NCBI GenBank assembly: GCA_014871385.1
Contig: CM026426.1
Span: 105,931,281 to 105,995,280 of the forward strand
DNA: 64,000 nucleotides
From: Ceratodon purpureus
Taxonomy: Eukaryota > Streptophyta > Bryopsida > Pseudoditrichales > Ditrichaceae
Direction: 5' to 3'
Below are positions 1-64,000 of the stretch, piece after piece. The notes under the pieces were generated by a model, which saw only the letters and a list, made by a program, of their open reading frames with translations, did not search any database and had not been told where the DNA came from. A program made the translations under genes and the position numbers. Positions within the stretch are counted from its first letter, which is position 1, and every line of letters begins with the position of its first letter.

Positions 1-45
1 TGGATTTATAAACAACTTGCCATTTACATTTGCAGATGCAATAAC

Positions 46-363
46 ATGAGGTCTCCCGTGCATCGTCCTTTTTTTTCTGATCCTAATTTCCACCCGAGCC
101 CTCCACAGTCTTGGAATCTTCCATGTTATGCAAACGATGCAGCTATCCAACTAGCTCGTGGTTCGTACCGTTACTTTAGATCCAAAACTGCACCAAGTAG
201 ATCGTTGGAGTTTCTTGATATTAAAGCCGATGAGTCAGACGACCATCTCTCAGATATGAGCCCCTCCTCAATCACTCTATCGTCCTCTGATCAGTCCGAC
301 CTTGAAGAAGAGCGCCGTCTAGAACGCTCTGTCAATACTTTGAAGGACATTTTGGAAATGTGA
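46..363 (+). CDS. Hypothetical acidic, serine-rich protein or exon
   Basis: Open frame of 105 codons with a Ser/Asp/Glu-rich second half. An AG acceptor (ttgcag) stands just before it at about 36. Near the stop the sequence AAAT|GTGAGT is a good splice donor, so this may be an internal or terminal exon of a gene that begins left of the window. I recognise no domain. The tandem array starting about 100 bp downstream suggests that any gene here is at the edge of repeat-rich DNA. A chance ORF cannot be excluded. Confidence 0.3.
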   Translation: MRSPVHRPFFSDPNFHPSPPQSWNLPCYANDAAIQLARGSYRYFRSKTAPSRSLEFLDIKADESDDHLSDMSPSSITLSSSDQSDLEEERRLERSVNTLKDILEM

Positions 364-469
364 GTTGGGGCAGTTAGCGAGTTGATAGAGAACTCGCATG
401 TACTGAAGGGCCTAGCCAAAGCTCTGTATATGAATTCCCTTAATTTGCAGTTGCATAATATATTTTTTG

Positions 470-1860
470 TTCTTTCTCCATTCCAGCCATTATCTGCATA
501 TATCCCTTCCACTCCAATTGTCCATTTTCATTCTCACCCCCCCCCCAAATTTTTTATTTTTACCGTTCCCTTTTTTATTTTTTGTTTATTCCTTCTTCTC
601 GGATCTTTCTTCTTCATTAACATCCCATTTTTTTGTTGCTTCAATTTTCATTCCTTTTTTAATATCTCATTTATCCTCTCTACTCGCACCTTCGTTTTTC
701 ATTAACATCATTTTTATTTTTCTTTTTCCATTCCGTCCAATAATTTCACTAATCCCTTCCACTCCAACTATCCACTCTCATTCCTATCCCCGTTATTAGT
801 TTTTTCTTTCCTTTTCTTGCATTTCCATTTTGTTATTTTGTATATACCTTCCATTCGCACTTTTCCTTTTCTTAGACATATGCTTTATTTTCTTTCTAGG
901 TTTTGGCACTCCACCCCCTATTTTCATTCATCTTTTCCTCTCCCACTCTGCACTGTCATTTCCATCCCCGTTATCATTTTCATCTATGCCTTCCATCCGC
1001 TCCGTTCCTCTTCATTAACTTCTCCTTGGTCCTTTTTATTTGCTTCTGCATTCCATCCCCTATGTTCATTCGTCTTCTCCACTCCAACTATCCACTCTCA
1101 TTCCCATCCCCGCTATCATTTTTTTATTTTTTTTATTTTTTTTTCTTTTTTTTCATTTATGCCTTCCATCCGCTCCGTTCCTCTTCATTAAGTTCTCCTT
1201 GGTTCTTTTTATTTGCTTCTGCATTCGAACCCCTATTTTCATTCGTCTTTTCTACTCCAACTATCCACTCTCATTCCCATCCCCGCTATCATTTTTTTAT
1301 TTTTTTTATTTTTTTTTCTTTTTTTTCATTTATGCCTTCCATCCGCTCCGTTCCTCTTCATTAAGTTCTCCTTGGTTCTTTTGATTTGCTTCTGCATTCC
1401 AACCCCTATTTTCATTCGTCTTTTCCACTCCAACTATCCACTCTCATTCCCATTCCCATTCCTGTTAACCTTTTTTCTTTTTTTTTATTTACTTTTTTAT
1501 TATTTTCTCATTTATGCCTTCGATCTGCTCCGATCCTCTTCATTAACTTCTCCTTTGTCCTTTTTATTTGCATTTGCATTCCAACCCCTATTTTCATTCG
1601 TCTTTTCCACTCCAACTATCCACTCTCATTCCCATTCCCATTCCTGTTAACCTTTTTTCTTTTCTTTTTTATTCACTTTTTTATTATTTTCTCATTTATG
1701 CCTTCGATCTGCTCCGATCCTCTTCATTAACTTCTCCTTTGTCCTTTTTATTTGCATTTGCATTCCATCCCCTATTTTCATTCGTCTTTTCCACTCCCAC
1801 TCTACACTGTCATTCACATCCTCGTTATCATTTTCTTTTTCTTTTACCGTTATTTTTTTA
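470..1860. repeat. Pyrimidine-rich tandem array, unit about 173-184 bp
   Basis: The plus strand is almost entirely C/T with T-runs. One landmark, the tcctt-ggt/gtc-cttttt segment, recurs at about 1028, 1201, 1374, 1557 and 1741, giving spacings of 173, 173, 183 and 184. More diverged units reach back to about 470. Each unit carries blocks such as cactccaactatccactctc and gccttccatccgctcc. The many overlapping open frames here come from stop-poor composition and are not genes. Confidence 0.85.
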
Positions 1861-2658
1861 TATTTTTCATTTATTCCCTTGTCATTCAAACATGAAATGC
1901 ATAATTGCATTCATAAGCTCATCATGTGAGCAAACATTATGCCCATAGTGGCCATCCACAGGACTCTGCTCGGCCCCGACCACTCTTGAATTGCATTGTT
2001 AAAGTCCTCATTACAGCTCACACAATATCCACGATTTTTGGCCAGGGAGTCTGCTCGGCCCCAACCTGTGGTGAATATCATACTTAATCTCCTCATGCGA
2101 GCTCACATGAGGGGATCAATATGTACAAGTGCTTCACAACTTTGATCGAAGGAGGTCAGCCCAGGGGTTGGCATCCCCTAAACCGCTTTTCTTTTTAGAA
2201 TTGTTTCTCCATTATAATGCATTACTCTTATTGGAACTCTCGGAGTTCCAGTTTCGTATTAAGATTCTGTAATGTACCCAACTCTTTACATTACACTTTT
2301 TTAATCCAAGTTTCTAGTCATAAATATCCCTCTGAAATTTATAGATTGCTGGGTCCCAGTTCTTATTTTATTCAGCACAAAATCCAGGCTACCCACCCTC
2401 TATAGAACTTATACAATCTTGGTCCGGAATTTTACTCTATGCTTCTCTTTTCTTTCTTTGATGCCTATTATTTTTTTTAGTTCTTTTTCCTTTCTTTCGT
2501 AAATGTTATAGAACTTATTCCAATTTTTTCTTAAATTGTGTTCCTCTTCATGCTTACTTAATTTGAATCAGAAAATCCTTAATTGAATCACAAAATCTTT
2601 AATTGAATCACAGAATCTCCATTCTCATAGGTTTGAGACAACAAGTAATGTCATTCGC

Positions 2659-2762
2659 AATCACAGTAATTATTTTTATTTATAACCCATGCAGTCACAC
2701 TGATTAATGCAATCACAGTAATTATTTTTATTTATAACCCATGCAGTCACACTAATTAATGC
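2659..2762. repeat. Tandem duplication, 52-bp unit, two copies
   Basis: The unit beginning aatcacagtaattattttta starts at 2659 and again at 2711. The copies differ at about one base. It is a recent local duplication in non-coding DNA. Confidence 0.85.
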
Positions 2763-2807
2763 AATCACACTAATTTTCGGTTCAAGAAGTTAGCACATAA
2801 GGACTCT

Positions 2808-2940
2808 CGAGATCACAGCACTTCGAGACCGCAATACATTATTAACACGCTGGCCTAATCAGACATTACCTCGAGACCGCAATACATTATCAAACCACAT
2901 TATCCCATAAGCGTTGGCCTAATCAGACATTACCTCGATA
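2808..2940. repeat. Direct repeat of two interspersed blocks
   Basis: The blocks gagaccgcaatacattat and tggcctaatcagacattacc each occur twice, in the same order, across about 130 bp. No coding role is visible. Confidence 0.75.
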
Positions 2941-3833
2941 TAACCAAACCACCAACATTATAATTCTGTCACTTGGGCACTGGCTTTGGTGAGTTATACT
3001 TCTCGAGAGAAAGCAATGGACGTCGTACCTCGCAAAGGATAATCGCTGGAGCCATTCCCAAACTGACATAAACAAACTCAAATCGGATAAAAGAAAAATC
3101 TTATAAATGAAAAATCTTCAGTTGCTGAGCAGTCTTTTTATCTCTCTCTCTGCCTAGACCTTATAATAATAATAGACTCAGCGACTAAATTAAAATACAA
3201 TCTATTAATGGAAAAATTTCCAAATAGTCTAATAGTGATCACCAAGTTGTTCCTTTATCTCTCTTACTTGGCTAAATTTTATATTCATATTAGTCTTACT
3301 TTATATTGATAATAGACTTAGATACTAAGTAAAGGACAAGACTATATTCATAAAAGATTCCTAAATGATCTAATAGTCTTCATTACCTAAATCCGTATCC
3401 ATGCATGCACGGGAATAGGCACGCACGGTGATAGGTGTTTTTAAGGTCATACTTTTTTGAAAATAAAAATAAAAATAAAAATAAAACCAACATGCTGCAG
3501 TTATAGAGTGAGAAACTTCACCAAAAACATCAAAATTTCCGCAAAGTTACCGCTCACCGCTCACCGCTCATCGCTCGCACAATAGCATTTCCCGACCCCT
3601 GTCAATATCCACTGCCCCAACAACGAGGCTAGGATTTACCTGTGAACCTCCCGAGCTCCGTTTCTGAGTTGGCAAGGTAGCCGACAGTGAGTCCTTGTAA
3701 CTCTCAGTGGATGAGGCAGAGCCCGTTATAGGCTTTGAAGGTGCTCGGATCTAGGAAACACCTTAGCCCTCACATACTCCGTCAGGTTAGGGGCTACTTC
3801 CAGCAGCTCTCCCAATGATACCGTGATGGGTGT

Positions 3834-5554
3834 CTATAATATCTGCCTACTGACTGTTTTTGCCAGGGCCTCTCGCTGTGAATTATCTGGACTCTTCACC
3901 TCTTCTTCTACAGCTTTCTTGTGTGCTATCTGCAAGCAATCTGAGTCAAGGAACCCTGCCCAATCTCCTCCCAAAACCGGCCTCTCTTGAGTCGTGGCTT
4001 CAGGGTCGGCTGTTTTTGCCCTCTGGTCCTCTTCCTCAGCACGCCTAGCCTCCTCATTTTCCTTGTTGAATTCTTCTGTGAAGGCTACAAACTCCTTTCG
4101 AAGGCGCTCCTCCTTGTCCCAGTCTGCTTGAGTTTTGGGTTGCCTTGGTTCAGGTTCCTTGAGCTCCTTATCCTCTAGAGGGAGCCCAGCCCTCTCCCTA
4201 GCAGCCCTAGTCAGAATTGTGGCCACCTCTGGGTCGTCCAATTCCTATAACTCTACACTGTTGACCCCCACCGTATTCGTTCCCTGTTTCTTAGCAGCCA
4301 TAAATTGAAGAAAATCCAATTTATGTGGGCAGTTGCGCATCTGGTGATCAGTGCCTAAACAGAGGAAACAGGCATCACTTCGCCTTGAACCGCCTGCTTG
4401 ATAACCTCCTTGTCTGTTGTAAACTGGCCTCCCTGTATTGGTAGTCGGCTGCGTAGCCGACACCTCATGAACTCCCACAGTTGGCCGGCCTTCCGATTTC
4501 GAGAGTCTATTGTTTGGGTTGGCTGGGTTCACAAAGCAGTATGCATCATCATGCCCAAATTCTTTGCACACGGTACAGTCCCTTCTGGAAATAGTGTCAA
4601 CCCCCTCTGTCTGAGCAGTGACAGTGTTAGCACGACTTTTGGTCGGCTCCGTCTTCTTAGTCTGGAAGTACAACTTCTTACCAGACGCATCAGTGCAGTT
4701 GGTCTCACAGCGTCTTGCTAACTCCTTAAGCTCAGTCAGGGTAGTAGCTGTAGAGCCGCTGGTAGTTACCTTAAGGTAGTCAAGTAACCCAGCTCTGAAG
4801 TATGTCAATTTAAATCCCTCTCCCACATCAGTTTGCAGGCAATTTACCAGCTTCATGAAGCGTTCATAATAATCCTGAACATTTCTCCTTCTCCCTGTTT
4901 AAACGTTCGCAATGTCATGTAGACCTGCTCGTCTGAATCCTGCTCCCTATATCGCAGTTTGAATGCCTCCTTAGCCTCCTCCCAAGTGCAGTAGATATGG
5001 TGGTCTAACCAGTCATCAAACCAGCGCTGAGCCTTATCCACCAGTGTTGTACCAAACAGAGTAATGATGACCTTCTCGTCTGTTTCGCCATTAAACCAGG
5101 CACACTTATCAAAGTACCTGAGGTGGGCATCAGGGTCACTACCCTTCTTGTAGGCCCTATAGGGTAACTGCTTCCGCTGGGTACTAACAGGCGGCCTTGG
5201 CGGAGCCAAGTTGAGGTCCGTTGTCCGTACTAATGGTGCTACCGGAGGAAATATTGCTGTCACTAGATAAGATGCTGGGACCTGGGGGGGCAGTTGGTAC
5301 AGTGGACGGACCTCCTGGAAAGGCGATGGAAATGTAGCCGACTGGTGCGAGAGCCAGTGGTATGACTGGAGGGACCTCTTCAGGTATAGCTCCAGGGATG
5401 GCCCCCCGAAAGTTGGTTCTACAGTTTTCCCAGAGTACCCAGCTGGTTGGGTTGGCTGTGTGGAATGGTACACATCCCCGGTGAGATGATCCACGTATCC
5501 CGGCAGCTTATGGACAGTCGAAGAATTTGCTGCAGGCAAGGGGCTAGGTATCAC
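3834..5554 (-). mobile_element. LTR-retrotransposon gag fossil
   Basis: Minus-strand open frames show a retrotransposon gag capsid region (residues like the WFDDWLDHH block and the following Arg-Tyr-rich helix) and two CCHC-type zinc knuckles: CTVCKEFGHDDAYC and CFLCLGTDHQMRNC. An acidic, charged segment follows at 3834-4241. No protease, reverse transcriptase or integrase is visible beside it, and no flanking LTR pair was found. It is therefore a broken, gag-only remnant of a plant LTR element, probably Gypsy-type. It differs in sequence from the whole Gypsy element at 49.9-59.1 kb, so it is a separate and older family. Confidence 0.75.
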
Positions 5555-6493
5555 CCTCCCTATGGTTGCTTCGTGTGGGATCCGAGAAACTCAGAATAAA
5601 CCGGAAGAGCCTCATCCGGAGTTAGTATTCCATTAATTTTTCATTTTTTTGGTTAATTAGGTAAAAACTAGCTAGATACTAGTTGCATTAGGAGTTAACG
5701 CAAACCGGATACTCCAGAAACCTTAAAAGAGTTAACGCAGGAAGTATTCTCGGAACCTTGATTTCGGAAACTCGGAAGAGAAAACTCGGAACGGGTCAAA
5801 GATCCGAAAACTGACCGTTACTGTAACCGCGTCTAGGATCCGAAACGACGCGGAAGTCATCATGACTCGGATAGGTGGAGGGCCTTGTTTGTTGCAATCA
5901 GAACACGTTTGGTCATGTGTAGAGAGATCGTACGTAAACTCGTGAAGCTCTGAACATGGGAAGTGTACGGTACATCGGGGATTGGAAGATGACATCGTCT
6001 GTTACCTGTTTCTGAGATCTCCCCGTCGAATCTCCATTGTGAGCCATCACTTGTACTGGCGATATCAGCCTCAGCGCTTGTGATGAAGGGTTCCTCAAAA
6101 CGATCGTCACGATTGCCTGCGAGTATGTGGAACCGTTATTATGAAATAATCCACTTTGCCACTACGACACAAACAGGAGTCCATACACAGTTATATTCAT
6201 TGCAGAGGCATACTCAAGAAAATCACATCACTGTTGGGCACCGCGGTCAATAGAAATCTCATGACATTGCATTAGTGAGCGACTGGAAATTTAGTCAATT
6301 TATCATGTATTACGATGTCAGTTCCGTACAACACTCTTGCATGCCTCTAGACCTGAAGCTCTCTTTATAGTAGATTATATACTCGCATTGTTGGTGCGAA
6401 CATGGTTAATCTCTGTACGACGTCTACTCGTTTGTAGGAGGTATGAGGAATACCCCTGGCATAAATTGCTAATACCACAACCTACAACAACCT
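5555..6493. other. Region without a supported gene
   Basis: Short minus-strand open frames exist (5732-5995 and 5913-6110). The first has a Cys/His cluster (HDQTCSDCNKQ) but no known domain. The stretch 5580-5850 carries repeated GGAA/TTCC-rich words (cggaa, ctcgga). Parts of the downstream F-box-like gene could be encoded here, but no splice-consistent path was found. Confidence 0.35.
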
Positions 6494-6883
6494 CTAAAAC
6501 TCATCTTCCACGTCCGACAATGAGCTGGCGCTCCCAGATGAGGAGCTATCACTGTCAAGATATGGCTGCAATTCCCATAACAGCGACCCTTGGCTCCACT
6601 GTAGAGTGCGCTCAACAAAATTCTTCCACCCCACACACACGCATCGTAACGCTGTGCATACTCTGTAGTTCTCTAACACATCTATACTGTTCATTATAAG
6701 CGGCCATATCTTGGCCTCCATGATTTCCGATGGGATCAAATGTAGAAACCTAGGCATACGACGCAGCACTTTCTGCCTCATGGCAACGACTTCGTCGTCG
6801 TCGCTGAAGTCTGAGTCTCTTAAGAATTGGGCTGGCCCAAACAGGGCAATCGGAAATTCTCCGTCTAATGGCTCCTTCTCCAT
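6494..6883 (-). CDS. F-box-like protein
   Basis: Complete 129-codon frame. Its ATG sits in a good plant context (acgccATGGAG). Residues about 48-93 fit an F-box: IPSEIMEAKIW near the start, then LRCVCVGWKNFVE, matching the usual LPxE...I...L...VCxxW pattern. The N-terminus is acidic (DSDFSDDDE) and the C-terminus is Ser/Asp-rich. F-box proteins normally recruit substrates to SCF ubiquitin ligases through SKP1. No C-terminal substrate-binding repeats are present, so the protein is short or a fragment. It lies on the opposite strand to the decayed TNP2 gene at 9.3 kb and could be cargo of that element. Confidence 0.4.
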   Translation of the reverse strand: MEKEPLDGEFPIALFGPAQFLRDSDFSDDDEVVAMRQKVLRRMPRFLHLIPSEIMEAKIWPLIMNSIDVLENYRVCTALRCVCVGWKNFVERTLQWSQGSLLWELQPYLDSDSSSSGSASSLSDVEDEF

Positions 6884-7042
6884 GGCGTTGTAGGGTTAAG
6901 TTCAGTGTGTTCCTCAAGAACGACGAGACGTACCGTAGCATAGAAGTGTTGTTTGACGGAGCACTCGCTATGGACTGGACTGCCTGTGGAGTGTATCAGA
7001 ATAATGGAACACAATTCTCGAGGGGGGTGGACTGTCACTGAC

Positions 7043-7168
7043 CTCTTCTGCCTGGTAGCCGTGTCCAACTTCTGCGGGGTTGTTAGTAGGTGCAGCCACA
7101 TTTCCATCGAATGATACATCGGCCGGGAAGTAATAGCCCCCGCCGCCCATAAAGGTCATGGCCGCCAT
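7043..7168 (-). CDS. Possible small exon upstream of the F-box-like ORF
   Basis: An ATG at 7168 opens a 42-codon frame beginning MAAMTFMGGGGYYFP and ending at a consensus donor (GAG|GTCAGT). It is Gly/Ala/Pro-rich with no domain. It could be the first exon of a gene running into 6883-6494, but no in-frame acceptor joins it to the F-box frame. Confidence 0.25.
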
Positions 7169-7853
7169 CTAAAAGGAAATCTTCAACTCCTGACACGCTG
7201 TAATCGATTAATTGCGTTGTGGGCCAAAGGTCGCGTTATTGGCGTGATACTCTACAAATCCTGCCTCTGATGCCAAAATAACGCTAAATCAAGCCTCACG
7301 TTACTAAATAATAGCTCGGTACTACTTGCGCAAGAGAGACTCCTGGCAACATAAGGTTACAACAAATGATGACTGGTCATCCTAGCCAGAGGAAGGCATC
7401 GGGGGCCGTGTGCATACGACGCATTATTTCGACTGACAGTAAATTAAAGTATCCATTAGCGAATTACAATACCTCAGAGTTGTCGTGACGAGGAAGGTTT
7501 TGATAAGTGCTAAGTCCTACCATCCGGGAATAGAATTCTTCTCACATGTCCTCTTCGTAAAAGACAGACTTCGTACCCTGCGATAGAATCTCCTGCAGCC
7601 AACCAACCAGTTCAGGCATGGTCAGGGACGAGGCCCATTCCGCGTGAGGTCTGCTTCACTGGGGCGGCATTGGAAGCAGCATCAATTCTATCTCTATTTG
7701 AGGAGCCCAAAAATACAATGCCTTCTATCAACCTCAAACAAGGGACACTAAATTCCCAATTCAATTAGAATTGTACCAACCTGAAAGAAGGGACTCAATT
7801 CCAGTCTCTGGAGATACCACAATCGTGAGCGTACAGGGGAAGAGCTACGGGGG
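7169..7853. other. No gene seen
   Basis: Unremarkable sequence of mixed composition. No conserved coding motif, repeat or RNA gene was recognised. Confidence 0.4.
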
Positions 7854-8285
7854 TTGGGCATACAAGAACGCTGTGCGACAAGTGGTCTCCGCTCCATCAT
7901 CTGCTGCAAGGTTAGTTTTCGAAATCAGCGCAACTTCACGAGCATAAGCATTGCCCTTACCTTAGTAATGTATCGGGAAGAGTACGGTGTCATGTCCGCT
8001 ACTCGGGACAAGTTTGGCAGAAACCCTAGGTGGATAGAGACCGTCTTACGGGAGTACGAGATAGGCGTGTTTGGCCCTCGTCACGAATGCTTCATCAATT
8101 GCAGATGCGTGGCTTGTCGTAGAATGCAATGGATCAACCATCCAGAATGCAAATGTACGCTGGGGAAAGAGCGGTGGACCTCCTTCGCTCTCAATGACAG
8201 AATGAGGCAGAAGTGGTGGAGATGTCGATGCGACCTGAAGTTCAGTGTTTCCCTCCACCGAAGATCTGCGAATGCATCCTCTTGA
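7854..8285 (+). CDS. Hypothetical cysteine-rich ORF
   Basis: 143-codon frame opened by a TTG. Its second half has many cysteines (CFINCRCVACRRM, then CKC and CRCDL), suggestive of metal binding, but it matches no zinc-finger spacing I know. It lies about 1 kb upstream of the TNP2 pseudogene on the same strand and may be a remnant of element cargo. It could also be a chance frame. Confidence 0.2.
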   Translation: MGIQERCATSGLRSIICCKVSFRNQRNFTSISIALTLVMYREEYGVMSATRDKFGRNPRWIETVLREYEIGVFGPRHECFINCRCVACRRMQWINHPECKCTLGKERWTSFALNDRMRQKWWRCRCDLKFSVSLHRRSANASS

Positions 8286-8379
8286 TGATAACGCAAGAAG
8301 CTGTTTACAGCGACGGAAACGACGGTAGCCCCCAGGCGAACACCAACCTCTTCTTCGGAATAAACGATAGTGAGTATAA

Positions 8380-8643
8380 ATGAGTGATACTTCGGCCGGT
8401 ATTCCAGACTCTACAAATGAGAGATTGCGGTCGATTGCAATGGAAATGCTGCCTAATCACGCAAGGACGTCCTTGGTGGTTCCCAACTTAGTTCCGCATT
8501 TCGTGGGCGGGAACACGGAGAATTTGACGGACCTTTCGGACACGGCGACATCCCTCCAACAGAAGCAATCTCTCCCCCTGGCATTTTCTAGAAGCTGCCC
8601 AGATGCAAAGATCCGGAAGAACTCTGCGCATGGTCCATGTTAA
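8380..8643 (+). CDS. Hypothetical ORF
   Basis: 87-codon ATG-started frame (MSDTSAGIPDSTNERLRS...), polar, without a recognisable domain or membrane segment. It sits between two other weak ORFs ahead of the TNP2 pseudogene. Support is only the ATG and uninterrupted frame. Confidence 0.2.
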   Translation: MSDTSAGIPDSTNERLRSIAMEMLPNHARTSLVVPNLVPHFVGGNTENLTDLSDTATSLQQKQSLPLAFSRSCPDAKIRKNSAHGPC

Positions 8644-9280
8644 ACAGGGGTTTAGGGTCAGGCGTGTCAAGCCCTCGCTTAATCCATTCGTTGCTCGACG
8701 GTTTAGGGTGGGGTCTTAGTTCTCGGTTGTAGGCGAATATCAAACACTCTGTCTCTCTGGGGTTCCAACGGCCGAGACGTTCCACGCACTCAAGTGCTTT
8801 GTTCAAAGCCAGACATTATTAATGCAAATAAAGCACTTTTACAAAATCTTCGTCTTGCGATGTCATCAAGAGTCCTTTTTAGGCCGATATTATGAAGTGA
8901 TTCAATCTTTGCATCCGGTCCACTGAACGCTCTGGAATTCCGTACGGTCCATCCACGTACAGCAGAGTGCAATGGAACGTCCTCAAAGGCAGATGCTAAC
9001 GTGCCATACCCTCCGCGTTCTTTATAGCGTTGTCGCGTCTTAGGTTTTAAGTTTCGGTCCTACTTCTGCAAGAACTTAGAATTCGTTGCCAGGGGTTCCA
9101 AATCTTCTAAGCTGCCTAGAGAGGTCACCGAGTCATTGTCTGTGAACGTGACTTCCCATTGCATGCCTCCGTAGTTGATTCGCCCGCACTAGCGACAGGC
9201 CACTGCGAGCTTTTGTTGAACATGAACATGGAGGGAGTCACAGAATGTTTGTTTATGCATTGCATGTCGTTGCAGATATC
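8644..9280. other. No gene seen
   Basis: No convincing coding motif. It ends with an acceptor-like ttgcag just before the first TNP2 exon. Confidence 0.4.
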
Positions 9281-12200
9281 ATGGAGGAAGGTATACGTCG
9301 AGCCGCACCGGACGAAGCACGCATACGAGCCAGGGAAGCGACGCTCGTGGAGCGGGAGATTGCTTACGCCCAGAGGCAGGGTTGGAGGACGATTCCCTAT
9401 CCATGCGCCATCCACTGTCGAGAGACGAGGTCTGCCCTTGTATTTTGAAGCTACCGACGATGTCTTCGGGAGCACCGCCGACACCCTTGGTTTTTTGGGC
9501 GGTCTGAGGTGAGTCTTTCTATCTTGTTCGAATCGTTAGGTTGCCAAGTTATACGTTTCCCCTTTCACCCGCCATTGCCCATATTAGTGACCATTGTGTA
9601 CTTTAACTCCCCCTCCCGCTTGGACAGGGTTACGATCCCAACAACTCCGACGACGAGTGGAACACTCATATCGCGTGGTACTATGGCGCACAGGCTTCTG
9701 AACGCATCGCTCGTCCAGTACAGAGAAACCTGGACCCTGGCATGGCTACGAGGCAGGCAATTGTGGACTCTCTTGCCATTGGGGATCGCATCAGAGGCAA
9801 GGTAATTGCTAACTGGGAGGAGCGAGATGATCGGCAAGCACGGTCCCACGAGTGGGGCGATATACCGCCAACACCTGCGGGGACCGAATGCGAAGATGAC
9901 GTTCCCGAGCCCATGGATGGCGATGGCCGTGGCGAGGAACCTCCCCTTCATTTGCACATGCAACCCCCTCCTGTGCCACCTCCAGAAGGCGCAGAATCCT
10001 CAGACGACGAGGACTTAGAGTGGGGGGAGGCCGATGACGACGTCGACACGTCAATTCAAATGCTGGAGGAGGCGGCTTTAACACCTCTATTTCACAATTC
10101 CCAGCATTCCAGCATGGGCGCATCGTATCTTATCCTCAGCTCAGGGAGGTTGCACGGCGCCACCAACGTGCACTTGGACGAGACTTTTTGATTATGGAGT
10201 ATGATACTCCTCCCTCAACCTAATACGTTGCCCAGATCCTACCATGAGGCTTCGCAATACTTGCGTCGCCTCGGCCATTCATACAAGAGTATAGATATTT
10301 GCCCAAACAATTGTCATCTTTTTCGGGGAGATTTGAGCAATGCAACCGTCTGCCCTACTTGCCGCGCCAGTATAAGGAAAACCGTGGGCAAGTCTTAAGT
10401 GCCGCAGAAAGTAGCAAGGTATTTCCCCTTAACTCCAAGGCTAAAGAGGATGTTCCAGAGCCCAGTACAAGCGGCGCAAATGACATGGTGGGCGGCAAAT
10501 CAAGGCGATGGGACACTCATCAAGCACGTTGCGGATTCCCGACAGTGGAAGTACATCAATGAACGGTACCACGAGGAATTTGCGAAAGATGATCGCAACG
10601 TCCGTTTGGCCCTCATTGCGGACGGATTTAATCCAAGTTCTGACAAGAGGAGCGTGTATTCACAATGGCCCGTATTACTGATGAACTACAACGTCGCACC
10701 CTGGCTCACTACGAAGAACTACTTCATTATGCTCGCCATTCTTATCCACGGCCCAGACGCTGTGAGGGCAAAGAAGCTCAATGTTTTTCTGGCGCCCTTG
10801 GTGGAGGAGTTGATGCAGCTGTGGGAGGTAGGAGTGTAGTGCATGGACGCAGCAAGGTATAAAAACGAGTCACACTTCATCTTAAAAGCTATGGTAGTGT
10901 GGACTATAGGGGACTTCCCGGCCTATGGCATGCTCACTGGCTTGCATGTCCCGTATGCGGTCCTGGCACTCGGACAAGAAGATCTAAGGTTCTTCATAAG
11001 AACGTTTTCTGTCCCTGTGCTCGGAGGTGGCTTCACGCGAATCATCACCTCAGCAACGACTCGGTAAACTTTGCCGATGAAGAGCGTCGGACTGCTCCCG
11101 TGCCCGTCAGTGGGGAACAGGCGCTAGCATGGGCCCGTGAGAGAGAACAATGGCTGGTTGAAGAAGGTGCCCCACCGGAGAACGACCCTGTGCGAACCTA
11201 CGGCGTAAAATACGAGACGGTGCTTTTCAAGCTTTCGTACTGGAAGGTGTGTGTTCTATTTTGTTGCTAAACATTGATTTGATTGTTGTTCTCTTTTGTC
11301 GCTTCAGCTTCTTGATTCTGAGCCATTTCTGTGAAGTACTCTGTTTTCGTAAAATGAACTCTTTCTTAAAGTGCAAGCATATAATGCCCTGTTCACTACA
11401 GGCGTAACTGACATCTTGTTTTCCATCGCTTATGTACATAGTCCTTTTCTTCACAGTAGCTAAAAAGAACTTATGCCGCCAACCCTACGTAGAAAAACTC
11501 CTTCGTTTTCTTCATGTGTATGTTTTGTTCAAGTGCATTCGTTTTCTTCATTACATGTTTTATAATGGCCTTTCCAGTTCCATGGCGTTGACAATAATGT
11601 ACACCTGTCTAGGACTACCCTTGCTTTGCATTGCATGGATCTCTCGTGTATGAGGTACATCCTCTTGGAGCTTGTTGGTTTCAGAGCAAATTGCTAACCT
11701 CCCGTGTGTGTCTGGCACTGTGCAGCATCTACCTGTGCGACATACACTTGATACGATGCACATAGAAAAGAATGTGGCTGCAACGACATTTGGTTTCCTG
11801 ATGGGTGAAAGCGACACGATAGCTATGCGATAGGACATGGTAGAGGCCAACGCAATGCCGGAGCTGCATCTGCAGCAAGAGGGCGATAGCGAGAGGTACC
11901 TCAAGCCACATGCTCCCTATGTGCCAAGGGACGACGAGAAAGTGAAGTTACTGGAAGCTATCCGCGCATGTCAGACACCAACGAATCAGTGCGGAAATTT
12001 CAAAAAACTCGTGAACATGGAGAAGAGAAAAATTCAGTTCATGAAGAGTCATGACTGGCACGTCCTAATCCAGGACATTTTACTAGCTGCCATCCGGGGG
12101 CTACTACCCAAGGGTCCCAGAGCTGCGATTATCCGCCTTGGCCACTGTTTTAAGCGTCTGTGCGTGAAGGCCATACAACGGCGAGACCTCATTCTACTCC

Positions 12201-13995
12201 ACAACTATGTTGCGGAAACTGTTGCACTACTGGAGGTTGACTTTCCCCAAGGCTTTTAGAACGTTTTGCCGCACCTCCTGGTGCACCTCCCCGCAAGGTG
12301 TATTGGTGCGGCACCGTCCACACTCGATGGATGTATGGTGTGGAAAGACACCTCGGGCATTTGAAGGGGCTAATCTGAAACAAAGCCAAGCCGGAAGGTT
12401 TGATCGCCATGGGCTATCAATTTGAGGAAGCGCTCGGCTTCGTCACTGAACACTTTGATATGTATCCGGGCGCTGCTCGAACAATATGGAGCGTGGACGA
12501 GGATGGGAGGGATTCCGGCGAGGTTCTCGAAGGCAAACCCAGGTACTCAACGTGGCAGATGGCAGAGCTAGAGGAGCTCCACGAACACATCATCAGGCAC
12601 TCGGCCGTTACCTTGCCGTATCTTGGGTAAGTCATGTGTTCCTTACACAAGTGTTTTTAGTTATCTAAGTCAGTCGGGCATGGCGGTGAATTGAGAATAT
12701 ATTCTGCTTGATACTCAGTGCATTAAAAAGACAGAAGTACTCCAAGTACAAGCCTTCAGATAGTCGGAAGTACATCGTAGTTGAGTTAGATAACTATTTC
12801 ACTGTTGCTCCCACTTGTGAATGTCGCCGAATGGCATAGGGAACTGTTAACAATCATGTCACGAGCTATGAACGTCTTCTTCTGATTCACGCCTTCTTTT
12901 CTTCACCTGCACTCACATAATCATCTTAACCCTGCGTTCCTTGGACCAGTTTTGCAATTCACTGATGAACTCCTTGTTTTGCATAGGGAGTACGAGGAGG
13001 GTTGTCAACGATACGAAAGAGGACGCCATTGTTGCTTTGAGTCCTTCGGAGTCTGGCTACGAAATAAAATACAGTCTATGCGGCAGAGAGGGGAGGTACT
13101 GGATATTAACCTCGTGACAATGACAAAGCTCCCCTCGAAGAAGGTTGAGCACTTTACCTCCATGTACGCGTATGGGTTCCATTTCCGCGTAGATGACGAG
13201 GTGGGACCGAACTATGAGACCTATGACTCTGGAGTCGCGGCTATCATAACTGAGGAGTGCAGGTCCTCTTTAGCCGATCGCCGCCCTGTAGAGGCAGATC
13301 TACAGTACGTGGGCGTCATCAAGGATATTGTGCGAGTAGAATATGGACACATACAGTGGACGACGCTGAAGTGCTCTTGGATCAGGCCAAACGTGTAGGG
13401 GACACGCACAATCAAGCGTGATGAGCACGGGTTCTGGCTGGTGAAATTTAACGCTAGGCAAAGTCGACCAGTAGAGCCTAACATTCTACCTGTCGATGCA
13501 AAGCAGGTATGCGATTTAATAACATGATCTGTATATACCTGTTCTCTGATGCTGGTAGGGCACTTTTGCCGTGGGGAATCGTTTGCTCAGGTTGATAATC
13601 CTCAGAAGCATCCGCAGGTTTTCTTTGTCGATGATGTCAACGATCCGGAGTGGAAGGTTGTACGATTGAAGGAGCCTCGCTCTCGACGCGCGACCGAGGC
13701 AGACGACGATGGGAATCTCAGCGCAGCCGGGTCCTTACGTTCCACACGGAACATCGTCAGACATGTCCCCGCCAACATCGACCCAAACATTGCTACCGTT
13801 GAGTCTACCTCCAGGGTTGATGTTGAGCACGTCATTGCTTTCGAGGAGACTGTAGAAGACAACGCAGCCTTCGAGGATGTTGACCACGTCGAAGACGGTG
13901 GCCGTCTAGATGAAGAAGACAACGTCGAAGGAGCGGACTTGATGAACGCTTGCCCGGTGCCCCCACATACACCAGTTGCCATGGACGCCATGTAA
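9281..13995 (+). pseudogene. CACTA (En/Spm) TNP2-type transposase, decayed
   Basis: Exon 1 (9281-9508) carries the YPCA..C transposase-associated N-terminus. From 9628 follow an acidic linker, then YLRRLGHSYKSIDICPNNC, a CPTC pair and the transposase_21 core with RLALIADGFNP and GDFPAYGMLTG. After an intron (donor at about 11249), the exon from 11726 has HTLDTMHIEKNV and a DUF4218-like part: SHDWHVLIQ, then RWMYGVERHLGHLKGL and NKAKPEG. A DUF4216-like part follows. The family cuts and pastes CACTA elements. The copy is dead: in-frame stops lie in exon 1 (9446), near 10189, 10396, 10837, 11831 and 12391, with frame changes near 10950 and 12255. The stop at 12391 fits CGA to TGA in a conserved Arg codon. 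Confidence 0.9.
12952..13995 (+). pseudogene. DUF4216-like C-terminal part of the TNP2 gene
   Basis: The stretch around 13290-13500 reads as the DUF4216 pattern: YVGVIKDIVRVEYGHIQWTT, then LKCSWI, and after one in-frame stop (13396) FWLVKFNARQS. After an intron (donor near 13506, acceptor near 13557) comes QVFFVDDVNDPEWKVV, the usual sequel in CACTA transposase genes. An acidic tail ends at 13995. This part supports the view that the whole 4.7-kb stretch was one transposase gene. DUF4216 is of unknown biochemical function and is typical of plant CACTA proteins. Confidence 0.8.
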
Positions 13996-14925
13996 CTCAA
14001 TTGACCAGTACGGTACACACCTAAACCTTCTGTCGATTGCCAACATTCTTTTTCATTTGTTCTACTAAATGAATTGAGATCAAAATTTCATTGGAGGTAG
14101 TTCAATTCTGTATGGGTTCATCACAGGAACAAGTCCTGATGGAATCCGACCCGGTCCATCCCTGACGTCGGTCTTGCCCTGCACCGAGCTCTTTTATCAA
14201 TAAGGCAACAGCTGTTGCCCGCTATTCCCAACCTGCATAATCCGTATTTGTCATATCCAGGCTAAGCCCTTGAGGAGTCTCTGATTGGGCGTTATATTCA
14301 TTGGTGGAGTTGTTTTATTTTACATGCACATGATCCATGCTTGGTCCTGTGTTTCAGGGGTAGACATAATAGCTAGAGTAATACGTCTGTTCTCGTAGTT
14401 CCCCACGGGGCGTTGGATATCTCACAGTGGCGTAATATATTGCCGTCATGTGCCAGATCAGTAAGAGTAGTTTTCATTATCGCAATGTAATGTTCGAACT
14501 ACCTAATTCAAGCCTGGCGCTGGTTTTGCTGTTATCAATGTCCCCACACATGGCTATGCCGGACTATGCTTGCATGTCAAACCGTGTTGTCCTTTATTTT
14601 GTTTAAATTTGAATCAAGTTCTAACGAGTCCATCCATCATTCTTTCGGGCATCGAGGAAAAGCTGAGAAGTACCCCCTGATTCTTCTAGGTACGTACGAT
14701 TAACCCATGCTCATGTATTATATCTCTTCATATACATATCTGATAAACTTCCAAGTTAGGTGAAGTTTCGTCTCAGGAAAGATTTCCAAGTTCTAGGCTC
14801 ACTTGTGAATATAATTGAGAATTTTATTCAATCATTAAATGCCATACGTTGATGCAGGAAGGATTAGATAGGATGAGCTTTAGATCTTGATAAAATATGC
14901 ACTAAGGTGTACTCCGTGACTCTAG
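13996..14925. other. No gene seen between TNP2 and the aspartokinase fragment
   Basis: AT-rich sequence without coding motifs. It should hold the 3' flank of the CACTA gene. No CACTA-type terminal repeat (TAGTG on this strand) was found here. Confidence 0.4.
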
Positions 14926-16188
14926 GTGTTACATCCTCAGTCCATGATGCCTGCCCGTGATGCATATATACCTGTGCGTGTCAAGAATGCTTAAAACCCA
15001 CAGGCGCCAGGTACTCTCATTACAGGGAACGTGATATGAGCAAGGTATTGATATTGTAGATCTTAGAGTTGTCTTCCTAAGAGCACATTTCGGGAATGTG
15101 ATAAGTGTGGAGTCATTTTTGGTCGTCTCTGTGTCTACATCTTCTATTGTAATTGGATTTAGTGATGGACCATGATAGGATTAGCAGATCTGCCTTGCCA
15201 AAGCTCGCAGAAGTTGGCTACTTTTCTCAATTTCTCTCTGTGGGTTGCGTTCGCAGGCAGAGATGACATGCACAGTTCTGAAAGAGGATGTAACAATGTT
15301 GGACATTCGAAGCACACGTATGCTTGGGCAAGTCGGGTTTTTGGTAGAGGTTTGTAAATACAGTCTTCTCCCATTACGATGTGTAGGACATCTCCTTACA
15401 TGTTGCATTTTGTACGTCTCCAAAAAAGCTGAAGTTTTTTGTGTTGGATTCAAAAGAAATACTATGACTATTCGTATGGTGGCTCTGTTTTCAGGTATTC
15501 ACTACGTTTGAAGACTTGGGAATATCAATAGATGTGGTGGCCACCAACAAGGTCAGTATATCATTGACGCTAGATCCTTCAAAGCTCTGGGAGCGTGCCT
15601 TCATTGAACAGGCAAGTTTCTTACATCTTCGATTACTCATACAGATTCCTTGTTTACTCATACAGAGGCGCTTATATTTTATATAGTTTGAGAAGGACAG
15701 AGGTGGAGTTTCCAATTACTAGAGTATCTATTCGATCATACCAACCACTTATTTATCTCGCACTAGAGGAATTTATGTTTAGTGAAACGTTTGCTAAAAC
15801 AAAGTGTAAAGCTTACAAATTGCTGTGGCAACATCAGCAGTTGGACAAAATGAAACCAGAGCCGTCAAGGATCGCTGATGTGCAGCTTTTGAAGAAAAAA
15901 GCTACTATTTCTCTGATTAGCAATGGGAAGCAATCATCTGCTATTTCTGAAAAGGTACCTTGCGGAAAAACTTACTGCTGATAATTTGGTATTTGAACCT
16001 ATGATTCAGCAATGTTTGATAGGAGCATGTTATTGTATCTGCCTTAAAATTGTGGCTTCTACATTCTCTTAAAATTATTCCTTTCTGATTATTCATCTTT
16101 TCAACTGTGAACGTAAGTGGCGCAGGTCTTCAGGGACTTCAAGAAAAACAATATCAATGTCCAAATGCTCTCACAAGGTGCTTCGAAG
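14926..16188 (+). pseudogene. Aspartokinase C-terminal (ACT) fragment, five exons with introns
   Basis: Five exons match plant monofunctional aspartokinase in order: 14926-15044 (VLHPQSMMPARD...APGTLIT), 15257-15349 (VTMLDIRSTRMLGQVGFLVE), 15495-15611 (VFTTFEDLGISIDVVAT..VSISLTLDPSKLW), 15841-15954 (LKKKATISLIS) and 16126-16188 (VFRDFKKNNINVQMLSQGAS). All introns are GT-AG except the third, a GC-AG donor (CAG|GCAAGT). The enzyme phosphorylates aspartate at the head of the lysine/threonine/methionine pathway, and this part holds the ACT domains that sense lysine. The kinase domain and the last ACT exon are absent. The first exon has a stop (TAA in place of the conserved Tyr near 14992) and a one-base frame change near 15025, so it is dead. 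It may be a TE capture or a relict. Confidence 0.88.
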
Positions 16189-16355
16189 GTTTGCTCAATG
16201 TTACTTTTTTCGACTGCTGAATTTACCGGTAGTATGCAACATGAACATGGATATTTCTGGAATTATCACAAGTAGTCAACGTTTAAGTCCATGCCTCAAG
16301 CATATTGCAAGAACAAGAAGAGAGAAAGACTGAACGTAGTACAGAGTTCGAGTGG

Positions 16356-16465
16356 CACGGTCACTACTCCCATTGCACGGTCTCAGACTCAAAAACCTAA
16401 GACCGTGTTCTTCCTCTTAGACCGCGCCAAAACCACGGTCTAATGTCAAAGTCGGTGGTCTTAGG
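16356..16465. repeat. Cluster of ACGGTCT/AGACCGT repeats beside a CACTAC terminus
   Basis: Six direct or inverted copies of the (C)ACGGTCT motif lie within 110 bp, at about 16356, 16375, 16398, 16419, 16433 and 16453. The word CACTACTCCCATTGCACGG begins at 16362. This looks like the terminus plus subterminal repeats of a CACTA element extending rightward. No matching right end was found up to 31 kb. Confidence 0.5.
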
Positions 16466-16574
16466 GAACAAGAGGGATGTGTGACAGGTTGGGTGTCTGT
16501 GATCGACTGACATTGTGAGCTCAAGCCATCATCCCCACCAACTACAATGATTACTGATTGGGATTTCAGAGTGC

Positions 16575-16871
16575 ATGGAGGCGGCTGTGACAAGTCTATC
16601 TCATTCCCTGCATGGAGACGTGACGTCCCATCTCTTACATCTAGATCGATCACATAACAATACACAATGCTGGAAATTCAGTGATGAGGCTCGCCACAGA
16701 ACATCGGGGACATGTTTTTCTCTACCAGGAGACGTTGCTACTGAAGTCCTTTGGCCAAGTGCGTACTCTGCACTCTTCTTTGTTGTGCGTCCATTCTCAG
16801 TTGATACCAGGGAGTTGATCCCGCATTTTCTTCAATCCAATTACAGTGGTGCATCCCCAGTGAGAACATGA
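16575..16871 (+). CDS. Possible B3-domain exon
   Basis: A 98-codon frame containing ALFFVVRPFSVDTRELIPHF. That resembles the opening strand of a plant B3 DNA-binding domain, where FF..V is followed by a LxIPxxF-like segment. No complete domain is present. Clear B3 domains follow at 17.7 and 18.6 kb, so this may be an extra, partial B3 unit of the same gene. Confidence 0.3.
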   Translation: MEAAVTSLSHSLHGDVTSHLLHLDRSHNNTQCWKFSDEARHRTSGTCFSLPGDVATEVLWPSAYSALFFVVRPFSVDTRELIPHFLQSNYSGASPVRT

Positions 16872-17121
16872 TCTTCATTTAATGGTGCTCTTCTTCTAGT
16901 ACAATGATGTCATTGATCTGGGTTCCGTCATAACTTCCAGGCGATTGTATTTACAGGAGTTGTTAATGCTGCACTTACTTCTTTAATGTCGAATTGACAC
17001 ACTACACATGAGTGGCTACGCGCTGCAGATTTTGTGATTATGATCAACCCTAATCCCCTAGATCTCCTTGAACCTATGCTAAGCAACCATCGCACAAAGC
17101 AGGTCCTATACAAGGTCCACG

Positions 17122-17358
17122 TTGCTGAGTCTAACCAATTCATTTTGTGTCTGCATTGACTCAAGGCTGGTCTTCGCTTGTACTCGGGAAGCACCTGCAT
17201 TAGCAATGGCGGACGTATTCTGGGAGGTTGTCCGAGAGTTGAACGAGGTAAACGCCCTCTACTTCGCCGTCTACATTGAGTCTATAGCAGCACACGAGAC
17301 TTTGGTACGTACCCGCATCACAAACTCGTTTCCTCCGTTCCCCTCCGAAGAGGTTTGA
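17122..17358 (+). CDS. Possible first exon of the B3 gene
   Basis: Within this frame the ATG at 17206 begins MADVFWEVVRELNEVNAL and reaches a good donor at about 17304 (TTG|GTACGT). The position, upstream and on the same strand as the B3 exons, suggests a 5' exon. The residues themselves match no domain, and chance remains possible. Confidence 0.3.
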   Translation: MLSLTNSFCVCIDSRLVFACTREAPALAMADVFWEVVRELNEVNALYFAVYIESIAAHETLVRTRITNSFPPFPSEEV

Positions 17359-17703
17359 AGTTCTTATCCAGGGAGGCCCTTACAAAAGTCTGCATCTCTA
17401 TCGAGTAGGACGTTGCGGCTGAATTGGGATCAGGAAGAACCAACCTTTGTGGCAAAGTACTCTTGTCACTTGGAGAGTTTCCCCTTCTCTTTCTCACTTT
17501 GCTTCTGTTTCTGTTACGTTTTACGTTCAATTGATTGGGTAAGCTCGGAATACCACTTCGTGAGTTCCGTCTTCCGACATCACGGTTATCAAGTCGCCAT
17601 GTTCTTTCTGAAAAGTAGAATTGTAACCATTGAAGCTACACAGAAGTGCCTGTTACTGTTGCCTATGTTATTGAATGTGAATTAAATTAAATCCATTGAA
17701 ATT

Positions 17704-18324
17704 ATGGTCGATGGCGATGCAGCTTTCCGTCTTCCTAACGTAGATGGTTGTATGAATCAGGAAATTCCGGCCCAATTTACAGCTCGCACTGGGTGGCCAG
17801 CGATGGACGATTGCTCTATCTGCACTTCACTGTGCCACGTCAATGAATGGCCCGTGCAATTTAGGCAGAATGTTGACACCGCCCGGAGCGTCGGCACTGG
17901 ATGGGGCAAATTTCTGCGTGCACACCAAGTTCGTGCTGGACAGCTGTTGCTCTTTGAAGTCGTGGACGAGTGCTCCCTCGTGGCGGCATTGTACCCCCGC
18001 GACGACACCTCCGCCTTTGGCTCGCTTACCCAGCCACTTTACCCCCGCGACAAGACACCGAAATTGAAGAAGTCAGTCCACTTCCAGGAACAGGGCGCAA
18101 TGCCATCATCCGCCCCCCTCCGCGCGACGACTGCCGAGAAAACTACCCATGAAGTGGTCACCAAAAAGGCAACCTTGACCACTAATGTACACACGACAGT
18201 GTTGGAGCAGAGCCTCCGTGGCAGGCATACTGAGACCCGGAAATCAGCTAACGTTCTCAATAACGTCACCTTCGTGAAGAAGCTGAAACACTGTCACTGT
18301 GGCCGCACGCAGTCCTCGAAACTT
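17704..18324 (+). CDS. B3 DNA-binding domain protein, first B3 exon
   Basis: The exon opens at an ATG (MVDGDAAFRLP...) and ends at a consensus donor (ACTT|GTGAGT). Residues about 18-95 follow the B3 fold: EIPAQF, then EWPVQFRQ, then GTGWGKFLRAHQVRAGQLLL and FEVV. The W..FL...V..GQL..F pattern is diagnostic. A basic, Thr-rich linker follows. B3 proteins are plant transcription factors that bind DNA in the nucleus; tandem B3 domains of this kind are typical of the REM group. No frame break is seen in this exon. Confidence 0.7.
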
Positions 18325-18564
18325 GTGAGTGCAATAATCTTATATCTCTTCCTGCTCTAATACCTTAGCATGTCGACGGCATTGTAGTAGAAGCAGAGTT
18401 TACCCATACATTGGAAGCCATGTCGAATAGTCCTACCATTCTGTTTATTTCTTTTGTGGAAATCGTTCTTAGGATGCATTGGTTAGGACTTAGGCTACCA
18501 AAATCCTCAGAATATTCACTGCAACAAGGTTATCTTCCTCTTTTCAATATTCAACATTGACCAG

Positions 18565-18976
18565 CAGTTGCGTTGTGGGACATGATATACCTGTCAAATT
18601 CTGGCGTCCCTTCGGCGAGGAGAATTTCGATGGAGTGCCCTACGACCTCCGTGGACCGCATTTGGCAATGGCCGTGACTAGCGTCCTCAAAGTCACTCCC
18701 GCCCAGACGTTCTGCTATTTCAGAGCAGGGTGGGCTGAATTCCGTCACCTCAACAACCTCAAACTTGGCGATGTCATCAAGTTCACCGAGGTCAGTAAGG
18801 CTGCATTCAACGTCACGAAGTTCTAAGCAGATGTTAACTTCCAGTACGCAGAATGGCGATATACAAGTAGAGACTTGGAAATGGTCGGCGAGCATCATGT
18901 GGTGGGCAATCGGAGCAGCGTACGGGCGCAGGCGAGAGCGATTTTGTGGTGGCTTTTGAAACAGGAATGTTCATAG
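18565..18976 (+). CDS. Second B3 domain and C-terminal exon
   Basis: The exon 18565-18790 carries a second B3 domain: DIPVKFWRPFGEENF, then FRAGWAEFRHLNNLKLGDV and IKFTE, with the conserved W..F...N.L..GD...F core. A donor (GAG|GTCAGT) follows, and an exon at 18845-18976 (YAEWRYTSRDLEMVGE...) ends in TAG. The exact acceptor before 18565 is uncertain because the two nearby AGs do not keep phase with the donor at 18324. Together with the first B3 exon it makes a REM-like two-domain gene. Confidence 0.65.
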
Positions 18977-19968
18977 ACTGCAATGCAAGCCGCAGTGTCA
19001 GGTAGTTTGTCCTCGGGCTTCGCAGTTTTTCTTGTAGATAGTCGAGGTCTGAAGAAGGAATATATAATTAGAGACAGGCTCTGAACACACTATGATTCTA
19101 CACGTTGAATATCTTTGTATGTATAGAAGTTGCCAGGGTCTTAGACGAAGCAGGAGATGCCCTCAACTCAGTTCTTGGGCATGTCACTTTGAACACACTA
19201 CTGCATTTCAAATTCAATGTATTTGTTACGCACGTTTCATACAGTGGAATGATATGACAGTCTATATTCTGTATCTACTTGTCCTTTTCACCAAATTCTG
19301 TGCCCCTTGCCAAATACCATTGTCTCTACAGTTTTGCAGCTTACGTGAACCCTAAACATATAAGTACCTTGTAACCACGACAAGCTTCCACAGAAATTTG
19401 AGGTCTTAAACCAAAATGCGGAGAATGTGAGGACTTGGTCCAGTTCCTTATTGCAGAACATGCGAGTGTAACTATCCTGAATCTCCGGAAACTACCTACA
19501 CAAACGCGTTTCCTACTCACCACAGGTAAACTCCATTTATAATCGGAAACCTTCTCTCCAGAAAGTAACCACCCTCGAAACTCGCGATTCCAATCCTTCC
19601 CATTGGCCAACGGATCGGTGGGGTCAACCGCATCGTCGCTGCAGGCATGGACCCACCTCTAAGTTCAAGAGCGACTTCGTAGCGCAGTTCCGGGGATAGA
19701 AAGCGACGACTGTTCTACTAGTGTAATGTCACTGCAAAATAGCTCGTTTTTGAAGAAATCTTGCGTTTCAGGTACTGTTCCGAAGCTGCAGATCCCGTAA
19801 TCAGTAATTGGAACGTAAGGTCCACTCTGTCGACATTGCAAATTGGACACTCTATTCTGGGCCATGGCGTTAGGGACATTTGATGAAATCCAGATCCGCT
19901 GTCTTGACGTTGATAATTCTCATGTGCTCGGCCAGTGGTACTATACAGTTCCTGACAGAGAATGAGAA
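18977..19968. other. No gene seen
   Basis: Only short frames without domains. The sequence is unremarkable. Confidence 0.4.
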
Positions 19969-19971
19969 TCC

Positions 19972-20235
19972 ATGGCTGCGACGGAGTCCCCTGGTACAGG
20001 AGAGTGGACGGCTGGTTTCTACTTGGGCATGGGACCTGCATTGAGCGCATGTAACTTTGAAGTCGTGCCTTTCACTTCGCCAATAAGTGATGGTACGTGG
20101 AAGGAGCAGTTTCAGGCAATTTTGGCAGAAGGGGGGAATGAATTAGCGCTAGAGCTGTTCGACAGAGAGTACGAGTTGATTCTTCTCGGACGCTTCAGTG
20201 GGCATTTCTTCTGTACAGTACAGCCGGCCAAATGA
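19972..20235 (+). CDS. Hypothetical small protein
   Basis: 87-codon ATG frame starting MAATESPGTGEWTAGFYLG, with a mixed globular-looking composition (…ELALELFDREYELILLGRF). No domain was recognised. It lies downstream of the B3 gene on the same strand and may be a separate exon of a neighbouring gene. Confidence 0.3.
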   Translation: MAATESPGTGEWTAGFYLGMGPALSACNFEVVPFTSPISDGTWKEQFQAILAEGGNELALELFDREYELILLGRFSGHFFCTVQPAK

Positions 20236-20870
20236 GATTGTCAGCCATGGCGTTCTTGCGACAGGTAAACAGATCTCCCGATTCTTGCAAGGTCACTGCG
20301 AGGGTCCTTTTATCGAGATGGAGAGGGTACTTTTATTTGCACGTTGCAGGCGGTGCATTGCTGACCGAGGGCTTCGAGAGCCCTGTTAATCAGACTTCAA
20401 GCTTCCCCCTCGAAACTGCTTCTCTCAGTTTATGTCCTTCCACTTTTAGTAAGTATGCACTTCGTAAAAAACTGCCCCCGACCGTCTCGCGCTCTGATTG
20501 GTCGAGAGGCAGTGAATTACTCACCGTAATTCAACTGCCATCAACCTACCATATCGACCCATCAAATACCTCCTACATCTACCGATGTCAATATGGGATT
20601 CTCATAAGCTAAATGGATGCGGCTCAACAGGTCGCGAGTTCGATTCCACCCAACACGAGACTATAATGTGTGATCTGCCTATACCCGAGCTAAATCTCCT
20701 ATAACCGTGCTTACAGTAACCTGCAAATCTCAAAAGTCTTCATAGTTTTTCTAGATCGTAACCGCGACGGTGAAGCAAGGAATCGAACTCGGAACCTGTC
20801 GCGGCCAAACTCGACATCCTATGTGAATCCGTACGGAACGCGCTCGACGGTCGGGTCAGTTTTCCACGAA
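20236..20870. other. Non-coding; two opposed tRNA T-arm-like words
   Basis: The words gagttcgattcc (about 20650) and ggaatcgaactc (about 20780) are inverted copies of a pol III box B. Neither has a tRNA A box or acceptor stem at the right distance. They may be remnants of a tRNA-derived SINE. Confidence 0.3.
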
Positions 20871-21006
20871 ATGTAATTCCATCTTCTCGATGGATTACGG
20901 TGGGCCGAGGTACTGGCGTACCTACCCACCTCGTGCTCCCGCACTCGGTGGGTAGGTACGCCAGTACCTCTACCCACCGTAATCCATCTCGAAGATGGAA
21001 TTACAT
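20871..21006. repeat. Foldback (MITE-like) element, 136 bp
   Basis: The segment starts atgtaattccatcttc and ends gaagatggaattacat. Its arms pair almost throughout, including tggattacggtggg and aggtactggcgtacc blocks, leaving a short centre near 20935. No clear target duplication was found. It is a non-autonomous foldback element of unassigned family. Confidence 0.8.
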
Positions 21007-22805
21007 AGTCTGTTATCCCGGATGGTGGCGTCCCGTCTCGTTTACGGTAATTCCGCCTACTGTGAAGACACTGGCTCCAGCATGTGACAGTTCAAGAATA
21101 CCCTTGTAAGTGGTTTCCACTTCCTTTACACTAGTTCCGTGTAATTCTGCCTTATTCGTTTTCTCCTAAACTTACGAAGGGCTTGCAACCTTGTCAATGG
21201 ACTTAGGCACTGCGAAGTGATTCGTCCGTGTTTGAAATGACCGTCCCGTGATTCCAATAAAGTTGAATCTCGGAAAGTACTTTCCTATCACGTAGGTTGC
21301 ACTTTCTTTTACTCAAGTGTCTCGACGACGACGGTAAGTGCTTCCTCCCAACTTAGAAAACGCGGGCATAGTACGGATCAACTCAGGAGACTGTATTTCC
21401 CGTTCACTTTACATCCCACTTTGCGGATACAAAATGAGGGCCCTGTTCTGCTATAATGTCCACTGCGGTGGGTAAAGCTGGTGGGCAGTACAGTTATGCT
21501 GTGAAGTGCGCTGGAAAGGTCCTTTTGTAGACTAACAATTCAGAAAGTGAATTGCACAGTGGTGTAGAAGTGAATAGACAGCTAAAAATCAGCACTCCGT
21601 AGTGGGTAAGTGTAGCAACAGTGGTTGTGAAGTGAAATTCAGTACTCAGAGTTAAGTATCTGTTACTAACTTTCGCATCATTGTAGCTTTCGCAAGGTTG
21701 ATAGGGAAGATTGATAATCTCACTGTCAACGTTGTGTAGTTGTTGGTAACGCAATGAACAGGTGCTACCCTCTGACAAATTGCAGGGACGATAGGAAGGT
21801 CGACGAGAGGCATACATTTTGGTGACTGGTGTAGGGCACGAAACCAGCGCATCATTTCTGAGTTCTGGTGACCCAGCTCCAGACTCTCCAAGCAGAGTCC
21901 CCATAAGGCTTGGATTCCATAACAATTTTGATCGGGTTATTCCTCTCCGTTTCTCTCTGTCGTAGCAGTAGTACTGTAAGGGGCCGCATTTTTAAATATT
22001 GTCATTTAGTTCCGAAATAGTGCTTTTTGTAAGACCCAATGCAACCTCTGCTTGGAGACAGTCATATATCCGTAGGAGTTTTACTGTGGATGCCTTGTCA
22101 TTTGCTGAAATGGGTTTTAGTGAATTAGTGAGCATGTGCATACACTTTAAGAACGTGTATTGCAATATACATTTAGGGACCAAAGTGCATGGTAGGATTC
22201 ACCTAATACAAGCAAATGGTGAGATTTCCTGCATGCAAAATAACCGTACTAGTGTCACCTACTTGCGATGCAGATTTTCGTGGATTGTAGCAATGTAATT
22301 TTGGAGTACGTTGGTCATTGCAGGAGACTCCGCAGGGGCACATACGCAATTCAAGCTTCCGAACTCACTACTCGACAATTGAACATTTTGAAGTCACCAA
22401 TTGCAACCTGTCAAATCAGACTGTGGACTGCAGACTCTCCCACTTTCACGAGGTGACTTCCCACTACTCTCTGCTTTCATGTTGATCGACACCCATCACA
22501 AAAGTTGGTTATCATATAATTATGCACCCACTGAAATTCATGTCATCTGTCATTGCGCTACCCCTCCAGCAGGTCATACGTGAAGAGAATGGACGCGACT
22601 GGAAGATTTTGTGCCATCAACCCAGCAGATCCCATAGCCCTCCTCGCTGGGATAAATTGAGTTTTACGTCCCCCCCCCCTCCATACCAAACTCGACATTG
22701 TCTTCTTCCTTGCTCTCTCCTCAAGCTCTAGTCTCATACACTCGCTGTAGAAGCGAACTTCAGTATGCGGTCAAATTTTCGTGCGCGAGTCTCTTGCTCT
22801 TGGCC
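21007..22805. other. No supported gene
   Basis: Several short frames on both strands, none with a domain, consistent splice sites or protein-like composition. A C-run occurs at about 22672. Confidence 0.4.
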
Positions 22806-23111
22806 ATGGCTCCACCGGAAGCCGCGTCGATCCACTGGTTTGTGACCTTCATGCAGCTTCCCCATGAAGGCGTGATTTCCACCGTGACCTCCACGGGGGA
22901 CCTTCCGAGCCGACTCGCCCTTGCAGAATTCTTCGGGCCTAAGTACGGGAGTGGCTACACCTTCAAGAACCACGGCGACGCTGCCTATGAATCGTACGTG
23001 AAGGAGCTCTACACGAGAGTGCTACAGTTGCACTGGCCAATAAATTCTGTGATCCCATTCCATTTCGCTAGAGGTCTCCTGGCGGAGGCGATGCACGTGG
23101 AGGTGAATTAG
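22806..23111 (+). pseudogene. Hypothetical protein, broken
   Basis: The ATG at 22806 (gccATGGCT context) opens MAPPEAASIHWFVTFMQLPH, a well-composed globular frame that meets TAG at 23109. In the same frame, protein-like sequence (AEFGFKQTHPHQS...) continues to about 23190, so the stop looks secondary. A coiled-coil exon follows at 23.4 kb on the same strand. No domain was recognised. The arrangement of a globular start followed by coiled coil recalls the gene at 62.6-64 kb, but the residues are not similar. Confidence 0.45.
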
Positions 23112-23400
23112 GCGGAATTCGGGTTCAAGCAGACCCATCCTCATCAGTCACGCTCCGGCATCCCGAGAGTCCTTCCAGAGTTCTTAGATTTGTTGTCCGT
23201 ACTGAACCCAATGTCAATGTTTGTACCCCAAACCAGGTTCCAGGTGCTCTTTCCACCCCCTCATCCGTTTTCTTGTCCATTGAGAATTTTGTCCTTTTTC
23301 ATGCCCATTCCCTTGCTTTCTGTTGTATTTCCAAAATGTCTTATACTTCTTCAGATGCAGTCCTCGTTCAATTCCCCATGAATGTCTTTGTTGCTCGCAG

Positions 23401-24186
23401 GTCGCCATCCCTCGCGATGCCCCACTGGAGTGTACGACACAGTCTAACTCCGGATTCCTCCATACCGCTGCAACTCCCATCGGCGTTGTGGTGGATGCTG
23501 TCCTGCCCACTCCGGCCGTAAATCCACCAATCCACAGTAAGTCTGGGGACCGCCGTGAGAATGTTGCCCCCTTGGGCATGGCCACGATGGGCAAAAGAGG
23601 GGAGTCGTCTGACGAGGCTCAAACGCACCCCGAGGAACCAGGAAATCCCAGGATCTGCAACCACGTTGTTGGAGTAATTCGTGGCCTGTATGTTCTCAGG
23701 GACGAGATTTTACCACTGGTATCCTCGCATTGCATGGGCCTCCGAGAGAGTCGCCATACCGCTGCGTCCGGAGTTCACAGGGCCAAGGATTGCGTTAAGG
23801 AGGAGGTTGAGCGACTGCAATTTGTCCAGAGGAAAGTTGCCGGAAAAAGGTCCATTCACGACAAAGCATTGGAAGAATATGAACGGGCACGAAATGTGCT
23901 TGCAGTAGCAAGAGACGATCGATCCGGTGTGGTAAATTGGGAAGATAAAGAGAAGAGGAGCAATTACGTTAAAAACTGGGAGGCGCTGGTGAAGTCCTAG
24001 GCAGACAACCTTGACATTGCTCGTGAGCGACTGGCGGAATGGGAATTCAAGAATACCCGGCAAATCGCAATGGTCGGGAGGCTAACTGCCGCAGCTCACA
24101 CCGCAGAGGTAAGTTACAAGCGAACTTGCGACATGATTGATGCGGACATCGGACATCCGCAGGCCGTGACGGACTTGCTCGAGTAA
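23401..24186 (+). pseudogene. Coiled-coil protein, broken
   Basis: The exon begins after an acceptor (gctcgcag). From about 23750 the residues are a long charged coiled coil (VKEEVERLQFVQRKVAGK, then ALEEYERARNVLAVARDD). The frame is cut by TAG at 23998 and continues as coiled coil (ADNLDIARERLAEW...) to TAA at 24184. It is probably the second exon of the gene starting at 22806. No enzyme domain is visible. It could be plant transposon cargo, because a coiled-coil tail of the same general type occurs in the Gypsy polyprotein. Confidence 0.45.
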
Positions 24187-24526
24187 TTGCGTTACATTCA
24201 TCGCCAACTAGAGAGAACCACCATGAAATCAGCTATCTCAAGTCACATTGCGTGCTTCTCAGCACTCTATCGTCATAGTGGACTCAGATGTCCAATGTCC
24301 TTACTTTGCTAGAACTCTGTGCTACATCGGTGATGTCCTGAGTAATGGCGACATTTTGCACCTCCTCACCCTTCGCCCTCGTCTACGAAAAAACTGGATT
24401 ATTTTCAGAACTGTAAGTTCCGGGCTTTAAGACAGGCATTGAATAGGGGACATGAAAGTAGAACTCTCCACCCTAAACGGTTCTCAGGTAGACCGTATGT
24501 GCCATTTTTCATTCGGTGCAGAATAA

Positions 24527-24772
24527 CTGAGGTCCAATGGTGTAATTGCTTCACTTACACTGCAACTTACACTGCATTGTTTACTTTTTTGGCGAAATTG
24601 CAAAAAACTGAGGTTCAGTGGTGTAATTGCTTCACTTGCACTTCAAATTACACTATACTGTTTAATTTTCTGTCGAAATTGCAGAGAAACTTAGGTTCAA
24701 TGGTGTATTTGCTTCACTTGCACTGCAACAAACACTGCACTGCTTACTTTTCTGTCGAAATTGCTCTACAGA
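24527..24772. repeat. Tandem repeat, unit about 82 bp, three copies
   Basis: The block ggtccaatggtgtaattgct begins at 24531, with near copies at 24612 and 24694 (spacings 81 and 82). Each unit ends with cgaaattgc. Copies are diverged at about one base in eight. Confidence 0.85.
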
Positions 24773-27121
24773 ACGATGCTCATCCCGACGCACATGCCGG
24801 GGTCTAAGAATAAATGCAACGCACTGTGTCATATTCTCAACTTTTTTTCATTCACAATGTTCTGATATAAATCTCCCCTCCCCTTGGACAATGGACATAA
24901 GGCAAAGCAGTGCCTTACATTGTGTAAATTGCAACGGAATTTCATTTCACGCTTTGCATTTTTTATTAAAGTGACAAGTTACCTTCAAAATAAAACATTG
25001 AAGGCATGAGTTGCAAAGTAAGTTTCAAAGTCAATCAAAGAAACTGACAAGAAGAGTGCAAATCCCTCGACGACACTGTTCTGCGCGAGAACAATTACAT
25101 GCCTCTCCATTTCTCCACAACGTACAGTCCATCCCTCACGGTGGTTTTGGAAATTCTGTGAATATAGGAAACCGAAGTGATACTGTGACGAGAAGCTGCA
25201 AATCTCACGTTAGCCCTTTTGGACTCGTTCTGGACCTAGTAATTTTGTAATCCATGTGCAGGAGTCCCGTCCCGTGGAAGGCGGCTTGGATTCGCTTCCG
25301 TAGTTCCAGAATTGTTCACTTCACAACTTCCGGTTCAATCATGTACTTGGCACCCACGTCTGTCTGTCCTGCACGAGCACGTGAACAGGATTTACCTCAC
25401 TAGTCCTCACTGTCCAATGCAGACGACCAGGACACAGTCTCCGGGACAAGGTCACGTTCCTTCCAATACGACAAGGAGAAAGAGCCTCAGGCACTCGCGT
25501 GAGAAAACCTACACGGATCATTTACTAGCACAGTGATAAGCTGCACATCCTGAAGTGAACAAGAACCCCAAGGTACAATACTTACAGATAACAATGACGT
25601 ACACTCTTCTAGCGTATTCCACGCTATGTAAACCATGAGATTGCAGTAAGCAGAGGCATTCAGAATGTGTTCGCGGTCGGCAAGAATAATGCTGACATAG
25701 GTATTCCGAACATCTTTGCTTATTACAATGTCACGGTCTACACAACATCGAATCTCGACCATCAGGCGCTTCTGTAGACTGATCACATGTAGAAATGGAA
25801 GACAACATCGTAGTTGTAGTTCTCACCTGAATAAACAACACAGTGCGCGGTCAGGTGTATACAGAAAGGAAATATTCGGTATCATAAACACAGAGATAAA
25901 AAGGACATGCCACAGATGAAGCAAATTGAAGGCCTTACTTGACGCGGGACAGTTGATTTGATGTCACTAAAATCTAGTCACCACAGATGGTGCCCCCGAT
26001 AACTTCACTGTGCTCTCCCAACGTTTTGTCCCCTGATGGTCAACTCCCAACCCTCCCCGATGAGTTCTCAATTCTCAGTTCACGCCTTACCACCCTGATT
26101 CAGAACGTCACCTTCGTCAACACGGCCTGCAAAATCCATAGCAATTCCTCTCTGGCGAATGTTGCCCACAAGGACATTAGCACCTGTTGGACACCCATGG
26201 CCGGGCTTCTTGAAACTCGGAAATGCTTCCCCGAAAGGCTGTGCACCTACTCGAACTTCACAGCACTCCAGGAGCATTGAATTCACCCAGACGCTGTGCT
26301 CCATCTATTTCTCCAAGTTGTATCAGCCCTCACAGTCTGGATACACAAAGAACACACATCTTAGCCGTGTCCAACTTCAAAAAAACAAAGACTGAGGTCG
26401 ATATGACGACGCAGCAACGTACCTCACATCCCGGTCATGCTTGAATGATCGAGGGGGAGATGGGAGGATGACTTCATCTCGAGATTGTCCCATCGATGCC
26501 TCAGAGTCGACTGCGACGCTGGGAGCACTTTATATTGGTTTCGCTGGTCAAAATTTGGAGGACCGTGCCGGCGAACGCAGGTACGTGCCACCATTGTCAG
26601 GTATCTGCCATGTACTGAATTACGTCAGGCTAATGTCTGGCAACATAAAGTACAGCAATTGTCACATGCAACTTCAGAAACTGTCGGAATTGATCCCCTG
26701 CCTCGAGCCCAGTGAAACACGATTGCATCGAGCCCAGTGACCCAGGACTGTTAAAGGTGCCCTTTCAGATCAGGATCTATTCTCAATGCCGCAGAATTGA
26801 TTAGCAAAAGAAACCACATGGGCCCCTGAAAGAGAAGTTCTTGTATAATGCTCATTGCGATCCGCATTACAATCCGCACATAATTTTATCTCTATACATC
26901 CTTGTATCATCTCTCTAGGACGTAGGGACGCATGCTTGGACTCTGCCTAAGCCAAACTGGACCTTAGTGGAGCCGACTACAAAATGCGGGCCCTGAATTG
27001 ACTCCACCTGCAGTCTCCCTGTCTTGCAACGTCCCTGGAGCCTTGACAATCTACATATAGCATGAGACCCTCAGAGGAGTTTATGCACAGAGTCGCCCAA
27101 AATAAAAAACACAATTTACTA
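24773..27121. other. No supported gene
   Basis: A 97-codon frame at 25987-26280 and its antisense (26304-26080) look moderately protein-like but carry no domain or consistent splice sites. The rest shows no recognisable coding, RNA or repeat feature. Confidence 0.35.
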
Positions 27122-27569
27122 CTACTGCGCATGGCTGTCCCGGTTGCGCTTCACCGGCTTGCCTCCGCGTCCTCGTCCTTCTCCTGCGTCCCTGATAACC
27201 GCTCGCGCCCTAAACTTCTCCTGTAGCCCAAATTGCGATGAAGGTTTCGTATTGGAAGCCTTGTCGACCCTCGCCACACCTTGAGTACCCCGGCCTCGCC
27301 CCGTAGTCATCTTCCTCGGGCCCAAAAACACAGCACCGTACTCGCGTGGAGCCACCGTCTGGACACCCGGGGAAGGACACAACAAATTCCGAAGGCGGCT
27401 TGGCTTGGCTTGACCCGTCCCTTGCTGACTGCTGAGCTTCTCATTTAGGGAATCCTCCGGATGAGCCTGTCCCCCCTTCTTCCGTGCAGTTGCATCCATT
27501 TCTTCGGATTCCAGTTTCGACATTTCACTCTGTGATACTCCCGCGTCCGTAGGCATTGTGCCTTCCTTA

Positions 27570-27834
27570 GAGCATCCCCAGTAAGGCCTGAACCGTAAAC
27601 CTGTAATCGGAAAGATGTAGAAAGACGTGAATTGCGGTTCAGGTCAAGCCTGTATTCGAGCTTGTAAGTCTGTAATTTACAGGTCGAAACCTCATTTTGG
27701 AAGGTTTTTTGGGGCAAAACCTGTAAATCTGTAAACGGTTTTGGAATGTTTTGCTTCGGAAAGGCACTCAGGTTTGGGAGAACGACGTTCTCATAATTAC
27801 AGGCTTACAGGTTTACAGCTTATTGGGGATGCTC
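27570..27834 (+). mobile_element. MITE copy 1 (Tourist/PIF-Harbinger-like)
   Basis: 265-bp element with terminal inverted repeats gagcatccccagtaag and cttattggggatgctc, flanked on both sides by TTA, the 3-bp duplication usual for PIF/Harbinger. It encodes nothing. Confidence 0.85.
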
Positions 27835-27846
27835 TTAGTTTCCTCA

Positions 27847-28111
27847 GAGCATCCCCAGTAAGCTGTAAACCTGTAAGCCTGTAATTATGAGAACGTCGTT
27901 CTCCCAAACCTGAGTGCCTTTCCGAAGCAAAACATTCCAAAACCGTTTACAGATTTACAGGTTTTGCCCCAAAAAACCTTCCAAAATGAGGTTTCGACCT
28001 GTAAATTACAGACTTACAAGCTCGAATACAGGCTTGACCTGAACCGCAATTCACGTCTTTCTACATCTTTCCGATTACAGGTTTACGGTTCAGGCCTTAC
28101 TGGGGATGCTC
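27847..28111 (-). mobile_element. MITE copy 2, inverted relative to copy 1
   Basis: 265 bp, the reverse complement of copy 1 with one difference seen (an A-C-TGGGG versus A-T-TGGGG at one terminus). It is flanked by TCA on both sides. The 12-bp gap to copy 1 includes the target duplications. Confidence 0.85.
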
Positions 28112-28515
28112 TCAGTCATTTGTATGTCCGGGAGTACATTGTCCTTCAGCAATGCTCGGAAGCTCAGATCGTCTTCAACCTCCGCAAATTCCGGCAAGGT
28201 CTCCGGGACTACAGCTATGTCTACCGGGGAGCCACCACATGTATCCAGTGTCTCGACGGACGGATGCGCCTGACTCAAACAGACTACCTCGTTGATGAAA
28301 ACAGTGCTGTCGTCAATGGATTTGGTTGATAGGGCCGGACCTCTCACAGGGCTTCCGGACGTCGCCACTGATGGTGACTTGCGAGAGGCTAGCGGCTCCG
28401 GCCACCCTGGTGGGGCTTGTCCCGACATTCCGATGCCCGGCTCTAATTGTTGAGGCGTCTTCCAAATCACGGACGCAGGAGTCCTGGCCTGCTCCGAGGA
28501 TGCAGGAGTCCTCAC

Positions 28516-30566
28516 CTGTCCGGATGATGGCGTCCCTGCGCTCTCCTATCTCTATGACGCAGGAGTTTTAGAACTAGACTTCGCATGAACTGCGAAGAAC
28601 ACAATTTAACTACGATATCCACAGCCATTACTGTTCTTCATTCGTCAATGGAGAAAAACATGTTCCGCCCTTCAGCATCCCCTAATTTCGGCCTCGTCTT
28701 GCACACAGTCAAATTGCAGTGCTTTCGAAGTGGGTCATGAAGCTGAAACTCCAAAGTGAAGTGACAAGGGAAAGTGACGAGGCACAGTGCATTCACAGTG
28801 CTTCCACAATTACCAGGTAAGGGTTACCAGCGGAAATGAAGTCAAGCAGTGCATTCCCAGTGATTGCACACCTACGGTTGAAGCAATTTGCGGACATTTA
28901 CGCAACGCAGTGAATGTGACTCAAGAGCAAGCGGAAATCGGCATCAATAGTGACCAGCGGAAACTAAGTGCCACACCGCCTTGGCAGTGAATCCAAAGGT
29001 ATCTTGAAGTCCAGCGTGGCCATGATCCCTGTTACAATGATTAAACTCGCATGCAAAGCGGTACCACCGACGCCAACAGTGCAAAGTGACAAAGTGGTCT
29101 GAAAAGGTGACAGACCTGGTTACATTTCACTGGAAGCTGCCTCCTCAGTAAACTGAAAGTAAGGTCAGAATTACCCCAGCTTCAAGAATAGCCTTCCCAA
29201 AGCATCTAACGGACATCGAAGCGATAGTGTAATTGCCATTCCACGGAATGCGAGAAAGTGAAAACAAAGCAAGCAGGGGTTCTGAAGCTCACTCTAACCA
29301 TCTCGTGAAGTCCCCAAAGTGAAACAGCTACCTAACGTCCCTGTAAACTTGAGTCCAAAGTCGTGACCATCACTGAATCCAATGAAATACAAGTGGAAGT
29401 ACAGAATACGCAACGGACTTAGAAAACTTAAGGGAGAGACGTTTCAAACAGTATTCAGTACAACACTGAATAAAAAAGCTACCAGCCCCCATTGCGAACT
29501 TCATAGATCCTACGCAGTGCTTCATAGTGTCCCCGGGTGGAAGTATGCCAGACCAATGTACTTTTTGAGTCACAATACAATATACATTGAAGGCATGAAT
29601 TTGTACTTATAATTACCTGTACTCAGAAGCTTTTTCTTCGGATTTTGTTTTGTTTTTCCAAATAGTACATATGTAGAGATCTCCTGTACATTATTGAATC
29701 AGCTAGAAAAGCAAGTTAAGTGTGTTCAATTTGTACTATTGTGCACTAGTACAAAAAAGTCACACAGTGCTTGTATATGACAAAGTACACAATTCTTTAA
29801 CATCAAAGGCTCTAATTCTGTTTTCGTTTTTTGCAAAGGAGATAAGAAGGAATAGCCTATTGGAATCTATCCTTGATTTTACAAGTACATAGTGAATTTG
29901 GTCTGTTCATGGAAGTAAATGCTGGCTTCAGCTGCAACGGAATACAAAGTGGAAAATTAAGATTTTTTGTAATCGAAGGCATGGGGAAAGTTCGTATGTG
30001 AGCGGAGAGCGGAGAGCAGAGAATGGAGAGCAGAGAATTGACAGTTAGCCAAATTTTGAAAAGTGAAGTAGACCCTATAACCGTGGAAAAATACTAAAAA
30101 AAGGCATGATTTTGTTACTTTTTTATGAAAAGGGTATAATACCGTGGAATTCAGGGTTATCTCTAATAAGAATTTTTTACATTTGTTTTCAGAGGTACAA
30201 ATTAGGGCTGATGTCATGATGACGTCATGCATACAGTCCTTTAGATTTGGTCCCTTATCGGATCTAGATACGAGTATTCCAGCATCATGTTCTTAAATTA
30301 CATCAGTAAATTTTGAATAGATAATATAGATAATTCTGGAAAAAAGAAATGCAAAAGAAGCAAAAATAAATGGTCTTAAAACTTCGTGGAATAATTCAGA
30401 GTTCGTGTACAATAATGGAGGCTGCTGAAACCAAGATGTATTCCCAGTCAGAGTGCTTGTCTTGGTTGAAGAATTCTCTGTCTTTAGATAAGACCATTTC
30501 TAGCTTAAGAGTCAAGGAACGATCTATATAAACCTTAGCAGACGTCCTTGACGTTGTATTAGGTCA
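28516..30566. other. No supported gene
   Basis: AT-rich to the right of 29.6 kb. Between 28.7 and 29.5 kb words such as aagtga and agtgcatt recur without a fixed period. No coding frame or RNA gene was recognised. Confidence 0.35.
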
Positions 30567-30881
30567 ATGATTTTTGTAGTACTTAACCTTGTACTTGCTA
30601 GGGAGTTGTTTGAAGGTATGGGCGATTCATTTGAGGTCGTTGCCTGTGAAACGATTTTACAGGATTTGCTTAACCCCTAATCAGCCATCACCAAATTTTC
30701 CCAAAACTTTCCAAAATTTGTCATTTCTAATGCAACTCATAATTTTAAATTTTAAATAGTGATTTCAAAATTTCAACCGTAGGATCTTCAAAAAAAGTCT
30801 TTCAGGAATACACCAAAAAAAAAATTAGCACTTTTCACTGTACGGATGGAAATACTTTTCACTATAGCATTCGAAGTTCAG

Positions 30882-30908
30882 TTTTTTTTTTTTTTTTTTT
30901 TTTTTTTT
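30882..30908. repeat. T homopolymer, 27 nt
   Basis: Uninterrupted T run about 200 bp inside the left end of the piggyBac element. Confidence 0.9.
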
Positions 30909-31229
30909 CTGTATTGCCCGAGTATATTAGCTTACTTTGACTACTTGTGAATTGAAATTTTACCACTACATAAGTTGGTGGTTTTTGAAATTTAAGAAGA
31001 TACCCTTTAGAGGTACACGTGTACAAAATTTGAAATGTAGAAAATAAAGACAACATGTCCGAAACAAGTTTGCAAAGGAAGTAGGGGTAAAATGCCATCA
31101 AATGCTTAGTAGAACTTGGGATTTTATTGCCTTCAAAATTATCCAAACCAAGCGGTGATAGTATTACTATTTATGTTACATACTTGTTTCTCAAAAAAAA
31201 AATTAAAAAAATAAATACTATGGAGAGAT

Positions 31230-31690
31230 CTAGATTTTGAAGGACCATGGGAATTTTGGAGGATGGGCAGGGGATACAGGCTTGGGAGGCCAATTCCCAG
31301 GCGTCCCCAGCGGCTCCATGCATCCAAGCTACCCTGACAGGACTTCAGGTTCTGCCATGCGGAGTCCTCCCCCTCCCCTCGCCCCCCCCCCCCCCCCCCA
31401 CCCTCCCCGCCCCCCCCCCCCCCCCCCCCACCCTCCCCGCCCTCCCCAACCCCCAGCCCGGGAAGCCCCCGCCCACTGTTGCAGTTGCTCCCCGCTCCAT
31501 CTCCCCCTGTGGGCCTTCCGCGGGCCCTCACTGCCCCGGGACCTCTAAGTCGCCGTGGTCCTCCCCCTCGCTCCTCCCGGAAAAACCCTGTTCACCTTCG
31601 CTGCAATGCCCACCTGGCGGGGCCATGCTTCCCCACCCCTTGCACCCCTTCCTTGCCTCTGTTCTGGCCACCGTTATCAGTGACTGTTTC
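31230..31690. other. GC-rich block with long C-runs
   Basis: A sharply GC-rich island in AT-rich DNA, with C-runs at about 31384-31398 and 31411-31428 separated by ACCCTCCCCG. Long proline-rich frames on the plus strand and glycine-rich frames on the minus strand follow from this composition. They are probably not genes. The block may be an insertion in the piggyBac arm. Confidence 0.6.
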
Positions 31691-31701
31691 TTTGTTTGTT
31701 T

Positions 31702-31702
<1 letters not shown>

Positions 31703-31762
<60 letters not shown>
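31703..31762. repeat. T homopolymer, 60 nt
   Basis: Sixty T on the plus strand, preceded by tttgtttgttt. On the minus strand this is an A-run about 380 bp after the transposase stop. Confidence 0.9.
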
Positions 31763-32142
31763 CTTGTTTTTTTTACCTTCTTTTTAAAATTTAAAAATAA
31801 AATAAAATTTAAATATGTTTTAAAATATCTTTAATTTCTTAATTTTCAGAATTTTTTCACATTGTCTTTTCTTATGCAACTGCATTTGATTTCCAATTCG
31901 AAGAAGATGAATAACATAATAGCACCTCCAAACATTTATATACAATCTTTTGGGAAGCAATATCTCTCTACAAGAATTTGATGTGTAGAATTTTTGAAAT
32001 GAACATTTTCACTCTACTTGTTTTTTTTCTAAATATTTTCTAGAATAGATAGAAAATTAGACAACTACAACAAAGAAATGAAGGAGGGACAAAAAATTAA
32101 ACCTACTTAGTTATAGAAAGTCAAATACAAAGAAGAATAGTT

Positions 32143-34018
32143 TTATTCCGAACTTACATTTTGGTGGCGTTGTCGGTGAAGTCCATCATGATATTTTTGA
32201 AAACATGAGTCCGGTCCTTGGAAACACATAAACTTATTCTCACAAGAAGGACAATAGTAATGAGGTCTTTTACCGTTTCTCTCTTTAGACTTATTGCATA
32301 CCACACAAGGGTTTCTGTTCTTCGAATGTACCGGGTAGCAATATCTGTGTCTTGGTCTTGGTGAAGTATAGTCATCTACTTGCCGTTGTCTCCAATTTCG
32401 AAGTAATGCCTCACATAACTTGGTTCTAAATTGGAGATGGCTCATTGGTTTCCGAACCGGCCTTGAAATCTTGCATTTGTCTAAATAGATCAAAAACATG
32501 TTCACAACCGTCATATCAAGCAAAAAAAAGAATACTCGATGCCACCATTTATGTGACCGATTTTGAGTACAATATGATGCACGGAGTTGGTCCGCGACAT
32601 CCACCCCCCGCATGTGTGTCGTATACTCCAAATGCATAGGCGATGTCGGAATAGCCTCCCTAATGGCTCCATTTCAACGTGGGACGGTTTGCACATGTAA
32701 ACCGGGAGATATAGTCGGTTGTGCATGAGTAGATAAGAGCAAAACTGGTTTCTTATCTTTCCATACAACGGAAGCCATAGACCTAGACTCATGCATCCTC
32801 CACTCCACCCAACCTTGTTCTTCTTTCTTATATGCCTTTGTATTTCTCAACACAAGAGGCACACCTATTCGATTAGAGCGCATTGTCCCTGTTGCATAGA
32901 TGGACCTTAAAAGCAAATCTCTAAATAAGGCCACGCTAGTAAAAAAGTTGTCCATAGCAATGACATGGCCCTTTCCTTGAATTGCAATTGCCAAATCCAA
33001 TACAACATTATGAGCTAATTTCGGTTCTCCCCTTGCAACCTGTTGCTCATCCCTTACTACTTGACTTTTGCCACAATAAATGAAGAAGTTCCACACATAT
33101 TTCGATTCCAAGCATGCCAAGCACCACACTTTTATGCCCCATTTTTGCGGTTTTTGAAGCATATATTGTCTCAATGGGCAATATGATCCTTTGTACCATA
33201 TCATCATTTCATCGATGGTGCAAAATTTGCCTAAGTTCCATAGCTTCTTACAATTTTCCTGCATGCTCTCTATCAACCATCTTATTTGTCCCAACTTGTC
33301 ATATCCAGGTAAATCTCTCTCAGGTACGTAGGTAGCGGGGTTCGTGATGTGTAAACATCTTGTCAAAATTTTGAAACGAGTGCGTGTCATAACTTTGGAA
33401 ATTGTCAAACAATGATAAATAGAACCCCGTTCATGCCAATAAGACTCAATGTGCGGTTGACGCTTCCTGCCCATATACAATCATATCGCCATAAATGCCT
33501 TCAACTCTGGCACAGTGAAATCCACCCACCCTGCACCCCCCATTGTATTTCCATCATTGTCTTCTACCGTCGCATAACAATTAGTTTCTCTAACAATATC
33601 CCGTAGAATGAGATGTGTCCAAAAAATATCAAACAATTGCAACATAGTGAAAATAGCCCTCTGAAATATATTTGAACTTGAAACACCTTCATATTCCCTA
33701 GGCTTTGGATGATAAGTGAAATGGGTCTTGTTCCACGTAGAATCGCGAAACATATACTTTATGTTGTTGCCATCTCCCACTTCCCCTCCCTCACCTTCTT
33801 CATCACTCAATAATTCATCTCTTTCAAAATCCCCACTTTCACTGTCCAATGTAGGTAGTGCCCAATCATCAAACCGCCTTCTCCTTGAATACTCAATATT
33901 TTCACGCTGAGAAGGCCTTCTAATTTGCATTGGGCGATTTCCATTTCTGCCTGAGCCTGTGTTGTAAAACTCCTCTCCGTCATTATCCCCTCCAGCAAAG
34001 TCCAAGGGAATTTGATCA
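32143..34018 (-). pseudogene. piggyBac transposase, catalytic and C-terminal part
   Basis: One frame runs 34018 to 32143 with two in-frame TGA codons (after KAFMAI near 33483, and after VQTVPR near 32676; the second fits CGA to TGA). The DDE_Tnp_1_7 core has all three catalytic aspartates: TIDEMMIWYKGSYCPLRQ (first), VIAMDNFFTSVALF (second) and MRGVDVADQLRASY (third). A C-terminal cysteine-rich zinc domain follows (CVVCNKS, CPSCENKFMC, then CFQKYH). The enzyme excises and inserts the element at TTAA without leaving a footprint. Apart from the two stops the sequence is well preserved, so loss of function is recent. Confidence 0.92.
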
Positions 34019-34229
34019 TCAGTCTATGCCCCCCCAAACCCTCCAATATCCCCGTTCCCTCCCCAATCAACCCCCCATCCCTCCCTGGCTCCCTCCACGT
34101 CCCCTGCTCTCTCATTAAAATCCCCGATCCCAACCCCGTTCCCTGTCCCCTCCCCGTTCCCCCCATTGTCACTACCCTCCCCGCTCCCAAACCTTCCTGC
34201 CCCGTCCACTTCCCCCGCTTGCTCACCTC

Positions 34230-34340
34230 CCTCCCCGATTCCAACCCTCCCTGTCCCCTCCCCGATCCCAACCCTCCCTGTCCCCTCCCCGATCCCAACC
34301 CTCCCTGTCCCCTCCCCGATCCCAATCCGCCCTGTACCCG
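34230..34340. repeat. Minisatellite, 27-bp unit, four copies
   Basis: Tandem units of cctccccgatcccaaccctc followed by cctgtcc, starting near 34230. On the minus strand they read as a VGIGEGTGR peptide repeat in frame with the transposase, so they may lie in an expanded coding linker or an intron. Confidence 0.85.
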
Positions 34341-34439
34341 CCCCGTTCCCAGCTCTCTCGACCCCTTCCCCGCTCTCAGCCTTCCTCGTGCCCAGCTCCC
34401 TCGACGTCCCCCCCGCTCCCCGCCCCGATCCCCATAACC

Positions 34440-34745
34440 CCCTTTTGGTTTTTTTTGTATTCACCCCGAAGGACCTCCCGCCGCGATATCGCCCGCGGCG
34501 GTTGGCCTCCCGGGTTTGTGGGGGCAACAAACCCGCCACGGCAAAAAGCCCGCGGGGTTCGAGAACCCGGGCACGGGTGAGATTTTCTTCTGGCTAACGG
34601 GCAGCCCAGTGAGCCACGTCACAGCGGGGTTTCGAACCCGCCACCACCCGGAGCCGTTACGACGAGCCTCCCAGGCCTACTGATCCAAAGACACGAAGCC
34701 CACAGCAGGTGTCCTCCTGTCATAACTTAAACATTCATTTTCACA
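34440..34745 (-). mobile_element. tRNA-derived SINE-like insertion
   Basis: On the minus strand an A box (TGGATCAGTAGG) is followed 37 nt later by a perfect B box (GGTTCGAAACC), the spacing of a pol III internal promoter. A second pair-like set (TGGCTCACTGGG, then GGGTTCTCGAACCCC) follows. The unit ends in an A-rich tail (aatacaaaaaaaacc) near 34440. No target duplication was confirmed. It sits inside the piggyBac transposase gene. Confidence 0.55.
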
Positions 34746-34782
34746 ACCTGCCCGATTAGAATGTTGCTCAACGGGAGTTATG

Positions 34783-34911
34783 AAGGGTGAGCACCCCGCA
34801 GGGGGGGCTCACGCGATGGGAGCACCCTACGCCTCGGGCCGGGCTTCGCCCTTGCCCTACGGCTCGGGATGCTCCCATCGCGTGAGCCCCCCCTGCGGGG
34901 GGCTCACCCTT
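34783..34911. repeat. GC-rich foldback element, 129 bp
   Basis: The left arm begins aagggtgagcaccccgcagg and the right arm ends with its complement, ggggggctcaccctt. The outer 42 bp of each arm pair with one mismatch, and the loop is also partly self-complementary. No target duplication was recognised. Confidence 0.85.
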
Positions 34912-35135
34912 TACAATACACCCCAGCCTGGACCGCTCCATTCTCCAACGGCTCTCGGATCACCTGATCTGGCAGCACCCTCATCGCCTCCCGCCCAGCC
35001 TGGACCACGAGCTACAGTGCCCCCTTCCCCCGCCCATGCATGCAGAGATCCAGAAGTCTCTCCCGCATGCCCTGTATCCATCTGAACCAGGCCGTCTTCT
35101 TGCAGTAAGCCTTCCCCTCCTTCCCCATATGCAAG

Positions 35136-35692
35136 TCCTCCCTTACAGACATGTTTTTTTTTCCTCTTCTTTTTTGCATTGTATTTGTCGACGTTGTAGT
35201 TAGACTCTTCAGGCCACCATAGCTCCTCCAAACTCCTATCCTCCTCAAACCTATAATCCCCTTCATCAAAGCTATCTTCAGTGTGTTCTTCACAAGAACT
35301 CTCCCTCCCTTCTTCTCCATAGATCTCATCACTATCCAAAAATAGTGGGTTAGTTTCAGCAATTCGTGCTTGTAGTAAAGCATAAATGTCTCCTTGAGTA
35401 TGTGGAGATTCTGTAGGAAGAGGTGTAGGAAGATTTTGAGTTTGAGTTGAAGAAGGATTTGGAGGTGGAGGAGATGGTGATGAAGGAGGAGGGGGGTTGG
35501 CACTTGTTGAAGCTTGTTGAGATTGAATGCGTGAGCTGCGTCGAGGAGCTTCTAAGAAGCATATCTACAGATTTCAACAACATGTGTAAGTGGAAATCCG
35601 AAACTGTAAGTACACTACAAATGTGAAATAGAAAAACCGACTGTAAGTCTCACCTCTTTCTCCCTCCATGGTGTAGCTCTCCTTCGTGGCAT
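35136..35692 (-). CDS. piggyBac transposase 5' exons
   Basis: Exon 1 (35692-35654) starts MPRRRATPWREKE and ends at GAG|GTGAG. Exon 2 starts at 35564 after ctgtag, keeps phase (ICFLEAPRRSSRIQ...), runs through a Ser/Pro-rich stretch and an acidic segment (SFDEGDYRFEED) and a Lys-rich stretch (KKKRKKKH), with a possible donor near 35136. An acidic, disordered N-terminus ahead of the catalytic core is usual for piggyBac transposases. The join to the core exon at about 34018 is not resolved. The DNA between holds a minisatellite, a SINE-like unit and a foldback. Confidence 0.6.
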
Positions 35693-35699
35693 GTTGATG

Positions 35700-36818
35700 C
35701 AATAGAGATAGCAAGAACTTCTCAAGATGGCAAGTGTGTTTGTAGAAGTGGAGTTATTTCAGTTCAAGTTATATGCCTATGCACGTATTGAGGAAGTCAA
35801 GTGTAGAAGTTGTTGGTCAGAATATTTGTTTCATATTTAGATACATCACCTTGTTCATGGGCATCTACAGAAATAGGGAAGGTTGAAAAATGCTTCATGA
35901 ATCTGACAAGAGACTCTCTGGAAGTAGTCGTTGTTCTCATTTTCATTTTATCAGTGACTATTTCTATGTGACAAAGAGGTTTGTGAAGCACACAGGAGGA
36001 GCTATCTATCACTCCTGCTGCATTGTGATTTTTCAGTTGACAAAAGTTTTCTGGGCTCTCACTGCATCTGTGAAGACTGATTTGGTCACTGAGGACTTAT
36101 TCAGACACTGAACACTGATTCAGTCAAGTGGAAATTTATTAAAAATAATTCGATCTGTGAGGCCACCTTTGCTAGATCTCATAGTCACCATGTCCAGGCA
36201 GTAATTGTCCCCAACTCTCGGTTCACAGTTTCTGCTGCATTCTCATCGCACTATAAGCGTCTCCCGCCCCCTATCACCGTCACAGCCCCTCATTGTCTCC
36301 TTTCATCGTGACAGACCGTCATCGCATTCTGTCGGGACCGGGACCGGGTCCCTTGGGGCAGTGTTCATCGGGGAGGGAGCCTCCGCCTCTTCTCGGGATT
36401 CTCCCCGGCCCTTGCTCACGGCCCACCTACCCCCCCCCCAATAGTATCCAAAGTCCCCAGTTCAACCCACCAGGACTTGGCCTTTGTAGGAAGTCCACTG
36501 TAGAACTCTTCAAAGTCCACTGTGAATACATGTGCCCCACCTTCACTGACCCCAGCCCCTAATAAAAAGTCAAACTCCCTACATGATTCTCATTGGAGGA
36601 TCACTCTGCCCCAATTGCCCCAGGAGTAGCCTTTTTTGCTTAGAGAAGCATAACTTTTACTCCCTTTGCCTTAAAAAAAATAAAAAAAATATCCCCAAAA
36701 AAGTCTCTTAAATATTTATCTCCAATAAAAATTTCAAAAAATTTCAATCCAATTTGACTTTTTAGGAACCTGCCCAAATTTCAAAAACACCCATTCCAGG
36801 ACTTTGGCCGTTTAGGGG
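35700..36818. other. Right arm of piggyBac, non-coding
   Basis: This is the sequence between the transposase ATG and the right terminus. It holds the presumed promoter region. No separate gene is seen. A pyrimidine-rich patch lies at 36200-36440. Confidence 0.5.
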
Positions 36819-36879
36819 TTAAGTGGATGGCGGATGGGCCTAACCCCTGGGATCATATAGGTAGTAGTGCAACGGAGGG

Positions 36880-37140
36880 TTGGACTCCTCCTCCGACAGT
36901 CTTGAATACGCATGCCTTCGGCTAGCGAGGTGGGATTACTTTTTGTACGAGGGTCGCCATTGGAGTCCAAAGGACGAATACGAAGTTAATCGGTTCAACA
37001 TCAACTCGAGTGTTTTTAGGAGTTCTTGGACACTTGCAAATCCAATTTACAACGAGAGGTTAGAGACAGCGTCCCTTGGAGAACTTAGTTGCGTTGAGTT
37101 AGATCAGTTGAGGACACTGCTATGGGCCAATGGGAATTAG
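36880..37140 (+). CDS. Hypothetical exon to the right of piggyBac
   Basis: 86-codon frame without its own ATG (TTG start). The residues (DYFLYEGRHWSPKDEYEVNR, then ASLGELSCVELDQLRTLLW) look like real protein but match no family I know. It overlaps the small ORF cut by piggyBac in another frame, so at least one of the two is not coding. Confidence 0.35.
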   Translation: MDSSSDSLEYACLRLARWDYFLYEGRHWSPKDEYEVNRFNINSSVFRSSWTLANPIYNERLETASLGELSCVELDQLRTLLWANGN

Positions 37141-37930
37141 GTCTTGGATGTGCCGAAAGGAGAGAAAATTTCTCCAAGAGATGGTATCTCGATCTCTCCC
37201 AAGAATAGATAACATGGCTATGGCAATTTGAAATGTTGTTGACTGATAAAGAAAGTAGATAGAGTTTTATGAATAGTTTGAGCGTTTCATATGTTCACGT
37301 TAGTGTTGTCAACTGTTCAGGACATAATGAGCAAACGAAAACAACTTCATAACTGATGTGCTTTTCCCTTCAAACACATGAGAATTGAGAGCTAAAAAGT
37401 CTTGCAGTTGTAGACCTTTAAATACACAAATATAGAATCGAAATGAGAATCGTAAATACTTTGAGTGGTTTGCAATATAATAGACAAAGGATTATGTAAT
37501 CAACTCCAATGAAATCAAATCAAATCAGATGAAAACAATGATAGACCGAGGCCTCCTTCACTCAGAACATGCTATAATCGCTACTTCCACTCTCACAGCT
37601 CAATGACTCTGAATGTCCTTCTACAGCCTCTGAATCGACAAATACAAGGGCCCTGGGATCAAAACTAGTGGGCCGACTAGGAACATATCTAAGTGCACCA
37701 GATTGAAGCGCTTCTGCTAAGCCCTATGCATAGTCCGGAAGTATAAAAGGCTGAATCGGGCTGGAATGAAGACGCCACGATGGAGTGGACACGGCTCTGG
37801 GCCCACGTGGCTATGTTGCCGCAACTACTCTGCAATAGAAAGCCAGAAGTGGTTAGATCGAATAGGTAAATTTGCATACAAAAGGAATACTTGATGAATT
37901 GCACAAAATATAGAAATTCTAGAGTAAGAC
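37141..37930. other. No supported gene; 3' flank of the methyltransferase-like gene
   Basis: AT-rich, with no domain. It may hold a last small exon or the 3' UTR of the minus-strand gene that ends near 37934. Confidence 0.35.
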
Positions 37931-37933
37931 TTA

Positions 37934-40900
37934 CACCACTTAGTGGGTCTTTGTTTCTTCGCTGGTGCTTCCTCTGCTGCTGCCGGTCTAGGATGTTTAG
38001 GGGGGCTTATGGGAGATTTTGCAGCCATATACGGTATGAGAATGGCGTTGAATATGGCTTCGTCATCCTCAAAAGCTATAATATGACGACCAATAGCCTG
38101 GCAAGCCTTGATAGAGGCCCCTGCAACTCGTAGCATGGTGAAGAAGTGAGAAAATGTGGAAGAAATGAAAGGAATAATTATGTAGAGACATGTAAGAATG
38201 GTTACCTGTTCCTGCCTTCCAGTCGAGGACTATGTCGCCGGGCTTCGAGAGCTCTCCAATTATACTCTCCATCATCTCAGGGGCTTTCTCCCTTGGCCCT
38301 CTCCACGGAACATTCCCATTCATTTGCTGAGAATCGACGTCAATGAAGTTGAAAATGGCATCACTCTCGGTAATGTTGAGGTCGTCATGTATGACATCAG
38401 ATTTCTTCGTTTGAAAGGAGAACTTAGATGGCGGCTTGCCACCACGAACAAAGACGCGGATCCAGAACCGATTAGTCTGCGCTCAACCAAAATATGTGAG
38501 TATGAATAAACGGAAGGGATAGTACTAAATATAGAAAAGGAATGGTTCGGATGAAATTACCTGGTTGCCGGGGTTCGTAGGAGAAGTCAGGCCGAGTACA
38601 TTGAAGCCCCACCAGTCTTTGTAAAGGACGAACTTAGTGGCGCTAGCTTCTTCGAGAATCTCCGTAGCGAGCGCTTGATCATTGTTGTAGATGATGCACA
38701 AAGCACCATCATTCTGCAAGTATTGATTTGCGAAATAGAAAATGTCGTACACATAATCCTTTTCACGGGAGTTGTAAGGTGGAATCATTGTAGGGGGATC
38801 GGAAACGAGAGGGACAGGAAGATTCTCAGGGATGTCTACAATGATCAAGTCGACACCCAAATGATTCTCAACGTGGCACCGTTCAGGAACTTGGTTTTGG
38901 CGGCCTCGTCCAAACTTGAGAAACAAGAAAGTAGGGTTAGACTATATGAAATTAATAGAAGTGTATGTAATAAAATATTTTGTAAGCAACGAATCATACC
39001 TTGCGAATGAACTCTAGAGTTTTCACCCATTCTAGATCGCCACCGTTGTCAGTAAGCTCCTTGTTTCGAACCAGTAACGAGTCCACAGATGACTTGATGA
39101 TAGAAACACCAGTCGAATTGGGAGTTCCAGCGGACGAGGTGCTTGGCGGAAAAAGTCTAGCCTTCCTTTGCTCCAGAAGACCTCTGGTGATAGCTGATGC
39201 ACTGATCGATGAAAATGCAGTTGTAGAAGTAGGGGAAGGATTCGAAACGACAATAATAGGAGAGGGCACAACAGCCCCTTTCCCCGGCGCAGACAACTGA
39301 TCCTCCAGGCCTTCGTCATCCTGTGAATCGGCCCTCGAGTCATCTGCAGTCACCGATCCTACATCAAGCAGAGCTTTAACCTCGGCCTCTGAGTCAATAA
39401 CACAACCACGAATGCAATTGAGATACCAACATCCACTGTCCAAGTGCGGAGGCTTGTACTTCTTCAACTGCTGGGGGGGTGTAAATACACTGGTCAGAGC
39501 CTTTCTGAATCCATGCAGCGAAGTACTTTGGGAGGACATCATCATCAATGGCACCTTTCGGAACAAGCTCTCTCTTGAAATACCTGATCAAGGTAAAGAA
39601 CATAGTCAGAACCAATTTTTACAATTGGATAAAGCAAAACAACTCAGAGGCAGAGATTAAATGTAGCATTCTCATACTGGTAAGTCGCTCGCTTGACCGC
39701 GTCGGCAGCTCCCGGGAACTTCGTGAAATCCAATTACTTATCGAAAGGCTTCTCTGCGCGGCCACTAAGAAACGATGGAAATGCATTATCCCATAACAAG
39801 ATACGCCAGCTCTCGACATATGCCTCTGGCCGAAGGATACCTGGCAATGCCTTCCACTTAATGACCAGGTTCTCAGCCTTACAGATATCCTTGAACTCAC
39901 TAGTAACGGCTTCCTCCAACTAGCACATGGAAAAGAAATCGTTAATGACAAATATTGTACATGACTTCCACGAAAAGAAGAACTTGTCTAACAAAATAGG
40001 TTTAAAGGGACTATACCCCTAACCAGAATGCTGCCTTGTTCAACCATTGGTCAAGGTCAGCTTCCTTGAATTCATGAGGTAGGAACCGATAGGAAGCCCG
40101 CAAACTAGGTGAAGAGTTCCACCACCTTAGCCACCGCGCTTTGTATTTTGCATCCACGGCTGCACGAACAATCTTCTGTAACTTATCCAACGTCATCTCT
40201 GGTCTTGAGGAGTTACTGTAATGCCGGTTGATCTGCAAAAAGACAATCACAGAGAAACCTTAAGTAGATGGCCTGGATGTGGTGAAGGAGATGAAGAATT
40301 GGCAATGGCATTTCTAGAAACTAACCTCTGCCAAGAAGTCATCACCGTTCTTTGGATTCGCTAGTTGCAAATATATTTGGTGAAGTCCTTCCTCTTGATG
40401 GACTCGACCATATTGTCTGATGCCGCAGTCATGGCATCCCAGACACCAGTCGCTGTCTGTTCATCCGGAGGTGTTTTATCCTTGTATGCTCGAGCTGCCT
40501 CGTCTGCAGCAACCAAGATCTCTCGCTGTAAAACGAAGACGAAGTTCAATTAGTTTAGAAACAAAAACGTCAATGACAAAGAAGGAGGAAAAAAACTAGT
40601 AGAAACTTACGCGGTAAAGAAACGTAATGAAGACTTTCGTTGTCAAGGTGAACCATCCGGGAATCAATGGCTTGTTTGTCAAGCAGATGTGGTATACCTC
40701 AGGAGTGAGAAGATCCTTAAATTCTTCCAACTTCATGACACCGAAAGACCGAATTTGGAAAAGCTTGGCTGGGAGGTTGCTCTTCACGTGATCATTCACC
40801 GTGGACTTGAAGTTTGGAAAAAAATTAGTAAAACGAATTTAGAAAATAAATAATGTGCCTTTAGTAGATAAAAATTTATATTAGGGAAGAAGTTTATACC

Positions 40901-41485
40901 AGTTGATATCGTGCATGGCATGAAGGAGGTTGCCAATCTGACCACGTGGGTCTAGTACTATGCAATGAACGGATATGTGCCACTCCGGGTCCTCAAAATG
41001 ATGTTTGTTAATATATGTCTTAACCAAGCCGAAAGGCAATGGTTACCTTCCCAGACATAAAACATCTTTCCGGAGAATTGCTGCAAGTAAGGGTCTGACT
41101 GGAGGTCGAGTTCGAAAGCTTCACTTGCCCTTTGCCAACATTCGCTCTAGTTAGCTGTAATTACATCTGTAACATCCGCAGTCTTCTCTTCGTAGTTGTA
41201 CATTGAAATGTACATAACTCGATCCCCGTCTCTGTACCCGTTAACGAATTCCCGCTCAAGATGTTGTACTCCCATTTCCCCAACTGGTCTTACTTTCGCC
41301 ATGGCGATCATTCGATACAACGGCACAAGCATATGAGACTTCTTCACTGGATCAATGCGGAGGTTGTTGATGACGCTGATGGAGTCAGGCTTGTGCTTTG
41401 TTCGATGAAGCAACTCACTTTCCAAAGCATTACTTAAGGCAAGAGGGCAAGATGATGATGGCAACACGTCTTGGGTTTGAGTACC
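37934..41485 (-). pseudogene. Amino-methyltransferase-like (N4/N6) multi-exon gene
   Basis: The last three exons join in exact phase: 38926-38561, 38476-38206 and 38120 to about 37934. Across the last junction they encode GDIVLDWKAGTGASIKAC, the SAM-binding motif I (DxxxGTG, as DPFxGSGTT in beta-class enzymes), then FEDDEAIF (motif II). Upstream DLIIVDIPENLP stands where the catalytic DPPY motif is expected, so activity is doubtful. KPGD ahead of motif I fits motif X. Further exons lie at 39.6-39.0, 39.92-39.64, 40.23-40.01, 40.53-40.32, 40.82-40.60 and 41.49-40.9 kb (HCIVLDPRGQIGNLLHAMHD). In-frame stops (for example TAG after ITAN near 41149) and frame offsets suggest decay of the 5' half. 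The C-terminus is Lys/Pro-rich. Confidence 0.6.
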
Positions 41486-41607
41486 CTGCCAGATATCATA
41501 TAACATCCATAGTGAGACGAAAATAGACAATTATAGGAAAGAGAGAACGTCATATTCTCATATATAATTATATCTTAAAATAGCGAAAGGATAGTCAAGT
41601 GTAGCAT

Positions 41608-42038
41608 CTATCTACGTGGTGCACGCCTATAGTACTCCCTAGACGATGTACTACTCCAATGAAGGCGCCTCCTCCAAAATCGTGTGGTCCGTGGGACAGC
41701 AGAGGGCAGTATTGCCGGTAGACCAAAAACTACATGAGCTGGCCTCCTCATCCTAATTGGCGATGATAGAGAAGGTGGAGACATAGGCGGAGAACCCTGG
41801 GGAGGAGATGTCGGCTCATAAACAGGGAAAGTAGGCATGTACAGTGGTGATGTAGGCATGTAAACGGGAGAGGTTGGCATGTACTGTGGAGAGTGGACCT
41901 CGAAAGGGACACCACCTACATCTACGGGGTTTGCTACAGCACAGGTACAATATGGCTGGTGAAATGAATCCGATAGGTCCGAAACATTGATCACTGTGAT
42001 CAGGGAACTGATGGACAGGGGTGCATCAGAACAGACCT
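41608..42038 (-). CDS. Pro/Ser-rich exon with RNA polymerase II CTD-like heptads
   Basis: After an acceptor (tttctag) the frame reads VCSDAPLSISSLITV and continues to a stop at 41608. At 41890-41800 four heptads follow one another: QYMPTSP, VYMPTSP, LYMPTFP and VYEPTSP, close to the YSPTSPS repeat of RNA polymerase II. An Arg-rich end follows (RRRLHWSSTSSREYYRR). An upstream exon at 42195-42136 (YIGSEADGPIPAETQ) joins in phase but has a TAG near its start. This exon probably belongs to the same gene as the methyltransferase-like exons or to a neighbour read in the same direction. Confidence 0.45.
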
Positions 42039-42257
42039 AGAAATACAGCAAAGGCAATAAGGTTAAATTACTTTTTAAGTATAAAGGAGTATGATAAGAA
42101 GTAGAGAATTAACATGAAGATATCAAATTTAAGTACCTGTGTTTCTGCAGGAATGGGGCCATCAGCTTCGCTCCCAATGTAAGGCTCGGTCTATTCCTGC
42201 ACCATAGACACTGAGTATGTTAAAAATCTTATTATAAACTTAAATCAAAATAACAAA

Positions 42258-43216
42258 ATGGCCTCCTCTACCGACCCGCACTCGGAGCAGAATGCGACCC
42301 TCCCTTCCGCCATGGCCTCAGCTCCCTCCCTCCCCTCGGTGCTCGCCATTGCCCCCGCGGCCTCCACCCCAACTTCCCCCTCCACCCAACACCCGCATTC
42401 AGAGCAGAATGCGACCCTCCCTTCCGCCATAGCCTCGGCCCCCTCCCTCCCTTCGGTGCTTGCCATCGCCCTCCGCGGCCTCCACCCCAACTTCCCCCTC
42501 CACCCCAACTTCCCCCTCCACCCCAACTTCCCCTTCCACCCCAACTTCCCCCTCCCTCGGCTCCCTTCTCCCTCATCCTCCACCCTCTCCCTCGCCATGG
42601 CCATTGTCGTCTCCCTCGCCTCTCGGCCTTTCTCTCTCCCTCCATCTCCCCAATTCCGCAAAACACCAACTAAATCCAAGACCACAAATTCAATGAACCC
42701 AGTAATGCTTACCCCCCACCGTTGCTGTGTTCTGCTCGGAGTCCTCTCCACCGACCTCCATCTCATCCTCGTCTTGGTATGCTCTGTCCCTGTCCCCGAA
42801 GCTGTCAATATCGTTGTCGTCTAAGCCCTGACTCCTTATCTCCTCCTCTTCGACGCCTTGATTGCCGCCGTAAGGGTCTCCGGCCCCTCCCCCCAAGTCG
42901 ACCACATAATGTGTGTCATCTGCATCCGGCATCCCTCCCCTGCCCGCCATCGCACCTCCGTCCGCCCTCCCTCTCCGGCCCGCCCTCCCTCCTTGGCCTG
43001 CCCTCCCTCCTCGGCCCGCCCTCCCTCCTCGACCCGCCCTCTCTCCTCGGCCTGCGCCGCCACTGCTTGCCCGCCCTCGCCCGCCTCCATGATTTGAACT
43101 CTTGCTCTCCGCGCCTCCGCTTGCAAAGCATCTGTCGTCCTCGAGGATTCTCTACTTTGAGCTTCGATCTCCCCCCAAACCCTAAGTTGCTCAGTAGTCT
43201 TTGCAAATAATGACAC
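42258..43216 (-). CDS. Low-complexity N-terminal region (Gly/Arg-rich then acidic)
   Basis: One minus-strand frame reads as repeated AGRGGR-like units (about 43080-42950), then MAGRGGMPDADDTHYVVDLG and an acidic stretch to about 42695. Another (43216-42836) gives a charged helix with GG-R-EE repeats. A third (42808-42245) holds GKLGWR repeats. All derive from tandem repeats, and only the RGG-then-acidic frame looks like a plausible exon. It would be the 5' end of the gene cluster that runs leftward to 37.9 kb. Confidence 0.3.
42285..42560. repeat. 115-bp direct duplication and 18-bp tandem repeat
   Basis: The block gagcagaatgcgaccctccc starts at about 42285 and again at about 42400, about 115 bp apart and over 90% alike. 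At about 42480-42555 the unit ccccaacttccccctcca is repeated four to five times. Confidence 0.85.
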
Positions 43217-43228
43217 CCACTAATCATT

Positions 43229-43762
43229 CGAAATCCATGAAGCCTAAATCTAATCTAGGTTCTACAATTTGAATCATTGTGTATGTACTTCATGAAAACA
43301 ATGTTCTATGTCTCCTACCCATTATCTTCTTAACATTAATGCTTGAATCAAACTAGAATACACACAACTGATATGAAAATAAATACCTAAGGACTGACAT
43401 CAAACAATTCAATGTAAAATTGTTCGGGACTTACTTCTTCAGCGTAAACAATACCATCAGATTGACAATCTGCAACTTTTGTCGAAGAATCCTTAAAACT
43501 CAAAGAAGGCTGCGGAGTCTCGCGAGTTTCACTATAATTTTGACCTAAATCTACCGTCATTTCTAATTGTTTTCCCACGCTACTTATTATATCCTTCTCT
43601 AGATGCTCTTCTACAACGTCATCTAAAATCTCATCTTTAACCTCAAGTATAGAGTCTAAAATGAGTTAACGAATGCTGTAAAACTTACGGGCCAAAGGCA
43701 GCCGAGCTCCCTGAACCTTCAGAGGTGCACTCAAAAGGTTACCTTTGGACTGCACCTTTCTA
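43229..43762. other. No gene; inverted repeat next to a CACTA end
   Basis: AT-rich. At about 43719-43755 an imperfect inverted repeat (aggtgcactcaaaaggtta facing ttacctttggactgcacct) stands just before the CACTA terminus at 43763. Confidence 0.5.
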
Positions 43763-43979
43763 CACTACAAGGGAAACGCACTGTGGATGTAGAGAATTTC
43801 AAGAGAATTCTGTTACTATGCGGTCTTGGTGCGGACATCTTGATTCCGGACAGTCTGGACACTCTTCTCTTGCTGACTTGCTGCCGGGTATATGGGTTTC
43901 CACGTCGGACTGTACCGCTGACTGGGACGCCACGTAAGACTCCACATGGCATGTCGAATGGTGACTGGGACTAATAGGT

Positions 43980-45189
43980 GGCATCCCAGGTGTTCTCATG
44001 GACCGTTCCAGGATCTAGGAATAACGTGATTTCAATACAGGTTTGGATCTACGGTGCGGCGGCATTTTGCACGAAGCAGTTCTGAGTGGCAAATCTTCGA
44101 ACAAGCTCTTCTGAACGCTGTACACGTGTATTTCCCCTATGCCAATTATATTCGGCTCCTGGGTCGAATAAAGAACTCACATGTGTCAAGTCTGAATTGG
44201 ATTTATGCGTAATATCGTGAATAAATACACGGAACTTATAAAAAAATTGATTGGCCGATACTCGAAATCAACCTTCAACAGTGACCGTACACGTGTGATA
44301 CACAGGAATGTTTGGCCTCTTTTACCGCATAATAGCGGCATGACGTCACAGACAGGGCGTATGCCCTAGTCAGCAGTACCTTTCTGAATGAAATAATATA
44401 TTATTAATGAAATTAACGTGCTCCGTTATTCGTCCAATCACCACATGTGTAGTAACAAATGCTGTCCCTCATTCCCTACATGACCGATAGGATTCTGAAT
44501 GCGAACAGCAACTTCTCGATTACAATTCCAGCCAAACCGGGGCCTTGAAACGGCTGTTTCCCGTTCCATTGTAGACTGCGTCTGTGAACTGGAACTCGTC
44601 GACTGATGGATTACTGTGTATGAAGGTGGATGTGTATCTGGGATCACGGACATTAAGTCCGTCCAACCTATCGTACCTTACATTATATCCCCGGGTCTAC
44701 CAACTCTGGCTCTGTGAGTTGCTAACTTCGTCTCCTCCTGGATACCCCTTATGCAGGTGTAGTTATATCTAGCACAAACAGTTGTACGCGACCATTCTAT
44801 TTTCATTCTGGTGAAGTCATCGCCATTCAGTTTTCTGTGGAATAAAACGACACAAGTAACCACGTTTAGAACGTTAAAGCTTCATACTGCTCATCTTAAT
44901 CCTCAAACTATTCAATTACAACAGTCCATATGCGTGATGTACCTGAAGACAAAAATAAGTTCCTATACTTTAGCGGAAATGTATACGCTATTACAAGATT
45001 CTTATACTCTGGTAACCTAACATTTCCAAGCTAATTCTGTTATATGAATATAATTTGAACCAGACTGAATACATCTAAGCGGGGTAATTACATAGCCTAT
45101 TGCGTCGACATTCCGAGGTTAGAGAAAACAGACTTCACTTTGCTCTTAAAGGGAATGGAATATTAACTGGGGTACTGCATGATACTTAC
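43980..45189. other. 5'-terminal part of the CACTA element, mostly non-coding
   Basis: No independent gene. A minus-strand frame at 44863-44678 (LNGDDFTRMKIEWSR...) follows a good acceptor and might be a last exon of the TNP1-like gene, but the phase from 45190 gives an early stop. Confidence 0.4.
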
Positions 45190-48020
45190 CGGGTTTTTTT
45201 TTTCGGGATATGCGCCCACTCTTCCTCGTCGTCATAACGGGAGCACAAGCGTTCTGGATGGCTAAAGATATAGGTGTATCTCCTGTTGGATGCCCGCTAA
45301 AACATGCCGCTTCCGAAACCTGTACATGCAAAAATCAATTTATGATATTTTATTCTACTAAAAATGTTATTCACATGCACCTTCAACATGGTAACTCTGT
45401 GAGCAGATGAAATTCAAAACACATTAACAGAGAAATGTGATTGCCATGTCGGCAAAAAAGGATTACGGATAATGTTTCAAAAGATGCTCACCCCGGCATT
45501 GTCATCAGGAAGTGGTATATTATCTTCACAGTTGCTGTGCTTCTGTCTCTTATCTTGGGTACAGATTACAGGCTCTTCTTCGAGAACATCCACTGAAAAA
45601 ACCTTGGTAACACCTCCACCGGATTCCGACCGTTCACGCATAATTCTGATCTGCCTCATGAGACCGTCGAGTACCGTCTTCACCTCCGGAGTGTCACACT
45701 CCTTAATACTCCTCAGTTCCTGCATCTGCTTAAGTAACACTTTACCTAGGGGATGGTTTCTGGCAAAAATCACGTCGACGTCAGTGGACATCTGAAACGC
45801 ATCATCCATGCTTCTGGATTGACTACGGTCACTGAGAACCGTAGTTTGCTCTTCAGATGTATTCATCTCAAAGTTCTCCTGTGCTGCAGGTAAACTTCCA
45901 CAAGTATTATGAGAATGCCTCTTATGAGGAGCCTCAGAGACGCCTTCCTTACCGCCCTCAGCTGCAGAATCTACTTTACGGGCTCTACACCTCCTATCTC
46001 CCTTCTTGTCTCGAATGACCTCTTCTTGGACCTCCTCCGGGTCTGGCGTTCTTCCAAGGCGCTCCCGCAATTTCTCTGTAACACCTGCAACACCTATTGG
46101 ACCAGTACGTCCCTTTGTCTTCCTGCAGGCGTTCGCGTAACGCATCTGGTCGGATTTTGCTTTAAACTTCTCGGTGCCTGCCATTGTCACTAATCTTGAC
46201 CAAATTTCCTGGCTTACCCATTGAGGACGGTCTTCTTCTGCCTCGATCGCCTTGACCAGTTCATGCCGGTATGAACTTAGTGCTGACCCTATACGGGCAC
46301 GCAACCAACTTGAATTAACATTGTCTGAGAAGTCTATGTCCTCGTTCAGCCTCTGAATCAAAGTCTTCATGAGGTGGAAAGGCTGGTGGCGTATGTCGAT
46401 GTATGAAGGATCAAGGCCCCGTACTACTTTCCCCAGAATCTCATTAAAATCCCCTATGCCGTAACCGTATGGTCTACCTTCTTGATTAACGTGTACATAA
46501 TACCGTTTTTTCCCTGCCTCCACTCTTCGATTGGCTGTGTCATCTCGAGTCCTCTGTTTTTCACGTCTATTATTTCTGTCAATGCTTTCCTTTTTTAGAC
46601 TAAAAGGGTGAATTGAACAAGTACCATGACCATTATCTCCACTTCCACTAACGTCTCGGCGCTGTTCAGTTCTGAGCCTATCATTGGGAGACGTCAGTGA
46701 GGGGAGTCTCAATTCAAAGTTGCGCCCAGATGGTGTGGACAACTGCAGGCCTTGACTCTGTTGAAGGTCCGGAAATCTGTGCCTATCATAAGTATCCTCT
46801 TCGCCATGACTGTAGGATTCTGGTGACAGTCGGGAAGGTCCAGATCCGGTTTTACGCACGTCATCCCTCCTGCCCCGATCTCTCTTACTATGCTTTTTGT
46901 TCCTTCGCTCTCGGTCACACTCCGATGAGGACCTTGAATTCGAACGTGATGACGACCCGTAACCACGACGCCTGCTGCTACGGTGAGTTCTCCTCCTTCT
47001 TCGATCGCTCTGTAGTAAATACGGAAATATAAAAAAGCAAAATTAAAGTAATTCTTCGGAATTCAATTCAAATTGCAGACGATGTTGCCTCTTTTTTTTC
47101 CTTTTAATTCACATGGAATTTATTACTATTAATCGCCTAATTTCTGCCTACGCAAACTACACCTACAGGAACAATTTAGAGTCCACTCACAATGGGTGTT
47201 TGTATCGGGGACTTGAGAGTGTACATATGAAGGCGGCAGATGCATTATACATGACGAAAACTTACCTCCTCGGAGTCCGTTGTAGTGTACCTCCTACGAT
47301 GACGAGACCTCTTATGCAATGGGGATCGGTCTCTGCCGTCATATTTTGACCGTCTGTACTCATTAGCATCAGTGCCCGTGCGCACATGATTATACGTATT
47401 CTTCGGCATCCTCCACTGTTCACCATCATCACCATCGGGTTCCCAATTTGGAGGTTGAGAGAAATTCCCCGCATGTTGTTTGTCATTACCCCCCTTTCTG
47501 TCGTGATCAGTAGGTGTAACTGCAGGTGTATTCGATGTCACATATGTTTCGGTTTCTTCATTTCCTGCTGGAGCTGTATATTTCACGCAAAGTATAATAA
47601 TTACCATTCCTTACTACCTAATCAACATAAGCTACGTAAATATATAACATCTTCACAATATATTGCTGGAAAAAAATTAATGACATAGGAGGTCACGTAG
47701 TAGTAAATAATCGTTACATACTAAATGACTGAAAACGTTTTCTTACATGGATCGCAGGTCAATGGTGTCTGAGATAATCCAGCCACAGGTGTCGAAGGTG
47801 CTCGCGAATTAGATGGTGACTTCGCCAGGGGAATGTTGTAGAACTCCTCTACCACTGCATTTGCGGCATCAGGACCCGGGGCGAATTTCGCTCTAGGGCC
47901 GGGAGTGATTCGCATAACCCACTCATCGTCTTCTGGAACACCGTCGGAGACTGATTTTTTCTTCTTCGGATTCCACAACTCCGGTCCTCTCTTCACCTTT
48001 GTGCTCGCCCGCGGTGGCAT
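45190..48020 (-). CDS. TNP1-like (plant transposase_24) protein, four exons
   Basis: Exons 48020-47747, 47573-47266, 47009-45492 and 45319-45190 have consensus GT-AG borders and keep phase throughout. The start is MPPRASTKVKRGPELWNPKK. Exon 3 begins with an Arg/Ser-rich basic stretch (SDRRRRRTHRSSRRRG). It then holds the transposase_24 pattern: YYVHVNQEGRPYGYG early, then WVSQEIWSRLV and FKAKSDQMRYANACRKTKGR, and a helix LRERLGRTPDPEEV. Exon 4 ends in a basic RKSGRISRKKKP. TNP1/TnpA-type proteins bind subterminal repeats of CACTA elements and help the transposase. The gene runs opposite to TNP2, unlike En/Spm. No break is visible, so it may be intact. Confidence 0.8.
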
Positions 48021-49114
48021 TGTGCTTCGTTATTTAGATATTCCTGTACTGGAAAGCCATAAGAAACCAACAAAAGTAAAATACGATTATGATCAAACCC
48101 ACAATTCAAACTGCGGAATACTCTCGACATAAGTACTGTAGCAGTATACAACTTCTTTAAAAAAACCCAATGCTTAAATCAACAGTAGGTTCTAGCTTTA
48201 ATATGACGTCAAAATATAATAGCTTGATGGGAAATAGAAACCCTCATACGCAGTCAATATTCACGCTTCGCTTCTGTCCAGTATCGTACCCAACTGTTGA
48301 AAGACGCTTCGATACCACGCGCCCTGCTACCTGCAGAGATATGTGAATGAGCCACCGTCCAGTAAGACGACATATAAGACCTACCTAAATCATGGTGCCA
48401 TATAGCTCGATGAGTTGTTTATACACTCGAAAACAGAATTGCCATCAGCTATTCCAAACATACATGCGTTCCAGGAAGTAAGTCAGTTTCATACAGATAA
48501 CCCTAGGAACCGAAGCCGAAAGGAAACTCTACATATGAAGCGCTGCACGGACGGCTACTTCCACGACCCCTGAAAGACTACAGAAACTTATGCAAACAAC
48601 ACAACAGTTCATTGTGGCCGCCAACAAGTGCTCGTGTGAGCGTCTACCACCTGAGTAGTGAACGAGCTCTCATCCGGACCGAGCGCAGGAGGTGAGGCCT
48701 TGGATTGTTGACCTACGTCTGCTGCGCCGTCCCGTGAAAATCTCCTGGGCGGCTGCATACAGAGGAAGCATGCGAGGTACTGCCAGGTCCTAATAACTGA
48801 AGACTTAGAAAGGATGAGGACGAACGTCATGACGCGTTTCTGGAGGCGATAATTGTGCCATGCAATGTTGGTGAACTGCAGTTAAGAACCAGATATTAAA
48901 TGCTCGTCCACTAGATGATGGATTATCATGAACCCTAGCCAACATGTATCACATGATCAGTGCGAAAACTCAGTGAGTGCTGGCTTCGTGTCATGAAGGT
49001 GGAGAGACTCATGGATTAAGTTAACTTGAACTATCTGTAGCCCTTGCTTTTCCTAGGAATCACGATCTTTTCGCTACGTAGAGCTCCTAATTTACCGTTG
49101 GGAACGAACGTCAT
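48021..49114. other. Divergent spacer, no gene seen
   Basis: This stretch lies between the start of the TNP1-like gene (leftward) and the BRCT gene (rightward). It probably holds both promoters. No clear TATA or other element was singled out. Confidence 0.4.
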
Positions 49115-49922
49115 GTGAACGCAGCGCACATTTCCGGGCTACCACATGAACTACGGCCTGATATTCCTTTGTCCGCCGAAGTCACCTTCTCAGCACCGCT
49201 GTGGAGGGGAGACATGTTTCCTTTTCCCATGGCAGAATTAGAGGGCAGTAGGATGAGTCGGGTAGAGGACGGCGACACCAATTCACTTGTGCCTCCTAGA
49301 CCACCGAGACGGAAGAGAAAGCGACGTACCTTTGAGATTTCTAGTCCTGGTAGATGGGAGCGATTGCACAAGGGCTGTTTGGAGTTGCTACAGGAACTGG
49401 ATGATCTGGAGAAGGCCGTGAAAGAAGAGCACCTCCGTCTAAACTGGTTTACAGGGGTTCGCATACTGTTAAACCGTCCGATTCATTCTATGTGAGTTGG
49501 GTGTGTCTCAATTTCAAGTTACGCATTCTTCCTAGTTAGTACTCAGTACTGTTACAGTTATGTATGTTCAGTTCTCTTTCTCCAAGTTCAATTTCATGAC
49601 AATAGGGTTATACCCTTCTCTTTCTTGCAGTAATCCCGATTCGCAGTCCATCGCAACTCTAACTTTGCGAAGGCTACTATTATCGGCGGAGTTTGTGGGG
49701 GCGACAGAGGCTGAGAACATCTTCGACCGTGTTACCCACATTATTGTATTTCATCGAGAAGGGCAACATATCCCCCCAAAAAACATTCTGCGCAGGTGAG
49801 GACACTTGATCCCTCTCGGCTTTCATTAAATTACGACAATACGTAATGCGATTTCATCACGTTTGCGCTACATACCGTTGAGTTGTTTAACATATTTACA
49901 CTGTGGACAACCGTACAGTTTA

Positions 49923-49927
49923 GGGGG
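49923..49927. repeat. Target-site duplication GGGGG, left copy
   Basis: The five bases before the 5' LTR are identical to 59070-59074 after the 3' LTR. Confidence 0.9.
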
Positions 49928-50595
49928 TGTTACAGGGCAACATCCACGACAACCAAGGAAGACAAGGAGCAGTGAAGACTAGCAGAAGAAGTAGCAGTTG
50001 CCGCTAGGAAGCCACAGTCCGACCTAGAATTTAGGATAACCCAAGTATAACAAGGTAGCTAGGAGGCCAGAACTCACACTCTTGATTTTGCTGGTTAGAG
50101 TCGATGCGCAGTAGAGATAGCAAGGGCCGTGTGTGGCCCAGACTTGGATACTTGAAGTACTTGCACTCTCTATTGTAATGGAAACACTCTCCCTTTACGC
50201 TTACTGTTTGCCTACTGTCTGACTCTGATTGTTCAACCCTAACCCTCTAAACCCTTCGTCTTCTCTGTGGTCGTTGCTCTCCCCTACCTCTTGCACTCCT
50301 CGGTCCCTTGGCTCCTGCCCACAGTGTCATGGAAGTCTTCTAGCCCTTGCAACCTCGCTTTCCAGTAGAAACTCAAGTAGCCACCGCCCCCATCTCTCCC
50401 CCTTCCCTGGCCTACCTCGGCTAGCTTACGCTGAGTATATTAACGGCCCGAGTCCCTGCACCAGGACAGTTGTTCCTGGTGACCGTGTTCAATTAACCCC
50501 TAAACCCGTGGACTCCTTGAGAACCTTGCCCCCCCTTACCTTACAAACCCCCTGACCTCCCTGCCTAGTATTTCCATCTCTGACCCCAGCTAACA
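49928..50595 (+). repeat. 5' LTR, 668 bp
   Basis: Starts TGTTACAGGG and ends CCCAGCTAACA (TG...CA). As read, it is identical to 58402-59069. The following ttttggcgaccatgctgggg is a primer-binding site of the type seen in Tat/Ogre-like elements (tggcga...tgctgggga). Confidence 0.95.
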
Positions 50596-50657
50596 TTTTG
50601 GCGACCATGCTGGGGATGGAATACTAAGGTGTCCTAAAACCCCTAAACTGATACACC

Positions 50658-53600
50658 ATGCCTCCACGAAAACTCCCCCTGGTGGTGACAAATGAAGGAG
50701 AGGAAGCTGCCAACCAAGATGACCAAGAAACCACCAAGGAATTCTTGATATGGATGAGACAGCAAATGGCCGACCTTGTGGCCAAGAATGAGGCCACTAA
50801 TGCCAGACTGGAAACGCTTAGTGCACAGTATCAAACTCTACAAGAAAGCAGAAACCAGGAGACTATCAATACCACACCACAAGCTTCCCAAGCTCTCCCT
50901 GAAGCACTCAGATCAGCTACTATTCCTCAGGAAAATCACACTGCTGCCACGCTACCTAGTCAAAATGATACCCACAAACAGGCCAAGCTTCCCAAGATAT
51001 CCTACCCAGTGTTTGATGAATCTGGCGACCCAGATTGGCACGTCAGAAGATTCAAGGTTATCGCTCGCACAAATGGCGTCACCAATACTGCCGATTTACA
51101 AAACATCTTTGGTACAACCCTCCAAGGCAACCACATCAATTGGTATATTGACTTTGAGACTGAACATTCCAATGCCACTTGGGACGAAATGGAGCAAAGT
51201 TTTCTACACAAATTCAGAAAACTCAAGACCAGCTCGGAAGTATTGAGAGCCCTGGGAAGTATTGCACAAGAGAAAAGCGAACCAGTAGACAAATTTTATG
51301 ACCGATTCAAACAACTAGCAGACAAATTAAACCAACGTCCCGAGGAGGACTATCTTTGTGAATGGTTCAAAAAGGGATTGTTACCATGGATACAACAAGG
51401 AATAGTAATCCGAGGAGTCAAGACCTTGCAGGATATCGTTACTGCTGCTAATGATATTAGCAGGGAACTAGGGGCATTAAATAAAATCCAAGCTCCTTTG
51501 CTTCCCTTGCCCACTGTTCGCCCAGAAATTCGACCCACCTTGGTACCATGCGCTAACTGTGGAAAAATTCATGGTGGCCGATGCTGGTACGCAAACAATC
51601 CCATTCGCCCTGAAGACAACCGGCGCTCTCGTCCTACCACGGCGGCCGTGTATCCCGAGGAAATTAACGTCGACGCTTTTCAACCTGGCAGGAACGATGC
51701 CTGCTGGGAGTGTGGATCCACAACCCACAGACGCAGAGACTGCCCTCAACTACATCAGAGATGGTCACAGTACCGTTCCGGGAACCAAGGTAACCAAGAT
51801 AACTCCAAACCTCCAGGGAATCCTAGGCGAGGAGGTGTCACACTAACAGAAGTACACGGAACTGAAACCTCTGTGTCTACCATAAGCACTGCAGTAGTAA
51901 CCACGCGATCTAAGGGAGCACCGGATGACCATGTAGTAGAACCAAGGAAACCATTCCCAGAAAATCACTGGGATCGCCTTCATAGAATCCGCCAAGACTT
52001 ACAAGCAGGATTAGAAAGCACCAGCCAGGACGCTCCTATCCAACAAATTTTAGAAGATACTAACGTAACCATCACTCTGTCCAAACTATTACAGTTGAGT
52101 CCAGAGCTTCAAAAATACTTACAACAAGCCTCGCTACCTAAAGGAACGGAAGATCCTGAAGTCATTGAAGTCAACGCCACAACGTTAGATCCTGATGCTG
52201 CAGTCATTCATTTACAACTCGGAAACCATGAATTGACTAACGTATTAGTTGATGGAGGATCCGGTGTTAATGTCATGAGCAACCATCTTAGAAAACATTT
52301 AGGCTTACCTTCTCCCAAGCTCGCACAGTTTATACTCAGGATGGCAAATGATGCCCCGGTGACACCCCTGGGAATACTCTCCACGGTTGCTATTACTACC
52401 CATGGAATTTCCACACCAGCTACGTTTGTAGTTATTGATATGCCTGATAGTAGTAACTTCCCAGTAATCCTTGGCCGACCTTGGTTACGTGACATGAATG
52501 CGATCCATGACTGGTCACGAAATCAGATCCGCATCCAGCGCCAAGGAAAAACAGTTATCATTCCCGTGGATAGCTGTATAACCAGGGCTAAGGCTAACCA
52601 GATCCGCCACAAAGCTGGAACCAATTGGGTGCAAGGGCTCTCACCGAAACAGGAAGCCATGGTATTCCAGGCCAACCCGGATCTAATTCCCTTAGCAGAA
52701 ATTCATCTAGCTAGCATGATAACCGACCAGGATAAACTAGACATACCCTTGCATTTTTCCCAAGAAATCCAAGAAACAGTAACTGTACAAGCTATGCCAG
52801 CTACTCAAGCCTTGCAGCAAGAGGTCATCACAGGATGGACCCATGGAGCCAAGGATAGAATAGAATTAGTAAATCTTGGCACTTCCGAAAAGCCTAAGTT
52901 CATCAAGATCAACGCAGATGCACCAAATCATGTGAAAAGAGCAGCAATCGACCTATTTCATGAATACCAAGACATTTTCGCATGGGGACATGAGGATCTC
53001 AAAGGAATCCCAAGCACACTAGCAGAACACACGATCGACCTTGTACCTAACGCCACCCCTGTACAACAACGTAGGTATCGCATGAATCCAAATTATGCAG
53101 TAAGGGTCAAGGCCGAACTTGATAAATTACTCCAAGCGAAATTCATCTCACCTGTAGATGCTGCTCCCTGGTTATCTCCCATGGTTATCATTCCTAAGAA
53201 AAATGGCACACTTCGAATCTGTGTTGATTTCCGAAAGTTAAACGCGGCCACCAAGAAGGACCATTACCCCTTGCCTTACATGGAAGAAATCATTGATGAA
53301 GTAGCCGGCCATGAAATGTATTCTTTTTTAGATTGTTTTTCCGGATACTACCAAGTAGCCATGGCAGAACAAGACAAAAATAAAACAGCTTTCTCAACTG
53401 AATGGGGGCCTTATCAGTTTGAAAGAATGCCATTTGGAGCTAAAAACGCCCCTATGACTTTTCAACGAGTCATGGAGTTGATCTTTAGACCCTATTTAAA
53501 AAGATTCTTCAGAATCTATTTAGACGATGGTACCGTGTATGGACAAATAAAGGACCATGTTACTCACCTTCGACAGATTTTCCAAGCCTGCAGGACTAAT

Positions 53601-56600
53601 GGGGTCAGTTTAAATGCCGAGAAGTGTATGTTCTTATTTTTTGCCGGGGTAATCTTGGGTTACATAGTTTGTAAGTATGGAAAACTGCCTGATCCTGAGA
53701 AAATCAAGGACATCATGGAAATCACGCCTCCCACGGATCAGAAAGGTGTTCAAAGGCTTTTAGGTCTGTCACAGTTCAATAGGATATATATCGAGAAACT
53801 GGCCCATATCACTGCACCCATAACTGCACTTAACCATGCCAAATACAAGTACCCCCAAGATTGGACCCCTGCAGCCCAGTCCGCCTTGGAAAAAATTAAG
53901 GTTGCCTATTCTAATGCACCAATCTTGATCGCCCCTGACTGGACCAAGCCTTTCCATGTACACACGGATGCATCTAATATTGCAGTAGGGGTTATGTTAG
54001 CCCAGAATCTGAACGGCAAATATGATCAGCCCGTTGCCTATGCTAGTCGACTATTAAATCAAGCAGAAAGGAATTATTCCACAACGGAAAGAGAAGCCTT
54101 AGCTATGATTTACGCCGTTAAAAAATTCCGTCACTACTTACTAGGCAACAAGTTCCGTTTCATGGTCGATCATCACAGCTTATCGTACCTGGTCAATCAG
54201 CCCTTGGTCACTGGCCGTGTAGCAAGGTGGATCATGATACTCCTAGAGTACGATTTCGAAGTAGTGTATGTGCCAGGGAAAAGACACATAGTCGCAGACT
54301 ACTTGTCCAGGGACTCCAAGGCTACCGAGGAGGGCATCGATGACTCCTTTAACGAGCCATACCTTCAAGCCGCTAGTCTGGACGTGGACATTCCTACAGA
54401 CTGGCGAGGTGACATTATACGATACTTAACCACAGGAATAACCCCTGTCAATTTATCAGGAACCCGACGCGTTACTTTTGTCCGGCATACATTACCTTAC
54501 ACCATGGTCCAGGGACAGTTGTACCGCCGAGGCATTGATCACGAAATCCGTCTTTGCGTTCCCACGGGGCAAGAACAAAATCTCATGTCCATCCTCCATG
54601 ACGGCCCAGCAGGCGGCCACCAAGGACCCGATACAACAATTAAAAAAATCCTGGCTGCTCGTTATTGGTGGCCTACACTGCACAAAGACGTCCATGAGTA
54701 TGTTAAAAACTGCCATGCTTGCCAAGTTTCCACAACAAATTTCCAGTACCAAGGTCGAGTGCCCCTGAAATCCATACCACCCCTCGGCCCTTTCCAACGA
54801 TGGGGTTTAGACTTTGTTGGCCCAATTAAACCGGCCACAAAACAGGGTTACAAATACATTCTAGTTGCCACGGATTATACCACCAAGTGGGCCGAAGCCA
54901 AACCATTACGTACCAACACTGCCATGGTAACCGCGACCTTTATCTACGAAAACATTATCACTCGATTTGGTTGCCCCTTGGAAATCATATCAGACCAAGG
55001 CTCCCATTTTGTTAATGCAGTCATTGAAGACTTAATGGAAAATCATGTCATAAAACATCGAACAAGTACAGTCTATTATCCTCAAGGAAACGGCCAAGCA
55101 GAATCTACTAATAAAACCTTGATCAACATGTTACGCAGGTTCATCCATGCCAATCAGTCCGATTGGGGGGACTGTCTCCCAGCAGCCTTGTGGGCCTATA
55201 GGGTGGCAATCAAGACTGCCACTCAGGTTAGTCCCTTTGAAATGGTTTATGGCACTCAACCTCTTTTGCCCACGGAGTATATCGCGCCCACGTTTCAAAC
55301 CTTGCAGCCCAAGGATTACAGCCCTCATCGCGTCCTTGCTGCCCGGATTCAAGATATTCATGCACTGGAAGAAGTTCGGGCATCCGCCATCAAAAATATA
55401 CTTCACAAACAAGAATTAAGCGCCCGGTATTTTCAAGCTTCCCAGCCTCCACGCCTATTTCAAAAAGGTGACCAGGTTTTATGGTGCCCAAGGGATCCCA
55501 AGATACGCAAAACCAAATTCGAGTCCATATGGTACGGGCCATACAGGGTTCAATTAGTATTACCTAATAATACTGTGCTCTTGGTTAATAGTGAGAATTT
55601 TGACACACATGCAACCATTGTTAACTCAACAAAATTAAAACATTATCATTCTGAAAATGCTACAACCACCCCTCAGCTCAGCTTAGGAGAAATTTATAAA
55701 ACCTTGGCGACCGAGGCCCAAAATACGACAGATTCAGAAGAAAGCAATACTACAGAGCCGCCACAACAAGACATGGACACCATGGCAGTCCATGTAAGCT
55801 TGGTCCAGATCAGCTTCTTGGACACCCAGGACGCCATGGAACATCCCATCAATGGGACAGCCTCAGCACTCCCTAACTCCCGCATCATAGGGACTCAGCC
55901 GCCACGAACCCCGCTAGCCCATCATCATACCCAAGGTTACCCAGCCATCAGCCTCAGCAGGCCATGGAGATCCTCCCTTGTCAATTCAAGGCCGCCAAGG
56001 CCAACTCGTCTCTCAGATCCCTGGGTCCAGAGGACTGCCTTCTTCTCCTTCCCCCTGCAGTTAGTCCCAACCAGTGCACTCTCCTTTCCCTGTTGCTACA
56101 GCCCGTCACTCCGCATTGCTGCTCCTCCCCTGCACACTCCACGTTTAGTCCCCGAGTTAGTCACCATGGAGCGTAGGAAGAAGGTCACGCCCCCATTTCA
56201 TGTGCCCCGAATGATTTCGGAATGGAAACGCCAGCCCGACCTCATCTGGAACACAGGGGTAGGATTAGCGCGCTACTGCACATTGGTCGAGCCCAAGGTC
56301 AACACCAAACATTGCACAGAGTTTGTTACCTCGATGCGGACTCGGAGCGAGACAGAGCAGTTTCCTTCAGGAGTAGTCGAAGGAATCGAGGTCCAGTTCT
56401 CCAGCCGCTATTTGCACAAATTCTTCGGCTGGGATGGCTTGGGCGTCACGGCGTGGAGCGAGACCTGTGGACATCCGAAGCCAGACATAGCATCTCGCGT
56501 GGGCAGCCTCCAGCTGAAGGATGATGGCAGGTACGACGTGTTTGCCTTGGGAAATCATATGCAGGATCCTTGGTTTTCTCGTATGCGTGGAGTCTTGAGT

Positions 56601-58358
56601 CAGGTCTACTTTCAAAACAATTGCAATGGCATTCTGCCGGAGCAATTGGGTCTCCTGCTCATGGCGGACCAAGGCGCCAAGGTCAACTGGGGTCTTCTGG
56701 TCGAAGAGAACTTCCGAATCCAGCTCCGAGGTCACCGGCAGCGTGCAGATTACAGCAGCCCGATTGGGCCCTTCCTCACCTCCTACATCGCGAATTACCT
56801 GGCCTTCTACCGTCGACACAACCGAGGCCCTCTCATGGGTACCTTCCTCGATGTCCAGCGTGACCTTGCAGCAGCAGCGACTCGGGATCCAGAGCTGCCC
56901 GGCCCCAGCAAGCGTCCCCGGAATACAGAGTCCACCAAGGAGGCAGAGACATCCACAACCATGGGCCCATGCGCCACCAAGTTCGCAGCACAGAGTGCTG
57001 CTTTTTCGGATTGCGTGGGGGAGATGCTCCAGTGGATCAACACCACAGAGCAGGCGCAGACGGCTATTCTACAAGAGCACAAGGGCATTGAAGACAAGTA
57101 CAAACGCAAGTTCGCCGCAGCTGTCCAAGGAATCCGAGACCAGGCACAGCGTACCCTGTCACACACACACACAGAGTATCGTCAGCAGCTAGAGGAGAAG
57201 GAGCAGACATTGACAAACCTTCGACACCAGGTGGCGAACCTGGAATTGGAACTTAGAGCCACACAGGATCATGTCGACGTTTTGGCCAAGGAGAAAGCAA
57301 ACGCCATGGAACGCGCCCAAGGACTGGAACAGCAGAGCCAGGAGTATCTAGCCAGATGCAAAGCCCTAACAGCACACAACGACACGCTAAAACAAGGTCA
57401 GCATTCGCAGGAGACCGAGGATAACATGCACCTCCAGGAGGAGAAAATCGCAATGGAACAATGCATGCAAGACTTTGAAGCTAACAAGGTGGGATGGGTG
57501 CATAATGCCGCCAACCTGATTGCATCTAATGCATACAAATGGTTGCTGGACCATCCCTCTACCTCAGCCGAACCACCCAAGGAATTCATGGATTACTGCA
57601 TCGACAATGCACTGGCTACGCTGGAATTGGAACATTCGGAAAATGCTTGGGAGAACATGGAGTTAGAAGATATGGAGCTGGACAATGAAGATATGGAAGC
57701 CCTGTCCCTGCTCCCGCAGCCAGCTACGGACCAGCCAGCCATGGAACCCGCACCAACCAGTCCAGGGCACCAAGTCCAAGAAAATCTGCAGCCGCCCAGC
57801 CCGGCCATGGTCAACCTTGCCGACCAAGCAGAACGCGTGGATATTCCGGAGCACTTGACCGATCAGGAGGATACTCCACAACCTTCACCACGCCTGCCAG
57901 CGGCACCACAAGCTGCACCAAGCCAAGTCAACCCCACGGTACCCCCGAAACCCAAGTCCTTTAGAACTCACAAAGAAGCATTAAGAAAAATAGAAGAGGA
58001 ATTTGACTTAGAAGAGCAGAACAGTGATGAAGAAGAGGCCGAGGAAGAGCTAGCGATTGCCATCCAGGAAGTCACACAATACTTTGAAGCTAACCCTGAT
58101 CTCATCGCCCTCTATAGTAATCCCGAGGCTAGTCAGGTGCAATGCCCCGCATGCAATAAGATTCTAGGAAAAACCGTGTATGATGTCTATCAACATGCCA
58201 TGACGTCCCGGACTACGCATAACCTGATACATAGAGGTGTTGGTGCAGCCATAGCCGCAATTTATGGGCATCAAGCACCCCCAAGACGCCGCGCCCAGCT
58301 ACCAAGGGAAGAGACCAGACCTGATAGAAGACCCGCCCACCGACGCACGCGTGGCTGA
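50658..58358 (+). CDS. Gag-Pol polyprotein with extra C-terminal coiled-coil region
   Basis: A single frame of 2566 codons. Order, by approximate residue: gag capsid 100-280; zinc knuckle [14 protein letters not shown] near 348; aspartic protease [12 protein letters not shown] near 530; reverse transcriptase 800-980 with YLDDGTVYG near 955; RNase H from 1100 (HTDASN); integrase zinc region near 1310-1350 and catalytic core from 1385 (LDFVGPI). From about 1836 follows an unusual tail: a globular region ([20 protein letters not shown]) like the plant transposon protein domain found beside some LTR elements, a long coiled coil at about 2110-2280, acidic and Pro-rich linkers, and a CPACNK motif near 2497. 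Carrying this tail in the same frame as gag-pol is uncommon. Confidence 0.93.
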
Positions 58359-58401
58359 TCCGCAATCCGGGACGGATTGCAAGCTTCAAGGGAGGGCTAA
58401 A

Positions 58402-59069
58402 TGTTACAGGGCAACATCCACGACAACCAAGGAAGACAAGGAGCAGTGAAGACTAGCAGAAGAAGTAGCAGTTGCCGCTAGGAAGCCACAGTCCGACCTA
58501 GAATTTAGGATAACCCAAGTATAACAAGGTAGCTAGGAGGCCAGAACTCACACTCTTGATTTTGCTGGTTAGAGTCGATGCGCAGTAGAGATAGCAAGGG
58601 CCGTGTGTGGCCCAGACTTGGATACTTGAAGTACTTGCACTCTCTATTGTAATGGAAACACTCTCCCTTTACGCTTACTGTTTGCCTACTGTCTGACTCT
58701 GATTGTTCAACCCTAACCCTCTAAACCCTTCGTCTTCTCTGTGGTCGTTGCTCTCCCCTACCTCTTGCACTCCTCGGTCCCTTGGCTCCTGCCCACAGTG
58801 TCATGGAAGTCTTCTAGCCCTTGCAACCTCGCTTTCCAGTAGAAACTCAAGTAGCCACCGCCCCCATCTCTCCCCCTTCCCTGGCCTACCTCGGCTAGCT
58901 TACGCTGAGTATATTAACGGCCCGAGTCCCTGCACCAGGACAGTTGTTCCTGGTGACCGTGTTCAATTAACCCCTAAACCCGTGGACTCCTTGAGAACCT
59001 TGCCCCCCCTTACCTTACAAACCCCCTGACCTCCCTGCCTAGTATTTCCATCTCTGACCCCAGCTAACA
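58402..59069 (+). repeat. 3' LTR, 668 bp
   Basis: Same length and, as read, same sequence as 49928-50595. It is followed by the right target copy GGGGG at 59070-59074. Confidence 0.95.
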
Positions 59070-59219
59070 GGGGGTCAACCTGAACAAGATATGCTGACCT
59101 TCTCCGAAATGCTCAACCCAGCGGGAGTTAAAATAAACGTTGTGTATCAGGATTGGCTTCAAGATTGCCTGAAGGAAAAGAAGGTCCTACCTGTGGCTGG
59201 ATACTGGGCCATCAATTGA

Positions 59220-60293
59220 AGATCCTCAGTATTGAGTTCCGTTGGATGTAGGAAGTTGTTTGAGGAATCACTGGTTTCCTCTGTCTACGCAGGACGAGTT
59301 GAGCTGGATTCCCATAGCCAAGTACCGGCGTGTTGCAGGTCAGGAAAAGTCTCACCTGAAACCTGTAAATATAGGTCGGAGCACTGTATGATCTATGTGT
59401 TTAATCAATACGTGAGGAATTTCGTCGAATTGTTACCTCTCTCTGCATCACACAATTCGAGTACCATGGTCAAGCAGTGCTTAGGCGGAACCTTAGAGTA
59501 TAAGACGCGTTTCTTATTATCTTCATAAAAATCTGCTACCTATGTTATGGTGTTTAGAGAAGCAATCATGTTTTGGAGCGTAGAGAAGGGGATACTAAAT
59601 TAGCGAATTATTACAGAAGGGGATACAAATTATAAAAAATCATATTAGACTCTGCCGTTTACCCTGATGTCACAGAGTATGAGTATTGGTCGATTATCGA
59701 CTCCTTCATGACAAGCTCTCTAATAGTATCACTTACACGACACCTACTGTTTCTCTCGTCTTCAGGGATGATGGTATTTGAACACCAAGACATATTACAA
59801 CTCTATGACAGATTGTTCTGATGTCATCTGCTGAACGAATCCACGTTTTCAATGAGCTTTATATAGCAGGGAAGCTGGTTGCGGAGATATTGTTAAATTA
59901 ACATTGAATGTAGTCACCGAATATTCTATGAAGCCCTTGCAATTGGAAGTCGCATATTCTGGAAACTGGTAAGTTAACCTAAACCTGTAACTCATTCTAT
60001 AAGGTTGTTGGACTCCGTTTTTTTTTTTTTCCTCCTGCTACCACGTATACATTTTTATTATCATCTCTGATGAAAGCAAGTTCAAGCAAACGTGATGTCA
60101 TTTACATACTATCGGCTTCTATCGATTAGGCTCATGTAAATTACTGCATGGCCGGAGTGGTGGATTTCTCTGTGATATTTAAACGTCAATGGATTAATGC
60201 GATTGCACGTTCATGTCTCCGGGTAATCTAAATATTCGCAGGGACATTTAACAGAAACTGAAAAGTGACGGGAAGCTGTGAGAGTAGTCAGAA
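59220..60293. other. Spacer between the BRCT gene and TNP2, no gene seen
   Basis: AT-rich with a T-run at about 60019. No supported frame. It should contain the promoter of the TNP2 gene. Confidence 0.45.
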
Positions 60294-62107
60294 ATGAGGA
60301 GACGCCGTTTGGTTCCCGCTTACCATATCGAGCGATCCATATCCATCCGATTAGGATTGGTAGAATACCCTTGTGCATGTGCGCGGTGTCGAGGAGGCAG
60401 GATCCGAAAACCGACAACTATTGGGAGGCATCACAGACTGTATGGACGGGACCCGTACCTTTCCCACCCTATTCTGGTACGTACAATTCTTTTAGATTAA
60501 TCTCAATACTGACTATGCTCATGGGCACAGCTAGGGCTACCGTCATGTATTTTCTTATACTCCATAACTTGATCACAGTTTAACGCACTCATGATTTAAC
60601 GCAAATGCACCATTCAATTAATTAAGGAGCCAACCTCTTTCTTATGCAGACTGTAGACGGCCGTAATTTACGAGGACCTGTGCAAGAGACCGAGCAGGGT
60701 GAAGAATTCTATCACCGGGAGCGAGGGAGGAGTGGATCACCTGGATATGCTTGGCCTAATGTTGAAGGAGTCGATTACCAGAGAATGATGTATAACGCAT
60801 TCGGTCGGGCAGACAGTCTACATAGAGAGGCTACGGACAATGCTCAGAACTTTGAAGCATGGGATGAAATGGAGGTTCAAGAGGGAGACGAAGTAGATTA
60901 CGAAAATCTAATTCGAGAGTCGATAGATCCTGTATTCCCCGGGTGTCACGAAAATAGGATCCAATGTGGAATAGTCTTAATGAGTTTAGCATCAGTCTAT
61001 GGCGTTTCGGATGCCTTTCTATCAGCATTACTGACATATTTGGCCGGGAGCTTGTTACCAAGGACAAACATTCTTCCCCGTACAGCCTACGAATTGAAAA
61101 CTCTGATTCGGAAGATGGGCCTTCAACATGAAAGAATTCACAGCTGTCCAGATGGACATGTCCTTTACGAAGGTCCAGAGAATGGTCAACTACAGAACTG
61201 CCCAACATGCCAGCGCTCGCGATACATTGCGGGTTCGTCAACAGTACCTGCAGCAGTTACAAGGTACTTTCCATTAGTACCGAAGCTTATTCGCATTTAT
61301 AGATGCCCTAAATTAGCTTCACTTCTGGAGTATCATGCGAGTTCGTTATTCGATGGGAAAAACATGACTTCTGTTGCGCACAGTTTCGAGTGGCGAGAAA
61401 TCACCCGCATGTATCCTGAGTTTGCCAATCTATCAACACATCTGAGGTTAGCCTTGGTAGCAGACGGTGTCTGCCCCCACAGCCATCAGAATTCGAGGCA
61501 CTCCACTTGGATCGTCTTGGTGGCCGTATACAACTTACCTGGTTGGCTAGCGACCAAGAATTTTTTTGTGAACTTATCTTTGCTAATTCCTGGTCCACGC
61601 GCACCGACTTCAGAAACCTTCGACATATACCTCAGGCCCTTAGTTGTTGATTTGCTAAGACTTTGGCAGGGCGTTCCGGCGATGAACATGTCAAGGCCCA
61701 TTGGGGATCGGAATTTTACTCTAAGAGCAATGCTCATTTGGACTGTCAGTGACTTCCCTACGTTAGGACTGGTGTCAGGACAAGTCGTGAAGGGGTATTT
61801 GGCTTGCCCCATATGTGGAGCAGACACCGAGGCTGAACATTCACGATACCTCTGTAAGATGGTATACCTTGGCCACCGACGGTTTCTTCCACCGAATCAC
61901 AGGTTCCGTCCCTTGATGACCTTATTTAATGGAGAGATAGAGGTCAGACCCCCTCCACAACGACGACCTGGATCACAAATTCTAGCGGAGGGACGGGCAA
62001 GATCTGAATGGCTACGGAACGGTGGTCATGAAGATTCTCCTGGAGACCCAGTGAAGCAGCACGGCGTCAAAAGAGCAAGTATACTGTACGCACTCCCTTA
62101 CTGGAAG
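60294..62107 (+). CDS. CACTA TNP2-type transposase, first two exons
   Basis: Exon 1 (60294-60476) starts MRRRRLVPAYHIERSIS and holds the transposase-associated cysteine pattern YPCACARCRGG, ending at CTG|GTACG. Exon 2 (60650-62107), in phase, carries the transposase_21 core: SCPDGHVLYEG, NCPTCQRSRY, LALVADGVCPHS, WTVSDFPTLGLVSG and YLACPICG, ending LPYWK|GTATG at the position where plant TNP2 genes have an intron. No stop or frame change is seen, unlike the copy at 9.3 kb. The next exon (RHxLDxMHIEKNV) does not follow within 1.9 kb. Instead another gene lies there, so the transposase is interrupted or truncated. Confidence 0.88.
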
Positions 62108-62640
62108 GTATGCTGTTTATCTATCTTAAATTGTTGATTTAAAAATATCCATTACCGAATGCTCTGTTCTGTACTTTAAATTATGCCATGCTAGTTTTTA
62201 GTGCTTCTAAATTAGCTTCATGTACGAGTTTACTTCATTATTTATGAGTTTTATTATGTTAGTCATGCTGAAACCAATAAATAGATTTGGAAATTGTAAC
62301 CGTGTCAGTTTAATAGGTTCATTTGTAGAATGAAGATGAGTTCCCCTCTTTTTTATATATGTCGAAATACACAATGCTCGCGGGTTATGTTACTGTTTGC
62401 TGAGGTATGCTGTTTATCTCTCTGAAGAAGTCATTTAAAAATATCCATTACCGAATGCTCTGTTCTGTACTTTAAATTATGCCATGCTGGTTTTTATTGC
62501 TTCTAAATTAGCTTCATGTACGAGTTTACTTCATTATTTATGAGTTTTATTATGTTAATTCTACTTCATTTACTTAAGAGCTAGAGAGCTTTGAGTGTGG
62601 ATACAATGTGTCACTAACATTTCTATGTTGTGTCGCAGCC
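62108..62640. repeat. Tandem duplication in the TNP2 intron
   Basis: The segment starting ggtatgctgtttatct at 62106 recurs at 62404, with about 160 bp of close similarity (aaaatatccattaccgaatg, catgtacgagtttacttcat). The offset is about 298 bp. The duplicated piece includes the splice donor. Confidence 0.8.
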
Positions 62641-64000
62641 ATGGCTGCTGGCAGCAAGGACGACGGTGTCCTCACGCAGTGGGACCTCCCTTTTGACCTC
62701 AAGTCTCTACCGCAGGATGTGGCGGACCAGCTTGTGGTGATTGCGCCCTTTCTTCTTGGTAGGAAGAGCGCAAACTACGACATCGATTTCTTCCATCGTA
62801 CACTTGGCCTCTGCGGAACCGGGATATCATTCACCGAGCTCAGCAGTGACAAGGTATGTAAGAAATCCTTGTTCATAGAGAGATGGCCGGAACGACATGG
62901 AGGGCGCCACCACATTGATGACTGCACTGACAACCAGGCTATCGAGGCTTACACACTCCAGCATGCGAAGGTGTATGGAGGTGAAGGCCCTGACAACGGG
63001 ACCTTTGGTACCTCCTTCCTTCGAGGCTGTCACTTGACCTTCGAGTTGGGCAAAGACGTCAACGAGGCAGAGAAAGCTGCGACCTTGCAGATAGCACGTG
63101 AGAAGGGGGCTGCCCAAAACCGGATGAAGCTCACACCCCCAGCCTTGAGAGAGCAGATCGAGGCCCTCATCGACATGCTCGCTGGCCACATCGATGACAG
63201 ACCCTCTGCTCGCAACACATCCCTGGCCATTGAGAGAGTCGGCATTCAACCTAGCCAGGGCGTCCTTGTTACGGGGAGCAGCAGCAAGGGAGGGCCTGCA
63301 GCAGAGGGAGCTCGGGGTCGCACTCAAAGCCAGCTCAGGGCGAAGGCGGCCGTGATCACTGAGGAGGAGAGCGTGCCCAAGTCTTCACTCGCTGGCAGCA
63401 AGGATGAAGACCGACCCAACACGGATCCGAAGGCGAAGCTGGACCACGCGAGGGCCAAGAAGGTGAGAGCTTAGGCCGACCTTACGAAGAAGGAGGCTCA
63501 GAGGGAGTTATTTCTTGGAGATATCAAGAACCAGAATGACCTTTTTGAAGGAGAAGGAGGATGAGGAGGGCCGGTTCTATGAGGAGATTGCTGCCCACCG
63601 TGCTGCCAGCAAGATAGCCGCGGCCGCTGGCAACACGGCGGAGAAGAAGCGATTGGATGCTCTGGCCCGTCTAGGTGGTGATCAGATGGCCAATGCGAGC
63701 AAGGCTGTCGAAGAAGCCCAGCTTTGCATTGACAACAAGGAGAAGCAAATGGATGCATTGATGGGGGACATAGAGAGGTGCAAGGCCGAGATTGGTGCTC
63801 TTAGCGTGGAGATCATGACCCTGGAGCTGGCAGCGGCATTCATTCGCCCGAAGAGTGTGCTCCCACACCTGCCATCCGAGTTTCGAGCCCTCCCCAATCA
63901 GGTTTCCGACCCTTGCCCCTTCTGTGCGCGGTACTTTGTTGACGCTGCTTGTGTACCCTTGAACTGCGGCTGCTTGGCACACCCACATTGCATGTTTGAG
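62641..64000 (+). pseudogene. Coiled-coil protein with RING-like cysteine cluster, runs off the window
   Basis: After a strong acceptor (gtcgcag) the ATG at 62641 begins MAAGSKDDGVLTQWDLPFD. A globular N-terminal region (to about residue 110) is followed by a helical, Ala/Lys/Glu-rich part. A TAG stands at 63472. Coding resumes in the same frame (ADLTKKEAQRELFLGDIK) and then, after a frame change near 63545, continues as coiled coil (KQMDALMGDIERCKAEIG) to DPCPFCARYFVDAACVPLNC followed by GCLAHPHC, a Cys/His pattern like a RING or related zinc finger. The end lies outside the window. A coiled coil plus zinc cluster suggests a ubiquitin-ligase-like or transposon accessory protein, inferred only. 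Confidence 0.5.

Follow-up and report, generated by a model that had tools for sequence, protein, structure and literature searches.

The window analysed here, a 64,000-nucleotide stretch of Ceratodon purpureus DNA, contains an element with the hallmarks of piggyBac. This superfamily is known chiefly from animals and fungi. The superfamily account in a 2022 review of land-plant transposons names six superfamilies with terminal inverted repeats (TIR), and piggyBac is not among them. The locus raises the question of whether a genuine piggyBac element resides in a moss genome, and what its presence might mean for land plants. The reading preferred here, with a probability of about 95%, is that this is a defunct cut-and-paste transposon of the piggyBac superfamily, hosted by a moss and most likely situated on the U chromosome of Ceratodon purpureus.

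Identity and coding region of the element

The features of the element are collected in Table 1. The initial annotation had placed its boundaries exactly. The TTAA duplications, the 14-bp termini with 12 of 14 positions matching, and the three catalytic aspartates that it had described were all found again on rereading the sequence. Both ends begin with CCC. The TIR match is perfect over 15 bp in the relatives L055 and L057, over 14 bp in two short copies, and over just 7 bp in the relative L056. Identical ends flanked by TTAA are found in three full-length relatives (5,863, 5,875, and 5,439 bp); the window element shares 90% identity with its nearest full-length copy.

Table 1. Coordinates of the element and its parts within the window.
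Feature	Position	Strand	Basis
piggyBac element, 6,145 bp, transposase on minus strand	30674..36818	-	TTAA, inverted ends, empty sites, relatives with same ends
Left target-site TTAA	30670..30673	.	Read in sequence; single TTAA in 6/6 empty sites read
Right target-site TTAA	36819..36822	.	Read in sequence; single TTAA in 6/6 empty sites read
Terminal inverted repeat CCCCTAATCAGCCA, downstream end of transposase gene	30674..30687	+	Read in sequence
Terminal inverted repeat CCCCTAAACGGCCA, upstream end of transposase gene	36805..36818	-	Read in sequence
Predicted exon 1, MPRRRATPWREKE	35654..35692	-	Translation; MPRRG/MPRRR at corresponding place in L055, L056, L057
Predicted 89-nt GT-AG intron, phase 0	35565..35653	-	Prediction from sequence
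N-terminal coding part, acidic and proline-rich	35040..35564	-	tblastn with intact relative L055
Nested repeat within coding region, ends approximate	34440..34920	.	Other genome copies; contains hairpin
Tandem repeat, Gly-rich linker region	34229..34372	.	Repeat search
Linker end, catalytic part, and C-terminal Cys/His domain, single frame with internal stops	32143..34365	-	tblastn, Pfam PF13843
In-frame stop TAG, upstream of catalytic domain	34024..34026	-	tblastn with L055
In-frame stop TGA, catalytic domain	33481..33483	-	tblastn with L055
In-frame stop TGA, catalytic domain	32674..32676	-	tblastn with L055
First catalytic Asp	33211..33213	-	D in 55/55 aligned sequences
Second catalytic Asp	32950..32952	-	D in 55/55 aligned sequences
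Third catalytic Asp	32599..32601	-	D in 55/55 aligned sequences
C-terminal Cys/His-rich domain	32188..32307	-	Cys/His pattern; zf-Tnp_2 below cut-off in L055, L004

Domain and structural analyses agree on the family. Pfam PF13843 (DDE_Tnp_1_7) matched three minus-strand pieces, at 7.7e-8, 2.1e-53, and 0.01, the last of which falls under the curated cut-off. The catalytic Asp triad is kept in every aligned sequence, comprising 53 moss and two solved transposases. A phmmer search with the intact relative L004 identified the Trichoplusia ni piggyBac 6x67 (6.6e-29) and the piggyBat 9c0f (5e-26). The AlphaFold model of L004 (pLDDT 80.1; folding alignment of 19 sequences, including the locus L088 described below) has an RNase H-like fold as in the solved piggyBac transposases, and its best PDB matches are again 6x67 (1.6e-28) and 9c0f (1.1e-25). 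The zf-Tnp_2 domain scored 17.7 bits in the C-terminal region of L055 (E 0.0055) and 15.9 bits in L004, both under the cut-off of 24, and was not listed for L001. The TTAA target, the CCC ends, the DDE_Tnp_1_7 domain, the Asp triad, and the predicted fold of a relative together identify the window element as piggyBac.

The coding region was delimited by tblastn with L055, which aligned over 35558-35040 in frame -1 (59.9% identity) and over 34365-32152 (68.7% identity). The frame shifts around the nested repeat, which contains a hairpin with 50-nt arms (34778-34827 and 34867-34916); its best non-self copy is 91% identical over query positions 5-481, among 40 scored of 144 genome candidates. The initial annotation had counted only two stop codons; these two lie in the catalytic domain, and a third in-frame stop was found upstream of it. 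Judged from its sequence, the window copy itself is non-functional: three stops interrupt its frame, and a nested repeat has inserted into it. The claim of recent activity is not supported for this copy, given these lesions and the 90% identity of its nearest full-length relative; it applies rather to other copies in the genome (see below).

The transposase gene would open with a short first exon, and the protein would have an acidic N-terminal part, a linker rich in Gly, a catalytic domain of RNase H-like type, and finally the Cys/His domain. By analogy with known piggyBac biology, this DDD enzyme, about 1,000 residues long, would bind the CCCCTAAWCGGCCA ends, excise the element, and reinsert it at TTAA.

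Insertion site and host genome

When the flanks of the element were joined, 38 of the 40 non-self rows touching the left flank aligned across the junction; the remaining two stopped short of it. These 38 uninterrupted copies of the host repeat are located on the window's contig (25) and on other contigs (13). A single TTAA was present at all six empty-site junctions read. The window copy was inserted at one TTAA within a host repeat whose other copies exist without the element. The window's contig is 110,524,308 bp long, in an assembly of 362.5 Mb with 13 large contigs. The published C. purpureus genome has 360 Mb, 12 autosomes, and U and V assemblies of 110.5 and 112.2 Mb, and the contig is most likely the U (female) sex chromosome.

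One might consider whether the element came from an animal or fungus by contamination or through an assembly error, in view of the usual hosts of piggyBac and of the 2022 review, whose list of land-plant superfamilies omits it. However, at least 116 piggyBac-type Pfam matches, the best-scored of 998 candidates, occupy all 13 large contigs, with one on a small contig, and the host repeat in which the window copy is embedded has 38 copies that align without a break. Contamination is therefore excluded for practical purposes, and the window element is an insertion. The initial annotation had weighed a contaminant without other copies in the assembly, and the matches on every large contig and the uninterrupted host-repeat copies are the opposite of this. 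Its description of a piggyBac inside plant-type DNA is borne out by the moss host and the empty sites.

Relatives were also searched for outside the moss. Viral contigs yielded no relative, whether scanned with a single protein or with an alignment of 12 sequences. The scan of prokaryote genome contigs identified three loci: two belong to the same Pseudomonadales metagenome-assembled genome (MAG), and the third lies in a Deltaproteobacteria MAG, on a contig of 3,084 bp. All three were taken for eukaryotic contamination; one of them, L088, served as an outgroup of the tree.

Related transposases and short elements in the genome

Other copies in the same genome, for which the initial annotation had suggested looking, are numerous, and relatives with TTAA ends occur. 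Among the best-scored 116 matches, 93 have no stop and 23 have stops in the matched stretch. The 53 compared moss sequences form 11 groups at 60% amino-acid identity. Several sequences were left out of the tree and the Asp count as duplicates (L009, L013, L014, L016, L055, L056, and L057), as partial (L028, L047, and L050-L053), or as too decayed (L031, with 10 stops). Contig C6, with 30.5% of the bases, holds 19 of the best 116 matches, fewer than its length predicts (binomial p 0.0008); no conclusion on sex-chromosome enrichment is drawn, since the best 116 of 998 candidates are a biased sample. The genome retains diverse related transposases, many with open frames.

In a lineage other than that of the window element, copies about 99-100% identical are located on different chromosomes (contigs C1, C5, and C6), and some near-identical copies sit in different flanks. 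These comparisons support recent activity of other copies in the C. purpureus genome. Purifying selection on the open copies is strong, with dN/dS of 0.04-0.30 in 40 of 45 pairs. In animals, the PGBD genes are domesticated piggyBac-derived genes, and the selection observed here might suggest that the moss copies are likewise host genes and not mobile elements. This is very improbable: the copies read have kept their inverted ends and TTAA, near-identical copies can differ in their flanks, stops interrupt the 23 matches mentioned above, and the ends are common to short elements. One of the 116 could nevertheless be domesticated.

The age of the group was considered with the same data. In the tree, all 53 moss sequences group together to the exclusion of the three outside sequences, with support of 100. 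This clade and the near-identical copies on different chromosomes are consistent with a recent horizontal transfer from one donor into the moss lineage, followed by radiation. However, the tree is a weak test of transfer, because it includes just three outside sequences. The 11 groups already present, and synonymous divergences above 1 for many pairs even within the window element's own lineage, point to long residence or several entries. A recent single entry is therefore unlikely, although it deserves some weight.

The genome contains 473 occurrences of the end motif TTAA+CCCCTAAWCGGCCA and 0 of the reversed-pattern control; the motif is far above chance. Among the first 100 of these ends, 28 of 33 convergent pairs are 758-870 bp apart. 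The short copies L042, L043, and L046 (859-869 bp) are flanked by TTAA. About 190-210 bp at the element's upstream end match these three copies at 83-85%; over most of the roughly 650 bp in their interior, no match to the window element was found. These short, transposase-less, high-copy elements qualify as a putative MITE family of the window piggyBac. They are presumably mobilised in trans by such transposases, since the ends and the subterminal stretch are common to both.

piggyBac in land plants and comparison with known systems

The claim that piggyBac is rare in land plants stands only in part. The 2022 review's list omits it, whereas another source, in a brief mention that gives no particulars, names plants beside insects and fungi as organisms from which piggyBac has been isolated (PMC10813416), and the group is common in C. 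purpureus. No report of a moss piggyBac was recognised among the top open-access text matches; a published description may exist outside this scope, for instance in Repbase or in the species' genome paper. It may be that piggyBac is a seventh land-plant TIR superfamily, forming in mosses a persistent and diverse clade (at least 11 groups in one genome), very recently active on autosomes and the sex chromosome, with its own TTAA-type MITEs, and overlooked in surveys; we regard the chances for and against this as evenly balanced.

What makes the case interesting is that a land plant harbours a diverse and recently active piggyBac population. Should piggyBac be an established, active component of a moss genome, the list of land-plant transposon types is incomplete, and bryophyte repeat annotation may lack a class. 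The near-identical copies on autosomes and the U chromosome would provide a natural system for following TTAA-specific cut-and-paste transposition in a plant that is haploid and has large sex chromosomes. The same copies would make it possible to test whether plants inherited piggyBac vertically or acquired it horizontally.

Several known systems may be compared. The Lanisha superfamily was considered for the window element and rejected, because a 2025 paper, in its passage on Lanisha, groups it with the EnSpm/CACTA-type transposases. Separately, a TNP2-type gene in the window could be a candidate Lanisha. In the fern Ceratopteris richardii, the repeat table contains 1,230 fragments named piggyBac, covering 122,417 bp and averaging about 100 bp; unlike the moss case, the passage describes no element with ends or transposase (PMC6890710). 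Teratorn, a fusion of piggyBac and herpesvirus in fish, has a piggyBac-type transposase like the moss element; as its source passage describes it, it has 180 kb with viral genes, whereas no viral gene was seen in the 6-kb moss element.

The closest comparisons are with the solved transposases. The piggyBat 9c0f (chain of 578 residues) has the same catalytic core as the moss proteins by sequence and by fold, and was placed outside the moss clade in the tree. The T. ni piggyBac targets TTAA, has ends beginning with CCC and internal inverted repeats close to them, and carries a Cys-rich domain at its C-terminus. The moss element shares with it the DDD core, the target, and the CCC ends, and its C-terminal Cys/His cluster is a putative counterpart of the Cys-rich domain. 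However, the 6x67 chain has 594 residues against about 1,000 in the moss open frames, and is 22% identical to the L004 model in the fold alignment. The moss element also differs in its long acidic and Gly-rich N-terminal part, one predicted intron, and the CCCCTAAWCGGCCA ends.

Structure and insertion site of the element

The element ends, read inward, are CCCCTAATCAGCCA and CCCCTAAACGGCCA. The initial annotation had based its assignment on TTAA at both sides, a 12/14 match between the ends, and three catalytic Asp; all of these were read in the sequence as described. The three main transposase pieces matched PF13843 (DDE_Tnp_1_7) at 7.7e-8, 2.1e-53, and 0.01; the third is under the curated cut-off, and the zinc domain scores below Pfam's cut-off. 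The domain order is an acidic and proline-rich N-terminus, a Gly-rich linker, the catalytic domain, and the Cys/His domain. In the intact relatives L055 and L057, open frames of 1,050 and 1,003 residues (stop to stop) follow a short first exon encoding MPRRG/MPRRR.

Coordinates of the element and of other features in the window
Feature	Position	Strand	Remarks
piggyBac element	30674-36818		6,145 bp; transposase on minus strand
TTAA, both sides	30670-30673 and 36819-36822
First exon	35692-35654	minus	same as in intact relatives; predicted splicing
GT-AG intron	between first exon and 35564	minus	89 nt; predicted
Second exon start	35564	minus	predicted splicing
In-frame stops in long frame	34024-34026, 33481-33483, 32674-32676	minus
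Nested repeat	about 34440-34920		in gap between two coding frames
Tandem repeat	34229-34372		holds Gly-rich linker
Catalytic Asp codons	33213-33211, 32952-32950, 32601-32599	minus
Cys/His-rich stretch	32307-32188	minus
Host repeat	30375-30673 and 36823-37122		interrupted by element
Tandem array	628-1874		7 copies, start-to-start 142-184 bp
Near-perfect hairpin	27566-28115		arms of 273 nt, 99% complementary, with a 4-nt spacer
Ty3/Gypsy-type retrotransposon	49928-59069		one 2,568-residue open frame between LTRs
TNP2-type transposase and Transposase_24 match	60626-62137 and 45477-47042		PF02992, 4.1e-60; Transposase_24 match just under cut-off

An empty-site query was made by joining the 299 bp to the left of the element, up to and including TTAA, to 300 bp of right flank. 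It was searched against the assembly, and the best 40 of 1,242 candidates were scored (80 rows, 2 of them the window's own flanks). Among these matches, at least 38 other places span the junction, where TTAA occupies 296-299: their alignments begin at query base 1, 3 or 20, end at 366-369 and show 92-94% identity to the joined flanks; 25 of these places are on C6, the contig holding the window, and 13 on other contigs. Two more rows match the left flank only and stop short of the junction, at 244 and 70, and the rest are pieces of the right flank. All six junctions read have a single TTAA. Because these places are uninterrupted, and the six junctions read carry a single TTAA, the element sits in a repeat found elsewhere without it; it is an insertion.

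Relatives, decay and age

Other copies, which the initial annotation had proposed to look for, were found in the same genome. A PF13843 search in all six frames gave 998 first-look candidates, of which 116 were scored, the counts being lower bounds. At least 116 matches, all above the curated cut-off and not counting the window's own copy, are spread over all 13 large contigs, with one on a small contig; 93 have no stops in the matched stretch and 23 do. A DNA search with the window copy's catalytic region gave 42 rows (best 40 of 257 candidates scored), among which the nearest full-length match, at C6:80415391, shares 90% identity; a 0.8-kb fragment reaches 93%, and the others 84% or less. 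The full-length relatives L055, L056, and L057 (5,863, 5,875, and 5,439 bp, TTAA excluded) have TTAA and near-identical 14-bp ends.

Compared with L055, the window copy reads in frame -1 over 35558-35040 and in frame -3 over 34365-32152. The repeat nested between them contains a hairpin with 50-nt arms and has 144 candidate copies in the genome; among the best 40 scored, the best non-self copy is 91% identical over query 5-481. This repeat is composite: the hairpin, which takes up query bases 1 to about 173, also occurs alone elsewhere, and the second part resembles a tRNA by eye; ARAGORN found no tRNA in the 64-kb window. Of its 39 best non-self places, 18 are on C6. The earlier count of only two stops holds for the catalytic domain, but the whole frame has three, and the damage was understated. 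Against its nearest copy, the window copy has a dS of 0.20 and a dN/dS of 0.31, values consistent with a copy that was once functional and later evolved for a time without constraint.

For the alignment, 53 moss transposase regions were combined with two solved transposases, after duplicates, partial, and very decayed regions were dropped. The three catalytic Asp are conserved in all 55 sequences. The moss regions fall into 11 clusters at 60% amino-acid identity (single linkage), and form one clade in the maximum-likelihood tree (support 100) against three outside sequences, too few for testing transfer. Ten open copies of the window element's lineage were compared in 45 pairs, of which 40 have a dN/dS of 0.04-0.30. 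One pair, L018 (C10) and L019 (C9), shares 98.8% identity and has a value of 0.62; for four pairs the ratio could not be computed, and many dS values exceed 1. Copies of a different piggyBac lineage lie on C1, C5, and C6. One of them, L079, is 99.1% identical to L081 over 4.4 kb; its identity to L080 is 99.2% along 3.2 kb, falling to 93.8% in another 1.3 kb. The catalytic regions of four copies compared have 0-3 differences in 1,146 bases. The flanks of L079, L080, and L081 are unrelated, ending at TTAA at the one located end. Such near-identical copies with unrelated flanks show recent transposition in the genome, but not of the window copy, for which the recent activity first proposed is not borne out.

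Short elements sharing the ends

There are 473 exact occurrences of TTAACCCCTAAWCGGCCA in the genome; the same pattern read backwards, used as a control, occurs 0 times. End pairs were analyzed for the first 100 places, all on C1 and C2. Among them, 33 neighbouring pairs face each other within 30 kb, spaced by 758-870 bp (28 pairs), 5.9-6.8 kb (3), and 1.6 and 24 kb (2); the remaining 34 ends have no facing partner within that distance. In three short elements that were read, 859-869 bp long, the 14-bp ends match and TTAA stands at both sides; the three are 94-97% identical to one another. Their similarity to the window element covers 193-211 bp at one end, with 83-85% identity, and a stretch of 19 bp at the opposite end; one has an extra 27-bp match. 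Judged from sequence, the short elements look like MITEs of the window element's family, and were probably mobilised in trans by transposases of this kind. Near two short elements (L044 and L046), within about 1.5 kb, there are more TTAACCCCTAAA ends of variant sequence, which suggests that there might be several related MITE families. TTAACCCCTAAA is also present, by coincidence, in both LTRs of the Ty3/Gypsy element.

Chromosomal context and comparison with known systems

The window corresponds to C6:105931281-105995280. The assembly has 362,488,568 bases in 151 contigs; C6 is 110,524,308 bp, and the other large contigs are 16.5-29.0 Mb. For Ceratodon purpureus, excerpts of published work give a genome of about 360 Mb with an RWP-RK gene carried on U (PMC8000587), 12 autosomes and assembled sex chromosomes of 110.5 Mb (U) and 112.2 Mb (V) (PMC9273592), and a female reference strain, GG1 (PMC10856949). 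One of nine RWP-RK matches in the assembly is on C6. We infer that C6 is the U chromosome of C. purpureus.

Elsewhere in the window, the two Ty3/Gypsy LTRs (49928-50595 and 58402-59069; 668 bp) are 100% identical, so this insertion is very recent; beyond the integrase, its open frame gave no Pfam match at E 0.01. In the tandem array, six other copies are 62-90% identical to the reference copy. The TNP2-type and Transposase_24 matches could belong either to CACTA or to Lanisha, a related group whose naming authors are also on the Ceratodon genome preprint.

Available parts of a 2022 review of land-plant transposons give six superfamilies of plant TIR elements, tabulated as Tc1-Mariner, hAT, Sola, MuDR-Foldback, PIF-Harbinger, and CACTA, and do not contain the word piggyBac (PMC9033089); the number is five in an excerpt of a grapevine paper from 2008 (PMC2528002). 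A 2023 abstract names plants, along with insects and fungi, as sources from which piggyBac has been isolated (PMC10813416), and a table from a fern genome paper has 1,230 short PiggyBac fragments (PMC6890710); both weigh against novelty. Among top matches in the open-access literature, no description of a moss piggyBac was recognised; an entry in Repbase or the Ceratodon genome paper may exist. PiggyBac-type matches also occur in two bacterial MAGs (L088, JAMOUE010000120.1; L089; L090), one on a 3,084-bp contig; these are possibly eukaryotic DNA binned with bacteria.

The intact relative L004 resembles the solved transposases piggyBac (6x67) and piggyBat (9c0f) in sequence and predicted fold. 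Its phmmer matches were 6.6e-29 and 5e-26, respectively, and a profile built from an alignment gave 1.1e-57 and 1.1e-62. The AlphaFold model of L004 (pLDDT 80.1, pTM 0.77) had eight fold matches at E <=0.001, led by 6x67, 9c0f, and then the Tn5 transposase. By the features tested, the window element is a piggyBac; the surprise lies in its host and scale, and the mechanism is unsurprising.
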